Shown: one piece after another, positions 1-64,000 of the stretch
Numbering within the stretch: the first letter of the stretch is position 1
Layout: each line of letters starts with the position of its first letter
NCBI GenBank assembly: GCA_903970475.1
Contig: CAJCIQ010000021.1
Coordinates: forward strand, 1 to 64,000
Length of the DNA stretch: 64,000 bases
Direction of reading: 5' to 3'
From: Beijerinckiaceae bacterium
Lineage (GTDB): Bacteria > Bacteroidota > Bacteroidia > Chitinophagales > Chitinophagaceae
Program-made: the position numbers and the translations under genes
Notes under the pieces: model-generated
What the model was told of the DNA's origin: nothing
The model's input: only the letters and a program-made list of their open reading frames with translations
The model's database searches: none

Positions 1-395
1 GAACTTTCCAGGAAGCAGCACGCCGCAAGGGTGCCACAGGTGAAAACCTGATCAAACTGCTGGAAGCCCGTTTGGACAATACTGTATTCCGTCTTGGCCT
101 GGCCGCTAGCCGCCCTGCCGCCCGTCAGCTGGTGAGCCACAAGCACATCACGGTGAACGGACACGTGGTTAACGTTCCTTCTTATCAACTCAACCCAGGG
201 GACATCATCAGCGTTACCCAACGTACTGCTGACAATGAACATGCCCTCAACCAGATCAAGGGTAAGAACCCTAAAATCAACTGGCTGGATTGGAATGAAA
301 ACGAACTGAGGGGTACTTTCATCGCTTACCCTGAAAGGGAAAGCGTACCGGAAAACATCCGCGAGCAGCTGATCGTGGAATTGTACTCCAAATAA
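1..395 (+). CDS. rpsD: 30S ribosomal protein S4, C-terminal part
   Basis: The open frame runs in from the left edge, so the 5' end lies outside the window. About 130 residues remain. They hold the S4-type RNA-binding fold (LDNTVFRLGLAASRPAARQ, then KHITVNGHVVNVPS), which binds 16S rRNA early in 30S assembly. The tail KINWLDWNENELRGTFIAYP followed by PERESVPENIREQLIVELYSK-like residues is the usual bacterial S4 ending. It is followed by rpoA and rplQ in the same direction, the standard end of the bacterial alpha operon. An ATG-like start inside the visible part (a TTG at 72) is only an internal codon. Confidence 0.97.
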   Translation, partial: TFQEAARRKGATGENLIKLLEARLDNTVFRLGLAASRPAARQLVSHKHITVNGHVVNVPSYQLNPGDIISVTQRTADNEHALNQIKGKNPKINWLDWNENELRGTFIAYPERESVPENIREQLIVELYSK

Positions 396-490
396 GCCTG
401 AGTGGTGCAGGCGGCGCCACTGGCGACCCGACCAAAGGCCGAAAACATTTTTTCGATATATTTACGTACAACTTAAATCGTACATCATAC

Positions 491-1489
491 ATGGCCATTT
501 TAAACTTCGTTAAACCCGACAAAATCGTTCTTCAAAAAGCAACTGACTTTGAAGCGCAATTTGAGTTCCGTCCACTGGAACCGGGCTACGGCGTAACCAT
601 CGGTAATGCCCTGCGTAGGGTTTTGCTGAACTCCTTGGAAGGATACGCTATTGTAGGCATCAAGATAGAAGGCGCTGATCATGAATTTGCGACCTTGAAA
701 GGTGTGACCGAAGACGTGACCGAGATCATCCTCAACCTGAAACAAGTTCGTTTCAAAAAGAAGGTTGATCATGAAGTGAGCAATGAAAAGGTGACACTGA
801 GCCTGAAAAACAAGACGGAATTTACCGCCGCCATGATCGGTGAGGCCACCCTGAGCTTTGAAGTAATGAATCCGGAGCAGTTGATCTGCACCATGGACTC
901 ATCTTCAAAAATCGACATCGAGATCAACATCGCCAAAGGCAGGGGCTACGTTCCTGCTGATGACAATAAGGTAAAAGATGCTCCCTTCGGTTACATTCCC
1001 ATCGATTCTATTTTCACGCCCATTAAAAACGTGAAATATTCTATCGAGAATACCCGTGTGGAACAAAGGACAGACTACGAGAAACTGTTGATGGAGGTAT
1101 CCACCGACGGCACCATTCATCCTGAAGAGGCCGTTAAGCAGGCATCCCGTATCCTGATCCAACACCTGATGATCATCACTGATGAGAACATCACCTTCGA
1201 CAACAAGGAAGAGAAGAAGGAAGACCTGGTGGACGAACAGACCCTGCAACTGCGCAAGGTGTTGAAGACTCCCCTGGAAGACCTGGATCTGTCCGTACGC
1301 GCTTTCAACTGCTTGAAGGCCGCTAAGATCAACTCTCTGAGTGAGTTGGTTCAGTACGAACAGGAAGACCTGATGAAATTCCGCAACTTCGGTCAGAAAT
1401 CACTGGCTGAAATCGAACAAGTGCTCCACGAACGTGGTCTGCATTTCGGAATGGACCTGGCCAAACTGGGGATCAGCGACGACTTTTAA
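491..1489 (+). CDS. rpoA: DNA-directed RNA polymerase subunit alpha
   Basis: Alpha subunit of RNA polymerase, 332 residues, the normal length for Bacteroidota. The N-terminal domain (about 1-230) carries the dimerisation and assembly signature (GYGVTIGNALRRVLLNSLEG) and nucleates beta/beta' assembly. An acidic, lysine-rich linker follows (about 240-255). The C-terminal domain (about 260-325; LDLSVRAFNCLKAAKI and FRNFGQKSLAEIEQVL) contacts UP-element DNA and activators. It lies 95 bases after rpsD and 130 bases before rplQ, in the conserved ribosomal operon order, so co-transcription is likely. Confidence 0.98.
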   Translation: MAILNFVKPDKIVLQKATDFEAQFEFRPLEPGYGVTIGNALRRVLLNSLEGYAIVGIKIEGADHEFATLKGVTEDVTEIILNLKQVRFKKKVDHEVSNEKVTLSLKNKTEFTAAMIGEATLSFEVMNPEQLICTMDSSSKIDIEINIAKGRGYVPADDNKVKDAPFGYIPIDSIFTPIKNVKYSIENTRVEQRTDYEKLLMEVSTDGTIHPEEAVKQASRILIQHLMIITDENITFDNKEEKKEDLVDEQTLQLRKVLKTPLEDLDLSVRAFNCLKAAKINSLSELVQYEQEDLMKFRNFGQKSLAEIEQVLHERGLHFGMDLAKLGISDDF

Positions 1490-1492
1490 GCA

Positions 1493-1511
1493 AAAGCGCC
1501 CAAGGCGCTTT
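1493..1511 (+). other. Short GC hairpin after rpoA
   Basis: An 8-bp perfect stem (AAAGCGCC / GGCGCTTT, loop CAA) begins four bases after the rpoA stop. There is no T-run behind it, so it does not look like a classical terminator. It could be a processing or stability element between rpoA and rplQ. The stem is visible; its function is inferred. Confidence 0.4.
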
Positions 1512-1573
1512 GTGATAATTAGCTAAGGCGTGAATAGCGCCATTTCACTAACGGACCGGTGTCCCCGGTTCAC

Positions 1574-1602
1574 CCTTCACAATTCCCGGCACGGTGTGAA
1601 GG
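1574..1602 (+). promoter_or_regulatory. Hairpin in the rplQ leader
   Basis: An 8-bp perfect stem (CCTTCACA / TGTGAAGG, 13-base loop) ends 17 bases before the rplQ ATG and is followed by an A-rich single-stranded stretch. The position suits translational control or mRNA processing of rplQ, but no known ribosomal-protein leader is recognised here. Confidence 0.35.
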
Positions 1603-1619
1603 TTAAAAAATAAAATGCC

Positions 1620-2129
1620 ATGCGTCACGGAGACAAAATCAACAACCTGGGTCGTACCGCGTCCCATCGTGCAGCCTTGTTAAGCAACCTGGCCTGCCAG
1701 TTAATCGAACACAAGCGTATCGTTACTACCTTGGCAAAAGCAAAGTCCCTCAGGACTTATGTTGAGCCCCTGATCACCAAAGCAAAAGAAAATACGACGC
1801 ACCAGCGTAGGATTGTTTTCTCTTACTTGCAGGATAAGGAAGCCATTAAGGAATTGTTCGATACCGTTAGCGCGAAGGTCGCTTCCCGTCCTGGTGGTTA
1901 TACCCGCATCATTAAGCTGGGTACCCGTCCTGGGGATAACGCCGAAAAAGCGATGATTGAACTGGTAGACTTCAACGAAATCTACGGCAAAGGAAAAGGT
2001 GAAGCCAAAGAACCTGCAAAACGTACGCGTCGCGCTGGTGGTGGAGCTAAAAAGAAAGCCGAAGGAGCTGAAACCGCTACCGTTGAAACCGCTGCTGATG
2101 CAGCTACTACAGAAAAAGTGGCTGAATAG
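1620..2129 (+). CDS. rplQ: 50S ribosomal protein L17
   Basis: Large-subunit ribosomal protein L17 at the peptide-exit side of the ribosome. The start [20 protein letters not shown] and the block [20 protein letters not shown] are diagnostic. The conserved core ends near residue 120. About 45 further residues, first Arg/Lys-rich ([14 protein letters not shown]) and then Ala/Thr/Glu-rich, form a low-complexity tail; such extensions are common in Bacteroidota L17 and give a total of 169. It is the last gene of the ribosomal operon, and a strong terminator follows 27 bases later. Confidence 0.97.
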
Positions 2130-2156
2130 TGGAAAAGATTCTTTCGATGATAAAAG

Positions 2157-2185
2157 GCAGAGCTTCAGTGCTCTGCTTTTTTTTT
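2157..2185 (+). terminator. Rho-independent terminator of rpsD-rpoA-rplQ
   Basis: Perfect 7-bp stem GCAGAGC / GCTCTGC with a 6-base loop, followed directly by nine T. It sits 27 bases after the rplQ stop and ends the ribosomal operon. Confidence 0.9.
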
Positions 2186-2220
2186 CACATTTAACCTCAA
2201 CATTTTTCCTACACTTTACG

Positions 2221-2228
2221 TAATTTTG
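2221..2228 (+). promoter_or_regulatory. Probable -7 element for carA
   Basis: TAATTTTG matches the Bacteroidota -7 consensus TAnnTTTG. It lies downstream of the rplQ terminator and 66 bases upstream of the carA ATG. No clean TTTG -33 box is seen at the expected distance. Confidence 0.5.
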
Positions 2229-2294
2229 CCAAATTTTTCACGCCGGAGCCTTGGCCTCCACGCAGGGCTCTGATTAAAAAAAAGCGCTCAAAGA

Positions 2295-3398
2295 ATGACC
2301 CCACTCAAACCCGCGGTATTACTGCTCGAAGACGGGCTGGTACTTCATGGTAAGGCCTTCGGTAAGATCGGTACGACTACCGGAGAAATCTGTTTCAATA
2401 CAGGTATGACCGGATACCAGGAAGTTTTTACAGATCCCAGTTATTTTGGTCAGATCATTATCATGAACAATGTGCACGTGGGTAATTATGGGGTGAAAGA
2501 CACCGATGTTGAAAGCAAGGGCGTAAAAATCAAAGGCCTGATCGGACGTAACCTGGAACCCCGCTTTTCCCGCATCCAGGCCACCGCTAGCCTACAGGAG
2601 TATCTGGAAAAGGAAGGCATTGTTTCCATAGAAGACGTAGATACCAGGGCACTCGTAGCCCATGTACGTCAGAAAGGAGCCATGAACTGTATCATTTCCT
2701 CAGACATTCTGGACGTTAGCCTGCTCAAAGAAGAACTGCGCAGGACCCCTTCCATGAATGGCCTGGAACTGGCATCAGAGGTATCCACTAAGGACGTATA
2801 CCATGTGGGTGATCCCAATGCGGCCATCCGTATTTCTGTGCTGGACTTCGGCGTAAAGCACCATATCCTGGAATGCATGGCTGAAAGGGGCGCCTATGTA
2901 CGGGTGCACCCGGCCAAAACCAGCCTCCATGAGCTGAACAAATTTGAGCCCCACGGCTATTTTCTCTCCAATGGTCCAGGGGACCCCGCTCCCATGAACT
3001 ATGCTGTTCATACGATAAAAGACATATTGAAAACGGGTAAACCCATGTTTGGTATCTGCCTGGGGCACCAACTCCTGGCTTTGGCCAATGACATCCCCAC
3101 TTTCAAAATGCACCATGGGCACAGGGGACTCAACCATCCTGTGAAAAACATCATCACTGGTCTTTGTGAGATCACCACCCAGAACCATGGATTCGGGGTA
3201 GATCCTGAGGCGGTAAGGGCCTCTGATCATATAGAGATCACCCATGTGAATCTCAACGATGGATCCATTGAAGGTATCCGTGTAAAGGGCAAACCTGCTT
3301 TTTCTGTGCAATACCATCCGGAGTCTACTCCTGGTCCTCATGATAGCCGGTATTTGTTTGATGATTTCATCAACCTGATAAAGGAGCATCAGTCATAA
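2295..3398 (+). CDS. carA: Carbamoyl-phosphate synthase, small (glutaminase) subunit
   Basis: Glutamine-hydrolysing subunit of carbamoyl-phosphate synthase; it passes ammonia to CarB for pyrimidine and arginine synthesis. The N-terminal CarA domain (about 1-145) has FNTGMTGYQEVFTDPSY. The C-terminal class I amidotransferase domain (about 185-360) has the nucleophile elbow FGICLGHQLL (Cys) and the His-Glu pair in YHPESTPGPHDS. The length of 367 is typical. No carB lies next to it; carA has its own promoter and terminator and stands as a single-gene unit. Confidence 0.97.
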   Translation: MTPLKPAVLLLEDGLVLHGKAFGKIGTTTGEICFNTGMTGYQEVFTDPSYFGQIIIMNNVHVGNYGVKDTDVESKGVKIKGLIGRNLEPRFSRIQATASLQEYLEKEGIVSIEDVDTRALVAHVRQKGAMNCIISSDILDVSLLKEELRRTPSMNGLELASEVSTKDVYHVGDPNAAIRISVLDFGVKHHILECMAERGAYVRVHPAKTSLHELNKFEPHGYFLSNGPGDPAPMNYAVHTIKDILKTGKPMFGICLGHQLLALANDIPTFKMHHGHRGLNHPVKNIITGLCEITTQNHGFGVDPEAVRASDHIEITHVNLNDGSIEGIRVKGKPAFSVQYHPESTPGPHDSRYLFDDFINLIKEHQS

Positions 3399-3402
3399 AG
3401 GG

Positions 3403-3430
3403 AAGCCGGTCCATATGGGCCGGCTTTTTT
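3403..3430 (+). terminator. Terminator of carA
   Basis: Stem AAGCCGG(TCC) / (GGG)CCGGCTT with loop ATAT, then a T-run. It starts 5 bases after the carA stop. Its T-run overlaps the candidate aroQ -7 element. Confidence 0.85.
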
Positions 3431-3437
3431 ATCTTTG
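3430..3437 (+). promoter_or_regulatory. Candidate -7 element for aroQ
   Basis: TATCTTTG fits TAnnTTTG exactly and ends 6 bases before the aroQ ATG. If used, the transcript would start at or within a base or two of the start codon, giving a leaderless or nearly leaderless mRNA. The -33 region would fall inside the carA terminator stem. Confidence 0.45.
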
Positions 3438-3443
3438 TTGCCT

Positions 3444-3869
3444 ATGTATCCCTTACGCATCGCCATCATCAACGGGCCCAACCTGAATCTCCTGGGCAAA
3501 AGGGAGCCAGGTATCTATGGAGCCCAGTCCTTCGAGGAATATTTCTCGGACCTGCATAAGCAATTTCCTGCCGTAGAGTTCACCTACTATCAAAACAATG
3601 TGGAAGGTGAACTGGTCAATGAATTGCACAGGGTAGGTTTCGATTACGATGGGATTATCCTCAATCCCGGAGCCTATACCCATACTTCGGTGGCTATAGG
3701 GGATGCGATTGCTTCGATCAAAACGCCCGTGATCGAAGTGCATATTTCCAATGTGCATGCGCGGGAAGACTTCCGCAGAATCTCTCATGTTTCGGCTAAG
3801 GCTCGCGGCACAATTTGTGGGTTAGGTTTGCGCGGATATGAGCTCGCAGTCCGGTATTTTATGCCGTAA
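3444..3869 (+). CDS. aroQ: 3-dehydroquinate dehydratase, type II
   Basis: Third step of the shikimate pathway: 3-dehydroquinate to 3-dehydroshikimate. The 141 residues match the small dodecameric type II family. Visible motifs are IINGPNLNLLGKREPGIYG (catalytic Tyr loop), NPGAYTHTSVAIGDAI, and VIEVHISNVHAREDFR with the catalytic His. The frame is open from a TTG at 3435, but the ATG at 3444 matches the family N-terminus. It lies between the carA terminator and a long bidirectional terminator, so it is a single-gene unit. Confidence 0.95.
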   Translation: MYPLRIAIINGPNLNLLGKREPGIYGAQSFEEYFSDLHKQFPAVEFTYYQNNVEGELVNELHRVGFDYDGIILNPGAYTHTSVAIGDAIASIKTPVIEVHISNVHAREDFRRISHVSAKARGTICGLGLRGYELAVRYFMP

Positions 3870-3895
3870 ATCTCCGATGTGGATAAGTTAGTTAT

Positions 3896-3944
3896 CCTAC
3901 ATAAAAAAGGACGGTCTTTTAGGGACCGTCCTTTTTTATGTAGG
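3896..3944. terminator. Bidirectional terminator between aroQ and the OM protein gene
   Basis: A perfect 21-bp inverted repeat with a 7-base loop. The GC core (GGACGGTC / GACCGTCC) is flanked by an A-run on one side and a T-run on the other, so it works as an intrinsic terminator in both directions. It lies 27 bases after aroQ and 25 bases after the stop of the converging gene. Confidence 0.9.
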
Positions 3945-3968
3945 GTCGCCTCAGGGGAGGCTAGTGTT

Positions 3969-4844
3969 TTATCCATTATCCTTATACCTCGCCGCGGCGT
4001 GGGAAGAGAAGGGGATACTCAGACCCAGGTTGAGGATCATTTCGTAGGTGCCGAAGGACTGACGGGCAGTCCCATCGTATACCTTCAGGTTCCAGTAATT
4101 GGTGTAGACCACTTTATTACAGTACTCCAGATAGACATACTTGAAGAAGGTGAAGCGGACATCGGCTTCAAACCCTGCATCGAGTCCTCCGAATTGGAAA
4201 TGGGGATCGTTGTCTTTGCCAAAAATGGTGTTCTGTACGTGGGGCACCATCCAACCTACACCAGCCTTCCACAGGAAAGAGGTGTTGAAATTTTTATAGT
4301 TCAGGTGGTTGAACTTGATTTTATGTACCAGGTTAAACAGGAAAAAGTTAGCACCGTTGTTGAGCTGGTAGACCAGGATGCTGTCATTGAGCATGTACTG
4401 GTTAACAGGTTTTCCATCCATGGTGCCCACCACATGCAGGCCCTGCATCTGGGCTACCTGATATTTGGTATGGTCGAAGGCCAGTTCAATACCCCAGTTG
4501 TCTTTAAACCAATACCCTATTCGGTAGTTATATTGTGGAATGGTGAATGCTTCTCCAAAAATCCCTTCATTCCATCCTGGTTTGTCCTCCGCAAATACGC
4601 TTTTGAAAACGTAATTATTACCCAGTGAGGGTTGATTGATGTGGATATCTCCCTTAGTGTACCATTCCTTGTTATAGCCCCATGAAAACCACCAGGAACC
4701 TTTCCTGCCGACATAATTGTATTTAGTGGTGGGAAGGGTAGTCGTGGAACTGGTTATCGGTTGTGTTGATTGGTCTTGAGCCTGCGATTTAGTGCATAGG
4801 ATACCCAATGAAATCACCAACAGCGCCTTTGTCAAATTCTTCAT
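3969..4844 (-). CDS. Exported protein, probable outer-membrane beta-barrel
   Basis: Unrecognised family. The N-terminus MKNLTKALLVISLGILCTKS followed by QAQ is a signal peptide with a signal peptidase I site. The mature part is rich in aromatic residues and alternating strands (WWFSWGYNKEWYTKGDIHI, NYRIGYWFKDNWGIELAFDH) and ends in a strand-like segment, as in small outer-membrane porin-like proteins. The ATG at 4844 is preferred to a TTG six codons upstream because it puts the signal peptide at the start. It lies 27 bases after bioB in the same direction and could be read through from it. Confidence 0.7.
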   Translation of the reverse strand: MKNLTKALLVISLGILCTKSQAQDQSTQPITSSTTTLPTTKYNYVGRKGSWWFSWGYNKEWYTKGDIHINQPSLGNNYVFKSVFAEDKPGWNEGIFGEAFTIPQYNYRIGYWFKDNWGIELAFDHTKYQVAQMQGLHVVGTMDGKPVNQYMLNDSILVYQLNNGANFFLFNLVHKIKFNHLNYKNFNTSFLWKAGVGWMVPHVQNTIFGKDNDPHFQFGGLDAGFEADVRFTFFKYVYLEYCNKVVYTNYWNLKVYDGTARQSFGTYEMILNLGLSIPFSSHAAARYKDNG

Positions 4845-4871
4845 AATGTTTAGGTTTTTCAAATACTGCTT

Positions 4872-5849
4872 TTATACGATCACTGCGTTTTTCTCTCCTT
4901 TGAAAGCTTCGCGTGGGTGTAGTCCGAGCAGGTTGAACATTTGTGCATCTTCGTCGAATCCGGGATTGGGAGTGGTTAAGAGTTTTTCTCCGGTGAAGAT
5001 GGAATTGGCTCCGGCCATGAAGCAAAAAGCTTGTTCTGGAACAGTCATCTCTGCGCGACCTGCACTGAGACGGACCATAGCCTGGGGCATGAGTATACGG
5101 GCGGTGGCGATGATGCGCACCATATCCCAAACGTCTACTTTGGGATTATTTTCTAATGGGGTGCCTTTTACCCTTACCAAGGCATTGATGGGCACGGATT
5201 CTGGATGTTCAGGCAGGTTGCTTAAGGTGTGAAGCATGCCAATACGGTCTTCATGGGTTTCTCCCAGCCCAACGATACCGCCACAACAAACGCTTACCCC
5301 TGCTTTACGTACATTGTCCAGGGTCTGGAGCCTGTCCTTGTAGGTGCGGGTGGTAATAATGGATTCGTAATATTCAGGAGAGGTATCCAGGTTATGGTTA
5401 TAGGCATACAATCCGGCATCGGCCAACTTTTGGGCTTGTTCCGGCGTCAGCATACCCAGGGTACAACAAACTTCCATACCCATAGCATTGACATCCTTTA
5501 CCATATCCAATACCCGGTCAAAGTCGCGGTTGTCACGGACTTCCCTCCAGGCTGCTCCCATGCAAAAGCGGGTGGAACCAGCATTTTTTGCTTTGGTTGC
5601 GGCTTCTATCACTTCCTCCCTGGGTAGGAGGCCATGATTCTTTACACCGGTATGGTAACGGGCAGCCTGTGGGCAATAAGCACAATCTTCAGGGCAGCCC
5701 CCTGTTTTGATAGACAGCAGGGTACATACCTGTACTTCCGCGGTAGCATGGTAGGTTCTATGGATGGTGGCTGCCTGATAGACCAGTTCCAGTAAGGGTG
5801 TATCGTAAATAGCTTTGATTTCTTCAATACTCCAGTCGTTTCGGATCAT
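4872..5849 (-). CDS. bioB: Biotin synthase
   Basis: Radical SAM enzyme inserting sulfur into dethiobiotin in the last step of biotin synthesis. It has the CxxxCxxC cluster motif ([17 protein letters not shown]) near residue 48, the [2Fe-2S] and SAM region [20 protein letters not shown], and [12 protein letters not shown]. The 325 residues are typical. Its start is two bases after the stop of the M42 peptidase gene, so the two are probably one transcript. No other bio genes are in the window. Confidence 0.96.
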
Positions 5850-5851
5850 AT

Positions 5852-6970
5852 TTACAGGTATTTAAGATCAGTAGAAGGCTTGAGGGTGAGCAGGGTTTCG
5901 TACATCAGATCTATCGTATGGAGAATGTCCTGGGTATGGATCATCTCTACGGTAGTGTGCATATACCTTAAGGGTATGGAGATCAGTACAGAAGGGGTCC
6001 CTTCCCCGGCATAGGCAAAGGAATCGGTATCTGTGCCGGTACTACGGGAAACGGCCCTTAATTGCACAGGGATATTATTTTCCTCGGCTACCTTTCGAAC
6101 CAGGTCCAGGAGTTTATTATGTACGGCTGGGCCGAAGGCCAGGGAGGGGCCTTTACCATTGCTGACATCGCCTTCGATCATTTTGTTGATCATGGGCGTG
6201 CTGGTATCGTGGGTAACGTCTGTAATGATCGCTACATCTGGTTTCAGGCGGCGGGCAATCATTTCAGCTCCCCTCAGTCCCACTTCTTCCTGCACCGCAT
6301 TGACGATATAAAGGCCAAAGGGGAGTTTTTTCTTCTTTTCATGCAATTTGCGGGCTACTTCGGCGATCATAAAGCCGCCAATACGGTTATCAAAAGCCCT
6401 GGCAATCAAGCTTCCATAAGCCAATTCATCAAACCCTTCTTCGTAAGTCGCTACGCTACCCACATGGATCCCTAAGTCTTCTACCTCTTTTTTACTACGG
6501 GCTCCAGCGTCTAACCACAGGTTTTCCACTTTGGGGTTGACTTCTTTTTCACTGCCCCCCATACGGGTATGTATAGCCGGCCAGCCGAAAACGGCCTTGA
6601 CCGGTCCTTTGGCTCCATGAATGATAACCCTTTTGGCTGGCGCTATCTGGTGGTCAACGCCCCCGTTGCGTTTGAGGTAGATCAGTCCGCTGTCGGTAAT
6701 GTAATTGACAAACCAGCTGATTTCATCGGCATGGGCCTCAATCACTACCTTGAATTTGGCAGAAGGATTGATTACACCAACGACTGTCCCATAAGGATCA
6801 GAAAAGTGTTCATCAATATATGGTTTGATATATTCCAGCCACTTACGCTGGCCTTGGCTTTCAAATCCGGTGGGAGAAGGCGTGTTGAGATAATCTTTCA
6901 GGAATTTATACGCTTTGGCCTCTATTGCCGGAGTCGATGCTGCGGCATCATTCTTACTGGCTTTACCCAT
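5852..6970 (-). CDS. M42-family metallo-aminopeptidase (FrvX-like)
   Basis: Dinuclear-metal cytosolic aminopeptidase of the M42 family, which includes glutamyl aminopeptidase and so-called endoglucanase-like proteins. Visible metal and catalytic segments: [14 protein letters not shown] (His ligand and Asp), [10 protein letters not shown] (bridging Asp), [14 protein letters not shown] (catalytic Glu pair), AIITDVTHD (Asp ligand) and a C-terminal [10 protein letters not shown] (His ligand). The 372 residues are normal. No signal peptide. It is the first gene of a two-gene unit with bioB; a functional link is not apparent. Confidence 0.9.
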
Positions 6971-6991
6971 TTCGACTCAAGTTTTGAACCG

Positions 6992-6999
6992 CAAACCTA
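6992..6999 (-). promoter_or_regulatory. -7 element for the M42 peptidase-bioB unit
   Basis: On the minus strand this reads TAGGTTTG, a full match to TAnnTTTG, 21 bases before the ATG. It implies a 5' leader of roughly 15 bases. The -33 box is not clear. Confidence 0.5.
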
Positions 7000-7063
7000 C
7001 GTAATAATGGGAAATAATTGCCTCGGAGTGAAAATCGACTCCCAAAGGTTTAGCTAAAGGCCA

Positions 7064-7588
7064 TTAATAAGGCGGATTGACCAGTATGACAGCCCCGGAT
7101 TTGGCTGTATCGCTGTAATGGCCTACGTGGCCTACACAAAAGTAAAAGTAGGCGGTATCGTTTTCATTGACAATGTTGTTGCCGATGGAGGTGGTGCAGG
7201 GAGACGGATCTGCAATATTAGGATAGCCCGAGGATGTATAATTCGGGCCGTTGGAAAAGGTAACATCCATTGTCGCTTTGAAACCGCTTCCGCTGGTAGT
7301 CGTAGGTATACCCGAAGCCAGGGAGGTCATGGGGTAGGGTAAGAGAATGGAATCTTCCTCACAATTGGGTACGTTAATGAAAACGTATAGGGAATCGTTG
7401 GGATTGTAAGACTTTTCCGAAATTTGCAGGGTGAAAGTCACCAGCGAATTTGTTGTATCATAGGGAACCAATGTCTGATTAACGCCCTTATATTCTATCG
7501 TGGGGGTATCATTATAGTTCGATTTAGAGCAGCTGTAAAGAAGAACTGCTCCCAAAACTACGCCAATCCATAAATTTGCATTGCGCAT
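7064..7588 (-). CDS. Hypothetical lipoprotein
   Basis: Unrecognised protein of 174 residues. From the ATG at 7588, MRNANLWIGVVLGAVLLYSC is a lipoprotein signal with lipobox LYSC. The frame continues 16 codons upstream to a GTG/ATG-like codon, but that would bury the lipobox. The mature part is strand-rich and Ser/Thr/Asn-rich (FTLQISEKSYNPNDSLYVFI), with Cys residues that could pair in the periplasm. It is divergent from the LuxE-like gene, sharing a 46-base intergenic region. Confidence 0.75.
   Translation of the reverse strand: MRNANLWIGVVLGAVLLYSCSKSNYNDTPTIEYKGVNQTLVPYDTTNSLVTFTLQISEKSYNPNDSLYVFINVPNCEEDSILLPYPMTSLASGIPTTTSGSGFKATMDVTFSNGPNYTSSGYPNIADPSPCTTSIGNNIVNENDTAYFYFCVGHVGHYSDTAKSGAVILVNPPY
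7571..7578 (+). promoter_or_regulatory. Candidate -7 element for the LuxE-like gene
   Basis: TAAATTTG matches TAnnTTTG, 57 bases upstream of the plus-strand ATG. It lies within the first codons of the divergent lipoprotein gene. No clear -33 box. Confidence 0.35.
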
Positions 7589-7605
7589 ACCAGGTTTTTC
7601 TGTTT

Positions 7606-7613
7606 CAAATGTA
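7606..7613 (-). promoter_or_regulatory. Candidate -7 element for the lipoprotein gene
   Basis: On the minus strand TACATTTG matches TAnnTTTG, 17 bases before the lipoprotein ATG. A TTTG lies upstream but at only 14 bases, shorter than usual. Confidence 0.45.
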
Positions 7614-7634
7614 GGTATAATTACTTTCAAACTC

Positions 7635-8621
7635 ATGTGGAACGATTTATACGCCGGGAATATTTTTCAGGTGAATCAAAATAATTTTGAAGCGGAGGCT
7701 TTGGCTCTTTTCCGATTCCAGGCAGAAAAAAATACCGTTTACCGGGAATACATTAATCTGTTGGGTATAGACCCCTCAAAAGTGTCCAGGTTAAACGAAA
7801 TTCCCTTTTTACCCATAGAATTTTTTAAGACCCATAGGGTGGCTTCCACTGAATTTACCACAGACCTCCTGTTTGAGAGCAGCGGTACTACCGGTATGGT
7901 CCAAAGCCAACACTGGGTAAAAGACCCCGCTATCTATGAACGTTCCTTCCTGGAGGGTTTCCACCTATTTTATGGAAACGTGGAAAGCTGGTGCGTGCTG
8001 GGGCTGTTGCCTTCCTATCTGGAGAGGAGCCATTCTTCCCTGGTCTATATGGTCGAAGCGCTGGTTAAAAGGAGCGGGCACCCCTCCAGCGGATTTTACC
8101 TCTACGAGCATGAAAAGTTGGAGACCCAGCTAAAGGCCTTGGAAGCCGCTGGACAAAAGACCTTATTAATAGGGGTGACATTTGGGCTATTGGACTTTGC
8201 CGACGAACGCACGATGGACCTCAGCCATACGGTGGTCATGGAAACCGGAGGGATGAAGGGAAGGAGACAGGAATGGACCAGACAGGAAGTTCACCAGTTG
8301 CTGAAGGAAAAATTGGGTGTGTCCGCTGTCCATTCTGAATATGGAATGACGGAATTGTTGTCCCAGGCATATAGCGCCGGGGAGGGTATTTTTCGTCCCG
8401 TACCCTGGTTGAAATTGCTTGTACGGGAGGAAGATGATCCCCTGAAAATGTATCCGGAAGGTAAAGGAGTGTTAAATATCATTGACCTGGCCAATATCTA
8501 TTCTTGTGCCTTCATTGCCACGCAGGACCTGGGTCAGGTCTATCCAGACGGGCGTTTTGAGGTGTTGGGCAGAGTTGACCACAGTGATGTAAGGGGGTGT
8601 AGCTTAATGCTGGCTATGTAG
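7635..8621 (+). CDS. LuxE/PaaK-like acyl-protein synthetase
   Basis: Member of the adenylate-forming LuxE family, which activates fatty acids by adenylation and holds them as acyl-protein. The signature LLFESSGTTGMVQSQHWVKD (phosphate-binding P-loop) is clear, and so are FLPIEFFKTHRVAS and the C-terminal TQDLGQVYPDGRFEVLGRVD. With the ATG at 7635 it is 328 residues; the frame extends 18 codons upstream into the divergent gene without family resemblance. There is no luciferase or LuxC/LuxD nearby, so its role is probably in a lipid or secondary-metabolite pathway rather than light production. The substrate cannot be told. Confidence 0.8.
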   Translation: MWNDLYAGNIFQVNQNNFEAEALALFRFQAEKNTVYREYINLLGIDPSKVSRLNEIPFLPIEFFKTHRVASTEFTTDLLFESSGTTGMVQSQHWVKDPAIYERSFLEGFHLFYGNVESWCVLGLLPSYLERSHSSLVYMVEALVKRSGHPSSGFYLYEHEKLETQLKALEAAGQKTLLIGVTFGLLDFADERTMDLSHTVVMETGGMKGRRQEWTRQEVHQLLKEKLGVSAVHSEYGMTELLSQAYSAGEGIFRPVPWLKLLVREEDDPLKMYPEGKGVLNIIDLANIYSCAFIATQDLGQVYPDGRFEVLGRVDHSDVRGCSLMLAM

Positions 8622-8664
8622 GTTTTTAAACTTCTGGTATCCTGTTTGGTCTGTAAAGAAAAAC

Positions 8665-8964
8665 ATGTATAACATGAAGCATTATCTCACCTGTCTATTT
8701 ACAGCGCTGACCCTTACCGTCATGCTGAGTTCCTGCGCAGGTACCGTCTATGTACGGGAAAGGCCAGTAGAACCAGTATATTCCCGTCCACCTGCCCCCG
8801 GTCCTGAATACGTATGGATCGATGGAGAATGGTACGGAAGTCACGGTCATTATAACTACAGACAAGGCTATTGGGCCCGCCGCAGGCCTGGGCATAACTG
8901 GAACCACGGTCATTGGGAAAGCAGGTCCGGTGGTTATATTTGGATTAAAGGTGGTTGGAATTAA
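8665..8964 (+). CDS. Small YXWGXW-repeat lipoprotein
   Basis: 99 residues, or 96 from the second ATG at 8674, which gives a more usual signal peptide (MKHYLTCLFTALTLTVMLSS followed by Cys, lipobox LSSC). The mature part is built from repeats of the YXWGXW type (YVWIDGEWYGSHGHYNYRQG, GHNWNHGHWESRSGGYIWIK). These short aromatic repeat proteins are common cell-surface lipoproteins of unknown role. It stands alone with a terminator behind it. A longer protein with the same repeat type is near the right end of the window. Confidence 0.8.
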   Translation: MYNMKHYLTCLFTALTLTVMLSSCAGTVYVRERPVEPVYSRPPAPGPEYVWIDGEWYGSHGHYNYRQGYWARRRPGHNWNHGHWESRSGGYIWIKGGWN

Positions 8965-8983
8965 TCCCTCAAATCTTAAAGAT

Positions 8984-9020
8984 AATGGCTGTTCTGCTTT
9001 ATGCAGGGCAGCCATTTTTT
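8984..9020. terminator. Terminator between the YXWGXW gene and the alginate-lyase-like gene
   Basis: Stem AATGGCTG / CAGCCATT with a 17-base loop, which itself has a small GC pairing, then six T on the plus strand. It lies between two converging genes and has A's on the other side, so it may serve both. Confidence 0.75.
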
Positions 9021-9027
9021 ATTTGGC

Positions 9028-10143
9028 TCAGGGCTTGCGCACCAGCGCGCTCACCACGGCTTCCCAGTCCGGATACTGGTCGGTGGTTCCAAGGATTTTT
9101 CTGGCTACAACCAATAAGGAAGGGTCAAAGCAGGCGCCCAGTAACAATACAGAAACCCCACCAGCGGGATTGAACAAAGCCCCGGTCTTAAAGGCGGCCT
9201 CTCCGTTTTGGGCACGTTGGCGATCGAAGGCGACCATACTGTTTACATATTCTGCATGGGTGGAGTCACCCCTAAGATAGGGGAGTACCCACCCGACGGA
9301 CGTCTTTATAGATGAGCCCGAAGGAGATACCCAGGTATAATAGTTTACGCCTTTGGCCCTTTGAATGATCCTGGCAATCGTAATCAAAGGCTCCAGGTCA
9401 TAAATATGATAATGCAGGGCATCCCTTTCTTTGAAATCTTCACTGGTTCCATCTTGGATCAAATTGTGGGTAATCTGTTTTTTCAGGGCATTGATACTAT
9501 AGCTTTCCAGGACAGTATCCTTCAAAGCAAACCCAATTTCCCCTACGATCTTGATGCGATGGGAATTCCAATTGTTGTGGGCCGTTGCCCTGTTTGAGCT
9601 GTTGAATACTGCGTTTATTTCTGTCGTGGCTACCTGGCTCAACCAGTTATCTACGAGCGCCTGGTCTTCTTCATTGAGCTTCTCTTTGACCATATCAAAG
9701 GCTGCGATACCCTCATCTAAGTTGGTTTCATCGATGGGATCTCCCCTTGAAATATTGTGAGCCGCCCAGGCTTTCAGGTATAACTTGAGCTTGTCCAGGT
9801 ATTTGTTAGCCCCTTCCATCTTATATACTACAGCTAATGCATACATTTTATGCATGTCCTTTATGGATAACCAGGTGGCTGTTTTTCTGGGATCTCCCTG
9901 TAGCAGCCCTTCGGTACGTAAGGTATCTATGGGATTGGGGTTATCCTCCAGCGCCTTTCCGGCTAGATGGTAAAGGCTGTCATAAGCCGACTGCACCCCG
10001 GAAACACTGGGATCTCCTTTCTTTGCCAGTGCCAGCATAACTTTCAATTTGGAAAACGCTGTTGCATCCAAACCCACGTACTGGGCCTGCGCAGTCAAGG
10101 CTCCTAACCCAATCCAAAGCAGCAAAAACGTTTTAAGTCGCAT
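9028..10143 (-). CDS. Exported alginate-lyase-fold protein
   Basis: 371 residues with signal peptide MRLKTFLLLWIGLGALTAQA. It belongs to the alginate_lyase alpha/alpha-barrel group (polysaccharide lyase 5-like): NNWNSHRIKIVGEIGFAL supplies the Asn-His pair expected at the active site, and DGTSEDFKERDALHYHIYDL supplies Arg, His and Tyr candidates. Members cleave or bind uronate polymers in the periplasm. There is no alginate pathway around it, so the substrate is uncertain. Single gene, with no SusC/D partner next to it. Confidence 0.7.
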   Translation of the reverse strand: MRLKTFLLLWIGLGALTAQAQYVGLDATAFSKLKVMLALAKKGDPSVSGVQSAYDSLYHLAGKALEDNPNPIDTLRTEGLLQGDPRKTATWLSIKDMHKMYALAVVYKMEGANKYLDKLKLYLKAWAAHNISRGDPIDETNLDEGIAAFDMVKEKLNEEDQALVDNWLSQVATTEINAVFNSSNRATAHNNWNSHRIKIVGEIGFALKDTVLESYSINALKKQITHNLIQDGTSEDFKERDALHYHIYDLEPLITIARIIQRAKGVNYYTWVSPSGSSIKTSVGWVLPYLRGDSTHAEYVNSMVAFDRQRAQNGEAAFKTGALFNPAGGVSVLLLGACFDPSLLVVARKILGTTDQYPDWEAVVSALVRKP

Positions 10144-10201
10144 AAGGGTATGAAATTGATTGGATCAAATTACGTAATTTAATTCCCTAACCCTGAAGTC
10201 T

Positions 10202-11512
10202 ATGAAAAGAAAAGAATTCCTGGGATCGTCTGCCGGTATTTTACTGGGAGCGGGCATGCAGACCATGATCCCTTCCCCACTGCGGGCTTTGGGAAGGGCA
10301 AGGACCCCCAGCGACCAGATTAATATTGCTGCCATTGGGATCAACGGACAGGGTTGGTCTGACCTCATGGCCTCCTTAAAAGAACCCAATGTCCATTGTG
10401 TAGCGTTATGTGACGTGGATCAGCATGTACTCACGCGCAGGGAGGCCGATCTGGTCAAGGCAGGTTTTCCCAAAGCGGATACCTATTCCGATTATAGAAA
10501 GGTGCTGGACCGAAGAGATGTGGACGCCGTTATTATAGGGACTCCTGATCACTGGCATTGCCTGATTATGACGGATGCCGCTAAGGCAGGCAAGGACATA
10601 TACGTAGAAAAACCGGTAGGTAATTCAATAGTTGAGTGTAAGACCATGGTGGATGCCCAGGTGAAATACAACAGAGTGGTGCAGGTAGGGCAATGGCAAC
10701 GCAGCCAGCAACATTTTGCTGACGCGGTGGCTTTTGTGCAGTCGGGAAAATTAGGTAAGGTCAGGCTGGTCAAAGCCTGGGCCTATATTGGTTGGAAACA
10801 TGCCGTTCCCGTACAACCCGACAGCGCCCCGCCCGTTGGTGTTGATTATACTACTTGGTTAGGCCCGGCTCAGAATCGCCCTTTTAACCTCAACCGGTTT
10901 CACTTTAATTTCCGTTGGTATTGGGATTACGCTGGGGGGCTGATGACAGATTGGGGTGTACACCTGTTGGACTATGCTTTGCTGGGTATGAATGCGCACA
11001 CCCCCAAAAGTATTATGGCGTCGGGGGGCAAACTCGCTTATCCGGATGACGCCGAAGAAACACCGGATACCCTCACGACCATCTATGAATACGAAGGATT
11101 CAATATTCAATGGGAACACACCATTGGTATCAATAACGGTAACTACAACAAGGACCACGGCATTGCCTATATAGGAGAAAATGGTATGCTGATCTTGAAC
11201 CGGGAGGGCTGGGAGGTCATACCTGAAAAAGGAAAGATGGAAGCCGTTACCTGGCAACCTAAGGTAGACGATGGGCTGATCCTGCATGCCAGGAATTTTC
11301 TTCAGGCAGTTCGCAGCCGGAATATGGGCGACCTCAAAGCGCCTATACAAGTCGGCGCCAATGTGGCTACCGTGGCGCAAATGGGGAATATTGCCTACAG
11401 GACTGGAAAGAAGCTCTATTGGGACAATGCTAGCTTGCGCTTTACGGATGAAGCTGCCAATCATTTACTGGCAGCTCCCTATCACAATGGTTATTCTATT
11501 CCAACCATATAA
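10202..11512 (+). CDS. Gfo/Idh/MocA-family oxidoreductase with export signal
   Basis: 436 residues. The start MKRKEFLGSSAGILLGAG resembles a Tat-type leader with a weak twin-basic motif, as in many Bacteroidota members of this family. The Rossmann fold spans about 35-160 (INIAAIGINGQG; VIIGTPDHWHCLIMTDAAKA; DIYVEKPVGNS with the conserved EKP). The C-terminal substrate domain has MTDWGVHLLDYALLG. These NAD(P)-dependent enzymes act on sugars or sugar derivatives. It is followed after 8 bases by a GH20 hexosaminidase, suggesting amino-sugar turnover. Confidence 0.85.
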   Translation: MKRKEFLGSSAGILLGAGMQTMIPSPLRALGRARTPSDQINIAAIGINGQGWSDLMASLKEPNVHCVALCDVDQHVLTRREADLVKAGFPKADTYSDYRKVLDRRDVDAVIIGTPDHWHCLIMTDAAKAGKDIYVEKPVGNSIVECKTMVDAQVKYNRVVQVGQWQRSQQHFADAVAFVQSGKLGKVRLVKAWAYIGWKHAVPVQPDSAPPVGVDYTTWLGPAQNRPFNLNRFHFNFRWYWDYAGGLMTDWGVHLLDYALLGMNAHTPKSIMASGGKLAYPDDAEETPDTLTTIYEYEGFNIQWEHTIGINNGNYNKDHGIAYIGENGMLILNREGWEVIPEKGKMEAVTWQPKVDDGLILHARNFLQAVRSRNMGDLKAPIQVGANVATVAQMGNIAYRTGKKLYWDNASLRFTDEAANHLLAAPYHNGYSIPTI

Positions 11513-11520
11513 CGATTGAT

Positions 11521-13416
11521 ATGTCTAGAATTAGTTTACTGCTATTGCTAACCCTGACCACTGGCCTTTGCAGGGCTACTGGTATGGAAGACTCTACCCG
11601 TATCCATGTCATTCCTGAACCAGTAAGTATAAAGGAAGGGTCAGGGAGCTTTATCCTGGATAATACGACGGTTATCCGTATGACCAATGGTAATGCAGAT
11701 TTGGAGAAAACAGCCTCCTGGTTATCGGATCGTCTTGCTACTGGATCGGGTTATACATTGGCTATCGGAGCAGGCGGTTCCAAACAAATTAATTTGGAAT
11801 TGGTTTCTGCTGGAAGTATGAATAAAGAAGGGTACCATTTAAGTGTAACGTCTGAAGCCGTAACCATTAAGGCTGCAACAGCCGCTGGTGTTTTTTATGG
11901 CATACAAACCTTCCTCCAGTTGTGCCCGGCAGATGTAGAAGGCGCAGTGCCTGGGCAGGTTCGCCCCTGGTCTATACCTTGTGCAGAGATCGAGGATTAT
12001 CCCCGTTTCGGGTGGAGGGGATTAATGCTGGACGTAAGCCGGCATTTCTTTACCAAGACAGAAGTGGAGCGCTATATCGATGAAATGGCCCGATATAAGT
12101 TCAACGTCTGTCACCTGCATTTAAGTGATGACAATGGCTGGAGGATAGAGATAAAAAGCTTACCCGAACTGACCAGGGTAGGCGCCTGGAGGGTTAGCCG
12201 CACCGGACGCTGGCAATCCTATCTGCCGCCATTGGCGGATGAGCCCTCAGACGCAGGAGGATATTATACCCAGGACGACATGAAGGAAATCATTGCTTAC
12301 GCCGCGGCCCGCTATATTACTATTCTACCCGAAATAGACGTACCGGCCCATAGCTTGGCCCTGATAGCCTCCTATCCCAATCTTTCCTGTACCCAATTAC
12401 CTTATCCGGTTAATCCGGGCGCCCCCCAACCGGAAAGTCAGGATAACGTCCTTTGTGTAGCCAACGATTCGGTATACCTGGTACTCGATAAAATCTTTTC
12501 GGAGATAGCCGCATTATTCCCTTGCCCCTATATCCATGTGGGTGGGGATGAGGCCGATAAAAAATTCTGGGCGGCTGACCCAAAGTGTCAACGCCTCATG
12601 CAGGAACAACACCTATCCAGTGTAGATGAGCTCCAAAGCTATTTTGTCAAACGTATGGAAAAGATGCTCCAGGCCAAAGGAAAGAAGCTGATTGGTTGGG
12701 ATGAAATCCTGGAAGGGGGCCTGGCGCCCTCTGCCACCGTCATGAGCTGGAGGGGAATGAAAGGAGGGGTAGCGGCTGCAAAAATGGGACATGAAGTCGT
12801 CATGACCCCCTGGGATTATACCTACCTGGATCTATACCAGGGTGATCCGTCTGTAGAACCCCCCACTTATGGGAAGTGCCGTTTGACAGATTGCTATACG
12901 TATGATCCGGTCCCAGACAGTGTGGATCCCAAACTTATTTTGGGAGGCCAGGGTAACTTATGGTCGGAATCGGTGCCTACCTTCCGTCATGCTGAATACA
13001 TGACCTGGCCCAGGGGCCTGGCATTGGCAGAAGTCTACTGGTCTCCGAGGAACAAGCGCAATTTTAACGACTTTCTTTTGCGCATGGAAGCCCAGTTCCC
13101 GAGGTTAGATGCCGCCCAGATCAACTATGCCAGGAGCGCTTTTGATGTTTGGGCCCAGCCCGGATTCAACAAAATGAACCAACTCGCTGTGGGACTGACC
13201 TCCGAGGTCCCAGGATTGGACATCTACTATACCTTCGATAATACCCGACCCGATAATCACTCTCCCAAATACACCGGTACACCCCTGGTCTTCCCTAAGG
13301 GTGCCGCAACCTTAACCGTAATTTCTTACCGGAATGGTAAACCAATAGGAGAGCGGATCAGCCTGACCAAGGATGATTTAACCAAAAGGGCCAGGGAGGG
13401 CCACCATATCTACTAA
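11521..13416 (+). CDS. Beta-N-acetylhexosaminidase, GH20
   Basis: Exported glycosidase removing terminal GlcNAc or GalNAc. Signal peptide MSRISLLLLLTLTTGLCRAT. A GH20b domain (about 25-150) precedes the GH20 TIM barrel (about 155-510). RGLMLDVSRHFF marks the barrel start and HVGGDEADKKFW holds the catalytic Asp-Glu pair of substrate-assisted catalysis. The C-terminal 90 residues (PGLDIYYTFDNTRPDNHSP) look like the chitobiase/FN3-like domain of this family. The 631 residues are usual. It forms an operon with the oxidoreductase before it and the hydrolase after it. Confidence 0.93.
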   Translation: MSRISLLLLLTLTTGLCRATGMEDSTRIHVIPEPVSIKEGSGSFILDNTTVIRMTNGNADLEKTASWLSDRLATGSGYTLAIGAGGSKQINLELVSAGSMNKEGYHLSVTSEAVTIKAATAAGVFYGIQTFLQLCPADVEGAVPGQVRPWSIPCAEIEDYPRFGWRGLMLDVSRHFFTKTEVERYIDEMARYKFNVCHLHLSDDNGWRIEIKSLPELTRVGAWRVSRTGRWQSYLPPLADEPSDAGGYYTQDDMKEIIAYAAARYITILPEIDVPAHSLALIASYPNLSCTQLPYPVNPGAPQPESQDNVLCVANDSVYLVLDKIFSEIAALFPCPYIHVGGDEADKKFWAADPKCQRLMQEQHLSSVDELQSYFVKRMEKMLQAKGKKLIGWDEILEGGLAPSATVMSWRGMKGGVAAAKMGHEVVMTPWDYTYLDLYQGDPSVEPPTYGKCRLTDCYTYDPVPDSVDPKLILGGQGNLWSESVPTFRHAEYMTWPRGLALAEVYWSPRNKRNFNDFLLRMEAQFPRLDAAQINYARSAFDVWAQPGFNKMNQLAVGLTSEVPGLDIYYTFDNTRPDNHSPKYTGTPLVFPKGAATLTVISYRNGKPIGERISLTKDDLTKRAREGHHIY

Positions 13417-13426
13417 ACCTATTCAT

Positions 13427-14323
13427 ATGCTTAGACGGCTGCTCACACCCACGTTGATCCTTTTTGCGGTTATGCTGACAGAGGCTACTTCTGCCCAATC
13501 TGCGAAGGCTCAGTCAGCACCAGCCAATGATGCGACTGCGGCCCAGGCGGACACCACACCTTACGGAGACAATCCCCAGGCGGGGCGCTGGGTCAATACC
13601 AGGGGAGTCAAATTGTATTATGAAACCTATGGGCAGGGAGAACCCTTGCTGTTTATTCATGGCAACGGAGGGTCCATAAAGGTATTCTCCAATCAGATTC
13701 CTGTGTTTGCAAAAAGCTATAAGGTCATACTAGCTGACAGCAGGGCTCAGGGCAAATCCGTTGATACGGGTGATTCCCTGAGCTATGAAATGATGGCAGA
13801 TGATTTCAATGCTTTGTTGGATTCCCTGCACCTGGACTCTTGTTACATAGTAGGTTGGAGTGACGGAGGAATCAATGGGTTGCTTATGGCCATACGTCAT
13901 CCGGATAAAGTAAAGAAGCTGGCGGTTACCGGCGCCAACCTGTGGCCGGACACGACGGCTGAAGACGCCTTCGTGTATCACTTTTTACAGAACTACTACA
14001 ACCACCTGATCAAAGCGCCGCCTTCGCCTGAAAATAAAGCGCAACTGAAGCTGGTGCGGTTGATGGATTTTGAGCCCCATATTACCCTGGATCAGCTAGG
14101 GGCCATCCAATGTCCCACCCTGGTGATCGGTGGAGACCATGACGTGGTCCTACCCGAACATGCGCTGCTGATCGCCCATCATATCAAAAGGTCTGATTTA
14201 TGGATACTGCCCAACTCAGGACATTCCACACCGATTGTGTATAAAGATGATTTTAACCGGGTGGTGCTGAAATTCTTTGCTACGCCTTACAGGACCATCA
14301 CGGGAATGGCCGTGTTGAATTAA
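13427..14323 (+). CDS. Exported alpha/beta hydrolase (first copy)
   Basis: 298 residues. A signal peptide (MLRRLLTPTLILFAVMLTEA) and a low-complexity Ala/Gln stretch precede a classical alpha/beta-hydrolase fold. Visible: LLFIHGNGGSIKVFSNQI (oxyanion region), nucleophile elbow VGWSDGGINGLL, acid in VIGGDHDVV, and His in NSGHSTPIV. A close paralogue lies at the right end of the window. It is the last gene of the oxidoreductase-GH20 unit, 10 bases after GH20. Its stop codon directly abuts the stop of the converging GH31 gene. Esterase or lactonase activity is plausible; the substrate is unknown. Confidence 0.85.
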   Translation: MLRRLLTPTLILFAVMLTEATSAQSAKAQSAPANDATAAQADTTPYGDNPQAGRWVNTRGVKLYYETYGQGEPLLFIHGNGGSIKVFSNQIPVFAKSYKVILADSRAQGKSVDTGDSLSYEMMADDFNALLDSLHLDSCYIVGWSDGGINGLLMAIRHPDKVKKLAVTGANLWPDTTAEDAFVYHFLQNYYNHLIKAPPSPENKAQLKLVRLMDFEPHITLDQLGAIQCPTLVIGGDHDVVLPEHALLIAHHIKRSDLWILPNSGHSTPIVYKDDFNRVVLKFFATPYRTITGMAVLN

Positions 14324-16798
14324 CTAGAACTTTACTTTTATAATAGTATTTACATTATCTATATCTATGGTCTTCACAGGGCATCCGGCCTGGGATTTGG
14401 CTACGTTGAGCAGGGCGGGGTCCTGGAAAGTGGGCGCTGGCAGGAAATCCCAGGTGGAGGCTTTAGCCAGGAGCGAAGCACCGTTGACGGTCACCTGATG
14501 CAGGTCATCAAACCCATGCAGGACCAGTTGCAGGTGATGGAACCTGGAGGCCCGGGAACCCTGTGGTGCTTCGAGCTGAAAGGCGCCACCCATGGCATCG
14601 TAATGCATTTTCCGGAGGTAGAAATCTCCTTTCTGGTAAGCGAAACTGTTTCCATCGTCTTCGTAATAAGAAAAATCTCCGTCCTGGCTGCCTTTATATA
14701 GGTGGAGCCATAAGGTGTCTACGGGTATTTGAGCCGTACTTTGCACCAGGGATTGTTCGGGGATGATGCTGCCTCCTTTTACATAAACGGGAAGCTTGTC
14801 TAAGCTCAGGGGTATGATTTTTTGTTGGCGTCCTGTATCGGGCGCTCCGGTATAGAGGTTATACCAGTTTCCTTCGGGGAGGTATACTTTGGCGAATCCC
14901 TGGTCAGCGCCCACTGGAGCGACCAACAAAGAAGGACCAAACAGGTATTGATCCTGAAATTCGGGCGCGTACACCAGCGTGTCCTGGGTGTAGTCAATGG
15001 CCAAGGACCTCAGGACGGGTAATCCGTCCTGGGTGGCCTCGTAAAAAATGGAATAGAGGTAAGGCAATAGTCGATACCGTAAGGAAACGTAATCTCTGGA
15101 GATTTCTTCTATGTCCTCACCATAGGTCCAAGGTTCTGAAGACCTGGAATTGATTTGGGTATGATTGCGATAATAGGGTATGAAGGCGCCTAGTTCCATC
15201 CAGCGCGCAAATAAATTAGCAGGTGGGTTGCCGGTGAATCCGCCTATGTCCATGCCGGTGAAGGCCACGCCGCTCAGGCCCAGGCTTTGCAACATGCGGA
15301 TACCTGTAAAATAATGGCTCTCTTCAGCCCTGTTGTCTCCGGTCCAGATAGCGCTGTATCGCTGAAGCCCCGCAAAACCGCTGCGGGTTAGCAAAAAGGG
15401 CCTTTGGCCTGCGCTTTTGGCTCCTTCGTAGCTGGCACGAACCATTTCTAAGGCATAGACATTGTGTCCCTGGAGATGGGTAGCGCCCTGTCCGTCATAA
15501 TTGTACAAGACGTTCTCCGGCACTTGTTGGCCCCAGGTGGAGATTTCATTCATGTCATTCCAGATGCCGGATACCCCTTGATTGATGTAGGTCTGGATCT
15601 GCCCGGACCACCAGGCACGACCCTTGGGGTTGGTGAAATCGGGGAAATGGCACCAACCTGGCCAAACCTTTGCGGTATAATTGGTACCATCAGGATACTT
15701 CAGGAAGATGTCGTTTTGCATTCCACTTTCATAAGCCGGATATCCTTTTTCCACTTTGATGCCTGGGTCTACAATAACAGTCAACTTTAGGCCCATGGAC
15801 TTCAGTTTACGGGTCAGTGCCTGCGGATCAGGGAAGCGCTCCTTGTTCCAGGTAAATAGTTTATAGGCATCCATGTAATGAATATCCAGGGTGATACCGT
15901 CAGCAGGAATGTGTTTTTCGCGAAGCGTTGAAGCAATGCGCAGGACCTCTGTATCCGGAAAGTAACTATAGCGGTTTTGCTGGTAGCCCAGGCTCCAAAG
16001 AGGAGGCAAAGGCATGCGACCGGTCAGGGCTGTGTAATCGGTGATGATGTCCGCCAGGCGGGTATGATAAATGAAGTAATAATTCATGTCTCCGCCTGTA
16101 GCGCCAAAGGAGGAAAAGCGGTTGTTACTGGCACCGAAATTAAAGGTGGTTTGGTAGGTGTTGTCCAGGAATATCCCATAGTTAAGACCATGGTGTAGGC
16201 CCATATAGAAGGGAATAGAAGAATAGAGGGGGTCCTGGATGATGGAATATCCGAAGTAGTCGGCGTTCCAGTTGACATAGCCGTTGCCTTTACGATCCAG
16301 GTCCCCCGTCTTTTCTCCCAGACCAATAAAGCGTTCTCCATCCTGGAGGTGCTTGTAGGTCGTGATGTCCTGGCCTATCCAGGAAGTGGTAAGGCCCGGT
16401 TCGTCTGCATTAATGGTGTCTCCCTTCAAGGAAAGGAATACAATGGAAAATGGATTTTTCTTTACAGCGATGTGTAAGGAATCCGTATATATATCGATGG
16501 ATAAGGGTTTCTGCTCGATTTTTACGGGGGTAGGCTGGGGAGGCGCCACTACAGCATAGCTGAAATCTGCTCCAGGCGCTCCCGGGTTGATCCTCACCCT
16601 AACGATGCCCGGTCCATACACGCTGATGGCTGCCTGTCCCTGGGTGGTATAGGCCCTTACTGTTTGGTGGTCCACGCTGACTTTGGTTACGGAGCCCATG
16701 GTCGTGACCAGGTTCTTAGGGGATTGGGCCCCCGCCAATAGGCTGGTGCATGCCGCGATGCAGGTTAATCCAAGGCCTTTGATGGATTGCTGATTCAT
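14324..16798 (-). CDS. Alpha-glucosidase-type enzyme, GH31
   Basis: 824 residues, exported (MNQQSIKGLGLTCIAACTSL, then LAGAQ). N-terminal beta domain (about 30-230), then the GH31 barrel: ADGITLDIHYMDAYKLFTWN, nucleophile Asp in GIWNDMNEIS, acid/base Asp in IWTGDNRAEES. C-terminal DUF5110-like beta domains (about 620-824). The family includes alpha-glucosidases, xylosidases and transglycosylases; the barrel motif and GH71 neighbours favour an exo-alpha-glucosidase. It is the last gene of the locus, 7 bases after the GH71/99-like gene. Confidence 0.9.
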   Translation of the reverse strand: MNQQSIKGLGLTCIAACTSLLAGAQSPKNLVTTMGSVTKVSVDHQTVRAYTTQGQAAISVYGPGIVRVRINPGAPGADFSYAVVAPPQPTPVKIEQKPLSIDIYTDSLHIAVKKNPFSIVFLSLKGDTINADEPGLTTSWIGQDITTYKHLQDGERFIGLGEKTGDLDRKGNGYVNWNADYFGYSIIQDPLYSSIPFYMGLHHGLNYGIFLDNTYQTTFNFGASNNRFSSFGATGGDMNYYFIYHTRLADIITDYTALTGRMPLPPLWSLGYQQNRYSYFPDTEVLRIASTLREKHIPADGITLDIHYMDAYKLFTWNKERFPDPQALTRKLKSMGLKLTVIVDPGIKVEKGYPAYESGMQNDIFLKYPDGTNYTAKVWPGWCHFPDFTNPKGRAWWSGQIQTYINQGVSGIWNDMNEISTWGQQVPENVLYNYDGQGATHLQGHNVYALEMVRASYEGAKSAGQRPFLLTRSGFAGLQRYSAIWTGDNRAEESHYFTGIRMLQSLGLSGVAFTGMDIGGFTGNPPANLFARWMELGAFIPYYRNHTQINSRSSEPWTYGEDIEEISRDYVSLRYRLLPYLYSIFYEATQDGLPVLRSLAIDYTQDTLVYAPEFQDQYLFGPSLLVAPVGADQGFAKVYLPEGNWYNLYTGAPDTGRQQKIIPLSLDKLPVYVKGGSIIPEQSLVQSTAQIPVDTLWLHLYKGSQDGDFSYYEDDGNSFAYQKGDFYLRKMHYDAMGGAFQLEAPQGSRASRFHHLQLVLHGFDDLHQVTVNGASLLAKASTWDFLPAPTFQDPALLNVAKSQAGCPVKTIDIDNVNTIIKVKF

Positions 16799-16805
16799 GG
16801 TCTGT

Positions 16806-18053
16806 CTATAAATTGTTCATCAATTGATCTGCTTTCTGCTCGTCAAGGGCAGCCATTTCCTGAAACGCACGGTTGAGTTTTTCTAAAACCTCCGGATTGT
16901 TTTTATACCGCGTGCGTAGTGCGTATAAACGCGAAATCCTTTTGAGCGAGGCTTCCCCATAGGGTACGCCCAGCTCTTCCTGTAGAATAGTAAGGTATCC
17001 ATACTTAAACTCCCGGGTGGGCTCGATGATGGTGCCTTCTCCATAGTCGTTCCAGGTAGGGAGCTGTATATAGGAAGCATTACTTTTCACGGCCAGGGAC
17101 AGGGTTTGTGCAAAGGTGCCCAGGCTATCGTGGGGAATGGAAAAGGTAGGGCCTCCCCATCCGCCCAGGTAATAATAAGCATTGAACCCAGGGTAGGCGG
17201 AAGCGATGAAGGTGCTGTCTGCTTTGAGCCTGTAAAATCCCTTCAGACTGACCAGATGATCCGCATTGATCCAGGCAAAAGCGCCTTTCGCATTTTTACC
17301 CGCAAACTGTTGATGGTCCCATAAGGTGAAGAAGGCAGGGGGAGTAGGTAATACGGAAAAGATGGAGGTCCATTCATCGGCCATCAGGAAGGTCTGAGGC
17401 CCAAAGTCCAGCAAAAGGGGCACGCCATCCAATCGTTCATAGCTACTATCCGGAAAGTAGTGTTGCTGTAGATAGCGCATGTCATTCTGGGCTGCCGCTA
17501 TAGGGTCTTTTACCACACCCTTATCCTGGGCAATATGAATGTCCTGATCTTCATATACAATGCTGTATTTCAAACCTACTTTGGCTATCCTGGAAATAAT
17601 CCGTTCGGTATTGCGCACCAGGATGGGATAATCATAGAGTTGGGTTATCCCCGGCCAATCTATACAAACGCCATCTATACCGCTGTACTTCATCAGCAAT
17701 AATTGGTAGTCTATGAGGTTGGTATCTCCGGAAGCATAGGGGCCTGTAAGGGGATAATAGAAGGATGCTATTTGCCTTTTCCCATCCGGGCCTATGCTAT
17801 CGGGGTGACAAGTATTCATGGTCCAGTGAATGCCCCAGGTTCCAATCGGTTGGTTGGTTTGATTGGTTTCAAACCAGGGCATAAGGTGGGCGAATACCTT
17901 GGTCTTTACTTTTTTGGCAACGGGGACGGGGGGGGCTCCGGAAAGGTTGGCAGAGGCTGCGCCTGAGCGCGCGTCAGCCGGTGGCCCTCCCTTCGGGCCG
18001 GCGCTGGCCCAAAGAACCATGAGCAGGTATATGGTAATGGTCGATTTTGTCAT
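16806..18053 (-). CDS. GH71/99-like glycoside hydrolase
   Basis: 415 residues with a hydrophobic leader (MTKSTITIYLLMVLWASA). It then carries a Gly/Pro/Ala-rich insert encoded by unusually GC-rich DNA (about residues 19-45) before the catalytic barrel (HLMPWFETNQTNQP; GIDGVCIDWPGI; KVGLKYSIVYEDQD; WNDYGEGTIIEPT). The GH71/GH99-like superfamily contains alpha-1,3-glucanases and endo-alpha-mannosidases. It lies between a GH71-like gene and a GH31 gene with gaps of 6 and 7 bases. Exact specificity cannot be read from the sequence. Confidence 0.8.
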   Translation of the reverse strand: MTKSTITIYLLMVLWASAGPKGGPPADARSGAASANLSGAPPVPVAKKVKTKVFAHLMPWFETNQTNQPIGTWGIHWTMNTCHPDSIGPDGKRQIASFYYPLTGPYASGDTNLIDYQLLLMKYSGIDGVCIDWPGITQLYDYPILVRNTERIISRIAKVGLKYSIVYEDQDIHIAQDKGVVKDPIAAAQNDMRYLQQHYFPDSSYERLDGVPLLLDFGPQTFLMADEWTSIFSVLPTPPAFFTLWDHQQFAGKNAKGAFAWINADHLVSLKGFYRLKADSTFIASAYPGFNAYYYLGGWGGPTFSIPHDSLGTFAQTLSLAVKSNASYIQLPTWNDYGEGTIIEPTREFKYGYLTILQEELGVPYGEASLKRISRLYALRTRYKNNPEVLEKLNRAFQEMAALDEQKADQLMNNL

Positions 18054-18059
18054 GAGCGG

Positions 18060-19652
18060 TTAATTGACGGGGGCCCGCCACAAAGACCGGGATCCCCATA
18101 AGGGCTGATAAAAAGTGTCGTGTTCACTGCTGAAAGAATAAGTCAGCCTGTCGGTACGACTGGGATGTTCGGTAATCTGAGCAGGCGTTGTAAAGTGAAC
18201 CTGCCCTACAGAAACAGTTACCACCCCTGGTCGGGATGTAAAGCGGGTACTTTGAAAACCTGCACCGACTGGTTTGGATTGCCCATTGACGCTAAGGGTA
18301 CCCGGCTCGCGAAGGATGGTAATGACTTCAATAGAATCTTCCCATTGGGGGTCCGTTCCTTTTTCGACGGGTACCAGGGAAAAGTTATAGGGGCTGGGGG
18401 TTTGGGCCCAGGTATATTTTTTGAAAAAAGCGATGGCTACGTCTCTGTCCTGATAGGGGGAGGATTGGCCTTTCCAAAGGCTTTTATAGTATTGGAGCAG
18501 TATGGAAAAGCCTTCGTTGTGGTTGATTTCCGGAGCCAGTTGATGGCCTTCCGGATAATCATTCCAGGTAATGATGTTGATGATGGGGGCATTTTGTGCA
18601 ATGCCGAATTCCAGCAGTTTCCGGAAGTTATAGGAAAGGCCGGTCGAGATGTACTTACGGTCGAGCTGGTCAAGGGTGGTATGTTCCACCTGAGCTGCAC
18701 TTTGAATATTCCAGGTGCCTTTTAATAATACCTTGGAGGTATAGAAGTCACAAAAGGTGGAGCCCATGAAGGTCCTGTGCCTGGATGCACAGGTGGAGGC
18801 GATCATTTGACCTATGTATTGGTCGTGGTAGGGGAGGGTCCAGATCCAGCAGGCCGGGAAGTAATCCAGGAAGGCATTTAGTTTTTCCGGGCTGATCTGT
18901 TCGTTGATATCGTACATGCAGGCAAAGTGCTCATGTACCTGGTCAGCCAGTTGCTTAAAGGCAAGGGCGATATAGTAGGCGGTGGGAAGCGTGGTGGCTT
19001 CTTTGGGTATATCTGCCAGACCCGCTCCCTGCCATAAATAGACGATCAACCTTCCATCCGGCGTGCGCAGCCAGTGCGGGTTCTGATGGCCTACGCTGTC
19101 CATGATGCGGTTAATCCTGGAAGCAAAATGCCCTACCCTGGAAGCCTGGGTACCTCCCCCCGGATGGGATACACAAAAGGTAAAATAGAAGGTCAGGTGC
19201 AGGGCTTCTGCCACGCGGAAATAAGCAATGATGATGTTGTCCCAGTCATAGGTATGCATGGGATAATAAAACTGAAACCCATCAATGCCGCTGGCTATGG
19301 CGGCCCTCATTTCAAATGCGACAGCGCTGTCCAGGCTGGCTCCCTGGAGGAGGGTGTCTTCCATGGGGAGTACCTGGGTCATGCCCCCGATAGAGGCGGT
19401 TATGTTACCAGTGGGTAAGTAGTAGTTCGGATTGCATCCATCCTCAAAGGGATGGCCTTTGAAACGCATGATGTTGGTCATGCAATGGGCAATGATCAAC
19501 TTTTGACTGCTGATGGGCAGGCTGTATTCAGGCAGGTTTTTCAAACTGTCCTGGGCTGCTGTCGTCTCCTGGGTCTGGGCGAGGGCGCCGCTGGCAAGTC
19601 CGATCAATAGGAGCACAAAGTTTATCCTGCTTGCCTGTTTGACAAGATCCAT
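18060..19652 (-). CDS. GH71-like alpha-1,3-glucanase (mutanase type)
   Basis: 530 residues with signal peptide (MDLVKQASRINFVLLLIGLA, ...SGALAQ). The barrel (about 45-400) has KLIIAHCMTNIMRFKGHP, the acidic segment IASGIDGFQFYYPMHTYDWD and NIITWNDYPEGHQLAPE, the pattern of GH71 enzymes that cut alpha-1,3-glucan. A C-terminal beta domain (about 410-530; TILREPGTLSVNGQSKPVGA) may bind carbohydrate. It is the first hydrolase after SusD, separated from it by a strong hairpin. Together with GH31 it suggests alpha-glucan use. Confidence 0.78.
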   Translation of the reverse strand: MDLVKQASRINFVLLLIGLASGALAQTQETTAAQDSLKNLPEYSLPISSQKLIIAHCMTNIMRFKGHPFEDGCNPNYYLPTGNITASIGGMTQVLPMEDTLLQGASLDSAVAFEMRAAIASGIDGFQFYYPMHTYDWDNIIIAYFRVAEALHLTFYFTFCVSHPGGGTQASRVGHFASRINRIMDSVGHQNPHWLRTPDGRLIVYLWQGAGLADIPKEATTLPTAYYIALAFKQLADQVHEHFACMYDINEQISPEKLNAFLDYFPACWIWTLPYHDQYIGQMIASTCASRHRTFMGSTFCDFYTSKVLLKGTWNIQSAAQVEHTTLDQLDRKYISTGLSYNFRKLLEFGIAQNAPIINIITWNDYPEGHQLAPEINHNEGFSILLQYYKSLWKGQSSPYQDRDVAIAFFKKYTWAQTPSPYNFSLVPVEKGTDPQWEDSIEVITILREPGTLSVNGQSKPVGAGFQSTRFTSRPGVVTVSVGQVHFTTPAQITEHPSRTDRLTYSFSSEHDTFYQPLWGSRSLWRAPVN

Positions 19653-19683
19653 ACGTTTCCTTTTATTTGCCTGTTTGAGAAAG

Positions 19684-19720
19684 AAGCAGTGTGAAACACT
19701 TTTTGTGCTTCACACTGCTT
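19684..19720 (-). terminator. Intra-operon hairpin between susD and the hydrolase genes
   Basis: Perfect 12-bp stem (AAGCAGTGTGAA / TTCACACTGCTT) with three more inner pairs and a T5/A5 loop. On the minus strand it follows the susD stop by 8 bases, and only a weak pyrimidine stretch comes after it. This suggests partial termination or a 3'-end stabiliser that keeps susC-susD mRNA higher than hydrolase mRNA. Confidence 0.65.
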
Positions 19721-19728
19721 AATAGACA

Positions 19729-21555
19729 TTAATTATATCCGGGATTTTGTTGACCAGCAATGGCTGGGTTGGTTTGGAGTTCTGCTAAGGGAATGGGCCA
19801 GGTGTAAGAGGCATCCGGAAAATTAAGCGCTGTTGTACCGCCATTTACATTGCTGGAATAACCGAAGAATGCTGCTTCACTGGCACCAATATGCCAGCGG
19901 CATATATCGTTCCACCATTGGCCTTCTCCCCAGGTCTCCGCCCAGTTCTCGTAGTAGAGCGGGTTGTTGCCCAATACCGGATCACCCGCTACAGCAGCTG
20001 GTGTTGTACTGGAAAGGGAGGCATAATCTACACTGGATGCCTGGTTGACAGGTAAACCATAAGCCCTGCGGTGAACCATGTTGATATAGGTCAGTGCGTT
20101 CTGGTTGTCCCCGGTATTGGCACAGGCCTCTGCGTAGAGCAGGTAGATTTCCGCCAGGCGTAGCAGGTAGATATCGCTGACGTCTGAAGGTCCCAGGTTG
20201 TTGATGTTGTTGAATACAGGAGCGTATTTGCGCCAGGAGAATCCGTATTGGGTAGCCCCCTGTGCAAAAGCGGGGCGACATACAGGATACCAGGTTTTGC
20301 CGTCTGGCATGATAGAGTCGCACCAGGGTTGCAGCGTATTGATCCAAAGACGGGGATCAACGGTCAGGTTGGTCCTGGCTGCCAGGGCAGCGGCTTTATA
20401 GGCAGGATCCATGACCATGGCTGGATTGGACTGGCTTGGCGGCTCGCTGCTGTTGAAGTTAGGGTTAGCCACCAGGGTATAATAACCCAGGTTGTATCCG
20501 AAGCGTTTGATATTCCTTTCATGAACGTTTTCATTACCGTATCCTAAGTTGAAGGCCGAGGCTTCGGTACCGTTTGATCCCAGGGCCCAGGGAGGCCAGA
20601 TAAGCCCCATGATGGAAGTGGAGTTGGGATTATTGCCATATACCCCATAGTCTCCGTTGGAAACGGAATCAATATTGATTTCGAACAGGGACTCAATATT
20701 GTGTTTGGCAGAGGGTATGCCGATGAAGGAATTCTGGTAGGTCTGGTAATCCATCAACTGCTTGCCTGAGTTATTGATGACGTTGAGCAGGGCTGTCTTT
20801 GCGTCTGCATAGTCTTTGGTGTATACATAGGCTTTACCCAATAAGCCAATTGCTGTCCAGGCATCCACACGACCCAAGTCATTACCACTCCATTTTTGGC
20901 CCGTGAGCAACTGGGAGGCGGTCGTGAGATCGGAGATGATCAGCGCCCAGGTGGTTTTGATGGAAGAGCGGGGCTGTTGGGTTTCAGCCAATGTGGTGGG
21001 CAGGTGCCTGAAGATCACTACGCCCATGGTATCCGTACCGGTAGGGTTGGGCACGTTATCCTCCCCGAAAATGGTTTCCAACCACATATAGTAATAAGCC
21101 CTGAGACAATAGGCCTGGCCGCGAATCAGTCGGACTGTAGCCGTATCAGCGGGTTTGGCATAGTTGGCTGCAAAGAAATCGGCAGCGTCCAGTGTGGCGT
21201 TGCAGTCCTTCACTCCTAAATAAAAACCAGTCCAGGCATCGGATACATGGGTATTGGATACCGTAAAGGTCGTAGCACCCATTTCCTGCCAGGAGGGGTC
21301 GCCTGACTCGTACCCACCGGCATCGGCTTCATGGGTAGCATTAGAAATCGCTTTGGGCAATAACTGGAATCCAAACAAACCTGGATCCCTCAATTCCGAA
21401 TAAGCTGCTGCCAATACGCTGTTGAGCTGATCGGTGGAGATGGGATAGCTGTTGGAAGCATATTCATTGGTGGGGCCGACGCTTGATGGGGTCTTCTGGC
21501 AACCGGCCAGGAAGGCGCCTGCAAGTATAACGGCGGCGGATATGATCTTTTTCAT
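19729..21555 (-). CDS. SusD/RagB-family glycan-binding lipoprotein
   Basis: 608 residues. Lipoprotein signal MKKIISAAVILAGAFLAGC. SusD-type tetratricopeptide fold: an early AYSELRDPGLFGFQ segment, LRAYYYMWLETIFGEDN (typical of SusD), and a C-terminal DIYLLRLAEIYLLYAEACAN followed by WAETWGEGQWWNDICRWHIG. It sits on the outer leaflet and captures oligosaccharide over its SusC barrel partner, encoded 21 bases upstream. Larger than average for the family. Confidence 0.93.
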   Translation of the reverse strand: MKKIISAAVILAGAFLAGCQKTPSSVGPTNEYASNSYPISTDQLNSVLAAAYSELRDPGLFGFQLLPKAISNATHEADAGGYESGDPSWQEMGATTFTVSNTHVSDAWTGFYLGVKDCNATLDAADFFAANYAKPADTATVRLIRGQAYCLRAYYYMWLETIFGEDNVPNPTGTDTMGVVIFRHLPTTLAETQQPRSSIKTTWALIISDLTTASQLLTGQKWSGNDLGRVDAWTAIGLLGKAYVYTKDYADAKTALLNVINNSGKQLMDYQTYQNSFIGIPSAKHNIESLFEINIDSVSNGDYGVYGNNPNSTSIMGLIWPPWALGSNGTEASAFNLGYGNENVHERNIKRFGYNLGYYTLVANPNFNSSEPPSQSNPAMVMDPAYKAAALAARTNLTVDPRLWINTLQPWCDSIMPDGKTWYPVCRPAFAQGATQYGFSWRKYAPVFNNINNLGPSDVSDIYLLRLAEIYLLYAEACANTGDNQNALTYINMVHRRAYGLPVNQASSVDYASLSSTTPAAVAGDPVLGNNPLYYENWAETWGEGQWWNDICRWHIGASEAAFFGYSSNVNGGTTALNFPDASYTWPIPLAELQTNPAIAGQQNPGYN

Positions 21556-21576
21556 TATAATAATGTTGATGGTGCA

Positions 21577-24500
21577 TTAAAAGTTTACGTCAAGTCCGGC
21601 AGAAAATGTCTTGGCCTGGGGGTATTGTTGCTGAAGGTCTATCCCCCTGGTGGTAACACCTACGTTGGAGCTAATGACTCCGGCGGCAGCTTGAGCGGAA
21701 TAGGCTGCGCCAACTTCAGGATCTATTCCAGAGTATTTGGTAAGGGTAAAGACGTTATTGGCCATGACAAACAAACGGGCGCCTCTTACACCTGCTTTAG
21801 TGAACAGGGGATTGGAAAAGGTGTAGCCAATCTGGATGTTCTTTAATTTGAGGTAGGAACCATTTTCCACAAAATAACTGCTGGGCTGCTGGTAGTTATG
21901 GTTGGGATCCAGTTGGGGTTGGGTCTGTCCGGCTGCCAGATAGTCGATACGGGGTTGTGAGGTCAGTCCATTGTTGCCCAGGTAAGAGGCTCCGAAAACG
22001 GCAGAGGTCGTATTGCCGTCTGAGAACAGGAATTCGGAATAGGCTTTCACCCCGTTGAAGATTTGCACGCCCTGTACTCCATTAAAGAGCGCTGCCAGGT
22101 CAAAACCTTTGTAGTTGAGGCGGATATTGATGCCGTATACCAGTTTGGGATTGGGATTGCCAATGGGTTGAAAGTCACTTGAACCAACAGTGGTTCCATT
22201 CTTGGGATCGTGGACATATGCCAGGTCCCCTGCGTGCGCATTGGGCTGGGCGCCGCTGGCGGCAGCTTCGGCGTCGGTCTTGAAAATACCGTTTGTCTTG
22301 AGGCCATAGAACTCGCCAAAGGGCAAGCCGGATTTTGTAATGGTAAGTGTATAACCCTGCATGGCTCCGTAAGTATTGTTACCATTGTACACATAGTTGG
22401 CGCCATCGTAGACGGCTCCGTTAGGAATGCCGTCCAGGTTGGTTACTTTGTTGCTGTTGAAGCCCAGGGTAGCGCTCACATCATACCCCACGCCGGCAAC
22501 GTGGTCTTTATAACCAACCAGTACGTCTACACCTTTACTTTGCACACTGCCAATGTTTACCGTATAGCCAGTAGTGATGCCAGAACTCAAGGCCAGGGGC
22601 AGCGAATACAACATGTTGCTGGTGACCTTGTTATACCATTCCACACTGAAGTATCCTTTGCTTTTGAAGATTTCTCCATCTACGCCCAGGTTGGTTTCTG
22701 TGATGGTTTCCCAGCGCAGGTTCGGATTGGCCAGGGCGTTGACAGAGGTGGCAATCGTTAAAGGGGCAAGGGTGTTGAAGTTCTGTCCGCCCAATGCGCC
22801 ACCAATCTGTGAGTATAAGCCATCGTATGCATAGGGAGCGATGTTGTTATTGCCGAGGGTTCCCCAACTGCCCCTCAGTTTTAACTGATTGAAAAAGGGC
22901 AGCCCCTTTTTGAAAAAATTCTCTTCACTAATGGTCCAGGCGCCGGAAACGGAGCCAAACTGCGCAGCTTTATAATTGGGGCCGAAGACGTTGTAGTCTC
23001 CGTCCTGACGCCAGGATCCGGCGATATAATATTTGTTAGCGTAATTATAGTTTACTTGTCCAAAATACGATTTCAACAGCCCGTTAGGGTCATTTTCCCC
23101 CATGACGTTATACACGGAATTGGAGGTAGGCACAATGGAGAAGGTAGGCAGTCCATTGTAGGAAATAGTTGAAAGCGTATAGTTGTACTTGTTGGTAATT
23201 TGCTCATATCCTACCAATGCATTGATATGGTGTTCCCCAAAGCTTTGGTTATAGGTCAATACCTCGTTGGTCAGCACCTGGGTATTCTCAGCAAAATATT
23301 TGGACAAGGTGTTATAAGTCTGTACGACCGCTCCCATGTTGTAGGGAGCCTGGTAATAGTCCTGGGTTTCCAGGCTATAGTCATAGCTCATGTTTGCCCT
23401 GAAATCCAGGTGCAAGGGCAGGCGTACATCGGCGTATATGTTGCTGTTCAGGTTGTTTTTAATGTCAACCGCATCTGCGGAGGTAATAGATCCCACGGGG
23501 TTAGCCCCTCCAAATGCGATGTTATAGCCAGGAGGCACAGATCCAAAGGTGCCGTCGGCATTATATACGGGGATAATGGGTTGGGACCGGAAAGGGGCGT
23601 TGTGTATGCCCAGGTCCGTTCTTCCTGGAACCAAAGGATCGGTTCTGCGCTGGGAGACCGATAATTGTTCTCCGATTTTTAACCATTTTGCCAGTTGGTA
23701 ATCTGTATTAACCCTGGCTCCACCTATATTGGACCAGTTATCCAGGTATACCCCTTTGTCTCGGTTATAATAACCGGAGAATAAGTAGGAGGTAACCGGA
23801 GTGGAACCTGCTACCGATAAGTTGTAGTTCTGTTCAATACCCGTACGGAAGGTTTCCTTTACCCAGTCCACATTAGGCAGGGTATCCGTTTCGGTTTTGC
23901 CGGCAAAAATAGCAGGGTTGAGTATATTTTGCAGTTTGATGAACTGATCCCTGTCGAGAAGCTTATACAATTTAGGCTCATTCACCCCATAGCGCGTAGT
24001 AAAGTTAATGCTGGGCTTGCCTTCGTGGCCTTTTTTAGTGGTGATAATGATAACCCCGCCCGCTGCGGCAGAACCATAAATGGCGGCTGCACTGGCATCT
24101 TTAAGGACTTCTACTGATGCAATATCCTGGATATTGATCAGGTCACCAGGAACCCTTACCCCGTCTACTATATACAGAGGGTTGGGTTGGTGCAAGGAAC
24201 CCAGGCCACGGATGATGATTTCCGGAGCGCCGGCATCCGGTTGGGAGCCTGCATTAATGACCTCCACACCGGCTGCCCTTCCTTGAAGGGCGGCGGTAAG
24301 TGAGGTTACGGGTTGATCTTTGAAGTCTCCTCCTTTTACAGAAGATACTGAACCGGTAAGGTCTTTACGTTTCTGGGCGCCATAACCTACCACCACTACT
24401 TCTTCCAGGTTGGAACGAGAGGTAGTCAGGTTGGTAACGATGGTGTTGCGGTCTCCGATTGCCAGGTCCTGGGATTCATACCCGACGTGAGAAACGGTAA

Positions 24501-24729
24501 TAAGGTTAACTGAAGCAGGTAGCGTGATGGTAAAATTGCCTGAGGCATCCGTAACCACTCCCGATTTTTTCCCTTTGACGACGATGGTTGCACCAATTAT
24601 GGGGGCACCCTGGTCGTCTTTAATTGTTCCGGAAACAGTTTTGGTGGGTGCTTGGGCCTGGCAGAGAAAAACAAGTGCCAGGAGGAGAGGGCATAGAAAC
24701 GCCATCCTAAGCAATCGCATTTTTGTCAT
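21577..24729 (-). CDS. SusC/RagA-type TonB-dependent outer-membrane transporter
   Basis: 1050 residues. Signal peptide (MTKMRLLRMAFLCPLLLALV), a carboxypeptidase-like regulatory domain (about 30-110; KTVSGTIKDDQGAPIIGATI), a TonB-box-like and plug region (VVVVGYGAQKRKDLTGSVSS; ASVEVLKDASAAAIYGSAAA), then the 22-strand barrel to the C-terminal aromatic strand. It imports glycan bound by SusD using TonB/ExbBD energy. First gene of the polysaccharide locus, with a structured leader ahead of it. Confidence 0.94.
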   Translation of the reverse strand: MTKMRLLRMAFLCPLLLALVFLCQAQAPTKTVSGTIKDDQGAPIIGATIVVKGKKSGVVTDASGNFTITLPASVNLITVSHVGYESQDLAIGDRNTIVTNLTTSRSNLEEVVVVGYGAQKRKDLTGSVSSVKGGDFKDQPVTSLTAALQGRAAGVEVINAGSQPDAGAPEIIIRGLGSLHQPNPLYIVDGVRVPGDLINIQDIASVEVLKDASAAAIYGSAAAGGVIIITTKKGHEGKPSINFTTRYGVNEPKLYKLLDRDQFIKLQNILNPAIFAGKTETDTLPNVDWVKETFRTGIEQNYNLSVAGSTPVTSYLFSGYYNRDKGVYLDNWSNIGGARVNTDYQLAKWLKIGEQLSVSQRRTDPLVPGRTDLGIHNAPFRSQPIIPVYNADGTFGSVPPGYNIAFGGANPVGSITSADAVDIKNNLNSNIYADVRLPLHLDFRANMSYDYSLETQDYYQAPYNMGAVVQTYNTLSKYFAENTQVLTNEVLTYNQSFGEHHINALVGYEQITNKYNYTLSTISYNGLPTFSIVPTSNSVYNVMGENDPNGLLKSYFGQVNYNYANKYYIAGSWRQDGDYNVFGPNYKAAQFGSVSGAWTISEENFFKKGLPFFNQLKLRGSWGTLGNNNIAPYAYDGLYSQIGGALGGQNFNTLAPLTIATSVNALANPNLRWETITETNLGVDGEIFKSKGYFSVEWYNKVTSNMLYSLPLALSSGITTGYTVNIGSVQSKGVDVLVGYKDHVAGVGYDVSATLGFNSNKVTNLDGIPNGAVYDGANYVYNGNNTYGAMQGYTLTITKSGLPFGEFYGLKTNGIFKTDAEAAASGAQPNAHAGDLAYVHDPKNGTTVGSSDFQPIGNPNPKLVYGINIRLNYKGFDLAALFNGVQGVQIFNGVKAYSEFLFSDGNTTSAVFGASYLGNNGLTSQPRIDYLAAGQTQPQLDPNHNYQQPSSYFVENGSYLKLKNIQIGYTFSNPLFTKAGVRGARLFVMANNVFTLTKYSGIDPEVGAAYSAQAAAGVISSNVGVTTRGIDLQQQYPQAKTFSAGLDVNF

Positions 24730-24747
24730 AACAGTGATTTTGTAGTT

Positions 24748-24802
24748 GTGAATAGGATAACACGACGGGCGTCCGGACAGAGAAGGAGGGATTCCTATTC
24801 AC
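24748..24802 (-). promoter_or_regulatory. Inverted repeat in the susC leader
   Basis: GTGAATAGGA and TCCTATTCAC form a perfect 10-bp inverted repeat 35 bases apart. A GTCCGGAC palindrome lies inside. The element starts 18 bases upstream of the susC ATG, so it could fold in the leader RNA near the translation start or bind a regulator as DNA. Confidence 0.4.
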
Positions 24803-24916
24803 CTGACAAGTCCAATCGTTTATCGGAGAGTAAAGAAAATGAGATGATAAAGGGATGGCAAGTTATATAGGGTCCGTATAGAAAATATTCCCTGAATATT
24901 AACTATATAGAAAATT

Positions 24917-24939
24917 AACTTATTGATTTACAATAAGTT
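24917..24939. promoter_or_regulatory. AT-rich 9-bp inverted repeat in the intergenic region
   Basis: AACTTATTG and CAATAAGTT, perfect, with a 5-base loop, in an AT-rich stretch between the regulator gene's stop and the susC start. It could be an operator or a weak terminator of the regulator gene. No T-run is in a convincing place. Nothing else recognisable is in this 264-base gap, and no TAnnTTTG box was found for susC. Confidence 0.35.
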
Positions 24940-24993
24940 TAAAACATATTAATAATATAAAAATATGAATGTTGTGAGCGTATTTTATGACCA

Positions 24994-26598
24994 TTACAGG
25001 GTCCTGATCTGCATGACCCGGTCTTCAAATTCGTCATTATCGACCAGAGACCTGTTCTTAATTCTGGTCTTGTAAGTGTAAATGGTATTCACTGAATACT
25101 CCAGGATCTTGGCAATTTTTTCATTGTCGTTAATGCCCATACGGATCAGGGCAAAAATCCTAAGGTCGGTATTGAGTAACTCTTCGTCTTTGAGTTTGAC
25201 TTGATCCTCGGGTTTGAATAAAGTGTTGAAGTCCGCTACAAAATGGGGAAATAATTTCAAAAACACTTTATCAAAATGTTGCAATAGATCTTCTTTCTCT
25301 TTTTTCAGATTAATATTGCCGGCCAGGAACCTAATATCATCAAATTTCCGGTCAAGGATCTTCTGTTCTATGGCTTTTTTGAATTTTTCGACCTTTGTAA
25401 AGTAGTCTGAGTTAACATTGAAAAAATATCCAATGTATTCTTCCTTTATTTTATTGGCTTCCACCAATTGATGGTTGATTTCCTGGGTATGGGCATGGGC
25501 CTTGGAAATGATGTCCTGGGCAAGTCGTAATTTTTGGACTTGCCGGTAAATAATGACAGACAGCACCACCAGGGCCAGTAGTAATAAGGTAACAATAGAG
25601 GCATAGCCTATAAGTGCTTTTCTTTGGCCTTCCACCGTGGCAATTTTTTCATCCTCAATAATGGGCAGTATGGCGCCTGCCTGGATCTTTCTTTGACGAG
25701 CTCCATAGAACACAGCGTCCTGCATAGCCCTTTCTATATATATAGAGGCGTTGCGAACGTCCCCTGTTTTGAATAACAACTCCGCCAGGTTGAGCATGGC
25801 AGAGGTTTCTTTGGTAGAGGATTGAATGTCGGCAATGGATGCGCTGATCAAAAGGTCAATGGCGGTATCAAACTCGGCCTTCCTTATATATATATCACTT
25901 AAAGTGGAGGCTACCAAGGCTAGCTGATGAGGCGACAGGTCTGGGCTGTGAATGATCTTCTTAAAGTTTTCAGAAGCATCGTCCAGGTTCCCATCCTTAA
26001 CCAGTTGAAGACCTTTAAAGTACCAATATTGAAAGGAATTGGAGGGGTATAAGGTCAGGGCAGAATCAATATAGGCGCTCCCCTTTTTATTGTATGCCAG
26101 GGTATAATTTCCGTCGTTGTCAAAATCTCCCAGGTCATAATAATACCTACCCATCAAAGAATAAAACTCGGCACGTACGCTATCTGGGGTACCCGCGGCA
26201 TTAAGGGTATTGAGGGAATCAAAGGTCTCTTTGAACAGGCCGGATGAAACGAGGGTAAAGCCTAGCTTTATTCGTGCATAGATGATCAGGGAAGGATCTT
26301 TTGTTTGAGCCGCGGCCGCCTCTAACTTGCGGGCATAGGCGTAGGCAGAGTCGTATTTGAAGCTTTTGTACTCGTTGAATAATTGAAGGTAGAGGCCATA
26401 CTTAGCCAGTGGAGAGAGGGAAGTACTACCGGCCAGGGTCGATTGTAAGGATTGGATGGTTTGAAGTTTTTGTTGGTCGAATTTGGAGGATGACTCCATG
26501 GCCTGGTGGAGGGCTGACATGAGGCTATCCCTGTCAGCACCATAGACAGCCATCATTTGGACATTGATCAGGAGCAGGCAAAGGGTAATAAACTTCAT
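24994..26598 (-). CDS. DUF6377-type membrane regulator of the polysaccharide locus
   Basis: 534 residues. Signal peptide (MKFITLCLLLINVQMMAVYG), a periplasmic helical repeat region of TPR type (about 25-310), a transmembrane helix (ASIVTLLLLALVVLSVIIY, about 330-350), a coiled-coil-like stretch, and a C-terminal helix-turn-helix (GINDNEKIAKILEYSVNTIY, about 490-525) resembling LuxR/GerE. This layout matches Bacteroidota regulators that sense periplasmic glycan and bind DNA from the membrane. It lies just upstream of susC in the same direction, so it probably controls this locus. Confidence 0.8.
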   Translation of the reverse strand: MKFITLCLLLINVQMMAVYGADRDSLMSALHQAMESSSKFDQQKLQTIQSLQSTLAGSTSLSPLAKYGLYLQLFNEYKSFKYDSAYAYARKLEAAAAQTKDPSLIIYARIKLGFTLVSSGLFKETFDSLNTLNAAGTPDSVRAEFYSLMGRYYYDLGDFDNDGNYTLAYNKKGSAYIDSALTLYPSNSFQYWYFKGLQLVKDGNLDDASENFKKIIHSPDLSPHQLALVASTLSDIYIRKAEFDTAIDLLISASIADIQSSTKETSAMLNLAELLFKTGDVRNASIYIERAMQDAVFYGARQRKIQAGAILPIIEDEKIATVEGQRKALIGYASIVTLLLLALVVLSVIIYRQVQKLRLAQDIISKAHAHTQEINHQLVEANKIKEEYIGYFFNVNSDYFTKVEKFKKAIEQKILDRKFDDIRFLAGNINLKKEKEDLLQHFDKVFLKLFPHFVADFNTLFKPEDQVKLKDEELLNTDLRIFALIRMGINDNEKIAKILEYSVNTIYTYKTRIKNRSLVDNDEFEDRVMQIRTL

Positions 26599-26687
26599 AT
26601 AGTCAGGACAATCGAAACGGATGAGCAGTCTGATTAACCGGGCTAAATTAGGGATTTAGGGTATATTTATTCGGTAAAACCAGGAAT

Positions 26688-27101
26688 ATGCAAAAGTATA
26701 GTTGGGCATACTTGATGGGAAGACTTCCCATCGCGCTGAGTATGCTGGGGCATGGATTGGTCCGGTTGCCCAAACTGGATAAGTTCACAGGATGGATGGT
26801 TACTGAATTTTCCAAGACAGCGCTGCCTGTTTGGCTGGTCACGGCTTTAGGTTATAGCCTGCCTTTCCTGGAATTGATCACGGGCATTTTGCTCTTGGTT
26901 GGTTTGTGGACCCGTGTGGCCCTCAACCTGGGACTGCTCGTGATGCTGATCCTGATTTTTGGATCTACCATGGTGGAGCAATGGCAGAATGTAGCTATGC
27001 AATTGTTTTATGGGGTTTATTTCGCCGTCCTGTATTTGTTTGTATCCTACAACCATTATTCAGTGGATACATGGATGTCCAGGCGGGACCTCCGGGGTTG
27101 A
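26688..27101 (+). CDS. DoxX-family membrane protein
   Basis: 137 residues with four hydrophobic segments: LMGRLPIALSMLGHGLVRLP, VTALGYSLPFLELITGILLL, ALNLGLLVMLILIFGSTMV and MQLFYGVYFAVLYLFVSYNH. This is the DoxX/DoxD-like small integral membrane family; some members take part in redox or thiosulfate metabolism, but most are uncharacterised. It is transcribed away from the DUF6377 gene and converges with the next gene, leaving six bases between stops. A near-match to the -7 element (TATATTTA) lies 19 bases upstream of the ATG. Confidence 0.8.
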   Translation: MQKYSWAYLMGRLPIALSMLGHGLVRLPKLDKFTGWMVTEFSKTALPVWLVTALGYSLPFLELITGILLLVGLWTRVALNLGLLVMLILIFGSTMVEQWQNVAMQLFYGVYFAVLYLFVSYNHYSVDTWMSRRDLRG

Positions 27102-27107
27102 GTGGAT

Positions 27108-27449
27108 CTAACGTCCCAAAAACTTTTTGAACAGGGACTTCTCTTTTTTATGAGCCAGGTAGGGCTGGCTTTGGCGATACACCTCCTGATAAAGAAAGGT
27201 CTTTAAGGGTGCTTTCAGGCGCCCGGTCTTTCTTTGATTCCAGACTTCCTGCATGACGGCTCTGACTACGGCTTTGGTTTCCTCATCTCCGCGGCCATCG
27301 AGTAAAGCTCTGCTCAACAGGTTTATATAATCGCAATACTCCCAGAAAAAATATTTGTATGCCTGGGTTTCTCCGGCTTTGATGCGGGAAATCAACACGT
27401 CTTCAGGCATGTCGTTTTTGTCTACTGATAGGATGGTTTTGTTTTTCAT
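27108..27449 (-). CDS. Small sigma-region-2-like protein without region 4
   Basis: 113 residues. LISRIKAGETQAYKYFFWEY then VVRAVMQEVWNQRKTGRL and APLKTFLYQEVYRQSQPYL follow the pattern of ECF sigma region 2 (helices 2.1-2.4) in Bacteroidota. The protein then stops in a basic tail (HKKEKSLFKKFLGR) with no region 4 helix-turn-helix. It is the last gene of a cassette that already has a full ECF sigma factor. It could compete for core polymerase or the anti-sigma factor, or be a decayed sigma. The assignment is by pattern only. Confidence 0.55.
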   Translation of the reverse strand: MKNKTILSVDKNDMPEDVLISRIKAGETQAYKYFFWEYCDYINLLSRALLDGRGDEETKAVVRAVMQEVWNQRKTGRLKAPLKTFLYQEVYRQSQPYLAHKKEKSLFKKFLGR

Positions 27450-27473
27450 CGTTAAAAGTTGATTCGGTAAAAA

Positions 27474-28853
27474 TTAATATCCTTGATTTTGGTTTAAGGC
27501 GGAATTGGCTACCAGTTGGTACCAGGGGATGGGATATAAGGTGTCTGTCCCTTTCCAGGCTGGTTTGATGGGATTCAATACGGAACCTGCCTGTCCCGTA
27601 CGTTTCAGATCAAACCAGCGCTGTCCCCATTCGCAAAACAATTCTATTCTTCTTTCTTTATATATGGCTTGCAACAGGCTGGGCAGATCGGTTGCCAGGG
27701 AAGCGGGAAGGTGGGCTCTGGCCCGGATGGTGTCCAGATCGGCCTTGGCTGCCTGAAAATTACCCAGGTGATCCAGGGCTTCTGCCCTGATCAGGTACTG
27801 TTCGCTCAACCTGAGTATGGTATAGTTTTCTATGTCCGTATTTCCTGTTTGAACCTTGTATTTGTACGGATAATAATACACTTGTCCGGCTGCCCGGGTC
27901 GAATCTACCCAATCTTTCCGGCGTAAATCCCCGGGCTCAAATGCATTCATTAGTCCGGAATCCAATGCATATTGGGGGATAATATTGGAGTCGGCTGGTA
28001 TGAAGGTGTTGCCTTCAAAGGTATTGAGGCCAGGAACCACAGGGACTAGTTGCCAGATGGCCTCGTTGCTATAAGCCAGAAAGACCTTATTGGGATCTGA
28101 GACCAAGGTATAGCCGGCCGAATCAATCACCAAACTGCTTTCTACATAGGCACCCACCCAATTACCTCCGTAAAGGTAAACCCTGGCGAGCAAGGCGGCG
28201 GCTGTCCATCGGTTAGGCCTGAGCGGACCTGGGGTAGGATAGGCGGCGACCAACATGCCTTGTGCGTTTTGAAGGTCGCCGGCAATCTGAGCATACACCT
28301 GCTGGGGCAAAGCCTGTGGTAAAACGGCGTTGACGGAATAATCCGTCCCGGTTACCAGGGGCACATGTTGAAATAATTGCAGCAGGTAGAAGTAGCAAAA
28401 GGCTCTTACACATTCTGCTTCTCCGGTTAACTGGGCTTTGACCGAAGCACTTACCTGGGTCGTTTTGGATAACCCGTCCAGCAACGCATTGACCTGATAG
28501 AGGTAGCTATATGGTTCACCCCAAAACATCGTTTGCACCATGATGTTGGAAGAAGCCAGGGTGTTTTGGGTGAATTGATCTACGGGGGGATTGGGCGTAG
28601 TATTATAGAGTTCGTCGGCAGACAAACCCGGATATAGGGTGAGGGCGATGTCTGCAAAACTATTGTTGGAGCCCATCATCAGGCTGTAGACACCATTGAT
28701 GGCCGCCGTGGCGCTAGAGTCAGAGGAAAAAACTTCTGTGGTAGTGGACTGGCCCAGAGGGGCTCCGACCTCCACAAATTTTTTACAGCCCATCCCACTC
28801 ACCATAAGGACGGTAAGGCTCATCAGGATCATATGGTTGGTATAGCTTTTCAC
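27474..28853 (-). CDS. SusD/RagB-family outer-membrane lipoprotein
   Basis: 459 residues. Signal and lipobox MILMSLTVLMVSGMGC; the start may be the ATG seven codons further in. SusD features: GVYSLMMGSNNSFADIALTL, GEAECVRAFCYFYLLQLFQH, and the C-terminal ILRLSEQYLIRAEALDHLGN followed by CEWGQRWFDLKRTGQAGSVL. It begins one base after the stop of its SusC partner. Substrate unknown; no degradative enzyme is linked to this pair. Confidence 0.92.
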   Translation of the reverse strand: MKSYTNHMILMSLTVLMVSGMGCKKFVEVGAPLGQSTTTEVFSSDSSATAAINGVYSLMMGSNNSFADIALTLYPGLSADELYNTTPNPPVDQFTQNTLASSNIMVQTMFWGEPYSYLYQVNALLDGLSKTTQVSASVKAQLTGEAECVRAFCYFYLLQLFQHVPLVTGTDYSVNAVLPQALPQQVYAQIAGDLQNAQGMLVAAYPTPGPLRPNRWTAAALLARVYLYGGNWVGAYVESSLVIDSAGYTLVSDPNKVFLAYSNEAIWQLVPVVPGLNTFEGNTFIPADSNIIPQYALDSGLMNAFEPGDLRRKDWVDSTRAAGQVYYYPYKYKVQTGNTDIENYTILRLSEQYLIRAEALDHLGNFQAAKADLDTIRARAHLPASLATDLPSLLQAIYKERRIELFCEWGQRWFDLKRTGQAGSVLNPIKPAWKGTDTLYPIPWYQLVANSALNQNQGY

Positions 28854-28854
28854 G

Positions 28855-31800
28855 CTACATTTTTATATTGATCCCTCCAACCACGATCTTGAGGGGGGGC
28901 AAGACATAAGCGTTCTGTGTTTCTGGATCAGATCCCCTGTATCCGGTAAAGGTCAGCAGGTTCTGGGCCCTCAGGTAAAATTGTAAGCCCTTCAGGTTGC
29001 ATTTTTTCATCCAGTTTTTTTCATCGCTAATGGAGTACGATAAGGACAGGGTGGAGATCCGGATGAAAGAAGCATTGGTGTAAGCAGCCGTGCTATTGGC
29101 CAGGTCATATCCGGCCAGATAAGCGTTGGCATTGTATCCTGAAGTGAATTTTTGAAAGCCTGGTGTTTGCCCGGGTTTCTGCCAACTGTTAGCCGCCTCC
29201 GTTGGCTGGTTGTACAGGGTGCCTGGAATATATCCGTTGTTGTAATAATAGTACAGGTAGTTAGGGCCCGCCTGCATCCTGAAGGTGGCAAATATGTCGA
29301 ATTGCCAATGATTGCAGGTTAGGCTATTGCCCATGCCGCCATAGACATCGGGGGAAAGATGGGCTATGTTCTTTGCGTAATCCTGTGGGTAGGATATCTG
29401 GCCATCATGATTAAGGTCTTTAAACGTGTATATGCCCGTTTCGCGGTTGACGCCGGTATAAAGATAACCATCCACTATGCTTAAGGGTTTGCCTATTTCC
29501 AGGTTGGTATAGCTGGAACTAGCTAGTCCAGGGAAAGAAACGAGCTGGTTAGAGGGGATGGATACATTGACGGTAGTGGTCCAGGTAAATTTTGAGTGAC
29601 GAATGTTCTTGGTCGTCAATACTTCCTCCCAACCTGCGTTTTGAACCAGGGCAGGAAAATTCTCTGTAATACCGGAGAATCCTGTTTGCAGGGGCAGTCC
29701 GTATCGGATGAGCTGATTGCCGCCCCTATCCCTATACCAGGCCGAAGTAAGCAGTATCCTGTCGCTAAGGAATCCTAATTCTATGGCTGCTTCCAGTTTC
29801 CGGTTGATTTCCCAGCTATAGTATGGATTATACAAGCGTACCGGATATAAGCTGGAAGAGCCTAGGTAAGGATAGGGCGTGGAACTCCATATATCCAGGT
29901 ATTGATAATCGCCTATTTGGTCGTTTCCGGTCGTGCCGTAACTGGCACGCAGTTTCCCGAAACTCAATACGGGTAAAGCTGACTTGAATGCTTGTAGTTT
30001 GCTGAATATCCAGGCTCCCCCTACAGCGCCAAAGCTGGCAAATTGTTTACCGGGGCCAAACCTGCTGGATCCATCCCGGCGTGCCGAAAGGTCAAGGAGG
30101 TATTGATCATGAAGGTTGTATTTCAACCTGCCAAAGAACAAGGCTTCATACCTGTATTCCGAATTATAGTTATTGCTGCTTAACCCGGCTGCCCCATTGG
30201 TTGAATTAAGGAGTTGGTCATACCGGTATCCATATCCGGAGATGATGGAATTATTGGCATTCATCCCTTGCCAGGTTGTACCTCCTAGCAGGTCAATTCT
30301 GCCTTTGCCGATTTGATTGGTATAGGCTACTTGTGGTTCGGCAATCCAGTTCTGCATGTACTTATCCCCAAATTGAGCGAATCCGCTGGGATTGGTGGAG
30401 GGGTTTTGGGCAGCAATGGGAATGATGCCCGTCTCCGATACCTGAACGCTGTTGTAGCCGATATTTGCCTTTAAGCTCAGGTTGGGTAATAATCCGGAAT
30501 AGGTCATTTCCAGCCTGGTCAGTAAATTATTGGATTGGGCCGTATATTGATCCAGGGTTAGGGCCAGTGGATTGACCGAATAGGGAATGTCTTTATCCTG
30601 CCAACTATATCCACCGGACGGTTGCGTAAGTTTAGGATAATCCGGAGCCAGATTGACGTAGGTTGTCAGATCCTGGGCTATGCTGTTGTTTTTATCTGAA
30701 TTAAGGTCAAAGACAAAATCAGCAGAGAATTTCCTATTTTTTGAATGGTGATTGAGGCTGGTGTAGAAGCTTTCTCTGCGATCGCTCAGGTCTCCTGGGA
30801 ACACACTGCCCTGGCTATGGATACTCCCACTGAGTAATATCTGCGTTTGCTCGCTTCCGGCGGTAAGGCTGCCTTGGGCATCCAGGGTGCTGCCCATTCC
30901 CCCAATGAGGAGTTTGGTAAAATCGGTATAACGGGTGGTATCCCAAACCATCAAATCCGGAGCGTCCGCTACATTGGGTGTAACCGTATCATTGGCAAAA
31001 GCCTGCCTGCGCATTTGCAGGTAGGGCCCCGTTTTCATGAAGGAAATGGTACGGGTAACCGTGCCTGCTCCCGAGTATACGTGCGCATCGAAGTGTGCGG
31101 TGCCGGCCTTCCCCTTTCTGGTGGTAATTAAAATCACGCCGGCGGCACCCCTGCTTCCATAGATGGCGGTAGCGTCAGCATCTTTGAGCACTTCTATGCT
31201 TTCTATGTCGTCAGGGCTGATGAGGGCCAGGGGGCTAAGGCCTCCGGCATTTACATTGCCGGAGGGATTAGCCGCTGATGTGAGTTGGTTTAAGGGGTTG
31301 TTGTTGGGTGCAAAGGGTATACCGTCTATGACAATTAAAGGGTCTGATCCTTGTAAAATGGAGTTTTGACCGCGGATCTGTACTTTGTAATAGGCACCGG
31401 GGTTGCCGCTACTTTGGGTGACCAGTAAACCCGGAACCCTGCCTTCTATGGTCCCCAGTGGATCGGATATAGGCTGTTGTTCTATATCCATACGCGTTAT
31501 CCTATCCACAGATCCCGTATTGAGTCTTCGGGTGGTTGTGCCATAGGCAATGATCACCGTTTCATCCAGGGAATTGGCAAAGGGGTGCATGATGATATCC
31601 ATATGTCCTTTGGCAGGTACTTCCATGGATTGATAGCCAATACAACTAACCAGGAGGGTATCACCACTATGGATTCCACCCAGGGTGAATGTGCCGTCTT
31701 CGGCAGCGAAGACGCCTTTATTGGTGCCCTTAACCCGCAGGGTAGCGCCACTCACAGGTTCCTTCTTCTCGGAACTGACCCTTCCATTGAGGGCCCAGGT

Positions 31801-32121
31801 TTGAGGCGGTGGGGGCGCCGGCTTCAGGGCCATAATGGATATGATGTTGTCAAAGAATTTGTAGGTCAACGGTTGGCCCTTCAAACAACTGTCCATTGCG
31901 TCTTTTAGGGAGACGTCGTGGAGGGTTATGGTTACTTTGTCCGTTTGTTTGATGATTGCCATATCGTAAACGAAAAAACAGCCGGTTTGCTTTTGGATAG
32001 CCGTCAACACATTTTCCAGGCTTTCCCCTTTGGCATGCACAGTCACACGCGCACCAGTTTGCTGGGCGTGCAAGGGGCTACTGATCACAATCCAGATAAG
32101 GATAGTTAGTCTAGCATACAT
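28855..32121 (-). CDS. SusC-type TonB-dependent transducer with N-terminal STN domain
   Basis: 1088 residues. After the signal peptide (MYARLTILIWIVISSPLHAQ) comes a secretin/TonB N-terminal (STN) domain (about 25-95; LENVLTAIQKQTGCFFVYD), as in FecA-like receptors that signal to FecR. A carboxypeptidase-like domain (about 110-190; ALNGRVSSEKKEPVSGATLR), plug (SIEVLKDADATAIYGSRGAA) and barrel follow. It imports a substrate and reports its binding to the FecR protein encoded 7 bases upstream. Confidence 0.94.
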   Translation of the reverse strand: MYARLTILIWIVISSPLHAQQTGARVTVHAKGESLENVLTAIQKQTGCFFVYDMAIIKQTDKVTITLHDVSLKDAMDSCLKGQPLTYKFFDNIISIMALKPAPPPPQTWALNGRVSSEKKEPVSGATLRVKGTNKGVFAAEDGTFTLGGIHSGDTLLVSCIGYQSMEVPAKGHMDIIMHPFANSLDETVIIAYGTTTRRLNTGSVDRITRMDIEQQPISDPLGTIEGRVPGLLVTQSSGNPGAYYKVQIRGQNSILQGSDPLIVIDGIPFAPNNNPLNQLTSAANPSGNVNAGGLSPLALISPDDIESIEVLKDADATAIYGSRGAAGVILITTRKGKAGTAHFDAHVYSGAGTVTRTISFMKTGPYLQMRRQAFANDTVTPNVADAPDLMVWDTTRYTDFTKLLIGGMGSTLDAQGSLTAGSEQTQILLSGSIHSQGSVFPGDLSDRRESFYTSLNHHSKNRKFSADFVFDLNSDKNNSIAQDLTTYVNLAPDYPKLTQPSGGYSWQDKDIPYSVNPLALTLDQYTAQSNNLLTRLEMTYSGLLPNLSLKANIGYNSVQVSETGIIPIAAQNPSTNPSGFAQFGDKYMQNWIAEPQVAYTNQIGKGRIDLLGGTTWQGMNANNSIISGYGYRYDQLLNSTNGAAGLSSNNYNSEYRYEALFFGRLKYNLHDQYLLDLSARRDGSSRFGPGKQFASFGAVGGAWIFSKLQAFKSALPVLSFGKLRASYGTTGNDQIGDYQYLDIWSSTPYPYLGSSSLYPVRLYNPYYSWEINRKLEAAIELGFLSDRILLTSAWYRDRGGNQLIRYGLPLQTGFSGITENFPALVQNAGWEEVLTTKNIRHSKFTWTTTVNVSIPSNQLVSFPGLASSSYTNLEIGKPLSIVDGYLYTGVNRETGIYTFKDLNHDGQISYPQDYAKNIAHLSPDVYGGMGNSLTCNHWQFDIFATFRMQAGPNYLYYYYNNGYIPGTLYNQPTEAANSWQKPGQTPGFQKFTSGYNANAYLAGYDLANSTAAYTNASFIRISTLSLSYSISDEKNWMKKCNLKGLQFYLRAQNLLTFTGYRGSDPETQNAYVLPPLKIVVGGINIKM

Positions 32122-32128
32122 GCCATTG

Positions 32129-33376
32129 CTAAGGGGTTACTATTATCTTCCCTTTTTCTAGTTTTAGGTGAATTTCTCCGTTAGCGGCCCCTTCCAATGC
32201 ATTGATCACAGAATGGAGGTCATTTGACCTGGGGATAATACCTCCCAGGTAAACGTCCTTGATTTTTCCCTGGTATTCTACGGGCAGGTCATACCAGCGG
32301 GAAATATCTCTCATTATTTCCGTTATGTTTCGATTCAGAATAATCCGATCCTGGGTCCAGGATATGGCATTTTCGGGCTGGGGGCATGCAACAATCCTCA
32401 GTTTGCCATCTGTGCTCAGAGAGGCTTGTTCGTTTTTCTGTAAAGTCCCGCTGGCCCCAGAGCCAGCGGATACTTTGACAGAGCCCTCTAATACAGTAGT
32501 CATGCAAATAGGATCATCTTCATAGGCCAGCACGTTGAAATGTGTGCCGAGCACTTGTATTTCGGTATGAGTAGAATCGATTTGTACGAAAAAGGGAGCC
32601 GAAGGCTGATCCTTTATTTCAAAGTATGCTTCTCCGCTTAAGCTGACCTTCCTTTGATGGGGGCCAAAATTTACGGGATACTTTAAGGTAGTTGCCGCAT
32701 TGAGCCAGGCGACGCTTCCATCAGGTAAGATCACCTTATAATTTGCTCCTTTGGGGGTAGACAGGGTATTTTGGCCGGAAGTGGCGGGCTGACCCGTGGG
32801 TACATACTCCAGGGTGTTATCTGCACTTTTAATGATGCGCATGCCCTTTTCCTCAGCTACCCATCCATTGGGCATATCGCCAATAGGAATGACCTTACCA
32901 TCAGCCGTGGTTAAGGATACCCTGTTTTTTGTGGTATTCCTGACCCCATTCCCGGCAAGTCCACCAGACTTACCGGGAACAGTGGCCGGAACGCTTACTC
33001 CAGGTGCATCAGATGCACTGGGGTGGCGATAATTAAACCAGAACGCAGTTCCCAGCACGGCTACCAGTAAAGATGCGGCCATGCCTGTCAGCCAATACGT
33101 CCGGTGGATTCCAATAACATTCCTTTTCTCCTCTTGAAGAAAAGGAGCGATCCTGGCTTCAAAGGCAGTCTCCGGATCTGATATGGAGAGATAGATATCT
33201 TTTGCTTCCTGGAAAACCTGGGGGTCATCCCATTTTTTCACGAGGGCACGACGAGCCGGGTCACCATCCAACCACCGTTGTAGTTCATCAGCCTCCGTTT
33301 CGGTGAGCTGTTGATCCACTTGTTTGTGGAGGAGCTCAACGATTCTGAAGGCATGATGCAATGGGTTTTGTTCCAT
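32129..33376 (-). CDS. FecR-family anti-sigma factor
   Basis: 415 residues. Cytosolic N-terminus (about 1-90; LTETEADELQRWLDGDPARR) that holds the sigma factor, one transmembrane helix (WLTGMAASLLVAVLGTAFW, about 95-115), a periplasmic FecR domain (about 190-300; LPDGSVAWLNAATTLKYPVN; VEL-type strand ending in TVLEGSVKVSA) and a C-terminal DUF4974 (about 345-415; ITEIMRDISRWYDLPVEYQG). It passes the signal from the STN receptor to the ECF sigma factor. A GGTGAC...GTCACC inverted repeat lies in the 95-base gap before it. Confidence 0.93.
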   Translation of the reverse strand: MEQNPLHHAFRIVELLHKQVDQQLTETEADELQRWLDGDPARRALVKKWDDPQVFQEAKDIYLSISDPETAFEARIAPFLQEEKRNVIGIHRTYWLTGMAASLLVAVLGTAFWFNYRHPSASDAPGVSVPATVPGKSGGLAGNGVRNTTKNRVSLTTADGKVIPIGDMPNGWVAEEKGMRIIKSADNTLEYVPTGQPATSGQNTLSTPKGANYKVILPDGSVAWLNAATTLKYPVNFGPHQRKVSLSGEAYFEIKDQPSAPFFVQIDSTHTEIQVLGTHFNVLAYEDDPICMTTVLEGSVKVSAGSGASGTLQKNEQASLSTDGKLRIVACPQPENAISWTQDRIILNRNITEIMRDISRWYDLPVEYQGKIKDVYLGGIIPRSNDLHSVINALEGAANGEIHLKLEKGKIIVTP

Positions 33377-33471
33377 AATTAGGAGGCATTAGCAGGTAGT
33401 GGTGACCCCTTACCCGTATATAAAACGCAGCGGCTGAAAAAAGTCACCATGATTTTTGAATTTTTTTTGAA

Positions 33472-34077
33472 TTACCGTAGGGCCACTGAGAGGAGGAATA
33501 GGATGACCAGGAAGTTTCTACCTTCCAGATCTTTCTTTAACATCATGATTGCCCGTGCTTTATAATTTCTGATGATTTTAGGGGAGAGGTTCATTTTTTC
33601 CGCAATTTCATCAGTTCCCATGCCGGAGGCGATGAGGTGCATGACCTTTTTATATTGATTGGGCAGGATATCTATGGCCTGGAGCATTTTCTCCAATAAT
33701 TCTGTGTTGATGACCTCCATCTCCATGGGGTCGTCGAAGACCTCGTCGCTTTCCAGATAGCGGTAATCTTTGTTGTTTTGTCTTAGTCTTTTTGCTTTTC
33801 TTAATTGGTCCACACAACCATTGCGGGTGGTAATATAAAGGAAGGAGCGGATGGCCGCCATGGAGGAGAAGCCCTCCCGTTTATTCCACAATTTTAAAAA
33901 GGCATCAGAGGCTACTTCCTCAGCTATCTCTGATTCAGGTACATAAGTGCGGGCAAAAAAGACCTGAATTTTCCAAAACAGCAGGAAGATATGTTTCATG
34001 GCCTCTGGGTTACCCTTTCTGAATTCGGATAACAGGTAATCTTCGTCGCCTTCGAATAGGTCTTGTTGTGCGGTCAT
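33472..34077 (-). CDS. ECF RNA polymerase sigma factor
   Basis: 201 residues from the ATG at 34077; a TTG three codons upstream is less likely. Region 2 spans about 20-100 (FARTYVPESEIAEEVASDAF, LKLWNKREGF) and region 4 about 130-185 (LPNQYKKVMHLIASGMGTDE, IAEKMNLSPKIIRNYKARAI). It directs polymerase to the cassette of FecR, SusC and SusD downstream, as in FecI-type systems. Unusually, the C-terminus is a hydrophobic stretch (FLVILFLLSVALR). Confidence 0.9.
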   Translation of the reverse strand: MTAQQDLFEGDEDYLLSEFRKGNPEAMKHIFLLFWKIQVFFARTYVPESEIAEEVASDAFLKLWNKREGFSSMAAIRSFLYITTRNGCVDQLRKAKRLRQNNKDYRYLESDEVFDDPMEMEVINTELLEKMLQAIDILPNQYKKVMHLIASGMGTDEIAEKMNLSPKIIRNYKARAIMMLKKDLEGRNFLVILFLLSVALR

Positions 34078-34147
34078 TAATGTCAATGTACGCCATTTAT
34101 TTTATTGGAAGGATTCCCAAATTGTTCATATTTAATGAGATACAAAA

Positions 34148-34192
34148 ATGAACAAAATGAACAAGATTTCTAAATAAATGAACGGCATGAAT
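34148..34192. repeat. Four ATGAAC-type direct repeats upstream of the ECF sigma gene
   Basis: ATGAAC occurs at 34148, 34157 and 34178, and ATGAAT at 34187: two pairs, each 9 bases apart, with the pairs 30 bases apart. The reverse complement GTTCAT lies at 34124. They sit 47-115 bases upstream of the ECF start codon, a suitable place for a regulator site. Confidence 0.45.
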
Positions 34193-34205
34193 GATTGAGT
34201 GCCAG

Positions 34206-34252
34206 GGCACAAAAAAACCTGGGCTTTTTTTACCCAGGTTTTTTTCAGTGCC
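34206..34252. terminator. Bidirectional terminator after the phosphatase gene
   Basis: Stem AAAAAAACCTGGG / CCCAGGTTTTTTT with a 9-base loop, flanked by GGCAC / GTGCC pairing. A- and T-runs on both sides allow termination in either direction. It ends the phnN-susC-susD-phosphatase transcript, 67 bases past its stop. Confidence 0.85.
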
Positions 34253-34318
34253 ATGGCTCCGTTGTGCAGTGCCGCGAATCAAATGAGAAACGCATACGAG
34301 CGACAGGAGACAGGTGTT

Positions 34319-35221
34319 TTATTCCAAATACCGTGCACGGAGGCTAGCCAAGGCTGCCGAATCCAAGCCAATCTGATCGTGCAGATAGGCATCTACAGAG
34401 CCATATTGAGCCCGGATAGCGGAGAAGGTGGCATCCAGGTATATTTTTTTGGCACTCATCATGTCCCTGGCCACTTGCTCGTTAACATGCATTTGCTGGG
34501 TCATTACCGGAATCAGCCGGTCGTTCAACTTCTGCCTGTATACGTTGGTAGCGGTATAGTCGGCCACGATGGTATCATAATTCACTCCCAGTGCATATAA
34601 GATCAGGGCAGCTGCAATACCGGTCCTGTCCTTTCCAGCGGTACAATGAAACACGAGTGCGTCTCCTTGTGGCAGCGCCAGGATTTTGGCGAACAGGGGT
34701 TTATACCTATCGGTCAGATAAGTGGTATTGGCATAAAAAGCGATCATCAGGGAGTCTCCACTCGTCAAACCGGCCATATGCTTATACCAGTCCTGGAGGC
34801 TGTCGCTACCTGCCGGGCAAAGAATATAATCGGTTTGTGGATTCATCCGATCTGGGGCTTTGGCGGATTCAGCTGTTCCTCTCAGGTCAACGTCGTAGCG
34901 TATATGTAAGGAATCCATTAGTGCCAGGTCTTTATCGGTGAGGGTGCTCAGGTCGGCACTCCGGTAAAGGACGTTCCACTTCACGTGTTTGCCATCGGCT
35001 GCTGTGTAGCCACCCAAATCACGGAAATTGACCGCTCCATGCACGGGAACGGCGCGGGTGGCGCTATCGCTGACTTGAGCGCTTACCTGAAAATGAACCA
35101 GCAGTGTCAAGGCCAGCAAGGGAACGCTCAGTGCCGATGCCTGGAGAAACAACCTGGCCGACAACCTGTTTGCCGGCGTGGATGGAGCGAGAACGATCTT
35201 GTGCAAAATTGAGTGCTGCAT
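34319..35221 (-). CDS. Exported tyrosine-phosphatase-fold protein (Y_phosphatase3 type)
   Basis: 300 residues from the ATG at 35221; a GTG eight codons upstream overlaps susD. Hydrophobic leader ASALSVPLLALTLLVHFQVSAQ-like (about 28-49), then NFRDLGGYTAADGKHVKWN and the cysteine-phosphatase P-loop FHCTAGKDRTGIAAAL (nucleophile Cys about 193, Arg about 199), plus Asp candidates upstream. It would hydrolyse phosphate esters in the periplasm. It is the last gene after phnN-susC-susD, 8 bases after susD. This position suggests that it removes phosphate from the imported substrate or a conjugate of it. That is inference. Confidence 0.82.
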   Translation of the reverse strand: MQHSILHKIVLAPSTPANRLSARLFLQASALSVPLLALTLLVHFQVSAQVSDSATRAVPVHGAVNFRDLGGYTAADGKHVKWNVLYRSADLSTLTDKDLALMDSLHIRYDVDLRGTAESAKAPDRMNPQTDYILCPAGSDSLQDWYKHMAGLTSGDSLMIAFYANTTYLTDRYKPLFAKILALPQGDALVFHCTAGKDRTGIAAALILYALGVNYDTIVADYTATNVYRQKLNDRLIPVMTQQMHVNEQVARDMMSAKKIYLDATFSAIRAQYGSVDAYLHDQIGLDSAALASLRARYLE

Positions 35222-35229
35222 GGTACGGG

Positions 35230-36867
35230 TTATTTGGTCAACCACATGGTGGCGAAAATATTGTCTGTTCCGCTGAACTGGGACGTGATGGCCGATTGCC
35301 AGTTGGTTGTGTTTTCTTGTGCTTCATCATTGGGATATTGCCAGCGGAGCGGAATTTGATTCCCGTTCGTCTCAATGCCGGGGCCGCCTGAATGGAATGC
35401 CGGTACGCCCGTTCTTCTCCATTGATAGTAAGCTTCCCAACCGGAGTTCTGCCAGAAGGCCACATATTTCTGTTGGAGGATCTGGGTCAGGCCGGTGGCG
35501 TTATTGCCCGCATATACAACATTGGGGTTGCTCAGGAAAGTAGAGACACTGGCCGTTACAGACCCTAATGAATTTCCGTAATCATCCCCTATGGGGATTA
35601 CGGTTCCGTCTACCAATTTATACATAGCCAGGCTTCCCAGGATCCCATTGGTATACCAGGTGGAGGCCAGGGAACTGCTGATCCAGCCTCTATTGGCAGC
35701 TTCGGCAATGTTGAAGCACATTTCAGGGTAACCAATGATAATGGCTGGTTCCTGGGTGGCGCCGGAAGGATCCTTAAAATACCGGAGATAGTTGGGGTAA
35801 GAATAGAGCCCACTCTGGGAGTTGGTATACAGATTCGGTAGTACCGTGTCAATGTCTGCACCCACATAGGCTGTAAAATCACTTACTTTTTTTCCGGCTG
35901 CGATCTGGGCAGGGGCGGGGGTAGCGGCGATGAAAGTGCGGGGGTCTTCGTTGGCGGTGGTGATGTCCAAATAGGTCTTGCTCATGGCCGAATAAAAGTC
36001 ATACTGGGTATAACTGGGCGCAAGCGGATATTTATTGGTGACCGCATTATAGGTAAACTGAAGATTGTCTGCTATGGAAGACATCAGCGGATACTGGGTA
36101 GGATTATTGATGATGTTGGCGAACTGGGTAGGGATGTTGAGGTCGGCATTGTCAACTGCCCTCCTGGACAAACTGATCAGCACACGCAATTTATAGGTAT
36201 TAACCACTTTCTGCCACTGGGCCACGGTCAATCCATAGATGTCCCCGGACACGGTATTGTTACCCTGGGCAGCAACGATGGCTCCAAGATCTGTATTGGC
36301 GGTATCCAGCAAGGCCAGGCAATGCTGATAGACGTCGTGTTGGGTGTTGTAGGTAGGCGTCAGGTTGGTCGTGCTACCCGCTTCATCCATGGGTATGTCT
36401 CCTACGCGTTGGGTATACCAAATGAACAGGTAGGCCCTGAAGAACTTATCCAAACCCGTATATGGATTGGGTAAGCTTCCGAATTGGGTCTTCATCTGGC
36501 CTTCCATCAACTCCAGGTATTTGAGTACACTGTACATAGTAGCGGAGTTAGACCAGTTGTAAGAGTTGTATCCCCAATAATAAGAGTACATGGATACATA
36601 GAATTGGTTCCAGCGATGGACATTGGACCAGGGGCCTTCGTTCTGAGCGGCTCCGGAGCTGGAGTTGGTGGTGATTCCTACGGCATCCATCACATCTCCG
36701 CCGTAATAAATCTCGTTGGCTACCCTATTGAAGATCAGGGATACCGGAACGGTGGTACTGCTGCTGGCGGCATTGGGGTTATTCAGAAGACTTCCTTTCT
36801 GACAACTGGCCAGCCCTATAGAAATTCCTCCTAAAAGGATCAGGGTTCTTATGATAGTCTTTGTCAT
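35230..36867 (-). CDS. SusD-like (SusD_2 type) lipoprotein in the phosphonate locus
   Basis: 545 residues from the ATG at 36867, where MTKTIIRTLILLGGISIGLA then SC gives a clean lipobox (LASC); the frame extends 18 codons upstream without a signal. Features of the SusD_2 group: LKYLELMEGQMKTQFGSLPN, FFRAYLFIWYTQRVGDIPMD, and a C-terminal QKYVAFWQNSGWEAYYQWRR. This group often pairs with transporters for non-glycan substrates. It lies 20 bases after its SusC partner and in the same unit as phnN. Confidence 0.9.
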   Translation of the reverse strand: MTKTIIRTLILLGGISIGLASCQKGSLLNNPNAASSSTTVPVSLIFNRVANEIYYGGDVMDAVGITTNSSSGAAQNEGPWSNVHRWNQFYVSMYSYYWGYNSYNWSNSATMYSVLKYLELMEGQMKTQFGSLPNPYTGLDKFFRAYLFIWYTQRVGDIPMDEAGSTTNLTPTYNTQHDVYQHCLALLDTANTDLGAIVAAQGNNTVSGDIYGLTVAQWQKVVNTYKLRVLISLSRRAVDNADLNIPTQFANIINNPTQYPLMSSIADNLQFTYNAVTNKYPLAPSYTQYDFYSAMSKTYLDITTANEDPRTFIAATPAPAQIAAGKKVSDFTAYVGADIDTVLPNLYTNSQSGLYSYPNYLRYFKDPSGATQEPAIIIGYPEMCFNIAEAANRGWISSSLASTWYTNGILGSLAMYKLVDGTVIPIGDDYGNSLGSVTASVSTFLSNPNVVYAGNNATGLTQILQQKYVAFWQNSGWEAYYQWRRTGVPAFHSGGPGIETNGNQIPLRWQYPNDEAQENTTNWQSAITSQFSGTDNIFATMWLTK

Positions 36868-36887
36868 TTTCTTCTTTTTAAATGGGT

Positions 36888-39800
36888 TTAGAAGCCAAGG
36901 TTCAGGTTTAGTCCAAACCAACGGGAGGTGGACGAGGACAGGGTCACATCATTAGACGTACCTGTTTGACCGGATCCTGTCAGGCCTTGTGTATACATGT
37001 CGAAACCGCTGGCGTATTGATCAATGTCAAAGTCCTTACGCTTGGCGAAGTAGAGCAGGTTCCTGCCCACCAAAGCGATGGCGGCGCTGCGGAATACGCC
37101 ATGCCCCAACACTTTCTGGCTGAAGTTATAGGTAAGACGAACTTCCCGGAGTTTGGCGAAAGTGCGGCTGATGGTGTAGAACTCATCGAAAGCAGAACCC
37201 AGGCCACTGGACAGGTAACTCTGAACGGTCACCGCCTTGGTATTGGGCGAATAAGTAAGGTCTTTCTGGTTGGTGATAACCCCGCCAACAATGCTGGGGG
37301 TGCCACCGGTGATGGTTACGCCTTGACCCACATATTTGGGCGTTGCAGCCACCGATCCTTGCTGCGTGGTTTCCCACTCGGCATTACGGGCAACACCCAA
37401 GGCGCCCTGATCGGATTCAATGGCGGTACCGCCATTCATGGCATGATACCAGATATCGTCGTAAATAACACCACCTACCCTGCCATCGAATTGGAAGGAA
37501 AGGCTCCAGTTTTTATAAGTCAGGCGGTTGTTGATGCCGTAAGAAAATTTAGGATCCAGATAACCAAGGAATTTGTACTGGCTGATGCCTGAAGGCGCGG
37601 ACATGGGTTCGCCGGAGCTGAATACAATGTTGCCTTGAGGGTCCCTGACGAAGCCGGTGCTGTAAAATGCATCCAGACGATCGCCCACGTTAAAGACATG
37701 GGTGCCTGCACCACCGGTACCTAATTCGACGGAATGTTCGCTTCCAACGACCTTATGCAGGTATTCCCTGTAGGTTGACCAGTTCAGCAACAGGTCCCAA
37801 CGGAAATTCCTGGATTTAACCGGGGTCAGGTTAAGGACGAGTTCTGCCCCTTTTTTCTCGGACTCAATGGCATTGACGTTCTGGGTCTGATAACCGGTGG
37901 AAGAGGCTACTGGTAGCGGATAGATCAACGGGCCATTGAAGTTCTGGTAATAAGTGAAGTTGATGCCTATCCTGCCTTCAAACATCTGGTAATCCAAACC
38001 AGCTTCATAGGACTGTATATTGAAGGGTTTCAACGAGGGGTTGGCAATATTGGTGGAATAGGATACGGAAGGTTGGCTGTTATAATAAGAGGTAACGGTA
38101 TAGGCACTTTGGTTTTTATAGGAAGGACCATCATAAGCGGAATACTGCTCCATGCCATAACCCAGTAACCCGCTGTTGAGGGTCGTACCGGTAAGCATAT
38201 AGTAAGCAGACCCGGCCTGGGCCTGGGTCAGGCCACCTTTTACATCGGCATAGGAAGCCCTGAGCTTAAACAAGTTGATGACTTTGGGGAGACGGATATA
38301 ATCGCCAAGGGAAGTGGACGCGGATACAGAAGGATAGAAGAACGTATTGTTGGCGGAAGGTAAGGTAGACAGATTGTCAACCCTGCCGGTGGCAGACAAG
38401 TTGATATAGTTCTTATAGGACAGGTCTATAGAATAATACCCGCTGAATACCTGCATGTTGGAACCAAAGTTATAGAGCAGCGCAGGGCTTTGGGAATTGG
38501 TGAAGCTATATACCCCTGGTACGGCCAGATCCCTGGTGGTACCATAGGTAGAATTATAGCGATAAGACCTTTCGCTGGTTCCCAGGTTGGCGGAAAGAAA
38601 GAAGTTATTCAGGGTCTTCTTGTAGGAAAGCAGAAGATCTGTGTTATTTTCTAACAGGCTGCGGTCATCCTGGCGGTAATCACCATACCAGCCTGGATAG
38701 TACCAGGATAGGTAGTCATTGAGGATGGTACCTGCGGGAACTTTTTCTGTTAATTGCTGGCTCCAGGTCGTAACGGCGGAACGAAGGGCCAGGTTGAGGT
38801 CCTTGTTGAAATTGTAGGTCAGTCTGGCATATCCGTATACATCGGTTTTATACTTGCCCCTTAACCATTCATAGGCCATGAAGTAGGGGTTGTTGCTCCT
38901 GCCGTAGTTCTCGTTATACTGGGTTAAACCTGGTACGCCCTGTGGACCTTTGTAATAATTTTTCAAATCCCGCACGTCAAAATCAGCAGGTCCATAAACG
39001 TTAAACATGTATACGTAGCTGTTTGGACCATAATCGGCGTCGGGTATATTGGGAGAGTATTGCTCGTTGAGGTTCACGTTGACGTCCATCTTTAAGTGGG
39101 AGCTGAATGAGAAATCTGCGCCCAGGTTGATGTTGTCCATGTTAATCCTGGTGTTGGGGGCCTGACCTTTCTGGAAGATATGGGAGTAAGATCCACGGAA
39201 GTCTATGTTCTTACCTGAAGCAGAAAAGGAGACGTTATCCGTGGAAAGGAAGCCTACGCCCAGAAAATTTTGAAGGTTCTTTTTGCCTATGGAATTGTAG
39301 GACGTGCCTGTCCAGGTACCAGAGGCGGCGTCATACGGGCTGTTGTATTGAACCACACTTTGTCCATCCATACGGGGACCCCAGATGGCCAAACGCTGTC
39401 CATAGTCATACAAGGTTTCTCCAGGCAGGAAAGCGCCAGGTGCATTGTAAGCGTATTTATAGCCTGTACCGCGGCCAAATTGCGTCTGCACCTGGGGGAT
39501 TACCGTAAAGCCCCTTTGGAACATATTGCTGGAGTTGAAATCCACTTGCCAGCCTTTACCTTCTTTGGTATTCCTTTTGGTGGTGATGATGATGGCTCCG
39601 TTCAGGCCACGGAAACCATAGAGGGCCGCTGCATTGGGTCCTTTGAGGATGTTCACGCTTTCGATATCGTCTGCGTTTACGTTCCAGGTGTCTGAGCTGA
39701 CGGGAACCCCATCGACTACGATCAGGAGGTCTTTGTTACCCCTGAGCACCAGGTTGGGTCTGCCGTACAGTTCTGGTGAAGTGCCTACGTCCAGACCTGC

Positions 39801-40256
39801 CACTTTTCCTTCCAACTGGCTGAATACGTTCGGGTCCCTGGCCTTAGCCAGTTCAGCTCCTTTTACTTCCTGGATGGCATAGCCAATCCTTTTAGATTCC
39901 CTGCGTATACCCAAAGCGGTTACTACTACCTCTGAAAGTACGCGGTCGGATTCTGTCATGACAACGCTTAAGGTAGGTTCAGACCCCAGCGGTAGTTCCT
40001 GGGTGTTATAGCCTACGGAAGAAAAGACCAGTATGGCGTTAGGGCCACTGACCTTTATGGAATACATCCCATCGGCATTGGTGACGGTGGCATGTTTTTG
40101 TCCTTTTTCTGAAATAGTTACCCCGGAAATGCCTATGCCTCCGGAAGTGACCCTTCCGTTGACCGTTTTTTCCTGGGCAAAAAGGGAACTGCCCGCAAGC
40201 AGGCAGTATAGCAGCATGATGACATAAGCTGCTGGCTGTGTCAATTTTTGTCTCAT
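36888..40256 (-). CDS. SusC-type TonB-dependent transporter in the phosphonate locus
   Basis: 1122 residues. Signal peptide MRQKLTQPAAYVIMLLYCLL followed by AGSSLFAQ; carboxypeptidase-like domain (about 30-105; TVNGRVTSGGIGISGVTISE); VVVTALGIRRESKRIGYAIQ at the plug start; SVNILKGPNAAALYGFRGLN in the plug; barrel to the C-terminus. It begins 12 bases after phnN. The linkage with phnN on one side and a divergent C-P lyase operon on the other suggests uptake of an organophosphonate or phosphorylated compound. No glycan enzyme is nearby. Confidence 0.93.
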   Translation of the reverse strand: MRQKLTQPAAYVIMLLYCLLAGSSLFAQEKTVNGRVTSGGIGISGVTISEKGQKHATVTNADGMYSIKVSGPNAILVFSSVGYNTQELPLGSEPTLSVVMTESDRVLSEVVVTALGIRRESKRIGYAIQEVKGAELAKARDPNVFSQLEGKVAGLDVGTSPELYGRPNLVLRGNKDLLIVVDGVPVSSDTWNVNADDIESVNILKGPNAAALYGFRGLNGAIIITTKRNTKEGKGWQVDFNSSNMFQRGFTVIPQVQTQFGRGTGYKYAYNAPGAFLPGETLYDYGQRLAIWGPRMDGQSVVQYNSPYDAASGTWTGTSYNSIGKKNLQNFLGVGFLSTDNVSFSASGKNIDFRGSYSHIFQKGQAPNTRINMDNINLGADFSFSSHLKMDVNVNLNEQYSPNIPDADYGPNSYVYMFNVYGPADFDVRDLKNYYKGPQGVPGLTQYNENYGRSNNPYFMAYEWLRGKYKTDVYGYARLTYNFNKDLNLALRSAVTTWSQQLTEKVPAGTILNDYLSWYYPGWYGDYRQDDRSLLENNTDLLLSYKKTLNNFFLSANLGTSERSYRYNSTYGTTRDLAVPGVYSFTNSQSPALLYNFGSNMQVFSGYYSIDLSYKNYINLSATGRVDNLSTLPSANNTFFYPSVSASTSLGDYIRLPKVINLFKLRASYADVKGGLTQAQAGSAYYMLTGTTLNSGLLGYGMEQYSAYDGPSYKNQSAYTVTSYYNSQPSVSYSTNIANPSLKPFNIQSYEAGLDYQMFEGRIGINFTYYQNFNGPLIYPLPVASSTGYQTQNVNAIESEKKGAELVLNLTPVKSRNFRWDLLLNWSTYREYLHKVVGSEHSVELGTGGAGTHVFNVGDRLDAFYSTGFVRDPQGNIVFSSGEPMSAPSGISQYKFLGYLDPKFSYGINNRLTYKNWSLSFQFDGRVGGVIYDDIWYHAMNGGTAIESDQGALGVARNAEWETTQQGSVAATPKYVGQGVTITGGTPSIVGGVITNQKDLTYSPNTKAVTVQSYLSSGLGSAFDEFYTISRTFAKLREVRLTYNFSQKVLGHGVFRSAAIALVGRNLLYFAKRKDFDIDQYASGFDMYTQGLTGSGQTGTSNDVTLSSSTSRWFGLNLNLGF

Positions 40257-40268
40257 TGGTTTGATTGG

Positions 40269-40832
40269 TTAAAATGTTGAAATCGTAGCTTGGTAATTGG
40301 TCAAAAGGGTAATCAGCGCATCTCCTCCCTGGGTCAGCGGGCCATTATTCCGGATGATGATGGTCCCTCCGGATCTGTCGGTGATTTCCGGTTTGCGCTG
40401 TAATCTTCTTTCAATGTCATCGGTGGTTTCCCGACCTCTGGTTTCTAACCTGAGCCGGATAATGTCGGGGTCGGCCTCTATGAGTACAGGAACGAGGTGG
40501 GGATACTGTTCCAGGGCGATCGGCAAGTGTGCCCTGGACCCATTCACCACCACGGAACAACCGGCTTGTAGCCATAGGTCTATTTCTCTGCCTATACCAT
40601 AATATAGGTCATGACTTTCCCAGTGAAGGGCCAAAGCGCCACTGTCTCTTCTTTGGATAAATTCTTTGGTGCTGAGGTAAATGTGGTTCTCGTCACCTTC
40701 TTTGGGTGGGCGGGTGATATATCGGTGTGCAAACATCAATGGCTGGGATCCATTAATGGTTCTGCGAGCGTATTGCATCAGGCTGTCTTTTCCGACACCG
40801 GATGCGCCAATGATGTAAAATAGTAGCGCCAT
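40269..40832 (-). CDS. phnN: Ribose 1,5-bisphosphate phosphokinase PhnN
   Basis: 187 residues of the guanylate-kinase-like fold. Walker A IIGASGVGKDSLMQYA (about 7-22), AHRYITRPPKEGDENHIYLS, ALHWESHDLYYGIG, VVVNGSRAHLPIALEQYP. PhnN converts ribose 1,5-bisphosphate and ATP to PRPP, the last step in recycling the ribose left by C-P lyase. It heads the minus-strand arm, ahead of susC-susD-phosphatase. This is unusual: phnN normally sits with the other phn genes, whereas here the rest are divergent and 1.1 kb away. Confidence 0.93.
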   Translation of the reverse strand: MALLFYIIGASGVGKDSLMQYARRTINGSQPLMFAHRYITRPPKEGDENHIYLSTKEFIQRRDSGALALHWESHDLYYGIGREIDLWLQAGCSVVVNGSRAHLPIALEQYPHLVPVLIEADPDIIRLRLETRGRETTDDIERRLQRKPEITDRSGGTIIIRNNGPLTQGGDALITLLTNYQATISTF

Positions 40833-41091
40833 ATCTTAGTTCCGCGGTAGTATATGCACCCGTGGGCGAAGATCAACTGCTACTTTTCGGGGTTTATTCG
40901 GAATTGATTAGCTGTTCGTTAATTCATTGTATGGAAACGATCAAAATGTTAATGGACTTAATTAACTACAATATGAGGTTAATGTTATGGAATTATTAAT
41001 GCTTTGTTAGATTGGCAAGAAATTTTCTCATTTCTTCAGTATTTAACATTAACCTAAAATTTGGTTCACATACGATATATATTATAGGGGA
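40833..41091. promoter_or_regulatory. Divergent control region of the phosphonate locus
   Basis: 259 bases between phnN (minus) and the response-regulator gene (plus). TTAATG occurs three times in direct orientation (40949, 40979, 40996). AGGTTAATGTT (40976-40986) recurs as its exact reverse complement AACATTAACCT at 41045-41055. These could be binding sites for the adjacent OmpR-type regulator. No PHO box of the E. coli type and no clear TAnnTTTG box was found; a TATATATTATA stretch lies just upstream of the regulator's ATG. Confidence 0.45.
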
Positions 41092-41802
41092 ATGAAAAAG
41101 AACAAATTGGTGCTGATCGATGATCACCCAGACACCATAGAGCTGCTTAAGTACAATCTTTCCTCAGAAGGTTATGATATAAAGGCCTTTTACAATGCCG
41201 TGGATGCATTGAAGTACATCACAGTGGAAAATACCGATCTGGTGATTACGGATTGGATGTTGCCGGAAATGGATGGCCTTGATTTTTGCCGGAACCTCAA
41301 GCAGCATCCTACTACCCAGGAGATACCTGTTGTTATGCTCACTTGCAAAAGCGATGAGATTGATGCAGTGACTGCCTTGGAGGTAGGCGCGGAGGAATTT
41401 ATCAGCAAACCGGTACGCATGAGGGAGATGCTCACCAGGATCAAAAAGATCCTGAAGCGAAAAGTTGTCGAGCTTACGGCCTTGTCGGGAAAAGATGTAC
41501 GGGAATCCATAATCCGGGGGAGACTAAAACTGGACCTGGCCAGTTATGCTGTATACCTGGAGGATGAACCCCTGGAGCTGACTATTGTGGAGTTCCGTTT
41601 GTTGGAATTGTTGGCCAAGCAACCCGGTAAGGTGTTTTCCCGGAATCAGATCATGGAAAGGGTCAGTGGCATGGATTATTTTGCTGCTGAAAGGTCGGTG
41701 GATGTACAGGTAGCCGGCTTGAGGAAAAAGCTCGGGGCTTATAAAGATGGTATAGAAACCATACGATCAGTAGGATACCGACTAAATGAGAAGGCATTAT
41801 GA
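41092..41802 (+). CDS. OmpR/PhoB-family response regulator (orphan)
   Basis: 236 residues. Receiver domain (about 1-120) with acidic pair DD at 10-11, phosphoacceptor Asp54 in LVITDWMLPEMDGLDF, the conserved Thr in VVMLTCKS and Lys in FISKPVRM. Winged-helix domain (about 140-233): LTIVEFRLLELLAKQPGKVF, RSVDVQVAGLRKKLGAYKDG, IETIRSVGYRL. No histidine kinase gene is in the window. It sits between the two arms of the phosphonate locus, so it is the likely regulator of both, possibly a phosphate-limitation signal like PhoB; the signal is inferred. Confidence 0.88.
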   Translation: MKKNKLVLIDDHPDTIELLKYNLSSEGYDIKAFYNAVDALKYITVENTDLVITDWMLPEMDGLDFCRNLKQHPTTQEIPVVMLTCKSDEIDAVTALEVGAEEFISKPVRMREMLTRIKKILKRKVVELTALSGKDVRESIIRGRLKLDLASYAVYLEDEPLELTIVEFRLLELLAKQPGKVFSRNQIMERVSGMDYFAAERSVDVQVAGLRKKLGAYKDGIETIRSVGYRLNEKAL

Positions 41803-41868
41803 GCCATTGATTAGCCTATGATGAAAATGCTGCCTCCCTATGGTTTCATAATGAGAACCTAACAATAT

Positions 41869-41878
41869 AGTATATACT
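41869..41878. promoter_or_regulatory. Palindrome in the gap before phnG
   Basis: AGTATATACT is a perfect 10-base palindrome 45 bases upstream of phnG. AGTATAT also occurs upstream of phnN, at 40848. It may be a regulator site, or chance in AT-rich DNA. There is no terminator in this 120-base gap, so the regulator gene may be co-transcribed with phnG. Confidence 0.25.
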
Positions 41879-41922
41879 GCCTAATCATCTCCAAATATTT
41901 CTCTCCTAGATTTATCTAAATA

Positions 41923-42351
41923 ATGGAGATGATGATAGACGTAGACTTCATTCTTTGCGAGTGTAACCTCGAAGCCCTCAAGTCTTTTGTGGAAAGCCTG
42001 GAAGGCATTTACCAAACCTTGGTCTCCAGAGACCCCTCTTTGTGCACGGTGATGATTCCTGCCGAAGATTCCGTGGAGGGGCAACCCTTTTACCTGGGGG
42101 AAGCCCTGGTCACAGAATGTGAGGTGGTTTTGCAGGGGCAGGTTGGCTTTGGCATTTGCCTGGGAGACGAACCCGTCAGGTGTTATTGCATAGCCTTCCT
42201 GGATGCTGCGCTTCAATTAAATGATGCGCACTACGACCGGATCATGCAATTTTTAAAGGAACAGGACGCCCTGGTTACACAAGCGCACGTCGTGGAATAC
42301 AACCATATCCAGCGCACCAAAGTGGATTTCAAACTCATGGAACAGGATTAA
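41923..42351 (+). CDS. phnG: C-P lyase core subunit PhnG
   Basis: 142 residues, close to the 150 of E. coli PhnG. The core segments PFYLGEALVTECEVVLQGQV and GFGICLGDEPVRCYCIAFLD with the C-terminal QTK-type end (IQRTKVDFKLMEQD) match the family. PhnG forms the G2H2I2J2 core complex and with PhnI and PhnL couples phosphonate to the ribose of ATP. Three in-frame ATGs lie within the first ten bases of the start, so the exact start is open. phnH begins 2 bases after its stop. Confidence 0.9.
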   Translation: MEMMIDVDFILCECNLEALKSFVESLEGIYQTLVSRDPSLCTVMIPAEDSVEGQPFYLGEALVTECEVVLQGQVGFGICLGDEPVRCYCIAFLDAALQLNDAHYDRIMQFLKEQDALVTQAHVVEYNHIQRTKVDFKLMEQD

Positions 42352-42353
42352 TT

Positions 42354-43031
42354 ATGCATAGGGAAATAGTTTATGACCCCGTATTTGATGCCCAACGGCA
42401 TTACCGGCAATTATTAGACTGCATGTCCAGACCTGGGAAACTGAATCGGTTGGACAGGATGGATCTACATGTTCCTGGCGGTATACATGAGGGAGCGGCC
42501 CTGGTGGCTTTTGCCTTGCTCAATGCGGACGTAACCTTTTTTGCGGCAGGTATTGGTGCTGCGGAGATCAACGCTTATTTGAAGACCCAGACTTTTGGGC
42601 GCCCTGCTCCTGGAGCGGAGGCTGACTTTCTGTTTCTGAGTGGGGCTGATGCAATGTGGATCAGCAAGGCAAAGCGCGGCACGCTGCCCTACCCGGAAGA
42701 AGGAGCTACGCTTGTACTGAGTGTGGATGCGTTGGTACCTGGGAGCCTCCTGGTGGAACGGTTGACGCCCGAGGGGGAGCTTCGCGGGGAGAGCGAGCAA
42801 CCGGAGCGTAAGAGGCCGGAAGCGTCCCATAGCCCTGTCCTTACGTTGACCTTATCAGGGCCGGGCATTGAAAAGGAACGCTACCTGGGCGTTTCCGGTT
42901 TAAGCAGGGAATTCTTTACTGAGTGGAGTGCGTGCAACCAGGAATTCCCCCTGGGTGTAGACCTGATCCTGGCCGATCCATACGGATGGATAGGATCCCT
43001 ACCCAGAAGCACGCAGATAGAAGTACACTGA
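42354..43031 (+). CDS. phnH: C-P lyase core subunit PhnH
   Basis: 225 residues, about 30 longer than E. coli PhnH (194). Family features: YDPVFDAQRHYRQLLDCMSR then PGKLNRL; EADFLFLSG; YPEEGATLVLSVDAL; LTLSGPGIEKERYLGVSGLS; FPLGVDLILADPYGWIGSLP. PhnH is a structural subunit of the core complex. The extra length is a charged, low-complexity insert (about residues 140-160; GELRGESEQPERKRPEAS) encoded by GC-rich DNA just before the conserved SGPGI segment. Confidence 0.92.
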   Translation: MHREIVYDPVFDAQRHYRQLLDCMSRPGKLNRLDRMDLHVPGGIHEGAALVAFALLNADVTFFAAGIGAAEINAYLKTQTFGRPAPGAEADFLFLSGADAMWISKAKRGTLPYPEEGATLVLSVDALVPGSLLVERLTPEGELRGESEQPERKRPEASHSPVLTLTLSGPGIEKERYLGVSGLSREFFTEWSACNQEFPLGVDLILADPYGWIGSLPRSTQIEVH

Positions 43032-43047
43032 TAAATACCATTCAATT

Positions 43048-44184
43048 ATGGGATATGTAGCGGTTAAGGGCGGTTCAGACGCCATTCACCACGCCGGAGA
43101 GTTGGTGGAGTTTTACCGGGTAAAGGAAGGTACGACTCCGCTGGAGGTGGCCCAAATTTCGGCCCAACTTCGGCTGGCAGTTGATAAAGTGATCGGCGAA
43201 GGCGGACTGTACGCGCCTGAATATGCAGCCATTGCCTTGAAGCAAGCTGAAGGAGAAGTCTTTGAAGCAGCTTTTATCTTAAGGGCTTTCATTACCACCC
43301 TGGAACGACGTTATTATGCGGAGCCCATACAAACCAGGGAGATGTTCATCCGCAGGAAAATCTCTGCTTCGTTCCGGGAAATTCCGGGCGGACAGGTGTT
43401 GGGGCCTACCCGGGACTATACCCAAAGGATAATGGATACAGCAAAGGTCAATGAAACCCTGGAGGACATGAAGGCCTTTTTGCAGAAGTTTGAATCCAGG
43501 TTGGATAAGAACCACCTTCAGGAAGTCACTACGTATGCAAAGGTCATAGACCTGCTGAAAAGGGAAGGTTTGTTGCAATCCGTTGCGGGTGATGAAGACA
43601 GGACCCTGAAGGATATTACCAGGGAAGCCATACGGTTTCCAGCCCCTCGTTCTGCCCGATTGCAAATGATGTCCAGGGCAGAAACCGGTGGCTTGATGGC
43701 TTTGGGATACAGCAGCATGCGGGGTTTCGGTAGTGACCATCCAACGGTAGCAGAATTGCGCTATGGTACGGTACCACTCAGGATAAAGGATCCCGGTGGG
43801 AGAATACGTTATGTAGGTAAGATTGCCGTGACAGAAGCCGAAATGATATCCATGAAAAAACAATCTAAAAAAGGAGAGGCTCCCTTATATGGTATAGGAT
43901 ATGGACTATGCTTTGGACAGAACGATACCAAAGCCATTTGTATGGGCATCCTGGATAGGACTATGCGCGCTCCGGATCCCAGTTCCCCGCCCAACGACCA
44001 GGAGTTCGTACTCTACCATACCGAAGGAATAGAATCCATGGGATTCACCAACCACCTTAAGCTACCTCACTATGTCACCTTTCAGGCAGGCCTCAACAAT
44101 GTAAGGGCTGCCGTCAAGCGATCCACTCAAAACGTCGTCACGTCAGCGCCCACCGTCACGACACAACCCGCCGTCACACCATGA
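43048..44184 (+). CDS. phnI: C-P lyase core subunit PhnI
   Basis: 378 residues (E. coli 354). PhnI acts as nucleosidase and, with PhnG, PhnH and PhnL, forms ribose 1-phosphonate triphosphate. Conserved: YVAVKGGSDAIHHAGELVEF, EGGLYAPEYAAIALKQAEGE, EIPGGQVLGPTRDYTQRIMD, GYGLCFGQNDTKAICMGILD, and TNHLKLPHYVTFQ, whose two His match the metal-binding His328 and His333 of the E. coli protein. The last 15 or so residues are a Thr/Pro/Val-rich tail. The stop overlaps the phnJ start by four bases (ATGA), so translation is probably coupled. Confidence 0.95.
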   Translation: MGYVAVKGGSDAIHHAGELVEFYRVKEGTTPLEVAQISAQLRLAVDKVIGEGGLYAPEYAAIALKQAEGEVFEAAFILRAFITTLERRYYAEPIQTREMFIRRKISASFREIPGGQVLGPTRDYTQRIMDTAKVNETLEDMKAFLQKFESRLDKNHLQEVTTYAKVIDLLKREGLLQSVAGDEDRTLKDITREAIRFPAPRSARLQMMSRAETGGLMALGYSSMRGFGSDHPTVAELRYGTVPLRIKDPGGRIRYVGKIAVTEAEMISMKKQSKKGEAPLYGIGYGLCFGQNDTKAICMGILDRTMRAPDPSSPPNDQEFVLYHTEGIESMGFTNHLKLPHYVTFQAGLNNVRAAVKRSTQNVVTSAPTVTTQPAVTP

Positions 44185-45077
44185 CTCCCTATACCAAATA
44201 TCAAAGCCGGTACAACTTTGCCTTCATAGATGAATCTACCAAAAAGGAGATCAGGAGAAAGTTGCTCAAAGCCATAGCCATTCCGGGTTATCAAGTACCT
44301 TATTCTTCCCCTGAAATGCCCATAGCCAGAGGCTGGGGTACGGGGGGGCTGCACGTGACTTTGTCCCTTATAGGGAAAGAGGATGTCCTCAAAGTCATAG
44401 ATCAGGGCAGTGATGCCAGCGTCAATGCCTGTAATCTCCGGGAGTTCATTCAAAGTATGACCCAGTGTCAAACAACGTATGATACGGTTGATGCAACCCT
44501 CATCCAAAGCCGGCACCGTATCACAGAAGAAGCGCTCAGGGAAGATCAGATCTTTATTTTTCAGGTGCCACAACCTGAACCCTTGCGGTCGGTGGAACGC
44601 TACGAGTTCAAAACCCGGCAAATGCATGGGGAGGCGGATTATGCAAAAATGTGGGTCTCTCTCTATGAGTCCTTTGTCAGGCATGGGGATATTATGCTCG
44701 GTGCCGGGTATCCTGTAAAAGTAAACGGACGGTATATAATGGCTCCTTCCCCCATTCCCCGTTGGGATATACCCAACCTTTCTCAGGCGAAAACCCTTTA
44801 TCTGTTTGGAGCCGGGAGGGAAAAGCGCTTATACGCGGTACCTCCTTTCACCACTGTGGAACCCCTCGAATTTGAGGACGTCAAATTCAATATTGAGCAG
44901 TTCGGGGACCAAAGATGTTATAAGACCAAATATACCCGCGCCTTCCTGGATGAACTCTATTTGGACGATGGATCCAGGATGCACGTAGTCAACGACAGCA
45001 ATTTTCTGGACAAGCTGGAGGCTGGAGCAGAAGTGAATCCTTTTTTCAACCCTTACCTGGCAAAAATTGATTTATGA
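44181..45077 (+). CDS. phnJ: PhnJ-type C-P lyase with altered cysteine motif
   Basis: 298 residues. Strong family identity: LLKAIAIPGYQVPYSSPEMP (Gly36 equals the glycyl residue Gly32 of E. coli), ARGWGTGGLHVTLSLIGKED, TDDATLIQ-like DATLIQSRHRI, DQIFIFQVPQPEPLR, GYPVKVNGRYIMAPSPIPRW and LFGAGREKRLYAVPPF. PhnJ is the radical SAM enzyme that breaks the C-P bond; in E. coli Cys241, 244 and 266 hold the iron-sulfur cluster and Cys272 carries the thiyl radical. Aligning FLDELYLDD with SYLDEVVLDD puts Cys246 on 241, but Thr249, Val270 and Leu276 on 244, 266 and 272. Only two other Cys exist (84, 96). The frame is intact and the alignment continues through this region, so this is substitution rather than frameshift. 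Overlaps phnK by four bases. Confidence 0.92.
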   Translation: MTPYTKYQSRYNFAFIDESTKKEIRRKLLKAIAIPGYQVPYSSPEMPIARGWGTGGLHVTLSLIGKEDVLKVIDQGSDASVNACNLREFIQSMTQCQTTYDTVDATLIQSRHRITEEALREDQIFIFQVPQPEPLRSVERYEFKTRQMHGEADYAKMWVSLYESFVRHGDIMLGAGYPVKVNGRYIMAPSPIPRWDIPNLSQAKTLYLFGAGREKRLYAVPPFTTVEPLEFEDVKFNIEQFGDQRCYKTKYTRAFLDELYLDDGSRMHVVNDSNFLDKLEAGAEVNPFFNPYLAKIDL

Positions 45078-45922
45078 GCATGCAGCAACACCCGTGGTTA
45101 TTAAGGGTAGAAAACCTGACAAAAATATACGGTGAACCCGGCCCGGATACCCTTTCCAAAACAGGCCCGTCTTTTGAATCCAATATATGCCCCGACACAG
45201 ATAGCATCGTGGCTTGCGCAGACGTGAGTTTTGATTTGTATCCCGGAGAGGTGCTGGGCATCGTTGGTGAAAGTGGTTCCGGTAAGAGTACCGTGGTGAA
45301 GCTGCTTTGTTTTGATATGGAACCATCGGTGGGTAATGCATGGTTACGGCCCTATATGGATGGGGCTGTGGACATGCTGCATGTCTCGGGCCAACAAAAA
45401 CGCTTCATCCGGCATCACCTCATGGGGGTGGTCTATCAAAATCCCAGGGATGGCTTAAACTTCCGCTTTTCTTCGGGGGGGAATATCGCAGAGAAGCTCA
45501 TCATGGCCGGGCATATGCACGTGGGGAGGATAAGGGAAAGGGCCTCCTTCCTGCTGGAGAAAACAGAAGTGCCCATCCGGCGTATGGATGACCTTCCGGC
45601 CTCCTTCAGTGGGGGCATGCAACAGCGGGTCCAGATCGCCAAGGCCATTGCCAATCACCCGCCCTTATTGTTTTTAGATGAAGTAACGACTGGCCTGGAC
45701 GTTTCTGTCCAGGCTAAGGTATTGGACCTGATCCGGGAGCTGCAACAGGAACTGGGTGTAGCCATGATTGTTGTGTCCCATGACCTCTCTGTTATCCGCA
45801 TGTTGACCGACAGGACCTTGGTTATGAAAAACGGAAGGGTAGTGGAAAGCGGGCTAACCGATCAGATCCTGCAAGATCCCCAGCACCCTTATACCCAATT
45901 GTTGGTTAGTTCTTTACTCTAA
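45074..45922 (+). CDS. phnK: C-P lyase ABC-type ATPase PhnK
   Basis: 282 residues, 30 more than E. coli PhnK. Walker A VGESGSGKSTVV, Q-loop VVYQNPRDGLNF (the NPRDGL segment is typical of PhnK), signature FSGGMQQRVQIAKAI, Walker B LLFLDEVTTGLD, and switch His in VVSHDLSVI. It docks on the PhnJ side of the core complex and uses ATP in the reaction cycle; it is not a transporter. The extra length is an insert between the first strands (about residues 20-45). Overlaps phnJ (ATGA). Confidence 0.93.
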   Translation: MSMQQHPWLLRVENLTKIYGEPGPDTLSKTGPSFESNICPDTDSIVACADVSFDLYPGEVLGIVGESGSGKSTVVKLLCFDMEPSVGNAWLRPYMDGAVDMLHVSGQQKRFIRHHLMGVVYQNPRDGLNFRFSSGGNIAEKLIMAGHMHVGRIRERASFLLEKTEVPIRRMDDLPASFSGGMQQRVQIAKAIANHPPLLFLDEVTTGLDVSVQAKVLDLIRELQQELGVAMIVVSHDLSVIRMLTDRTLVMKNGRVVESGLTDQILQDPQHPYTQLLVSSLL

Positions 45923-45935
45923 TCTATTTGACCAT

Positions 45936-46652
45936 ATGAACATCGTTGAAGTCCGCCGGTTGAGTAAGCAATTTGAGTTGCATATCCTCAAAGAAAAAAG
46001 GATACAGGCATTGGAATCCATCGACCTGGATATTGCAGAAGGGGAGATTATAGGCTTGACGGGCAAATCGGGTTCCGGAAAGTCCAGCCTGATGAAATGT
46101 CTATACCGAACCTACCTGTCCAGCGCAGGCCATATTTTCTATAGAACAGGCCAGGGTAGGGTAATTGACCTGGCCTCAGCGGGTGACCACGAGATTATTC
46201 AATTAAGAAAAACCGAGATCCGCTATTGTTCCCAGTTTCTGAGTGTGATCCCCAGGGTATCGGCCGTGGACGTGGTGAGCGAACCATTAATGCCCATTTT
46301 GAAGGATAGGGCCATTGCTCAGGAAGCGGCAAAAGACCTGCTGGAAAGACTGGGTTTGCCAAAGGGGTTATGGGATGCTTATCCGGTCACTTTTAGCGGA
46401 GGCGAACAACAACGCATCAATGTGGCCAGGGCCATTATTTCCAGGCCAAGGTTGTTATTGATCGACGAGCCTACGGCTTCTCTGGATACCCGGACCAAAG
46501 ATGTAGTCATTGACCTGATCCGGTCCCTTAAAACAGCAGGGACTTCTGTGCTCTGTATTTCTCATGATGAGTATGTCCTGGATCGGTTATCAGATAGAAG
46601 GTTGCACCTGCAATCGGGAAGGATTGTACACAGCATTCAACCATCACTATAA
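45936..46652 (+). CDS. phnL: C-P lyase ABC-type ATPase PhnL
   Basis: 238 residues (E. coli 226). Walker A LTGKSGSGKSSLMKCL, the PhnL-typical Q-loop EIRYCSQFLSVIPRVSAVDV, signature FSGGEQQRINVARAI, Walker B LLLIDEPTASLD, and switch His in CISHDEYVLD. It assists PhnG, PhnH and PhnI in the nucleophilic transfer of phosphonate to ATP ribose. 13 bases after phnK. Confidence 0.93.
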   Translation: MNIVEVRRLSKQFELHILKEKRIQALESIDLDIAEGEIIGLTGKSGSGKSSLMKCLYRTYLSSAGHIFYRTGQGRVIDLASAGDHEIIQLRKTEIRYCSQFLSVIPRVSAVDVVSEPLMPILKDRAIAQEAAKDLLERLGLPKGLWDAYPVTFSGGEQQRINVARAIISRPRLLLIDEPTASLDTRTKDVVIDLIRSLKTAGTSVLCISHDEYVLDRLSDRRLHLQSGRIVHSIQPSL

Positions 46653-46667
46653 AAAACGAGTTTTCAT

Positions 46668-47843
46668 ATGCACGCATGGATGATCACCAATGCTGAGGTG
46701 ATAACACCTACAGAGGTACTCTCTCCCGGATTTGTATGGGTGGAAGGAACAAAAATCAGGGAAATTGGACAATGGGAGGAAGGCATGTATCTTCCTGAAA
46801 GGGAAGGATTGCAGGTATTGGATGCAAAAGGGGCTATCGTCATGCCCGGGATTATTGACATACATACCGATGCCATGGATATGGAAATCATACCCAGGCC
46901 GGGAGCCGATATTCCCATTGCCATTGCCGCCAGGGAGCTGGAACGCAAAATGAGCGCTTGTGGGATTACCACGGTATTCCATTCCCTTCACCTGGGCTAC
47001 GAAAGCGCGGAAACACATTCCCGGAGCAAGTATAGCCGCAATGAAGTGTTTGCCGAAGTGTCCCGTATGGCTGCCGGCCCCACCTTATTGCACAACAAGA
47101 TCCACCTGCGCTTTGAACTCAGCGGCATAAAGGCTTATGAGGAATGCCTGGCTTTACTGGAGGGTGGATCTATATCCCTGCTGTCTGTTATGGATCATAC
47201 CCCTGGTCAGGGCCAATTCAATAAAACGAATTTTAAGGCACATATCCTGTCCCAGGGAAAAAGTGAATCAGAATTTGAAGAAGAATTAGCCCTGAGGTTG
47301 AGTCGCCCCAAAGTGGAAGGAGAACAGTTGAGCCAACTCATTGACCTGGCACTGGAGCTGGGTATTGCGGTGGCTTCTCACGATGATGACAGCATAGAAA
47401 AGGTGGATAATATGTTAGCCCTGGGGGTTCAGATCTGCGAATTTCCCATCACCATGGAGGCGGCAGCACACGCTTCCAGTATGGGTATGCACGTAGCTGG
47501 AGGCGCTTCCAATGTATTGAGGGGCGGCTCTTTGTCGGGGAATCTGCGTATAGCCGAAGCTGTTACCCAGGGTGCAGTGGGTATACTTTGTTCGGATTAC
47601 TATCCGGCGTCTATCTTGCATTCCATATTCCGTTTGCATAGGGCCTATGGCTTAAGCCTGCCCGATGCCGTCAACCTGGCCTCCCTGCATCCTGCCCAGG
47701 CGACCGGTTTAGCAGGTGTAACGGGTAGCCTGGAAGAAGGGAAAGAAGCAGACTTACTCGTTGTTCGGCTAATAGATGATATACCCATGGTGACCCATAC
47801 CATGGTTGCTGGTTCCATGGTCATGCAAACAGCACATAAGTAG
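46668..47843 (+). CDS. phnM: PhnM, ribose 1-phosphonate triphosphate diphosphatase (first copy)
   Basis: 391 residues, amidohydrolase superfamily. IITNAEVITP-type start (WMITNAEVITPTEVLSPGFV), metal site HxD in MPGIIDIHTDAMDMEIIPRP, CGITTVFHSLHLGYE, VMDHTPGQGQF, ASHDDDSIEKVDNMLALGV, ILCSDYYPASIL, and the usual C-terminal LEEGKEADLLVV. It releases pyrophosphate from ribose 1-alkylphosphonate 5-triphosphate to give the PhnJ substrate. 15 bases after phnL. A second phnM is at the end of the operon. Confidence 0.94.
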   Translation: MHAWMITNAEVITPTEVLSPGFVWVEGTKIREIGQWEEGMYLPEREGLQVLDAKGAIVMPGIIDIHTDAMDMEIIPRPGADIPIAIAARELERKMSACGITTVFHSLHLGYESAETHSRSKYSRNEVFAEVSRMAAGPTLLHNKIHLRFELSGIKAYEECLALLEGGSISLLSVMDHTPGQGQFNKTNFKAHILSQGKSESEFEEELALRLSRPKVEGEQLSQLIDLALELGIAVASHDDDSIEKVDNMLALGVQICEFPITMEAAAHASSMGMHVAGGASNVLRGGSLSGNLRIAEAVTQGAVGILCSDYYPASILHSIFRLHRAYGLSLPDAVNLASLHPAQATGLAGVTGSLEEGKEADLLVVRLIDDIPMVTHTMVAGSMVMQTAHK

Positions 47844-47844
47844 T

Positions 47845-48684
47845 ATGGCACAAGATCTTTCCTTTTCAGCATATACGGCCCGTCAATTCCATGAATTGGA
47901 ACAGGGTCAGCTCATCAGCAGGGCTTCGGAGGTGCGCCCATCTGGGAATTACCGCTATGAGGATGGACAATGGATCCCCAATCCTTACCCAGGCTTTGCC
48001 GTAATCACGATGGTTTCCGATCACCCCAGGAATGCCTCTTTACCAGAAGCATTGACGGAAGTGCAACGGGATTTGGTGAGCTCCTGTCCTTGGGAAGGAT
48101 CCCTCTATCTGTTGCCTCCGTCGAGTTTTCACCAAACGATTGCCAACACCCTTTCGGCCTCCCGGTTTCTGGAGCATATATACAATCCCGGGCTGGAGCC
48201 AGATTTTCCCGGATGGGTAGGGGAGGCTTTTAAGGGGATCGCCGGAGACGCTCGTGCGATCGCCGGAGACGCTAACGGGATCGCGAGGACTGATATGGGG
48301 ACAATGGGCGCCCGGGGTGGCTTCGTCATGAACCTGATCGGTCTTTCCATATTCGGTACCGCCTTGGGAGCTTTAGGGGTATTTGAGAACCAGTCAGCTT
48401 ATCAAAAAATTTTGCGCTTTCGGGAAGGGCTCTATGGTGATGAAGTCATGGGTGGATTAGACATAAAATGCACCAGGCCTTTCATTGGTCATGTATCCCT
48501 GGCCTATGTAGCACAAGAACTGACCCCCACGCAAAAGCGGGCATTGGGAGCCTCCGTATATCAGATCAATCAGGATCATTTCCGTACACCCCTCTCCTTT
48601 TACCTGGACCAGACTGGACTTAAGCGATACGAACATTTATCGGAATTTAAGACGGCCCCGTCCTACCCTTCCTATTACTTTTAA
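47845..48684 (+). CDS. 2H phosphoesterase (DUF1868-like)
   Basis: 279 residues from the ATG at 47845, one base after the phnM stop; the frame opens upstream inside phnM. Two HxT/S motifs define the 2H phosphoesterase fold: LLPPSSFHQTIAN (His96-Gln-Thr98) and FIGHVSLAYV (His216-Val-Ser218). The family opens cyclic phosphodiesters. Because PhnP, which opens the cyclic ribose 1,2-phosphate made by PhnJ, is missing here, this protein is a good candidate for that step; that is inference. A 21-base tandem repeat adds a 7-residue repeat (GIAGDARAIAGDANGIA) near residue 131. Confidence 0.72.
   Translation: MAQDLSFSAYTARQFHELEQGQLISRASEVRPSGNYRYEDGQWIPNPYPGFAVITMVSDHPRNASLPEALTEVQRDLVSSCPWEGSLYLLPPSSFHQTIANTLSASRFLEHIYNPGLEPDFPGWVGEAFKGIAGDARAIAGDANGIARTDMGTMGARGGFVMNLIGLSIFGTALGALGVFENQSAYQKILRFREGLYGDEVMGGLDIKCTRPFIGHVSLAYVAQELTPTQKRALGASVYQINQDHFRTPLSFYLDQTGLKRYEHLSEFKTAPSYPSYYF
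48237..48284 (+). repeat. In-frame 21-base tandem repeat in the 2H phosphoesterase gene
   Basis: GATCGCCGGAGACGCT occurs at 48237 and 48258, and a third partial unit begins at 48279. The 21-base period adds whole codons, so the frame is kept. It is GC-rich relative to its surroundings and lies between the two catalytic motifs. Confidence 0.75.
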
Positions 48685-49353
48685 ATGCCCAACATGACTT
48701 ACATTGACCATTATCCTGAAGGACAACCTGCTGCTGCGCGCACGCTGGGAGATACGCCTACCATTCACCCCGGATGCCATATCCTTCGCTCGCAAGTTGG
48801 GGCCTGGACAGAATTGGGCGCGGGCACTTCCCTGGTGGATGTTACTTTCGGAGATTACAGTTATACCGCCGGTGACGCTCAAATCATCTATGCGACTATA
48901 GGAAAATATTGTTCCATTGCTTCCCATGTGCGCATTAATCCGGGCAACCATCCACAATGGAGGGTAACCCAGCACCACATGACCTACAGGCGAAAAGCGT
49001 TTGGTTTGGGTCAGGCCGATGACAAGGAATTTTTTGAATGGAGAAAGGAGCATGCCTGCCATATAGGCCATGATGTCTGGATAGGACATGGCGCCATTAT
49101 CATGCCCGGTGTAAGCATTGGTACGGGGGCGGTTATTGGAAGCGGAGCCGTCGTTACCAAAGACGTGGGCCCTTATCAGGTAGCCGTAGGCGTTAGCGCA
49201 AAAGTCATTAAACAACGTTTTCCGGATGAGGTAGTGGAACAGTTGCTGCAAAGCGAGTGGTGGAATTGGGACAGGGCAACACTAGAGGCCCGTTTCGAAG
49301 ATCTCTTAGACCTGCAAACTTTTCTCCATAAATACACAAACGTCACCGCATGA
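48685..49353 (+). CDS. Hexapeptide-repeat acetyltransferase of the phosphonate cluster
   Basis: 222 residues with a left-handed beta-helix of hexapeptide repeats: about 25-85 ([40 protein letters not shown]) and again 125-165 ([20 protein letters not shown] then [20 protein letters not shown]). It resembles the xenobiotic/streptogramin acetyltransferase-like proteins often encoded in phn operons. In such operons it may acetylate aminoalkylphosphonates, the role of PhnO, which is missing here. It starts on the base after the previous stop and overlaps phnD by four bases. Confidence 0.85.
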
Positions 49354-50273
49354 AGGCAATCATAACAGGACTGCTCCTGAGTGTTATCACAGCAACAGGG
49401 ATTGGATGCAGGAGTAAGACCGCCCTGGATCCCAGTGGTACTCCTTATCAATTGGTGGTGGGCATCTATGAGGGGGATAACCCTGGAGAACTGACCAAAG
49501 CCCTGGAACCGGTTAGGGCTTATTTGTCCAAAAAGCTGGGTATGCCCGTGGTATTTCAGGAAACCACGGATTACAGTTCTGTCATAGAAGCCCTTATGAC
49601 TAAAAAGGTACATATGGCCTACCTGAGTCCCTTTCCCTATGTGCTGACCACCCAAAAAATGAAATTGGTTCCCATCGTAGTGCCCGGCAGGAATGGCCAA
49701 CCTGCGTTTTATCATAGCTTAATCGTTACGGGAGCGGGCTCTGGCATTCATTCTATGGATGACCTCAAGGTAAAATCCCATTCCCTGACGCTTTGTTTTG
49801 CCGACCCTATTTCTACTTCAGGACATTTGGTTCCCAGGGCATACTTGCGCAGTATTAACCTGGACCCCACCACCAGTTTTAAACAAACCCTGTTTGCAGG
49901 CTCTCATTTTGCTTCGATTCTCATGGCAAAAACGGGTAAGGTTGATGTAGCGTGCGCTTTTAATTATGCATTGGATAAGCTCATCCGGGAAAAGACCATA
50001 AAACCCGGGGACATAGTGGTGCTCTGGCAATCAGATCCCATTGAACAAAATCCAATAGCTATGCGTCCGGACATCAATCCGGCTTTTACCGAAAAAGTAA
50101 AACAGGCTTACCTGGATATGAAAAAGGATGACTCGGTGGCTTTCCGGTCCTACCTATCCATTTACATGCCCAATGATGTTTCGTCTATGTCTTATATACC
50201 ATTTGCGGATGCTGATTTCGACGGTGTGCGTAAGCTTGTCAAAGGCATAGATCCTTCGGATATAAAAAATTAA
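49350..50273 (+). CDS. phnD: Phosphonate-binding protein PhnD
   Basis: 307 residues. The N-terminus [20 protein letters not shown] suggests a lipoprotein, although Gly at -3 is not ideal for a lipobox. Periplasmic-binding fold of the PhnD/SsuA type: [40 protein letters not shown] followed by [27 protein letters not shown] (ligand-binding STSG). It delivers phosphonates to PhnC-PhnE. Overlaps the preceding gene (ATGA); phnC follows after 10 bases. Confidence 0.93.
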
Positions 50274-50283
50274 ATTTTTCTCC

Positions 50284-51069
50284 ATGATAGAGGTGCGCCA
50301 TATCTGCAAGACTTTACCGGGAGGTAGAAGGGTGCTGGATGACCTGAGCTTCACGGTGAGAAAAGGTGAATTTGTCGGCGTCCTCGGGGCCAGCGGAGCC
50401 GGTAAGACCCTAACACTTCGCTGCCTGAATGGGTTATTGAAACCTGATTCGGGTTCTATACTTATAGCATTGCCGGGGGGAGGGGTGGAGGATATTTGCA
50501 AGGTTCCTTCCCGAAAGCTAAGGCAGATCCGACAGCGCATAGGTGTCGTGTTTCAAGGCTATCATTTGGTCAAGAGACTGACCGTATTGGAAAATGTGCT
50601 GGTGGGCAGATTGGGTCAGATCAGCACCTTCCGTTCACTGATCTATGGCTTTAAAGATAAAGAGGCAGAAGAAGCCGTAGCAGCCTTGGAAAAGGTGAAG
50701 GTTGCCCACCTGGCAGGAGCTAGGGTGTCTTCTTTAAGCGGCGGTGAAATGCAAAGGGTTGCCATTGCCAGGGCTATTTTTCAAAACCCCCATCTACTCC
50801 TTGCCGATGAACCCATATCTAACCTGGATCCCTCCAATGCAAAAGTGATCATGCGCCTGATCCGCCCTTTGTGTGAGGAGATGCCGGTCATCGGGGTCTT
50901 TCATCAACCGGAAATGACAGCCAAATATTGCACCCGGATCATTGCCATCAAAGAGGGACGTATCGTCTACGATGGACAGCCTGTGCTGACCCAGGAGCAA
51001 TTGATTGACATTTATGGAGAAGAGCTTCGTCAAATAGAAAACCATAACCATGAACGTCCTGTCTTATAA
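50284..51069 (+). CDS. phnC: Phosphonate ABC transporter ATPase PhnC
   Basis: 261 residues. Walker A VLGASGAGKTLTLRCLNGLL, Q-loop VVFQGYHLVKRLTVLENVLV, signature LSGGEMQRVAIARAI, Walker B LLADEPISNLDPSNAK, switch His in GVFHQPEM. The LTVLENVLVGRLG segment is typical of PhnC. It powers phosphonate import with the two PhnE permeases. Its last 20 bases overlap the first phnE. Confidence 0.94.
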   Translation: MIEVRHICKTLPGGRRVLDDLSFTVRKGEFVGVLGASGAGKTLTLRCLNGLLKPDSGSILIALPGGGVEDICKVPSRKLRQIRQRIGVVFQGYHLVKRLTVLENVLVGRLGQISTFRSLIYGFKDKEAEEAVAALEKVKVAHLAGARVSSLSGGEMQRVAIARAIFQNPHLLLADEPISNLDPSNAKVIMRLIRPLCEEMPVIGVFHQPEMTAKYCTRIIAIKEGRIVYDGQPVLTQEQLIDIYGEELRQIENHNHERPVL

Positions 51070-51139
51070 AAAGAATCGGATGAGCACCCTGCCCTCTAAA
51101 AGAGACCGGGCCAGTGCCCTGCCCTACAAAGGGGGCCGG
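51050..51139 (+). repeat. Three 30-base tandem units at the 5' end of phnE
   Basis: Units at 51050, 51080 and 51110, each ending in CGG and encoding roughly x-S-x-L-P-Y/S-K-x-x-R. Units one and two both begin with ATG, so there are two in-frame starts. The first unit overlaps the end of phnC. Confidence 0.75.
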
Positions 51140-51889
51140 TATCTCCGTTACCTGCTTCCTTTAGGTGTCCTGGGGGTTCTTACCTGGCTATCCTCGATGG
51201 TCTGCCATACGAACTGGGCTTCTCTGGCCAAGGGGATCCACGAAAGTTTGCCTTACTTTAAAAACCTGCTGGCGCCAGATTGGTCTGCCCTTAGCTCTTT
51301 ACTCAAACCTGCCCTGGACAGCGTATTGATTGCCCTGGTGGGCACTTTTGCAGGAACCCTGATTGCTGTTTTTTTTGCTTTATCCGCCGCATCCAATGTA
51401 GCTCCCCGCCCGGTGCGTTTTATCGTCAGGGCGTTAATGGGTATCGAAAGAGCCCTTCCTGAAATCGTCATTCTTTTATTCCTGGTAGCCGCTTTTGGTA
51501 TGGGGCCTTTCTCAGGGGTATTGTCTTTGACCATTGGTTGTGTGGGGATGTTGGGTAAACTCCTGGCAGACGCCATTGAAGAACTCGATCCGGTGTACAT
51601 AGAGTCGATGGAAGCCGTGGGGGCCCGAAAGGTGCAGGTATTGTTTTTTGGCGTGATCCAGCCTATCGTACCCACCATTGTTTCCTATGGTCTGTTTCGT
51701 TTCGAAATGAGCATACGGCTGTCCATTGTTTTAGGCGCCGTAGGCGCAGGAGGGATCGGTATGGAACTATACAGGGCTTTTTCCCTTTATGAATATCCCA
51801 GGGCTTCCATGGCCCTGCTGCTGATATTGGTCCTGGTATTTTTAAGTGAAAGGGGAGCGGCCTACCTCCGCAAAAAATATTTCACATGA
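51050..51889 (+). CDS. phnE: Phosphonate ABC transporter permease PhnE (first copy)
   Basis: 279 residues. Several hydrophobic segments (YLLPLGVLGVLTWLSSMVC; SVLIALVGTFAGTLIAVFFA; IVILLFLVAAFGMGPFSGVL; ASMALLLILVLVFLSERGAA) and the EAA-type loop PVYIESMEAVGARKVQVLFF that contacts PhnC. The N-terminus is made of three imperfect 10-residue repeats encoded by 30-base units, the first two each starting with ATG; the start may thus be 51050 or 51080. The stop overlaps the next permease by four bases. Confidence 0.92.
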   Translation: MNVLSYKKNRMSTLPSKRDRASALPYKGGRYLRYLLPLGVLGVLTWLSSMVCHTNWASLAKGIHESLPYFKNLLAPDWSALSSLLKPALDSVLIALVGTFAGTLIAVFFALSAASNVAPRPVRFIVRALMGIERALPEIVILLFLVAAFGMGPFSGVLSLTIGCVGMLGKLLADAIEELDPVYIESMEAVGARKVQVLFFGVIQPIVPTIVSYGLFRFEMSIRLSIVLGAVGAGGIGMELYRAFSLYEYPRASMALLLILVLVFLSERGAAYLRKKYFT

Positions 51890-52695
51890 ATGCTGTTCCT
51901 GGATATACGCTGCCTTCCATAAAGTATAAACAAAAAGCGACGATTGCTACGGCGGTGGCATTCGTTTTTGTCGGACTCTGCGTGGCCATGGGATTTGATC
52001 CAGCCCTGTTGTTTACCGAATTTCATTATGTAAGAGACTTGGCGGGAAGCATGACTCCGCCTAATTTCAAGGTATTCTGGTCGGATGCCGGTATATACAT
52101 GGCCATAGCGGAAAGCCTGTGTATGGCATTCCTGGGTACGCTGTTGGGGGGATTGGGCGGTTTGGCCCTGGCCTTCGGTAGTGCAGGTCCCACCATGCCC
52201 TGGAAGGGGGTGAGGATGGTATGCAGGGGTATACTGACCTTGCTCAGGGTCATTCCAACGTTAATCCTGATCCTGATATTTGTTGTTTCCGTGGGGATAG
52301 GGCCCTTTTCCGGTGTGCTTACGCTGTTGCTCGCCACCATAGGTGGCTTTGGTCAGTTATTTACCCAAGTCATAGAGCAAGCGGAACCCAAACCATTGGA
52401 AGCCGTCTACTCCGTGGGCGCCAGCAGGGTTCAGGTCATCCGTTTCGGCCTTTGGCCTCAGGTGCTGCCCTCCTTTATTGCCAATATGTTTTATGCCTAT
52501 GACGTCAACCTCAGGGCTGGTATCGGATTGGGTATATTCGGAGGCGGGGGTGTGGGATTTCAGTTGTTCATGGCCATTCGCCTCCTTCACTACAAAGAGG
52601 CTTTTGCCCTGATCTGTGTAACGGTGGTCCTTATCGTACTCATGGAGAAGGCTAGTGACCTGCTCAGGACGTCTTTGTTGCAAAAAAACCTATAA
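51886..52695 (+). CDS. phnE: Phosphonate ABC transporter permease PhnE (second copy)
   Basis: 269 residues, related to the preceding permease. Membrane segments include TIATAVAFVFVGLCVAMGF, LCMAFLGTLLGGLGGLALAF, RVIPTLILILIFVVSVGIGP and ALICVTVVLIVLMEKASDLL. EAA-type loop PKPLEAVYSVGASRVQVIRF. Two different PhnE proteins would form the heterodimeric pore with PhnC. Start overlaps the previous stop (ATGA). Confidence 0.92.
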   Translation: MNAVPGYTLPSIKYKQKATIATAVAFVFVGLCVAMGFDPALLFTEFHYVRDLAGSMTPPNFKVFWSDAGIYMAIAESLCMAFLGTLLGGLGGLALAFGSAGPTMPWKGVRMVCRGILTLLRVIPTLILILIFVVSVGIGPFSGVLTLLLATIGGFGQLFTQVIEQAEPKPLEAVYSVGASRVQVIRFGLWPQVLPSFIANMFYAYDVNLRAGIGLGIFGGGGVGFQLFMAIRLLHYKEAFALICVTVVLIVLMEKASDLLRTSLLQKNL

Positions 52696-52744
52696 GCTCA
52701 TGGAACCCTAATGGCTTACTAATATTGAAGCTGCATATTCGTCC

Positions 52745-53938
52745 ATGCAGCGCTTTCTTTTGACCAATGCCCAGGTCGTCACACCTACTGAACACTTCAC
52801 CGGATCCGTCTATATTGAAGATGGGCGTATTTCGGCCATTCATAAGGACAGGCATTATCCTGAAGGAATAGATCTGAGGGGAGCGTGGCTGATTCCAGGA
52901 TGCATAGACATTCACTCTGATTACCTGGAAAAGGAGCTGTATCCAAGGCCAGGATCTGTTTTTCCTTTGCCCTTTGGGTTACATTATTTAGATGTCAGGG
53001 CTGCGGCCTGCGGAATTACCACTGTATTCAGTGCCATCAGCTTTTCGGATAACGTGCATAAAAACAGGAATTTTTCCGAGGCCATACGAATGGCTACCCA
53101 ATTTGATCAGCTTCGGCCTACCTTATTGTTACGACACTACCTGCATGCGCGAATTGATCCCAATACGCATTCTGTGCTAGATCACCTCATGGAAATGAAT
53201 CAACTCGAAAGTTTGTATATGGTCGTGTACAATGAAAATATACCTGGAGAAAGACAGTTTTCCTTCAACCAGCAGATCGAGATGCGGATGAAGGAAAATG
53301 GCTGCACCTGGGAGGCGGCCAGGGATCAGCTTTTATCGAAGTTCCAATTGGCCAGGGAAATTAACCACCGGCTTCCTATACAGATGGCCTTTGAAGGTAA
53401 ATGTATCCTGGGCAGCCATGATGATACCACGGTTAACCACGTGATAGAAGCCAAGGATGCGGGAGCGGTATTATCGGAAATGCCTACCACGCTACAGGCG
53501 GCGAGGAAGGCTAAGGAGTTGGGATTATGGGTTTGCATGGGCGCCCCCAACTATTACAAGGGAGGGTCCCATTGCGGTAACCTGTCTTGTGAGGAAGCTA
53601 TGGAAGAAGACCTGGTGGATATGCTTTGCAGTGATTATCATTTTCCAACCATGTTGGGAAGTGTGGTAAAGATGATGGAAGAGGGCATACATCCCTCCAA
53701 GGCGGTCAATATGGTCAGTCTTCATCCCGCTCAGTTGTTGCAGTTCGAACAGGAGGTGGGATCCATTTCCATAGGGAAAAGGGCTGACCTGGTTGCTTTT
53801 CGTACCGAAAGAGCGATCGCTTCCGTATCTAACGTATGGGTGGACGGGGTGGAGCGTTATGCCGCCCATTATGGCGCTAAAACCGTTTCCCTATCCAAGG
53901 CCACGGGCATAAATTATAAAAGGGGGACAGGTGCATGA
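52745..53938 (+). CDS. phnM: PhnM-like amidohydrolase (second copy)
   Basis: 397 residues with the same plan as the first PhnM: FLLTNAQVVTPTEHFTGSVY, HxD metal site IPGCIDIHSDYLEKELYPRP, AACGITTVFSAISFSDNVHK, LGSHDDTTVNHVIEAKDAGA, MLCSDYHFPTMLGSV, ISIGKRADLVAF. Metal ligands look intact, so it should be active. The copies are clearly diverged. It may prefer another phosphonate adduct. It comes 49 bases after phnE and overlaps the metallophosphoesterase by four bases. Confidence 0.9.
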   Translation: MQRFLLTNAQVVTPTEHFTGSVYIEDGRISAIHKDRHYPEGIDLRGAWLIPGCIDIHSDYLEKELYPRPGSVFPLPFGLHYLDVRAAACGITTVFSAISFSDNVHKNRNFSEAIRMATQFDQLRPTLLLRHYLHARIDPNTHSVLDHLMEMNQLESLYMVVYNENIPGERQFSFNQQIEMRMKENGCTWEAARDQLLSKFQLAREINHRLPIQMAFEGKCILGSHDDTTVNHVIEAKDAGAVLSEMPTTLQAARKAKELGLWVCMGAPNYYKGGSHCGNLSCEEAMEEDLVDMLCSDYHFPTMLGSVVKMMEEGIHPSKAVNMVSLHPAQLLQFEQEVGSISIGKRADLVAFRTERAIASVSNVWVDGVERYAAHYGAKTVSLSKATGINYKRGTGA

Positions 53939-54687
53939 AGATCGGCGTGATAGGAGATATTCATGAAGACGTATTGGCTTTACGCGAGTCCGTGAAGCGC
54001 ATGGAGCTGGCTGGTTGTACGGAGGTGATCTGTTTGGGGGATATAGTTGGTTTTAAGGTCAATACCTATCCTTATCTGGATACCCGCAGCGCGCACGAAT
54101 GCATTGCCATCGTCAGGGATATATGTTCCGGAGTAGTCATTGGCAACAATGACCTCTATCAGGTTAAAAAAATCCCCCGGTTTACCGGAGGCTTTCCCTT
54201 CCCGCCGGATTGGTATGACCTGGATTTTATGGAAAGAAAAACACTTTCTGAAGGTCGATTGTTCCTGTATGAAGATGTGCAGCTATCGGCGCTGTTGACG
54301 AAAACAGACCGGTCCTACCTGGAGTCCTTACCTGATTTTTTGATCAGGGATTACGCAGGACAGCGTTGGTTTTTCTCCCACTTCGCCTATCCTGATCTGC
54401 ATGGTCTTCATACCTCCTTTCCGAAAAGGGCGGAAGAAATCCTGGACCACCTGAGCTTTATCCGTTCCCAAGGTTGTGTATTGGGTGTCTCCGGGCATAT
54501 GCACCATGAAGGGATTACCCTCTGCGATGAAAGCGCGATCCATCGCCAGGGCTTTGGCACTTTCGCATTGCTGCCTTCCCTGCAATACTTATATGGACCT
54601 TGTATTGCCCGTTGCCAGGTTAACCATGGCTTTCTGATCCTGGATCCTGAGGAAGGCACCGTGGAGGCGGTAAGCCTGGGGGGGTGA
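53935..54687 (+). CDS. Metallophosphoesterase at the end of the phn operon
   Basis: 250 residues, calcineurin-like phosphoesterase of the YfcE/MJ0936 type. Metal motifs: GVIGDIHEDVLAL (DxH), ICLGDIVGF (GD), VIGNNDLY (GNxD, a variant of GNHD), FSHFAYP (His), and GVSGHMHHEG (GHxH). It is coupled to the second phnM (ATGA). It is a second candidate, besides the 2H protein, to hydrolyse cyclic or linear ribose phosphates from the pathway. No signal peptide. Confidence 0.85.
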   Translation: MKIGVIGDIHEDVLALRESVKRMELAGCTEVICLGDIVGFKVNTYPYLDTRSAHECIAIVRDICSGVVIGNNDLYQVKKIPRFTGGFPFPPDWYDLDFMERKTLSEGRLFLYEDVQLSALLTKTDRSYLESLPDFLIRDYAGQRWFFSHFAYPDLHGLHTSFPKRAEEILDHLSFIRSQGCVLGVSGHMHHEGITLCDESAIHRQGFGTFALLPSLQYLYGPCIARCQVNHGFLILDPEEGTVEAVSLGG

Positions 54688-54697
54688 GGCCCAGGCT
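54673..54697 (+). terminator. Hairpin at the end of the phn operon
   Basis: Perfect 8-bp stem AGCCTGGG / CCCAGGCT with a 9-base loop, spanning the stop codon of the metallophosphoesterase gene. No T-run follows, so it may act as a 3' stabiliser or weak terminator. Confidence 0.4.
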
Positions 54698-54730
54698 CAA
54701 CATTACATCGGGTTCCTTATTTTTGAGGAG

Positions 54731-54919
54731 ATGACGCCCATTTCTATACCTGAAAAACTTGTCAGCCCGGGGCAGTGGCTGGATCCTTACCTGCATATGC
54801 ATTACAGCTCAGAGGAGGTTACTTCCAAGAGCAGGATTTCTGTGCACGGGCACTTGTTTAGTTTTATCCTGGAGGGGGATAAGGAAGTGCATTTTCAGGA
54901 GGAACGGGTGTCATGGTGA
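54731..54919 (+). pseudogene. AraC-type regulator N-terminal fragment
   Basis: An open frame of 62 codons (starting MTPISIPEKLVSPGQWLD) with [17 protein letters not shown] resembles the start of the cupin-like sensor domain of AraC-family regulators. It stops at once and has no DNA-binding domain. The reading frame breaks exactly where PEBP-like sequence starts, so the rest was probably lost in a deletion. Too short for a confident family call. Confidence 0.5.
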
Positions 54920-55235
54920 TAACGTATCTCCGGAAATACTGGGAAAATCCTCCCGCCGGCACCAAGGCCTTTGCTGTAACCATGTATGATAAGGACGCGC
55001 CCACAGGAAGTGGATTCTGGCACTGGGTGCTATTCAAAGCCAGACTCATTTTGGTAAGCCAGGATACGGAGGATCTTGCCCTCCTCCAGGTAGCCCTCAC
55101 GAATACTTGATCACCGTTTACGCATTGAAAACCAAACTGGACCTGGACCAGACCGCAACAGCCGCATTGGTCGGGTTTAACCTCTATTTCAGTACGTTGG
55201 CTAAATCATCAATTGTGATGTATGCTCAACAATAG
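54909..55235 (+). pseudogene. Broken PEBP (YbhB/YbcL-like) gene
   Basis: Three pieces of a phosphatidylethanolamine-binding-protein-like gene lie in different frames. First [10 protein letters not shown] (frame of 54909). Then, after a frameshift near 54940, [20 protein letters not shown] followed by [13 protein letters not shown]. Then, from about 55041, [20 protein letters not shown] followed by LITVYAL and LVGFNLYFSTLAKSSIVMYA to a stop at 55233. Roughly 40 residues normally between the second and third pieces are missing. The 5' end is fused to the AraC-like fragment. Non-functional as a PEBP. Confidence 0.85.
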
Positions 55236-55356
55236 CGCGCCTGGCTGAAGGCAGGGGTACTGGCAGTGAAGGTGACTGATGGTCAACAATAGTTAACATA
55301 GTCTTTGGATCCAGACTGAGGCAGACATGGCGGGTTTTGGTTAAATTTGGATTACC

Positions 55357-57315
55357 ATGAACAAACGCCTGTTTCCTTTTGTCTGGTTGTTGTTTGGTTG
55401 CGTTGGGGTGTCCATGGGTCAAACGCCGCACCAGGTAGCCGTGGATGCTTATATGGTTACCCGTATGGCGGAGAAATTCCATACCCAGCCACGAATATTG
55501 GACAGCAACTTTTCCGCTATCTTTTTTGATCAGTTTATCAGTGAGCTGGATGACCAGCATTTTATTTTTCTGAAGCCTGATATGGACCGTCTGGAAGTAT
55601 ATCGCTATCAATTGGATAATCAGATCCGCGATGAGCAAACTAACTTTCTGGACCTGGTTAAAAGCATTTATCAGCAACGTATACGGGAGGCGGATTCGCT
55701 GATCGACCGATTGTCGGAGGTGCCTGTAGATACCTCAATGTTGCAAAGGGGAGTCGATTCACTAGCGCCTGAGGATCTGGAAGGTATGCGGGGTCATTTG
55801 GCAGTGCTTTATGGACAGACCGTGATGGAAAATGTACAGGAAGACCTCGATAGTGGCCGAAGGCATACAGAAACTTATCAGCGAAAAAGGGTAAGAAATA
55901 CCTTTAAACGGGGAATTAACCGCCTGACCCAAAGCCCTGGAGGGTTGACGCAGGCGCTGGACCTCATTTATCTTAATACCCTGGCGGGTTGTTATGATCC
56001 GCATAGTTCGTTTTTTTCCGCCACCGAGAAAGAACAATTTGAACAAGAGCTGGGGAATAGTCATTATGTGTTCGGCTTTTCCATGAAGGACCAGGAGGAT
56101 GGTACGGGGGTGGTCATAGACCGTATCGAACCAGGGACACCTGCTTTCCGATCGGGTGTCTTCTCAAAGGGGGATCAGTTGGTGTCAATACAATGGGCGG
56201 GCAAGGATCCTATTGACCTTACGGACGCCACATTGGATGAGGTCAATGAGGTGTTTGATGCGAGTAATCACGACGTGGCTACTATCCGGGTAAAGAAACC
56301 GGACGGCAGCTTTAGGCAGGTTAATTTGTCCAAACAAAGAGACCCGGAAGCTGAAACGGCATTATATAAGGTTAAAGGATGGGTCCTCAAAGGAGAGGTG
56401 CCCATAGGCTATATATCCTTGCCCTCCTTTTATACGGAATGGGATAATGCGGCTGCGGGATCGAAAGGTTGCGCCCAGGATGTGGCCAGGAAAATAAAAG
56501 AAATGTCCAAGGAGCATATCCGGGGATTGATCATAGACCTAAGGTATAATGGGGGCGGTAGCCTGGATGAGGCTATAGAACTGGCGGGACTATTTATTCC
56601 TTCAGGGCCCGTTGCTTTGGCCAGGGACAGGGACGAGAAACCCTATGTGCTCAAAGAGCTCAATGATGGCAAGGTATATAGGGGGCCATTGATCATTCTG
56701 GTCAATGGATATAGTGCTTCAGCCGCCGAGGTTATTGCCGGATGCCTTCAGGATTATAACAGGGCCCTGATCATGGGGACTCCTACTTTTGGAAAGGCGA
56801 CGGCTCAGGTCGTCCTCCCGCTGGACACCAATATAGACCTGGACAACCTTCCTTCTGATTCTGTCCAAACGAAAACGGATGGATACCTGAAATTGACCGT
56901 TAGCAGGTTGTATAGGGTAACGGGGTCTTCCGTTCAGGCCACAGGCGTTCAGCCGGATATCGTATTGCCTCCGCCTTCGGGAACCGTATTTCACCGGGAG
57001 GGGGAGGATCCCTTAGCGCTCAGACCGGCGACTATAGATACGTATATTGCTTTCAGGCGCTATCCCCTCACCTGGGATAAAGGTTCTTTGCAGCAATTGG
57101 AAGCCAATATGGAAACAGCCGGACTGTTTTCTGACAGCACGAGTGATGCTACGATACACAAACCCACCTTTAGCATGCAGGCTCCTGGCGATGAGGTAAA
57201 TGTAGCGGGGGATGATTCCTTAAAAACGTCCCTGCTCCAGGATCCCTACATGGAAATAGCTTTTTTGGTAGCCTGTAGGATGGCTAAATCCTCCGTTCGC
57301 TATGCGGATCGGTAA
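55357..57315 (+). CDS. Tail-specific protease, S41 family (Prc-like)
   Basis: 652 residues with signal peptide (MNKRLFPFVWLLFGCVGVSM). Helical TSP N-terminal domain (about 20-230; FSAIFFDQFISELDDQHFIF), PDZ domain (about 240-330; GVVIDRIEPGTPAFRSGVFS), and protease core (about 350-560) with catalytic Ser in VNGYSASAAEVIAG and Lys in GTPTFGKATAQVV. It trims C-termini of envelope proteins in the periplasm. The DUF3340-like C-terminus is shorter than in E. coli Prc. Single gene, downstream of the pseudogene scar. Confidence 0.92.
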   Translation: MNKRLFPFVWLLFGCVGVSMGQTPHQVAVDAYMVTRMAEKFHTQPRILDSNFSAIFFDQFISELDDQHFIFLKPDMDRLEVYRYQLDNQIRDEQTNFLDLVKSIYQQRIREADSLIDRLSEVPVDTSMLQRGVDSLAPEDLEGMRGHLAVLYGQTVMENVQEDLDSGRRHTETYQRKRVRNTFKRGINRLTQSPGGLTQALDLIYLNTLAGCYDPHSSFFSATEKEQFEQELGNSHYVFGFSMKDQEDGTGVVIDRIEPGTPAFRSGVFSKGDQLVSIQWAGKDPIDLTDATLDEVNEVFDASNHDVATIRVKKPDGSFRQVNLSKQRDPEAETALYKVKGWVLKGEVPIGYISLPSFYTEWDNAAAGSKGCAQDVARKIKEMSKEHIRGLIIDLRYNGGGSLDEAIELAGLFIPSGPVALARDRDEKPYVLKELNDGKVYRGPLIILVNGYSASAAEVIAGCLQDYNRALIMGTPTFGKATAQVVLPLDTNIDLDNLPSDSVQTKTDGYLKLTVSRLYRVTGSSVQATGVQPDIVLPPPSGTVFHREGEDPLALRPATIDTYIAFRRYPLTWDKGSLQQLEANMETAGLFSDSTSDATIHKPTFSMQAPGDEVNVAGDDSLKTSLLQDPYMEIAFLVACRMAKSSVRYADR

Positions 57316-57413
57316 ACGCGATGCCCAACATGCTGGATTCCAGCCACGGCTGCTGACATAGGGTTGTCACTCGCCACCCCTACTTTGTAGGCATTCTACC
57401 TAAAAAATGATCT

Positions 57414-57905
57414 ATGTCTACCATCGAAGCATTGCTCAATGAAATGGAAGCTGAATCGGTTACTACCCGAAAGATGTTATCCAGGGTTCCCACAGAAAAG
57501 TTTGATTTTAAGCCCCATCCGAAAAGCATGTCTTTAGGCAGGCTGGCAACACATATTGCCGAACTTCCAGGCTGGGTAGCTATGGGCCTGACCACAGAAG
57601 AGATGAATTTTGCCAGAAGTGAATGGAAACCCATGGTGATGCCGGATAATCAGGCCCTTATGGAATTTTTTGAACAAAAACTTCAAGAAGGTAAGACGGC
57701 ATTAGCCAATGCCAGGGAAGAAGACCTGGCTCAGACCTGGACCCTGAGAGACGGGGATACCATTATCACTGTTCAGACCAAGGCGCAGGTGGTCCGCATG
57801 GCTTTCAGCCAGATCGTACACCATAGGGCACAAATCGGGGTCTTCGTGCGTTTGCTGAATATCCCCATTCCTGGAAGCTACGGACCCAGCGCGGACGAGG
57901 ATTAG
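57414..57905 (+). CDS. DinB-family protein
   Basis: 163 residues of the DinB/YfiT four-helix bundle. Metal ligands: His in LATHIAELPGW (about 47) and the HxxxH pair-like FSQIVHHRAQIGVFVRLL (about 137-141). These are metal-dependent thiol transferases or damage-induced proteins of mostly unknown substrate. Single gene ahead of the GNAT-ankyrin gene with a 70-base GC-rich gap. Confidence 0.88.
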   Translation: MSTIEALLNEMEAESVTTRKMLSRVPTEKFDFKPHPKSMSLGRLATHIAELPGWVAMGLTTEEMNFARSEWKPMVMPDNQALMEFFEQKLQEGKTALANAREEDLAQTWTLRDGDTIITVQTKAQVVRMAFSQIVHHRAQIGVFVRLLNIPIPGSYGPSADED

Positions 57906-57975
57906 CGCACGGCCGGCCACGCCGGCGCATGGGTCCACGCCTGGTGCGGCTGGCTGGAAAGGCGTACATTTAAGC

Positions 57976-59274
57976 ATGGCGTTATCTGTCATGCAAACAA
58001 CGGCATCCATTTCCCGGCTCCAAAGGGCTGCGGCGGAAAATCATAAAGCCTTGTTCCGGACGCAGGCTATCAGTGATGGCGGAGAAGAAAGGAGTCATCA
58101 AGGGCTTGTATGGACCTATAGTGGCCCTCATCAGCCTTCGCAGGTTGGTTTTCCTTTGCTGGCTCCAGACAAGGCCGACGAGGCGCTGGATGGCCTTATA
58201 GCGGCCTATTTAAAGGAACCGCCTTCTGGTGCTGGTTGTTGGTCTTTAGACCCTTCCTATCCAGTTGACCTGGGATTAAGGTTACTGTCCCGGGGTTTCC
58301 AACCAGGTTGGAGACCACATTGGATGGGTCTGGATTTGCAAGAGCTTAAAGCAGATCATGTGTTCCCTCCAGCGTTGGAGTTGGTACTGGATAATGAAAC
58401 CGATGTGGTGACAACACCCGATCTTCCGTATGCCGATCAAAGTTTTGGGGCGACTATTCACCAGGCCGCTGTAGGTTTGACGATAAGGTATTTGGCAAGG
58501 ATGGATGGGAAAGTGGTAGGCCATTGTGGTATTTTGTTTACCCAAGGGGACTTTGGGGTGGCTGGCGTCTATCATGTAGGCGTGGTCCCTTCCCACCGGA
58601 AAAAGGGAATAGGCAAGGCCCTGGTTTCCGCTTGCTGTGCCCAGGCCAGATCCCTGGGGTATAGATATGCCTTACTCAATGGGACCGGTGATAGAATGTA
58701 TAGTCAGCTTGGTTTTGCGTCCTTGGGAAAGGGTTTTACCTGGTGGTTGAAAATGCCTCGTCTTTTGGCAGATCCTCCTACCCGGGAAAGAATAGCCCTG
58801 GCAGAAGCGGTAGGTCGCTCCCATGTTTTTTTCCTGGAGGCCATCAATCCCGATCTTTCCGAATTGTTGCGTCCCTTAACCAATGGAATGACCCTGATGC
58901 AGTTGGCGGTGCATTATGGAAGGGTTGCTTCTGTAAACTACCTCATGAAAAGGGGGGTGCCTTTACCTGTCTTATTCGCCTGGGACCTGGGTTGGAAAGA
59001 AAAAGCTTCAGCGCTGCTTAAAGCGGATCCGGGTTTAGTTAATGATGTGTACGGAGATGCCCATATCACCTTATTGCATATTGCGGTGGAAAGGAGGGAT
59101 AAGGAGTTGGCCCGCTTAGTGTTAGACGCAGGTGTGGATTTGAGCATAAGGGATACGGCATTCCACTCTACTGCTTTGGGCTGGGCGGACCATCTGGGAA
59201 GCCTGGAGATCGGGGCCATGATACGCGCCATTGCCGGGGGCGCGGGCAATGAAGGCGCCGATGCCGGCGGGTAG
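57976..59274 (+). CDS. GNAT acetyltransferase fused to ankyrin repeats
   Basis: 432 residues. The N-terminal half (about 1-255) is a tandem-like GNAT region with the acetyl-CoA motif GVVPSHRKKGIGKALVSACC and RYALLNGTGDRMYSQLGF. From about 290 to 420 come ankyrin repeats (PLTNGMTLMQLAVHYGRVAS; DAHITLLHIAVERRDKELAR; DTAFHSTALGWADHLGSLEI). The frame is continuous, so the fusion is in one polypeptide. The ankyrin part probably recruits a protein target. The C-terminal Gly/Ala-rich tail is GC-rich. Two in-frame ATGs five codons apart are possible starts. Confidence 0.85.
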   Translation: MALSVMQTTASISRLQRAAAENHKALFRTQAISDGGEERSHQGLVWTYSGPHQPSQVGFPLLAPDKADEALDGLIAAYLKEPPSGAGCWSLDPSYPVDLGLRLLSRGFQPGWRPHWMGLDLQELKADHVFPPALELVLDNETDVVTTPDLPYADQSFGATIHQAAVGLTIRYLARMDGKVVGHCGILFTQGDFGVAGVYHVGVVPSHRKKGIGKALVSACCAQARSLGYRYALLNGTGDRMYSQLGFASLGKGFTWWLKMPRLLADPPTRERIALAEAVGRSHVFFLEAINPDLSELLRPLTNGMTLMQLAVHYGRVASVNYLMKRGVPLPVLFAWDLGWKEKASALLKADPGLVNDVYGDAHITLLHIAVERRDKELARLVLDAGVDLSIRDTAFHSTALGWADHLGSLEIGAMIRAIAGGAGNEGADAGG

Positions 59275-59294
59275 GTCCCCCAAAGCTTAACCGC

Positions 59295-60197
59295 TCACTG
59301 AAAGCGCATCATTCCTTCGATTTTCCGGTATGGACGGGTAAAGAAGTCATAGACCAGGGGGTTGAATTGATCCCTTTTGAATATCGGCGTGGAATGCCCT
59401 GAATAAGGGATGATCCATAGATAGGACTTAGGAATGTTTTCTGCTATTAAAACAGTATGCCTGACGGGAATAAGTTCATGGTCTCCTCCTATGACCAGGG
59501 TCGGGCATTGAATGGTCTGGAGCTCGTCCAGGGTCATATGAGGTTGGTACAGGTCCAGGTCATTAATCTTCAGCTCATTTTTGCTTTCCGGCGTTACAGG
59601 CAGTTTACGCAGGCGTACACTGTTTTTTTGCATGTCCTCATATACAAAAGGAACCAATGCGGTAGTATCGGGCCATAGGTTGGCTCCGGTAATGGCCAGG
59701 CGTTTCACTTTGTCAGGATGACGAATAGCCAGGAGTAGCCCATTGATGCCTCCATCGCTCCATCCGATAACGTAGGCGCTGTCCAGGTGCATGCTGTCCA
59801 ATAGGGCATTGAAATCGTCGGCCATCATTTCAAAGCTCAGGGAGTCGGAGGGATCCTTGGATAAGCCTTGGGCCCGGCTGTCTACGGCTATGACCTGGTA
59901 GTATTTTGCGAAGTAGGGGATGTTATGGGTGAAGTTGCCGATAGAGCCTCCGTTTCCATGGATAAACAGCAATGGACTCCCTTTGCCATATACTTCATAA
60001 TATAAATTAATTCCCCGGGTATGGAGGAAGTGCCCGGCAGCCGGATTATTTCCGTATACGATGGCCTGGGGAGTGGATGCGGCAGGTGATTTTTTGGAAT
60101 GGGTCTTTGTATGATGTTGAGCACTGGCAGCATTTTGAAGGCTGGCCAACGTGTTAAGTCCCAAAAACAAGAGAAAACCCGGGAGTATCCGCATCAT
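59295..60197 (-). CDS. Exported alpha/beta hydrolase (second copy)
   Basis: 300 residues, a close paralogue of the hydrolase in the GH20 operon: LLFIHGNGGSIGNFTHNIPY, nucleophile elbow IGWSDGGINGLLLAIRHPDK, VTGANLWPDTT-like ITGANLWPDTTA, acid in VIGGDHELI, His in YSGHSTPIF. Signal peptide (MMRILPGFLLFLGLNTLASL). It converges with the GNAT-ankyrin gene with 20 bases between. Substrate unknown. Confidence 0.86.
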   Translation of the reverse strand: MMRILPGFLLFLGLNTLASLQNAASAQHHTKTHSKKSPAASTPQAIVYGNNPAAGHFLHTRGINLYYEVYGKGSPLLFIHGNGGSIGNFTHNIPYFAKYYQVIAVDSRAQGLSKDPSDSLSFEMMADDFNALLDSMHLDSAYVIGWSDGGINGLLLAIRHPDKVKRLAITGANLWPDTTALVPFVYEDMQKNSVRLRKLPVTPESKNELKINDLDLYQPHMTLDELQTIQCPTLVIGGDHELIPVRHTVLIAENIPKSYLWIIPYSGHSTPIFKRDQFNPLVYDFFTRPYRKIEGMMRFQ

Positions 60198-60241
60198 GGT
60201 TGAATGATTTACCGCAATCTACGCATATCCCGGGTAGTTTC

Positions 60242-60991
60242 CTATCTTCCACGTGGGTGAAAGAACCAATGGAATCCCACACTTAGGGTAAATCCATCGC
60301 TACTAGTTGCCAGACTATAGTTATTGGGTTTGGTTTCACTACCACCATTGTCCAGAACGGTCACTGTTTGGTTGTTATTGCTGCTGTACTCGTAGTTGTG
60401 TGCATAACCAATGGCAAAGTCCATGCCTACGTTTTTCCCTATAAAATGAGTCACACCAATGGAGGCGCCTGAGGTCCAGGTAAAGATATTGCTTACGGTC
60501 CCGCTGCTGGCATAGGTGCTGGTTGCATTGCTGTATCCTCTTCCGCTGGAAGAACCGCCTCCTGTGCCAACGGTTCCCTGTGCCTGCATGTAAAGCATGG
60601 TGCGCAGTGGTTTGTTCTCATAGAAGTAATAGCGAAGAAAGGGGCCCAGGTTCATGGTAGTGGTATTGGTGGAAGTGGTTTCGGCCGTTGGAGTCCCTTC
60701 TGTGTTGGCGGTGTTTGTTTTGTTATGGGAATAGCTTAATCCCAGGCTTCCGCCGATAATGAGGTGATTGGTAACAAATACGCCCATGGATGGGGATAAA
60801 CTAAGGCTGTAAGCATGGGCATCGGTGTTTTTATTGCCTCCATCTGAATAATCGTAGTTGTTCGAAGTTTGTGTGTAGGAGGTTGATCCAATGGAGGTGC
60901 CGACAAATAAGGTGCCTTTCAGGCTTTGGGCGGCAACAGGCGTCAGGCCTGCCATGCTGGCAATGGCCAGGAACAAAAATGGCTTTTTCAT
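60242..60991 (-). CDS. Outer-membrane beta-barrel protein
   Basis: 249 residues. Signal peptide MKKPFLFLAIASMAGLTPVA. Mature part has eight or so amphipathic strands (GTLFVGTSIGSTSYTQTSNN; MGVFVTNHLIIGGSLGLSYS; LGPFLRYYFYENKPLRTMLY; VGMDFAIGYAHNYEY) separated by Ser/Thr/Asn-rich loops and ends GFTLSVGFHWFF, the aromatic last strand for BAM recognition. An OmpW/OmpA-barrel-like porin; the partner is unknown. Confidence 0.82.
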   Translation of the reverse strand: MKKPFLFLAIASMAGLTPVAAQSLKGTLFVGTSIGSTSYTQTSNNYDYSDGGNKNTDAHAYSLSLSPSMGVFVTNHLIIGGSLGLSYSHNKTNTANTEGTPTAETTSTNTTTMNLGPFLRYYFYENKPLRTMLYMQAQGTVGTGGGSSSGRGYSNATSTYASSGTVSNIFTWTSGASIGVTHFIGKNVGMDFAIGYAHNYEYSSNNNQTVTVLDNGGSETKPNNYSLATSSDGFTLSVGFHWFFHPRGR

Positions 60992-61061
60992 GTATGAGAT
61001 AGTAGTGTGTTAAAAAAATCCTCAGTCAGACGTTTGGTTATTGGAAAAGGTTTAATGTGGT

Positions 61062-61069
61062 CAAAAATA
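61062..61069 (-). promoter_or_regulatory. Candidate -7 element for the beta-barrel gene
   Basis: On the minus strand TATTTTTG fits TAnnTTTG, about 70 bases upstream of the ATG. No -33 box at a proper distance. Confidence 0.3.
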
Positions 61070-61161
61070 TTGATGGCACAAAACTTGGTATTGTATCAAT
61101 GACAGTGTATCCTTGCGCCTCAAAAAGGGCAAACCATTCAATGTGTTATAACTATCCTTTT

Positions 61162-62223
61162 ATGAAACAGCTAAGTAAAATCGTAAGTCTGACCATGCTA
61201 TCAGCCCTTTTGGTATCCGGGGCTTATGCGCAATTCAGCATCGCCGTTGGCGTTAACATAAATACCGCTCCTCCTCCGCTTCCAGTCTATACGCAACCCC
61301 CTTGTCCAACTGATGGGTACATGTGGACCCCTGGGTATTGGGCCTATGGAGATGACGGTTATTATTGGGTGCCTGGTGTTTGGGTTCCTTGCCCTACACC
61401 CGGTTATTTATGGACCCCTGGCTACTGGGGATATGCCGGCGGCAATTACGGCTGGCATGGTGGTTACTGGGGCCCTCATATAGGCTTCTATGGTGGATGT
61501 AACTATGGAGGTGGCTATGGTGGCGTAGGCTTTATCGGTGGTGGTTGGTCAGGTGGTGTATACCGTTACAATACGGCTGTGGTAAACGTCAATACTACGG
61601 TAGTGAGAAATGTATACGTGGACAAAACCGTTATCAATAACACTACGGTCATCAATAACCGCGCGAGCTTTAACGGACCCGGCGGTATCACCAGGCAGCC
61701 TAATGCACAGGAGCAAGTAGCGGCTAGTGAACATCACGTACAGCCTACCCAGGCTCAGTTTGATCACAGCCACACTGCTAGTCAGGACCGCAATGCCTAT
61801 GCGAAGGCCAATGGTGGTCATCCTCCAACAACTGCTATGGATAGAGTAGGAGGAGCACGTTTCAACCCTCATGGCGCTCCCGGAGCACCGGTTAACCGTA
61901 CGGCCAGTACAAACAATCATCCGGCCGCAAACACACCTAACCATTCCGCTCCTCATGCTGCAACGGTGAATCATCCTTCCAGTACAGTAAATCATCCTAA
62001 CAATAATCACCCTGCGGGTAACCCTAATACTGGTCATCCCGCTAATACGCCGAGTCATACGACTGCGCCCAGTCATCCTTCAGGTAATCCAGGTGGATCG
62101 CATTCTTCAGGTAATCCTGGCGGTAGCCATCCCGCACCTCAGCATCCCAGCGGTAATCCTGGCGGCAGCCATCCTCCTGCCTCACATCCAGCAGGCGGAG
62201 GTGAGCACCACGAACATCGCTAG
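61162..62223 (+). CDS. YXWGXW-repeat surface protein with low-complexity tail
   Basis: 353 residues from the ATG at 61162, where MKQLSKIVSLTMLSALLVSG then AYAQ is a good signal peptide; the frame extends 35 codons upstream with no signal. Residues about 45-140 are YXWGXW-type repeats (DGYMWTPGYWAYGDDGYYWV; PGYLWTPGYWGYAGGNYGWH). A Val/Asn stretch (VVNVNTTVVRNVYVDKTVIN) follows. The last 150 residues are His/Pro/Asn/Gly/Ser-rich, probably unfolded, and the His-rich end could bind metal. Role unknown; related to the small lipoprotein near the left end. Confidence 0.8.
   Translation: MKQLSKIVSLTMLSALLVSGAYAQFSIAVGVNINTAPPPLPVYTQPPCPTDGYMWTPGYWAYGDDGYYWVPGVWVPCPTPGYLWTPGYWGYAGGNYGWHGGYWGPHIGFYGGCNYGGGYGGVGFIGGGWSGGVYRYNTAVVNVNTTVVRNVYVDKTVINNTTVINNRASFNGPGGITRQPNAQEQVAASEHHVQPTQAQFDHSHTASQDRNAYAKANGGHPPTTAMDRVGGARFNPHGAPGAPVNRTASTNNHPAANTPNHSAPHAATVNHPSSTVNHPNNNHPAGNPNTGHPANTPSHTTAPSHPSGNPGGSHSSGNPGGSHPAPQHPSGNPGGSHPPASHPAGGGEHHEHR
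62080..62172 (+). repeat. SGNPGGSH repeats in the tail of the YXWGXW protein
   Basis: Three 24-base units at 62080, 62107 and 62149 encode SGNPGGSH, separated by short Ser/Pro/Gln/His spacers. Codons vary between units, so the amino-acid repeat is kept while the DNA has drifted. Confidence 0.8.
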
Positions 62224-62266
62224 CTTTTATACCGTATCACTACTACTTCTATACTTTTTGAAAATC

Positions 62267-62309
62267 CCATGGCCTTTGCGGTACTGCACCGTGAAGGCCA
62301 TGGTGTTTT
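62267..62309. terminator. Convergent terminator hairpin
   Basis: Perfect 10-bp stem CCATGGCCTT / AAGGCCATGG, extended inside by CGGT / ACCG around a 5-base loop, then TGTTTTAG on the plus strand. It lies between the YXWGXW gene and the converging radical SAM gene. Confidence 0.6.
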
Positions 62310-62370
62310 AGGGAGGCGGGAACGGCCGCGCAAGGACGGTGCCTATGGATCAAGATGGATGCCACCGGCA

Positions 62371-64000
62371 CTATACATTAAGCAAACCCAGTTTGTACAG
62401 GGTGTTAACAGGTTTGTTGTCCCAGAACAATTCGAAATCCTCCAGGCCGGAGGCTTCATAATTGTCTTTGACCTGCTGAAGGGTGAAGTTGCTGTTGTGG
62501 TTGGGGGAGAGCTTTTCTAGGATGGAGGCCAGCCATGCTCCTTTGGATTGATCAACGTTAATTTGGACCGTTTCTCTTTGTCCCTGAAAGGTCAGGGTAC
62601 TCATAGCCCATTGCTGTCCTTTTTTAGATTTGACAAAATGAGCCACCTTGGCATTTTTACCCAACCATATGACCCTGGCGCCGGGTTTGGAGGTATACGC
62701 TTCTTCAGTTAGTATGTTCAGGATATAACCCGGGGCAATTTTGGTGTTGGGTACTTTGAAGTCAAACCATTTCTGCAAGGGGAGGTCCAGGCAGGTACCA
62801 TGCATAAAATTGAATAAGGACTTTTTCAGTCCATAACTGAAAGCCTCGTGATCAGCACCCGAAGGATCTACATGGGGTATGTCGTTATTGGCAAAGGCCC
62901 CGCTGGCTTCCGATTCCTTACGGACCATGAATTTTTCGGGATTCATGCCTACAGGGCTATGGGCCGTCATGGTGAACTGATGCCAAAAAGCAGATTGCAA
63001 TATGCCCGCCGCAAACATTTGCCGGATGACTTCCAGGGCGTCTATGGTTTCCTGAGCCGTCTGGGTTGGGAAGCCATACATGAGGTAGGCATGTACCATG
63101 ATACCTGCCTCGGTGAAGTGTTTGGTTACCCGGGCTACCTGAGCCACCGTCACCCCTTTTTGAATCTTTTCCAACAGCCGGTCGGAAGCTACTTCCAATC
63201 CTCCGGACACGGCGATACATCCTGAAGCTTTGAGGAGTAAACAAAGGTCCCGGCTAAAGCTTTTTTCAAAGCGGATATTGGTCCACCAACTAACGGTAAG
63301 CCTTCTGCGAATGATTTCCAAAGCCAGGGATTTCATGAGGGCCGGGGGGGCTGCTTCATCTACAAAGTGGAATCCGTTCTGACCGGTCTGGGCTATGATT
63401 TCTTCCATCCGGTCGCATAGAATGGAGGCCGTCAGGGGTTCATAGTTTTTGATGTAGTCCAGGGAAATATCACAAAAAGTACATTTTCCCCAATAACAGC
63501 CATGAGCCATGGTTAGCTTATTCCACCGGCCATCACTCCATAAACTGTGCATGGGATTGACGACTTCAATGGCAGAGATATACCTGTCCAGCCACAAGTC
63601 GGAATAATCGGGGGTGCCCACTTGTCCTTGCCTGTAATCTTTGCAGGAAGCATTGTTGAAGAAGGTGACTGTTCCGTCTACAAGCGCAAAAGCGCGTTTC
63701 AATCCTTCCAGCGGAAGTTCGCCCTTTAAATGCTTTACCAGGTTTTCGATCGGCGCTTCTCCGTCATCCAGGGTAATAAAATCTATAAACTCAAAAACCC
63801 TAGTATCGGTTATGGACCTGAGTTCCGTATTCGGAAATCCCCCACCCATGACCACTTTGACCTGGGGATGATGGGACTTGATCCAAAAGCCAGCGCGTAA
63901 GGCGGCATAAAGATTGCCGGGGAACGGTACTGATAAACATACCATGGATGGCTTTAGGGTAAGCAGGTATTGTTCCAGGTGTTCGAATAAGCGCTCATCA
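62371..64000 (-). CDS. B12-binding-type radical SAM protein, 5' end outside window
   Basis: The frame is open to the right edge (upstream residues read ERLFEHLEQYLLTLKPS before an internal Met at 63945), so the start is missing. A cobalamin-binding-like Rossmann part remains at the N-terminus (VKVVMGGGFPNTELRSITDT), then the radical SAM barrel. The cluster segment is GCYWGKCTFCD, spaced CX4CX2C, not the canonical CX3CX2C. SGGLEVASDRLLEKIQKGVT and VHAYLMYGFPTQTAQETIDA follow. A C-terminal domain (from about 400) is unassigned. Substrate unknown. Confidence 0.85.
   Translation of the reverse strand, partial: DERLFEHLEQYLLTLKPSMVCLSVPFPGNLYAALRAGFWIKSHHPQVKVVMGGGFPNTELRSITDTRVFEFIDFITLDDGEAPIENLVKHLKGELPLEGLKRAFALVDGTVTFFNNASCKDYRQGQVGTPDYSDLWLDRYISAIEVVNPMHSLWSDGRWNKLTMAHGCYWGKCTFCDISLDYIKNYEPLTASILCDRMEEIIAQTGQNGFHFVDEAAPPALMKSLALEIIRRRLTVSWWTNIRFEKSFSRDLCLLLKASGCIAVSGGLEVASDRLLEKIQKGVTVAQVARVTKHFTEAGIMVHAYLMYGFPTQTAQETIDALEVIRQMFAAGILQSAFWHQFTMTAHSPVGMNPEKFMVRKESEASGAFANNDIPHVDPSGADHEAFSYGLKKSLFNFMHGTCLDLPLQKWFDFKVPNTKIAPGYILNILTEEAYTSKPGARVIWLGKNAKVAHFVKSKKGQQWAMSTLTFQGQRETVQINVDQSKGAWLASILEKLSPNHNSNFTLQQVKDNYEASGLEDFELFWDNKPVNTLYKLGLLNV

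Follow-up and report, generated by a model that had tools for sequence, protein, structure and literature searches.

An SusC/SusD pair divergent from a C-P lyase operon in a soil Bacteroidota genome as a candidate importer of organic phosphorus

The phn operons of Proteobacteria carry phnGHIJKLM together with PhnCDE and PhnN, as does the stretch of DNA analysed here (the window, 64,000 nucleotides). The route of phosphonates through the outer membrane is, to our knowledge, still poorly understood. SusCD pairs near phosphonate-degrading enzymes have already been reported in Flavobacterium, and the pairs named PusCD, for phosphate utilisation systems, showed measured induction at low phosphate (PMC8115612). 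The same source calls PusD polyphyletic and publishes six forms of it; C-P lyase has no occurrence in its main text. A PusCD pair is recognised by neighbouring genes for phosphatases, phosphodiesterases or phosphonate enzymes and by the absence of CAZymes, and the pair described here clusters in this way, with a PF13350 phosphatase and a C-P lyase operon and with no glycosidase in its unit.

Gene content and borders of the unit

The source genome belongs to a soil Bacteroidota. The genes phnN, susC, susD and a phosphatase gene form a single minus-strand unit (Table 1), with gaps of 12, 20 and 8 bases as counted from the assigned starts; the sequence-only reading of this locus had both coordinates and gaps right. 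With SusC followed by a SusD-family lipoprotein, the unit encodes an SusC/SusD importer pair. Domain search detected no STN signalling domain in the susC product. The susD gene starts with the ATG at 36867, and its product displays the lipobox LASC (by inspection). The AlphaFold2 model of SusD (pLDDT 89.7) has the SusD fold, and its nearest solved structure is 3mx3. The PF13350 gene starts with the ATG at 35221 and its product carries a secretory signal. The active site HCTAGKDRTG contains the HCx5R loop, HCxAGKDRTG is conserved in all 23 aligned PF13350 sequences, and the nearest solved structures are 8dhi and PtpB (1ywf); by its active-site loop, the protein is a predicted PTP-type phosphatase and kin of PtpB.

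A strong terminator hairpin closes the unit on one side, and on the other lies a divergent promoter region that the unit shares with the PhoB-like gene and the C-P lyase operon. The hairpin was seen by folding; its plus-strand loop exceeds the limit of 8 set in the terminator scan, which therefore does not list it. In a weak test against mononucleotide shuffles, direct repeats were found upstream of 4 of 24 close susC genes (0.8 expected) and of 7 of 24 second-group susC genes (0.28 expected). The PhoB-like regulator is 80% and 77% identical in two genomes carrying the same four-gene unit.

Table 1. Features of the window in order of position
Position	Strand	Feature	Remarks
14324-24729		glycoside-hydrolase locus with its own SusCD	GH31, GH71, GH99-like
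34211..34245	.	terminator hairpin, T-runs on both sides	-20.1 kcal/mol, z -5.2 (-); z -3.5 (+)
34319..35221	-	exported PTP-type phosphatase (predicted)	PF13350, 227 bits
35230..36867	-	susD, SusD-like_2 surface lipoprotein	PF12771, 176.7 bits vs 27
36888..40256	-	susC, TonB-dependent outer-membrane transporter	TIGR04056 420.9 bits, cut-off 368; TIGR04057; plug domain
40269..40832	-	phnN, ribose 1,5-bisphosphokinase	TIGR02322 211 bits, cut-off 156
40833..41091	.	phnN/phoB-like shared intergenic region	between phnN (-) and phoB-like gene (+)
41043-41057	.	TTAACATT-N2-3-CTAA element	in 3/3 phnN/phoB-like intergenic regions
41092..41802	+	PhoB-like OmpR-family response regulator	TIGR02154 194 bits, under cut-off 296
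41923..47843	+	phnG, H, I, J, K, L, M (C-P lyase)	Pfam and NCBIfam
47806..48684	+	conserved unannotated protein, two Hx(T/S) motifs, 2H phosphoesterase-like	without family match
48685..49353	+	phosphonate-operon hexapeptide transferase	TIGR03308 270 bits, cut-off 202
49350..52695	+	phnD, phnC, phnE, phnE, inner-membrane phosphonate ABC transporter	profile matches
52745..54687	+	second phnM and calcineurin-like phosphoesterase	profile matches

With PhnG, H, I, J, K, L and M encoded together, the window holds a C-P lyase operon. Its description as complete applies to phnGHIJKLM and does not extend to PhnP, for which no match over the curated cut-off was found in the window's genome; among 20 C-P lyase Bacteroidota genomes searched, none has PhnP (TIGR03307) over the cut-off. 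The 2H-like protein has no Pfam or NCBIfam match, and both of its histidines are invariant in all five aligned sequences.

The statement that no glycosidase is linked is right for the unit and for the neighbour next to it, whereas further away a glycoside-hydrolase locus has an SusCD of its own. Between that locus and the unit lies another SusCD, accompanied by an ECF sigma factor and FecR, and this neighbour is shared only within the genus. The ECF sigma factor and FecR were rejected as regulators of the unit: a terminator lies between, they head their own STN-domain SusCD, and they are absent at the Puia locus.

Linkage of the SusD group to two phosphonate pathways

PhnJ is rare, with matches in one of 395 class genomes and three of 394 family genomes, and none in the viral contigs searched. 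All three family genomes have phnN-susC-susD-phosphatase divergent from the phoB-like gene and phn. The sequence-only reading had proposed looking for this order elsewhere, and both other PhnJ genomes of the family indeed have the four genes at that divergent position, which places the arrangement beyond chance; it is conserved in two genera. More widely, among 28 genomes or loci of C-P lyase Bacteroidota, some of them cut by a contig end, nine have an SusCD of the window's group within 15 kb of PhnJ (the window, G454, L019, L022, L023, L034, L036, L045 and L056). These nine cases represent at least four arrangements. In two Mucilaginibacter genomes, the susC-susD-phosphatase trio is co-directional inside the phn operon; PhnE was undetected genome-wide in both, and PhnCDE is missing. 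For 26 scanned C-P lyase loci, a tblastn panel run on the fetched flanks gave no other SusC/SusD, and no SusCD lies near 8 of the 17 loci having about 9-10 kb or more upstream.

The window's SusD group is repeatedly linked to two unrelated phosphonate pathways, the C-P lyase and the TIGR03364/Phn-HD/PhnX-like set. Relatives of the SusD occupy 100 places in the 394 family genomes, 54 of them within 15 kb of TIGR03364, and the genome-level odds ratio is 19.8 with kinship ignored. Within TIGR03364-bearing genomes, proximity to TIGR03364 was found for 54 of 81 members of the group, against 3 of 54 other PF12771 SusDs drawn from the best 150 places by score rather than from every match; the association counts take no account of relatedness. 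Twenty further TIGR03364 loci, from genomes without the window's SusD group, have SusC-SusD in 13 cases, 12 of the 20 on the strand of TIGR03364. The cassettes contain TIGR03364 over its cut-off, together with a Phn-HD oxygenase (201.6 of 214.6 bits) and a PhnX-like hydrolase (190 of 219 bits), both slightly under theirs. C-P-lyase-linked and cassette-linked SusDs fall in several branches of a quick SusD tree, which carries a long-branch warning. The recurrence of the pairing in relatives, beside one or the other of two phosphonate pathways, makes a role as importer of organic phosphorus compounds probable.

The membrane protein of the TIGR03364 cassettes is DUF5690, which displays an MFS fold in its model (pLDDT 90.1). 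The best Foldseek matches are to the glucose-6-phosphate/phosphate transporter SLC37A4, which reaches Z 32.2 against Z 30.8 for other MFS proteins; a profile search of the PDB gave no sequence match. Its invariant R38-K39 may be similar to the arginine region by which GlpT binds phosphate. A full-text literature search found no paper on DUF5690, and the linkage of SusCD to the cassette gives this family a possible function.

Proposed function and alternatives

The unit is best explained, with a probability of roughly 0.6, as an SusCD importer driven by TonB and controlled by phosphate, which would take up organic phosphorus compounds, most likely phosphonate-bearing and too large for general porins. 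Its gene content, its borders, its conservation in two genera and the repeated linkage of its SusD to two phosphonate pathways are observed. Phosphate control is suggested by the PhoB-like neighbour and the repeat motif, and we infer the substrate class and the location and role of the phosphatase. SusD would bind the ligand at the cell surface, candidates being phosphonolipid head groups or fragments and phosphonoglycan oligomers, and SusC would pass it into the periplasm, where the PTP-type phosphatase might remove phosphate ester groups. PhnCDE would then take up the freed phosphonates, the C-P lyase (PhnGHIJKLM) would open them, and PhnN would recycle the ribose bisphosphate by-product to PRPP. 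The tie of the importer to phosphonate use, as proposed from sequence, is well supported by genomic association with two unrelated pathways; its specificity for phosphonates is less certain, as many copies of the trio lie beside an alkaline phosphatase or a phospholipase C. Among the points against a phosphonate importer, the phosphatase encoded in the unit is from a family acting on phosphate esters, and small phosphonates may not need active outer-membrane import.

The genes that travel together are susC-susD-phosphatase, and they are often found where the genome lacks C-P lyase and next to ordinary phosphatases. The trio might be a general importer of phosphate esters (phospholipid head groups, nucleotides, phytate-like or phosphorylated glycans), with phosphonates not its ligand and the C-P lyase merely in the same phosphate-starvation island. 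Among the 15 closest SusDs of the family sample, 12 come from genomes without a PhnJ match and 3 from PhnJ genomes, and only 3 lie within 15 kb of TIGR03364. Several copies of the trio adjoin an alkaline phosphatase, a PF04185 phosphoesterase or a phospholipase C. No more than 2.5 kb behind susD there is a PTP-type phosphatase at 11 of the 15 loci closest in the family (8 of 12 loci plus the window, G454 and G767), as there is at 13 of 18 loci taken from C-P lyase genomes, and the published PusCD is linked to phosphomono- and diesterases (PMC8115612). The wider SusD group nevertheless lies by phosphonate enzymes much more often than the control SusDs do, and two genomes have the trio inside the phn operon, which leaves this account a serious but rather unlikely one. 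Import of an ordinary glycan or peptide, with proximity to phn due to chance or local rearrangement, appears improbable. The genome is rich in SusD genes (33 PF07980 and 19 PF12771 matches), and the chitin-binding 5j5u is among the solved structures nearest the SusD model, although it ranks under three with titles naming no ligand; against this, the pair is kept with phn in two genera and in other arrangements in further genera, an unrelated phosphonate cassette is also linked while control SusDs lack such linkage, and the unit is without a glycosidase.

The sequence-only reading took phnN as the functional tie to phosphonate use. As first gene of the unit, 12 bases from susC, phnN might even be a partner in ribose or nucleotide salvage, with PhnN converting imported ribose bisphosphate to PRPP, and in the congener the two genes overlap by 4 bases. 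Among the 28 C-P lyase genomes or loci, some of them cut by a contig end, phnN nevertheless adjoins susC only in three, the window, its congener G454 and Puia dinghuensis, and phnN was dropped as a functional link. Most C-P lyase Bacteroidota have phnN apart from SusCD, near phn genes, and none of the 12 closest loci in PhnJ-less genomes has a gene labelled phnN-like next to the trio, which makes such a partnership highly improbable. Several genomes show what had been named as evidence against the proposal, phnN apart from SusCD and the pair with another pathway. Where the two part, that other pathway is often phosphonate catabolism too.

In a broader form of the importer reading, to which we give even odds, Bacteroidota of the window's family would carry true phosphonate utilisation loci built on the same principle as polysaccharide loci. 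An SusCD subfamily dedicated to the task would import oligomers or lipid fragments bearing phosphonates, P-O hydrolases at the surface or in the periplasm would trim them, DUF5690 (an SLC37A4-like MFS protein) or PhnCDE would provide passage across the inner membrane, and the C-P lyase or the TIGR03364/Phn-HD/PhnX-like set would cleave the C-P bond; the window would be the C-P lyase version. An SusCD subfamily with two independent C-P-cleaving pathways suggests that phosphonates arrive as larger molecules (lipids, glycans). It offers named candidate genes for outer-membrane phosphonate entry and a possible function for some of the numerous SusCD pairs without known ligand in soil Bacteroidota.

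Comparison with known systems

The window shares with the SusCD of polysaccharide utilisation loci the SusC and SusD families, their tandem order and a lipoprotein SusD. Unlike those loci, the unit comprises only phnN, susC, susD and the PF13350 gene, with no glycoside hydrolase or lyase, and its partner enzymes act on phosphorus compounds. Proteobacterial phn operons differ from the window, which places phnN in the divergent SusCD unit, has no PhnP over the cut-off, and adds the 2H-like protein, the calcineurin-like phosphoesterase and a PhoB-like regulator at the head. Relatives of the window's SusCD are common to it and to the TIGR03364/TIGR03351/TIGR03276 cassettes, which occur in genomes of the same family; the cassettes differ in their predicted oxidative or hydrolytic C-P cleavage and in having DUF5690 in place of PhnCDE. 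Set beside PusD by published families and gene content, the pair is probably a new, PF12771-type variant of the PusCD systems: the published PusD1 and PusD2 are pf07980/pf14322 proteins of Flavobacterium (PMC8115612), whereas the window's SusD is a PF12771 protein from another Bacteroidota family, encoded with phnN in its unit and divergent from a phn operon.

The unit and its surroundings

The sequence-only reading had described phnN, susC, susD and a phosphatase as a minus-strand unit with gaps of 12, 20 and 8 bases, opposite a C-P lyase operon, and this observation stands. The susD frame is open further upstream; a start at ATG 36867 yields, by inspection, a lipoprotein signal that ends with LASC. 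The phosphatase has a secretory signal, and its PTP loop reads HCTAGKDRTG, kept as HCxAGKDRTG in all 23 aligned relatives; its nearest solved structures are 8dhi and 1ywf (phosphatase PtpB). Folding places a T-run-flanked hairpin at the end of the unit (-20.1 kcal/mol, z -5.2). At the other end, 259 bases separate phnN from the divergent gene of a PhoB-like response regulator (score under the PhoB cut-offs), which heads the C-P lyase operon: phnGHIJKLM, phnD, phnC, two phnE and two phnM.

The motif TTAACATT-N2-3-CTAA is present in all three phnN/phoB-like intergenic regions (expected 0.00). Upstream of phoB-like genes it occurs in 5 of 13 regions, two of which coincide with those intergenic regions. 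The occurrences suggest phosphate control without proving it.

Features of the window
Feature	Position	Strand	Remarks
phnN	40269-40832	-	first gene of the unit
susC	36888-40256	-	12-base gap after phnN
susD	35230-36867	-	20-base gap after susC
phosphatase	34319-35221	-	8-base gap after susD
ECF sigma factor, FecR, SusC with STN domain, SusD	27474-34086		directly downstream of the unit
glycan locus	14324-26598		SusC, SusD, GH71, GH99-like, GH31, DUF6377 protein
conserved protein	47806-48684		between phnM and hexapeptide transferase
second PhnM, calcineurin-like phosphoesterase	52745-54687		end of the phn operon

The conserved protein recurs in Bacteroidota phn operons, has no match in Pfam or NCBIfam, and bears two Hx(T/S) motifs, as in 2H phosphoesterases (HQT, then HVS in the window and HVT or HIT in others). 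Since PhnP exceeded its cut-off in none of the 20 C-P lyase genomes searched, this protein may be a stand-in for PhnP. The calcineurin-like phosphoesterase shows about 66% identity in both syntenic genomes. The sigma/FecR/SusC locus is common to the window and its congener only, being absent at the Puia locus.

Association with C-P lyase

PhnJ of the C-P lyase was found in a single genome of 395 at class level, in 3 of 394 at family level and in both genomes of the genus. All three family carriers (the window, its congener and Puia dinghuensis) share this four-gene set, transcribed away from the phoB-like gene and phn, with identities of 57-66% for SusD, 51-64% for SusC, 60-63% for PhnN and 65-68% for the phosphatase.

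Scanning the genome collection for PhnJ gave 66 loci, of which 26 are, judged by title, separate Bacteroidota loci (L078 was left out, sharing a contig with L036). Within fetched flanks of at most ~10 kb, six loci have SusC or SusD, in every case from the window's group, and L022 adds a seventh, with the susC-susD-phosphatase trio ~12 kb from PhnJ. With the window and congener added, SusCD of this group accompanies 9 of 28 C-P lyase genomes or loci. Contig ends cut many of the remaining loci, and SusCD is absent in 8 of 17 with ~9-10 kb or more upstream. At least four arrangements are seen: SusCD divergent with phnN; the trio downstream in, and co-directional with, the phn operon (Mucilaginibacter polytrichastri L019, Mucilaginibacter sp. 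L023); the trio upstream with a phosphoesterase (L022); and SusCD across the phoB-like gene (L034, L036, L045). At ~1.7 such SusDs per 5 Mb genome, one would fall within 15 kb in ~1% of genomes by chance, and 9 of 22 assessable loci then gives p ~5e-13, both the 1% and the 22 being rough estimates and kinship uncorrected.

PhnE was undetected in both Mucilaginibacter genomes with the trio in the phn operon, and is missing in 5 of 27 genomes overall. Tandem phnD copies number three or four in phn operons of the Mucilaginibacter type (L022 15301-19047, L026, L030, L031).

A second phosphonate pathway

At E <= 1e-90, relatives of the window SusD occupy 100 places in 90 of 394 family genomes. Many, at 38-47% identity, lie beside a cassette of an HD-domain protein (TIGR03276 Phn-HD, 201.6 bits, below the cut-off of 214.6), a HAD hydrolase (TIGR03351 PhnX-like, 190 bits, below 219), an FAD oxidoreductase (TIGR03364, 405-431 bits, above 285), the membrane protein DUF5690 and a PF01663 hydrolase. 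TIGR03364 itself has 124 places in 123 of the same genomes. By coordinates, 54 of the 100 SusD places have TIGR03364 no more than 15 kb away (3 among the 15 closest relatives, 51 among the 85 others). Both occur in 72 genomes, SusD only in 18, TIGR03364 only in 51 and neither in 253 (odds ratio 19.8, Fisher p 1.7e-28, kinship uncorrected). Among the 150 best-scoring PF12771 SusDs listed outside the group, 54 come from genomes with TIGR03364, and only 3 of these 54 have it within 15 kb; for the group the corresponding figure is 54 of 81. Of 20 TIGR03364 loci drawn from the 51 genomes lacking this SusD group, 13 nevertheless have SusC-SusD (same strand in 12); contig ends cut three of the other seven near the cassette. 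On a single contig of Puia dinghuensis (L056, L112), a stretch of ~30 kb takes in a C-P lyase operon, a TIGR03364 cassette and two SusCD pairs.

The DUF5690 model (pLDDT 90.1) firmly shows an MFS fold. Its top seven Foldseek matches are human SLC37A4, the glucose-6-phosphate/phosphate transporter; placement in that subfamily is tentative, as VIA-align Z scores of 32.2 to SLC37A4 and 30.8 to other MFS proteins lie close. DUF5690 occurs at L092 3346-4662, L159 9689-10960 and 34 other places, and near the trio, on the opposite strand, in the two Mucilaginibacter genomes without PhnE. The modelled protein is a candidate inner-membrane phosphonate importer.

Substrate and relation to known systems

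The unit might serve phosphate esters in general. Only 3 of the 15 closest SusDs (430 bits or more) are in PhnJ genomes, and at 11 of these 15 loci susD is followed on its own strand, at no more than 2.5 kb, by a PF13350 phosphatase. Where C-P lyase is lacking, the trio has alkaline phosphatases, PF04185 phosphoesterases and phospholipase C among its neighbours, which argues for organic phosphorus in a broad sense. With the ester and phosphonate readings taken together, it is likely that the unit imports organic phosphorus; import of phosphonate-bearing molecules, under phosphate control, is the reading we prefer and is more probable than not (0.6).

In titles and the openings of abstracts, with subscription papers and supplements outside the search, we recognised no description of SusCD with C-P lyase; the portions consulted of PMC8812569, PMC11892949, PMC9426549, PMC8316502 and PMC12366243 describe no SusCD importer for phosphonates. 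The published Flavobacterium phosphate utilisation systems, PusCD, are presented without occurrence of C-P lyase in the main text (PMC8115612). What is new here is the tie of PF12771-type SusCD to two C-P-cleaving systems, a variant that extends the PusCD idea.

Follow-up and report, generated by a model that had tools for sequence, protein, structure and literature searches.

In oxygenated water, PhnJ is credited with freeing methane from methylphosphonate, although the chemistry proposed for it is strictly anaerobic. The mechanism of the E. coli enzyme has been described as strictly anaerobic, SAM-dependent and of the glycyl-radical type (PMC9947105, PMC10574752). Its residues Cys241, Cys244, Cys266 and Cys272 have been described as ligands of the cluster and of zinc, with Cys272 also acting as the radical carrier (PMC11978286). 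Because the mechanism is SAM-dependent and strictly anaerobic, loss of these ligands should abolish the E. coli-type reaction unless they are replaced. Here we analysed a stretch of DNA of 64,000 nucleotides (the window) whose phnJ gene (44181..45077, forward strand) encodes a protein of 298 amino acids in which three of the four cysteines are lost. Is this protein still a C-P lyase and, if it is, at which site does it act?

Cysteine losses in the window PhnJ

The protein matched the PhnJ profile PF06007 with 417 bits (cut-off 25), residues 10–278 covering profile positions 2–271 of 275. Its AlphaFold2 model (mean pLDDT 85.7) was superposed on E. coli PhnJ (7z18_D) over residues 8–283, with Z 37.7 and an rmsd of 2.0 Å for 275 residues, and the PhnJ fold is present including the central insertion and the C-terminal domain. 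By profile, fold and a phnGHIJKLM operon, the window protein is PhnJ by homology.

Residues were mapped on E. coli PhnJ (PDB 7z15/4xb6, chain D; alignment E 4e-94). The aligned segment reads DEPCAICGSTHSYLDEV...MFVCSDTDYC in E. coli and DQRCYKTKYTRAFLDEL...MHVVNDSNFL in the window. C241 is kept as C246 (codon 44916..44918; all codons given here are on the forward strand), whereas C244 becomes T249 (44925..44927), C266 becomes V270 (44988..44990) and C272, the proposed thiyl radical, becomes L276 (45006..45008). A first reading of the window, made from the sequence only, had named the same kept cysteine and the same three replacements, and the alignment reproduces them exactly. That reading had also stated that Gly36 is conserved, that the rest of the protein is well conserved and that the operon is complete. 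Gly36 (44286..44288) is aligned with E. coli Gly32, the proposed glycyl radical, and is invariant in all PhnJ rows scored; the operon is complete, and includes PhnN and a 2H phosphoesterase-like gene.

The codons at the three lost positions are ACC, GTC and CTG. Each is two to three substitutions away from a cysteine codon, more than one sequencing error could account for. Among the features of an E. coli-type radical-SAM C-P lyase, the three-cysteine [4Fe-4S] set and Cys272 are missing, and the Gly32 equivalent and the zinc-histidine residues of PhnI and PhnJ are present. Judged by these features, the window PhnJ falls outside the E. coli-type radical-SAM definition.

Distribution and constraint of PhnJ with a single kept cysteine

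We refer to a PhnJ that keeps the C241 equivalent and lacks those of C244, C266 and C272 as C-minus, and to one with all four cysteines as C-plus. A scan of the genome collection for PhnJ gave 66 loci. All scorable PhnJ proteins of Bacteroidota and Opitutales were C-minus (56 rows including some loci fetched twice, 39 of them distinct). This group, lineage 1, includes Puia, Mucilaginibacter, Sphingobacterium, Emticicia, Allomuricauda, Aquimarina, Pelagicoccus and others, and its members show one cysteine, Thr or Ser three residues later, and hydrophobic residues at the remaining two positions. The pattern in a genome of the same genus as the window (L002) is identical. Other phyla in the scan retain C-x-x-C ... 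C-[SN]-D ... C. The sequence-only reading had proposed an alignment across Bacteroidota and Proteobacteria; the loss proved to be lineage-wide in Bacteroidota and to occur also in some Alphaproteobacteria, not in E. coli.

These further cases form lineage 2 (seven rows), found in Alphaproteobacteria and on plasmid pVV8 of Thermus thermophilus HB8. It was first met in a plasmid search, in Mesorhizobium sp. AR07, whose PhnJ has the first cysteine only; the same single cysteine is kept in Microvirga, Rhizobium, Sinorhizobium, Haematobacter and Nitratireductor. The C-minus trait thus spans several phyla, which goes beyond the sequence-only reading. All 44 other intact PhnJ proteins, from E. coli, Actinomycetota, Bacillota, Chloroflexota, Nitrospirota, haloarchaea and others, were C-plus. 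In total 107 rows were scored, 63 C-minus and 44 C-plus, and no intermediate was found among them. An actinobacterial PhnJ whose reading frame departs in the C-terminal cysteine region (L053) was set aside from scoring. In an Opitutales genome (L090 in G848) the phnJ frame is broken by one TAG stop, and this copy was also left out.

The Cys246 equivalent is the only cysteine kept in every PhnJ examined (107/107; 56/56 in lineage 1, 7/7 in lineage 2, 44/44 in C-plus rows). The position of Thr249 is Thr or Ser in 63/63 C-minus rows, that of Val270 is Ile, Val, Leu or Met in 63/63, and that of Leu276 is Leu, Met, Gly or Ala in 63/63; all three are cysteine in 44/44 C-plus rows. Lineage 1 has in addition fixed changes which, in E. 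coli numbering, are Ser at position 38, R40P, Q54H and V80C (window 44304-44312, 44352-44354 and 44430-44432), and the sequence-only reading had not mentioned the last three. R40P lies in the active-site loop of PhnJ. His58 (E. coli Gln54) is found in 56/56 rows of lineage 1, with Gln in 7/7 of lineage 2 and 42/44 C-plus rows; Cys84 (E. coli Val80) is fixed in lineage 1 only (56/56, against 1/7 and 0/44).

PhnJ is rare in Bacteroidota, as the low counts in sampled genomes indicate: 2/296 in the window's own family, 1/299 in the Allomuricauda family, 2/241 in the Emticicia order, 5/250 in the Mucilaginibacter order and 15/150 in Mucilaginibacter; one Opitutales order gave 4/223. Every PhnJ read from these genomes was C-minus, apart from the L090 copy with the TAG. 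Of 28 genomes searched, 27 had no PhnJ other than the C-minus one, and the 28th (L023) adds only broken pieces of a second copy. This genome (L023/L065) is a MAG labelled Bacteroides fragilis, a doubtful label, in which the intact C-minus phnJ and the broken copy lie about 20 kb apart on the same contig.

A PhnJ tree was built from core-domain positions only, excluding the C-terminal domain. Lineage 1 formed one clade of 39 distinct rows (SH-aLRT 100). On the free tree the C-minus label needs two changes, against a shuffled mean of about 30. However, a single C-minus clade was not rejected by the AU test (p 0.51), so the C-minus state may have arisen once or twice. We found no report of a PhnJ lacking these cysteines in the open-access literature, the scope of our search, and none of C-minus PhnJ in open-access work on phosphonate use by Mucilaginibacter or on Thermus pVV8. 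Nor did this search bring up activity, growth or metal measurements for any C-minus system.

The same losses would be expected in a decaying gene or a wrong sequence, and residues held to be essential are indeed missing. Since dS of the window phnJ was saturated against nearly all relatives (dN of PhnJ only 0.13–0.22), closer C-minus pairs were used for dN/dS. It was about 0.005–0.06 in close pairs of lineage 1 and about 0.07–0.20 in pairs of lineage 2. The C-terminal domain is also constrained in lineage 1 pairs; between L003 and L004, dN there was 0.010 and dS 1.19. Mean identity in the C-terminal domain versus the core was 0.62 versus 0.82 in lineage 1 and 0.42 versus 0.60 in C-plus proteins. 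This domain diverges faster relative to the core in lineage 1 than in C-plus, so constraint on it may be somewhat relaxed there. Low dN/dS, codons distant from cysteine, and one pattern repeated in 39 distinct core sequences of lineage 1 and seven of lineage 2 all speak against decay or error, to which we give next to no probability. C-minus PhnJ is under strong purifying selection and is neither an error nor a decaying gene. Sequencing error, which the sequence-only reading had named as a way to refute its claim, thus falls away, with L002 and dozens of independent genomes in agreement.

Operon, histidine site and possible replacement ligands

In the neighbourhood of phnJ, PhnN (ribose 1,5-bisphosphokinase) is encoded divergently (40269..40832, reverse strand; TIGR02322, 211 bits, above cut-off). 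All following genes are on the forward strand. A PhoB-like response regulator lies upstream of phnG (41092..41802; PF00072 and PF00486, with TIGR02154 as best model, below cut-off), and PhnG (41923..42351; TIGR03293, 96.7 bits), PhnH (42354..43031; TIGR03292, 137 bits), both above cut-off, and PhnI (43048..44184; PF05861, 422 bits) precede PhnJ. PhnK (45074..45922; PF00005, with TIGR02323 as best model at 252 bits, below cut-off) has an N-terminal insert with one cysteine (C39) of four, and is followed by PhnL (45936..46652; TIGR02324, 257.8 bits) and PhnM, the RPnTP diphosphatase (46668..47843; NF011990, 392.6 bits), both above cut-off.

The next gene (47848..48684) encodes a 2H phosphoesterase-like protein, a candidate PRcP cyclic phosphodiesterase by its motifs, weak DUF1868/LigT matches and model. 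It has invariant HQT and H-x-[TS] motifs (two H-x-[TS] in all), and its model (pLDDT 91) resembles 2H phosphoesterases, namely 2fsq (Z 17.5) and, at a Z of about 9.5, the Arabidopsis cyclic phosphodiesterase that acts on APPR>P (ADP-ribose 1'',2''-cyclic phosphate). The gene was present in 17/17 long Bacteroidota loci, and a PhnN homologue in 13/17 within the fetched stretch. Beyond it are a hexapeptide transferase of a phosphonate-associated family (48685..49353; TIGR03308, 270 bits, above cut-off), a phosphonate-type ABC transporter with PhnD, PhnC and two PhnE (49350..52695; PF12974, PF00005, PF00528), and a second PhnM-like amidohydrolase with a calcineurin-like phosphoesterase (52745..54687; NF011990, 286.8 bits; PF12850). 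The cluster thus holds two different PhnM-like amidohydrolases (46668-47843 and 52745-53938), the second followed by the phosphoesterase.

Residues of the histidine site in E. coli hold zinc, or a ligand that was modelled as PRcP, where PhnI and PhnJ meet (PMC9947105). In the same structures about 30 Å separate the cluster site from Gly32, a gap noted as unreconciled (PMC9947105). We found that PhnJ Gly36, R111, H112 and Q128 (E. coli Gly32, Arg107, His108 and Gln124) and PhnI H231, H336 and H341 (E. coli H219, H328 and H333, aligned to 4xb6_C) are invariant in C-minus systems, with one gap at H231. The codons of Arg111 and His112, whose E. coli counterparts touch the PRcP ligand at the zinc site (PMC9947105), lie at 44511..44516. 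Because three cysteines are lost and the histidine site is kept, the latter is the likely chemical centre in C-minus proteins, and the cysteine site would be dispensable there.

We then considered whether other residues could hold a cluster. From PhnG to PhnM the two lineages have a single conserved cysteine in common, PhnJ C246, and in four lineage 2 proteins (L091, L101, L104, L108) it is the sole cysteine of PhnJ. Lineage 1 has further invariant cysteines, namely PhnJ C84, PhnK C39 and C48 (56/56) and PhnG C79 (29/29), none of which is fixed in lineage 2. Since C246 is the only shared one, common cysteines are too few for a three-cysteine site, and on the scored sequences a [4Fe-4S] cluster on three of them is excluded as a solution common to both lineages. 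A new site specific to lineage 1 could in principle be formed from PhnJ C84, PhnK C39/C48 and PhnG C79, and a cluster could in principle be held by non-cysteine ligands or by heteromeric sites specific to that lineage.

Several candidates for compensation were rejected. Transfer of the cluster ligands to PhnK cannot be the general solution because lineage 2 PhnK lacks both the insert and C39/C48. An N-terminal insert bearing C-x2-C ... C-x2-C occurs in many C-plus PhnK proteins (Bacillota, Nitrospirota, Chloroflexota, haloarchaea); Bacteroidota PhnK keeps the insert with one of the four cysteines, and the insert is absent in E. coli and several alphaproteobacteria. Loss of these PhnK cysteines is not coupled to that in PhnJ, as they are also missing in actinobacterial, E. 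coli and alphaproteobacterial systems whose PhnJ has all four. PhnI D248, which is His in the C-plus rows first sampled, is not specific to C-minus systems because E. coli PhnI has Glu at that place. PhnJ C84, H58 and P44 are absent in lineage 2 apart from one Cys84, and are not an obligatory compensation.

An iron-sulfur cluster could still be bound by C246 together with non-cysteine residues (Thr/Ser, Asp, His) or with cysteines of PhnK or PhnG. C246 is invariant, the lineage 1 cysteines of PhnK and PhnG are fixed, and PhnJ binds PhnK (PMC9947105). However, PhnK meets PhnJ mainly at the central insertion domain, the residues replacing C266 and C272 are non-ligands, and lineage 2 combines a PhnK without these cysteines with a PhnJ that often has a single one; we consider such a cluster unlikely. 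The Gly36 radical might instead be generated by a separate radical-SAM activase acting in trans, the arrangement found in classical glycyl radical enzymes; this would account for a Gly36 that is invariant despite the loss of the in-cis cluster ligands. No credible CxxxCxxC protein is encoded near C-minus operons, and in 22 genomes or records, including three plasmids, no match of the PFL-activase type, the only activase family searched, exceeded its cut-off. Glycyl radicals are oxygen-sensitive, and the named C-minus hosts are largely aerobes (C-plus hosts include both anaerobes and aerobes). On these searches a separate activase finds no support, and we consider it improbable.

The complex may also have been repurposed, with C-minus PhnJ carrying out another ribosyl-linked reaction, or transfer only, and no C-P cleavage. 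The proposed catalytic Cys272 is lost, and R40P, Q54H and V80C are specific to lineage 1, as a change of reaction might predict. Against this, PhnM, PhnN, the phosphonate-type transporter, the 2H gene and the PhoB-like regulator all persist, and the same cysteine loss occurs in lineage 2 without the additional lineage 1 changes. We therefore doubt this explanation.

Proposed reaction and comparison with known systems

We suggest, with a probability of roughly 0.6, that C-minus PhnJ is a working variant C-P lyase in which cleavage would proceed without the proposed C-terminal cluster and the Cys272 thiyl radical. This suggestion is based on the sequence, the lineage-wide fixation, the constraint, the retained partners and the lack of a substitute three-cysteine set common to both lineages. 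The sequence-only reading had offered three options. Another cluster arrangement or chemistry stands, in the sense that the published three-cysteine cluster and Cys272 cannot exist in this protein and that no replacement set is shared; nor do other cysteines take over the cluster site in both lineages. A decayed enzyme is contradicted by the lineage-wide pattern, the low dN/dS and the status of C-minus PhnJ as sole copy. A scaffold for non-phosphonate substrates finds no support in an operon that keeps PhnG to PhnM, PhnN, the phosphonate transporter and the gene resembling a cyclic phosphodiesterase.

In the variant lyase, phosphonate would be loaded onto ribose by PhnG, PhnH, PhnI and PhnL, and PhnM would trim the ribosyl-phosphonate intermediate. 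C-P cleavage at the PhnI-PhnJ site would then give an alkane and PRcP, which the candidate 2H phosphoesterase may open before it is handed to PhnN. The C-terminal four-cysteine metal site has been given up; Thr/Ser, a hydrophobic residue and Leu/Met/Gly/Ala stand where its lost cysteines were, in a domain that is still folded and conserved. Cleavage would thus need neither a [4Fe-4S] at the PhnJ C-terminal site nor a Cys272 thiyl radical; the favoured candidate chemistry is a redox or radical reaction at the histidine-bound metal, with Cys246 as a possible thiol or thiyl donor. More tentatively, and at somewhat less than even odds, C-minus PhnJ may be a cluster-free, possibly oxygen-tolerant C-P lyase acting at the PhnI-PhnJ histidine metal site, and the E. 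coli four-cysteine site would then not be a universal catalytic centre. That oxygen tolerance is the reason for the C-minus state is speculation.

The C-minus clade is a natural mutant series in which cluster ligands are lost and the remainder is kept, and through it the disputed PhnJ mechanism can be tested directly. If C-minus PhnJ works, C-P cleavage can do without the cluster and Cys272; if it is inactive in this reaction, the lineage keeps a conserved enzyme for another purpose. Should the cluster-free lyase be real, the accepted radical-SAM mechanism would either be confined to certain lineages or place the chemistry at the wrong site. Surveys of phnJ in lakes count Bacteroidota and Verrucomicrobiota as able to cleave methylphosphonate (PMC10734540), so the activity of C-minus PhnJ also bears on environmental estimates.

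Compared with E. coli PhnJ (4xb6, 7z15-7z19), the window protein has the same fold, central insertion domain, Gly32, Arg107/His108/Gln124, C241 and operon partners; however, all four cysteines are present in E. coli and only the C241 equivalent in the window. C-plus PhnJ proteins of Actinomycetota, Bacillota, Nitrospirota, Chloroflexota and haloarchaea show about 50–63% identity to the window PhnJ and the same order PhnGHIJKL, but they have four cysteines, and many are accompanied by a four-cysteine PhnK insert that is cut to one cysteine in lineage 1. Lineage 2 PhnJ (T. thermophilus HB8 pVV8, alphaproteobacterial plasmids) shares the loss of three cysteines and the first one kept. Unlike the window PhnJ, it keeps Arg40 and Gln54, is variable at position 80, has a PhnK without the insert and forms a separate branch on the free tree.

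Very divergent PhnGHIJKL sets were seen on a Klebsiella plasmid (L110, pINF237_03) and a Martelella plasmid (L098); the stretches fetched have no annotated PhnM. All four cysteines are present in their PhnJ, but His108 is replaced by Gln, and Arg40 and Gln54 are changed. They are thus the reverse of the C-minus case and perhaps carry out a different reaction. The Klebsiella set adjoins an iron-type ABC transporter and McbC-like microcin genes.

A similar distinction is known for C-plus and C-minus ribosomal proteins, in which a four-cysteine metal motif has disappeared from paralogues or orthologues whose fold and function are retained. There the metal has a structural role, whereas the site lost in C-minus PhnJ is claimed to be catalytic.
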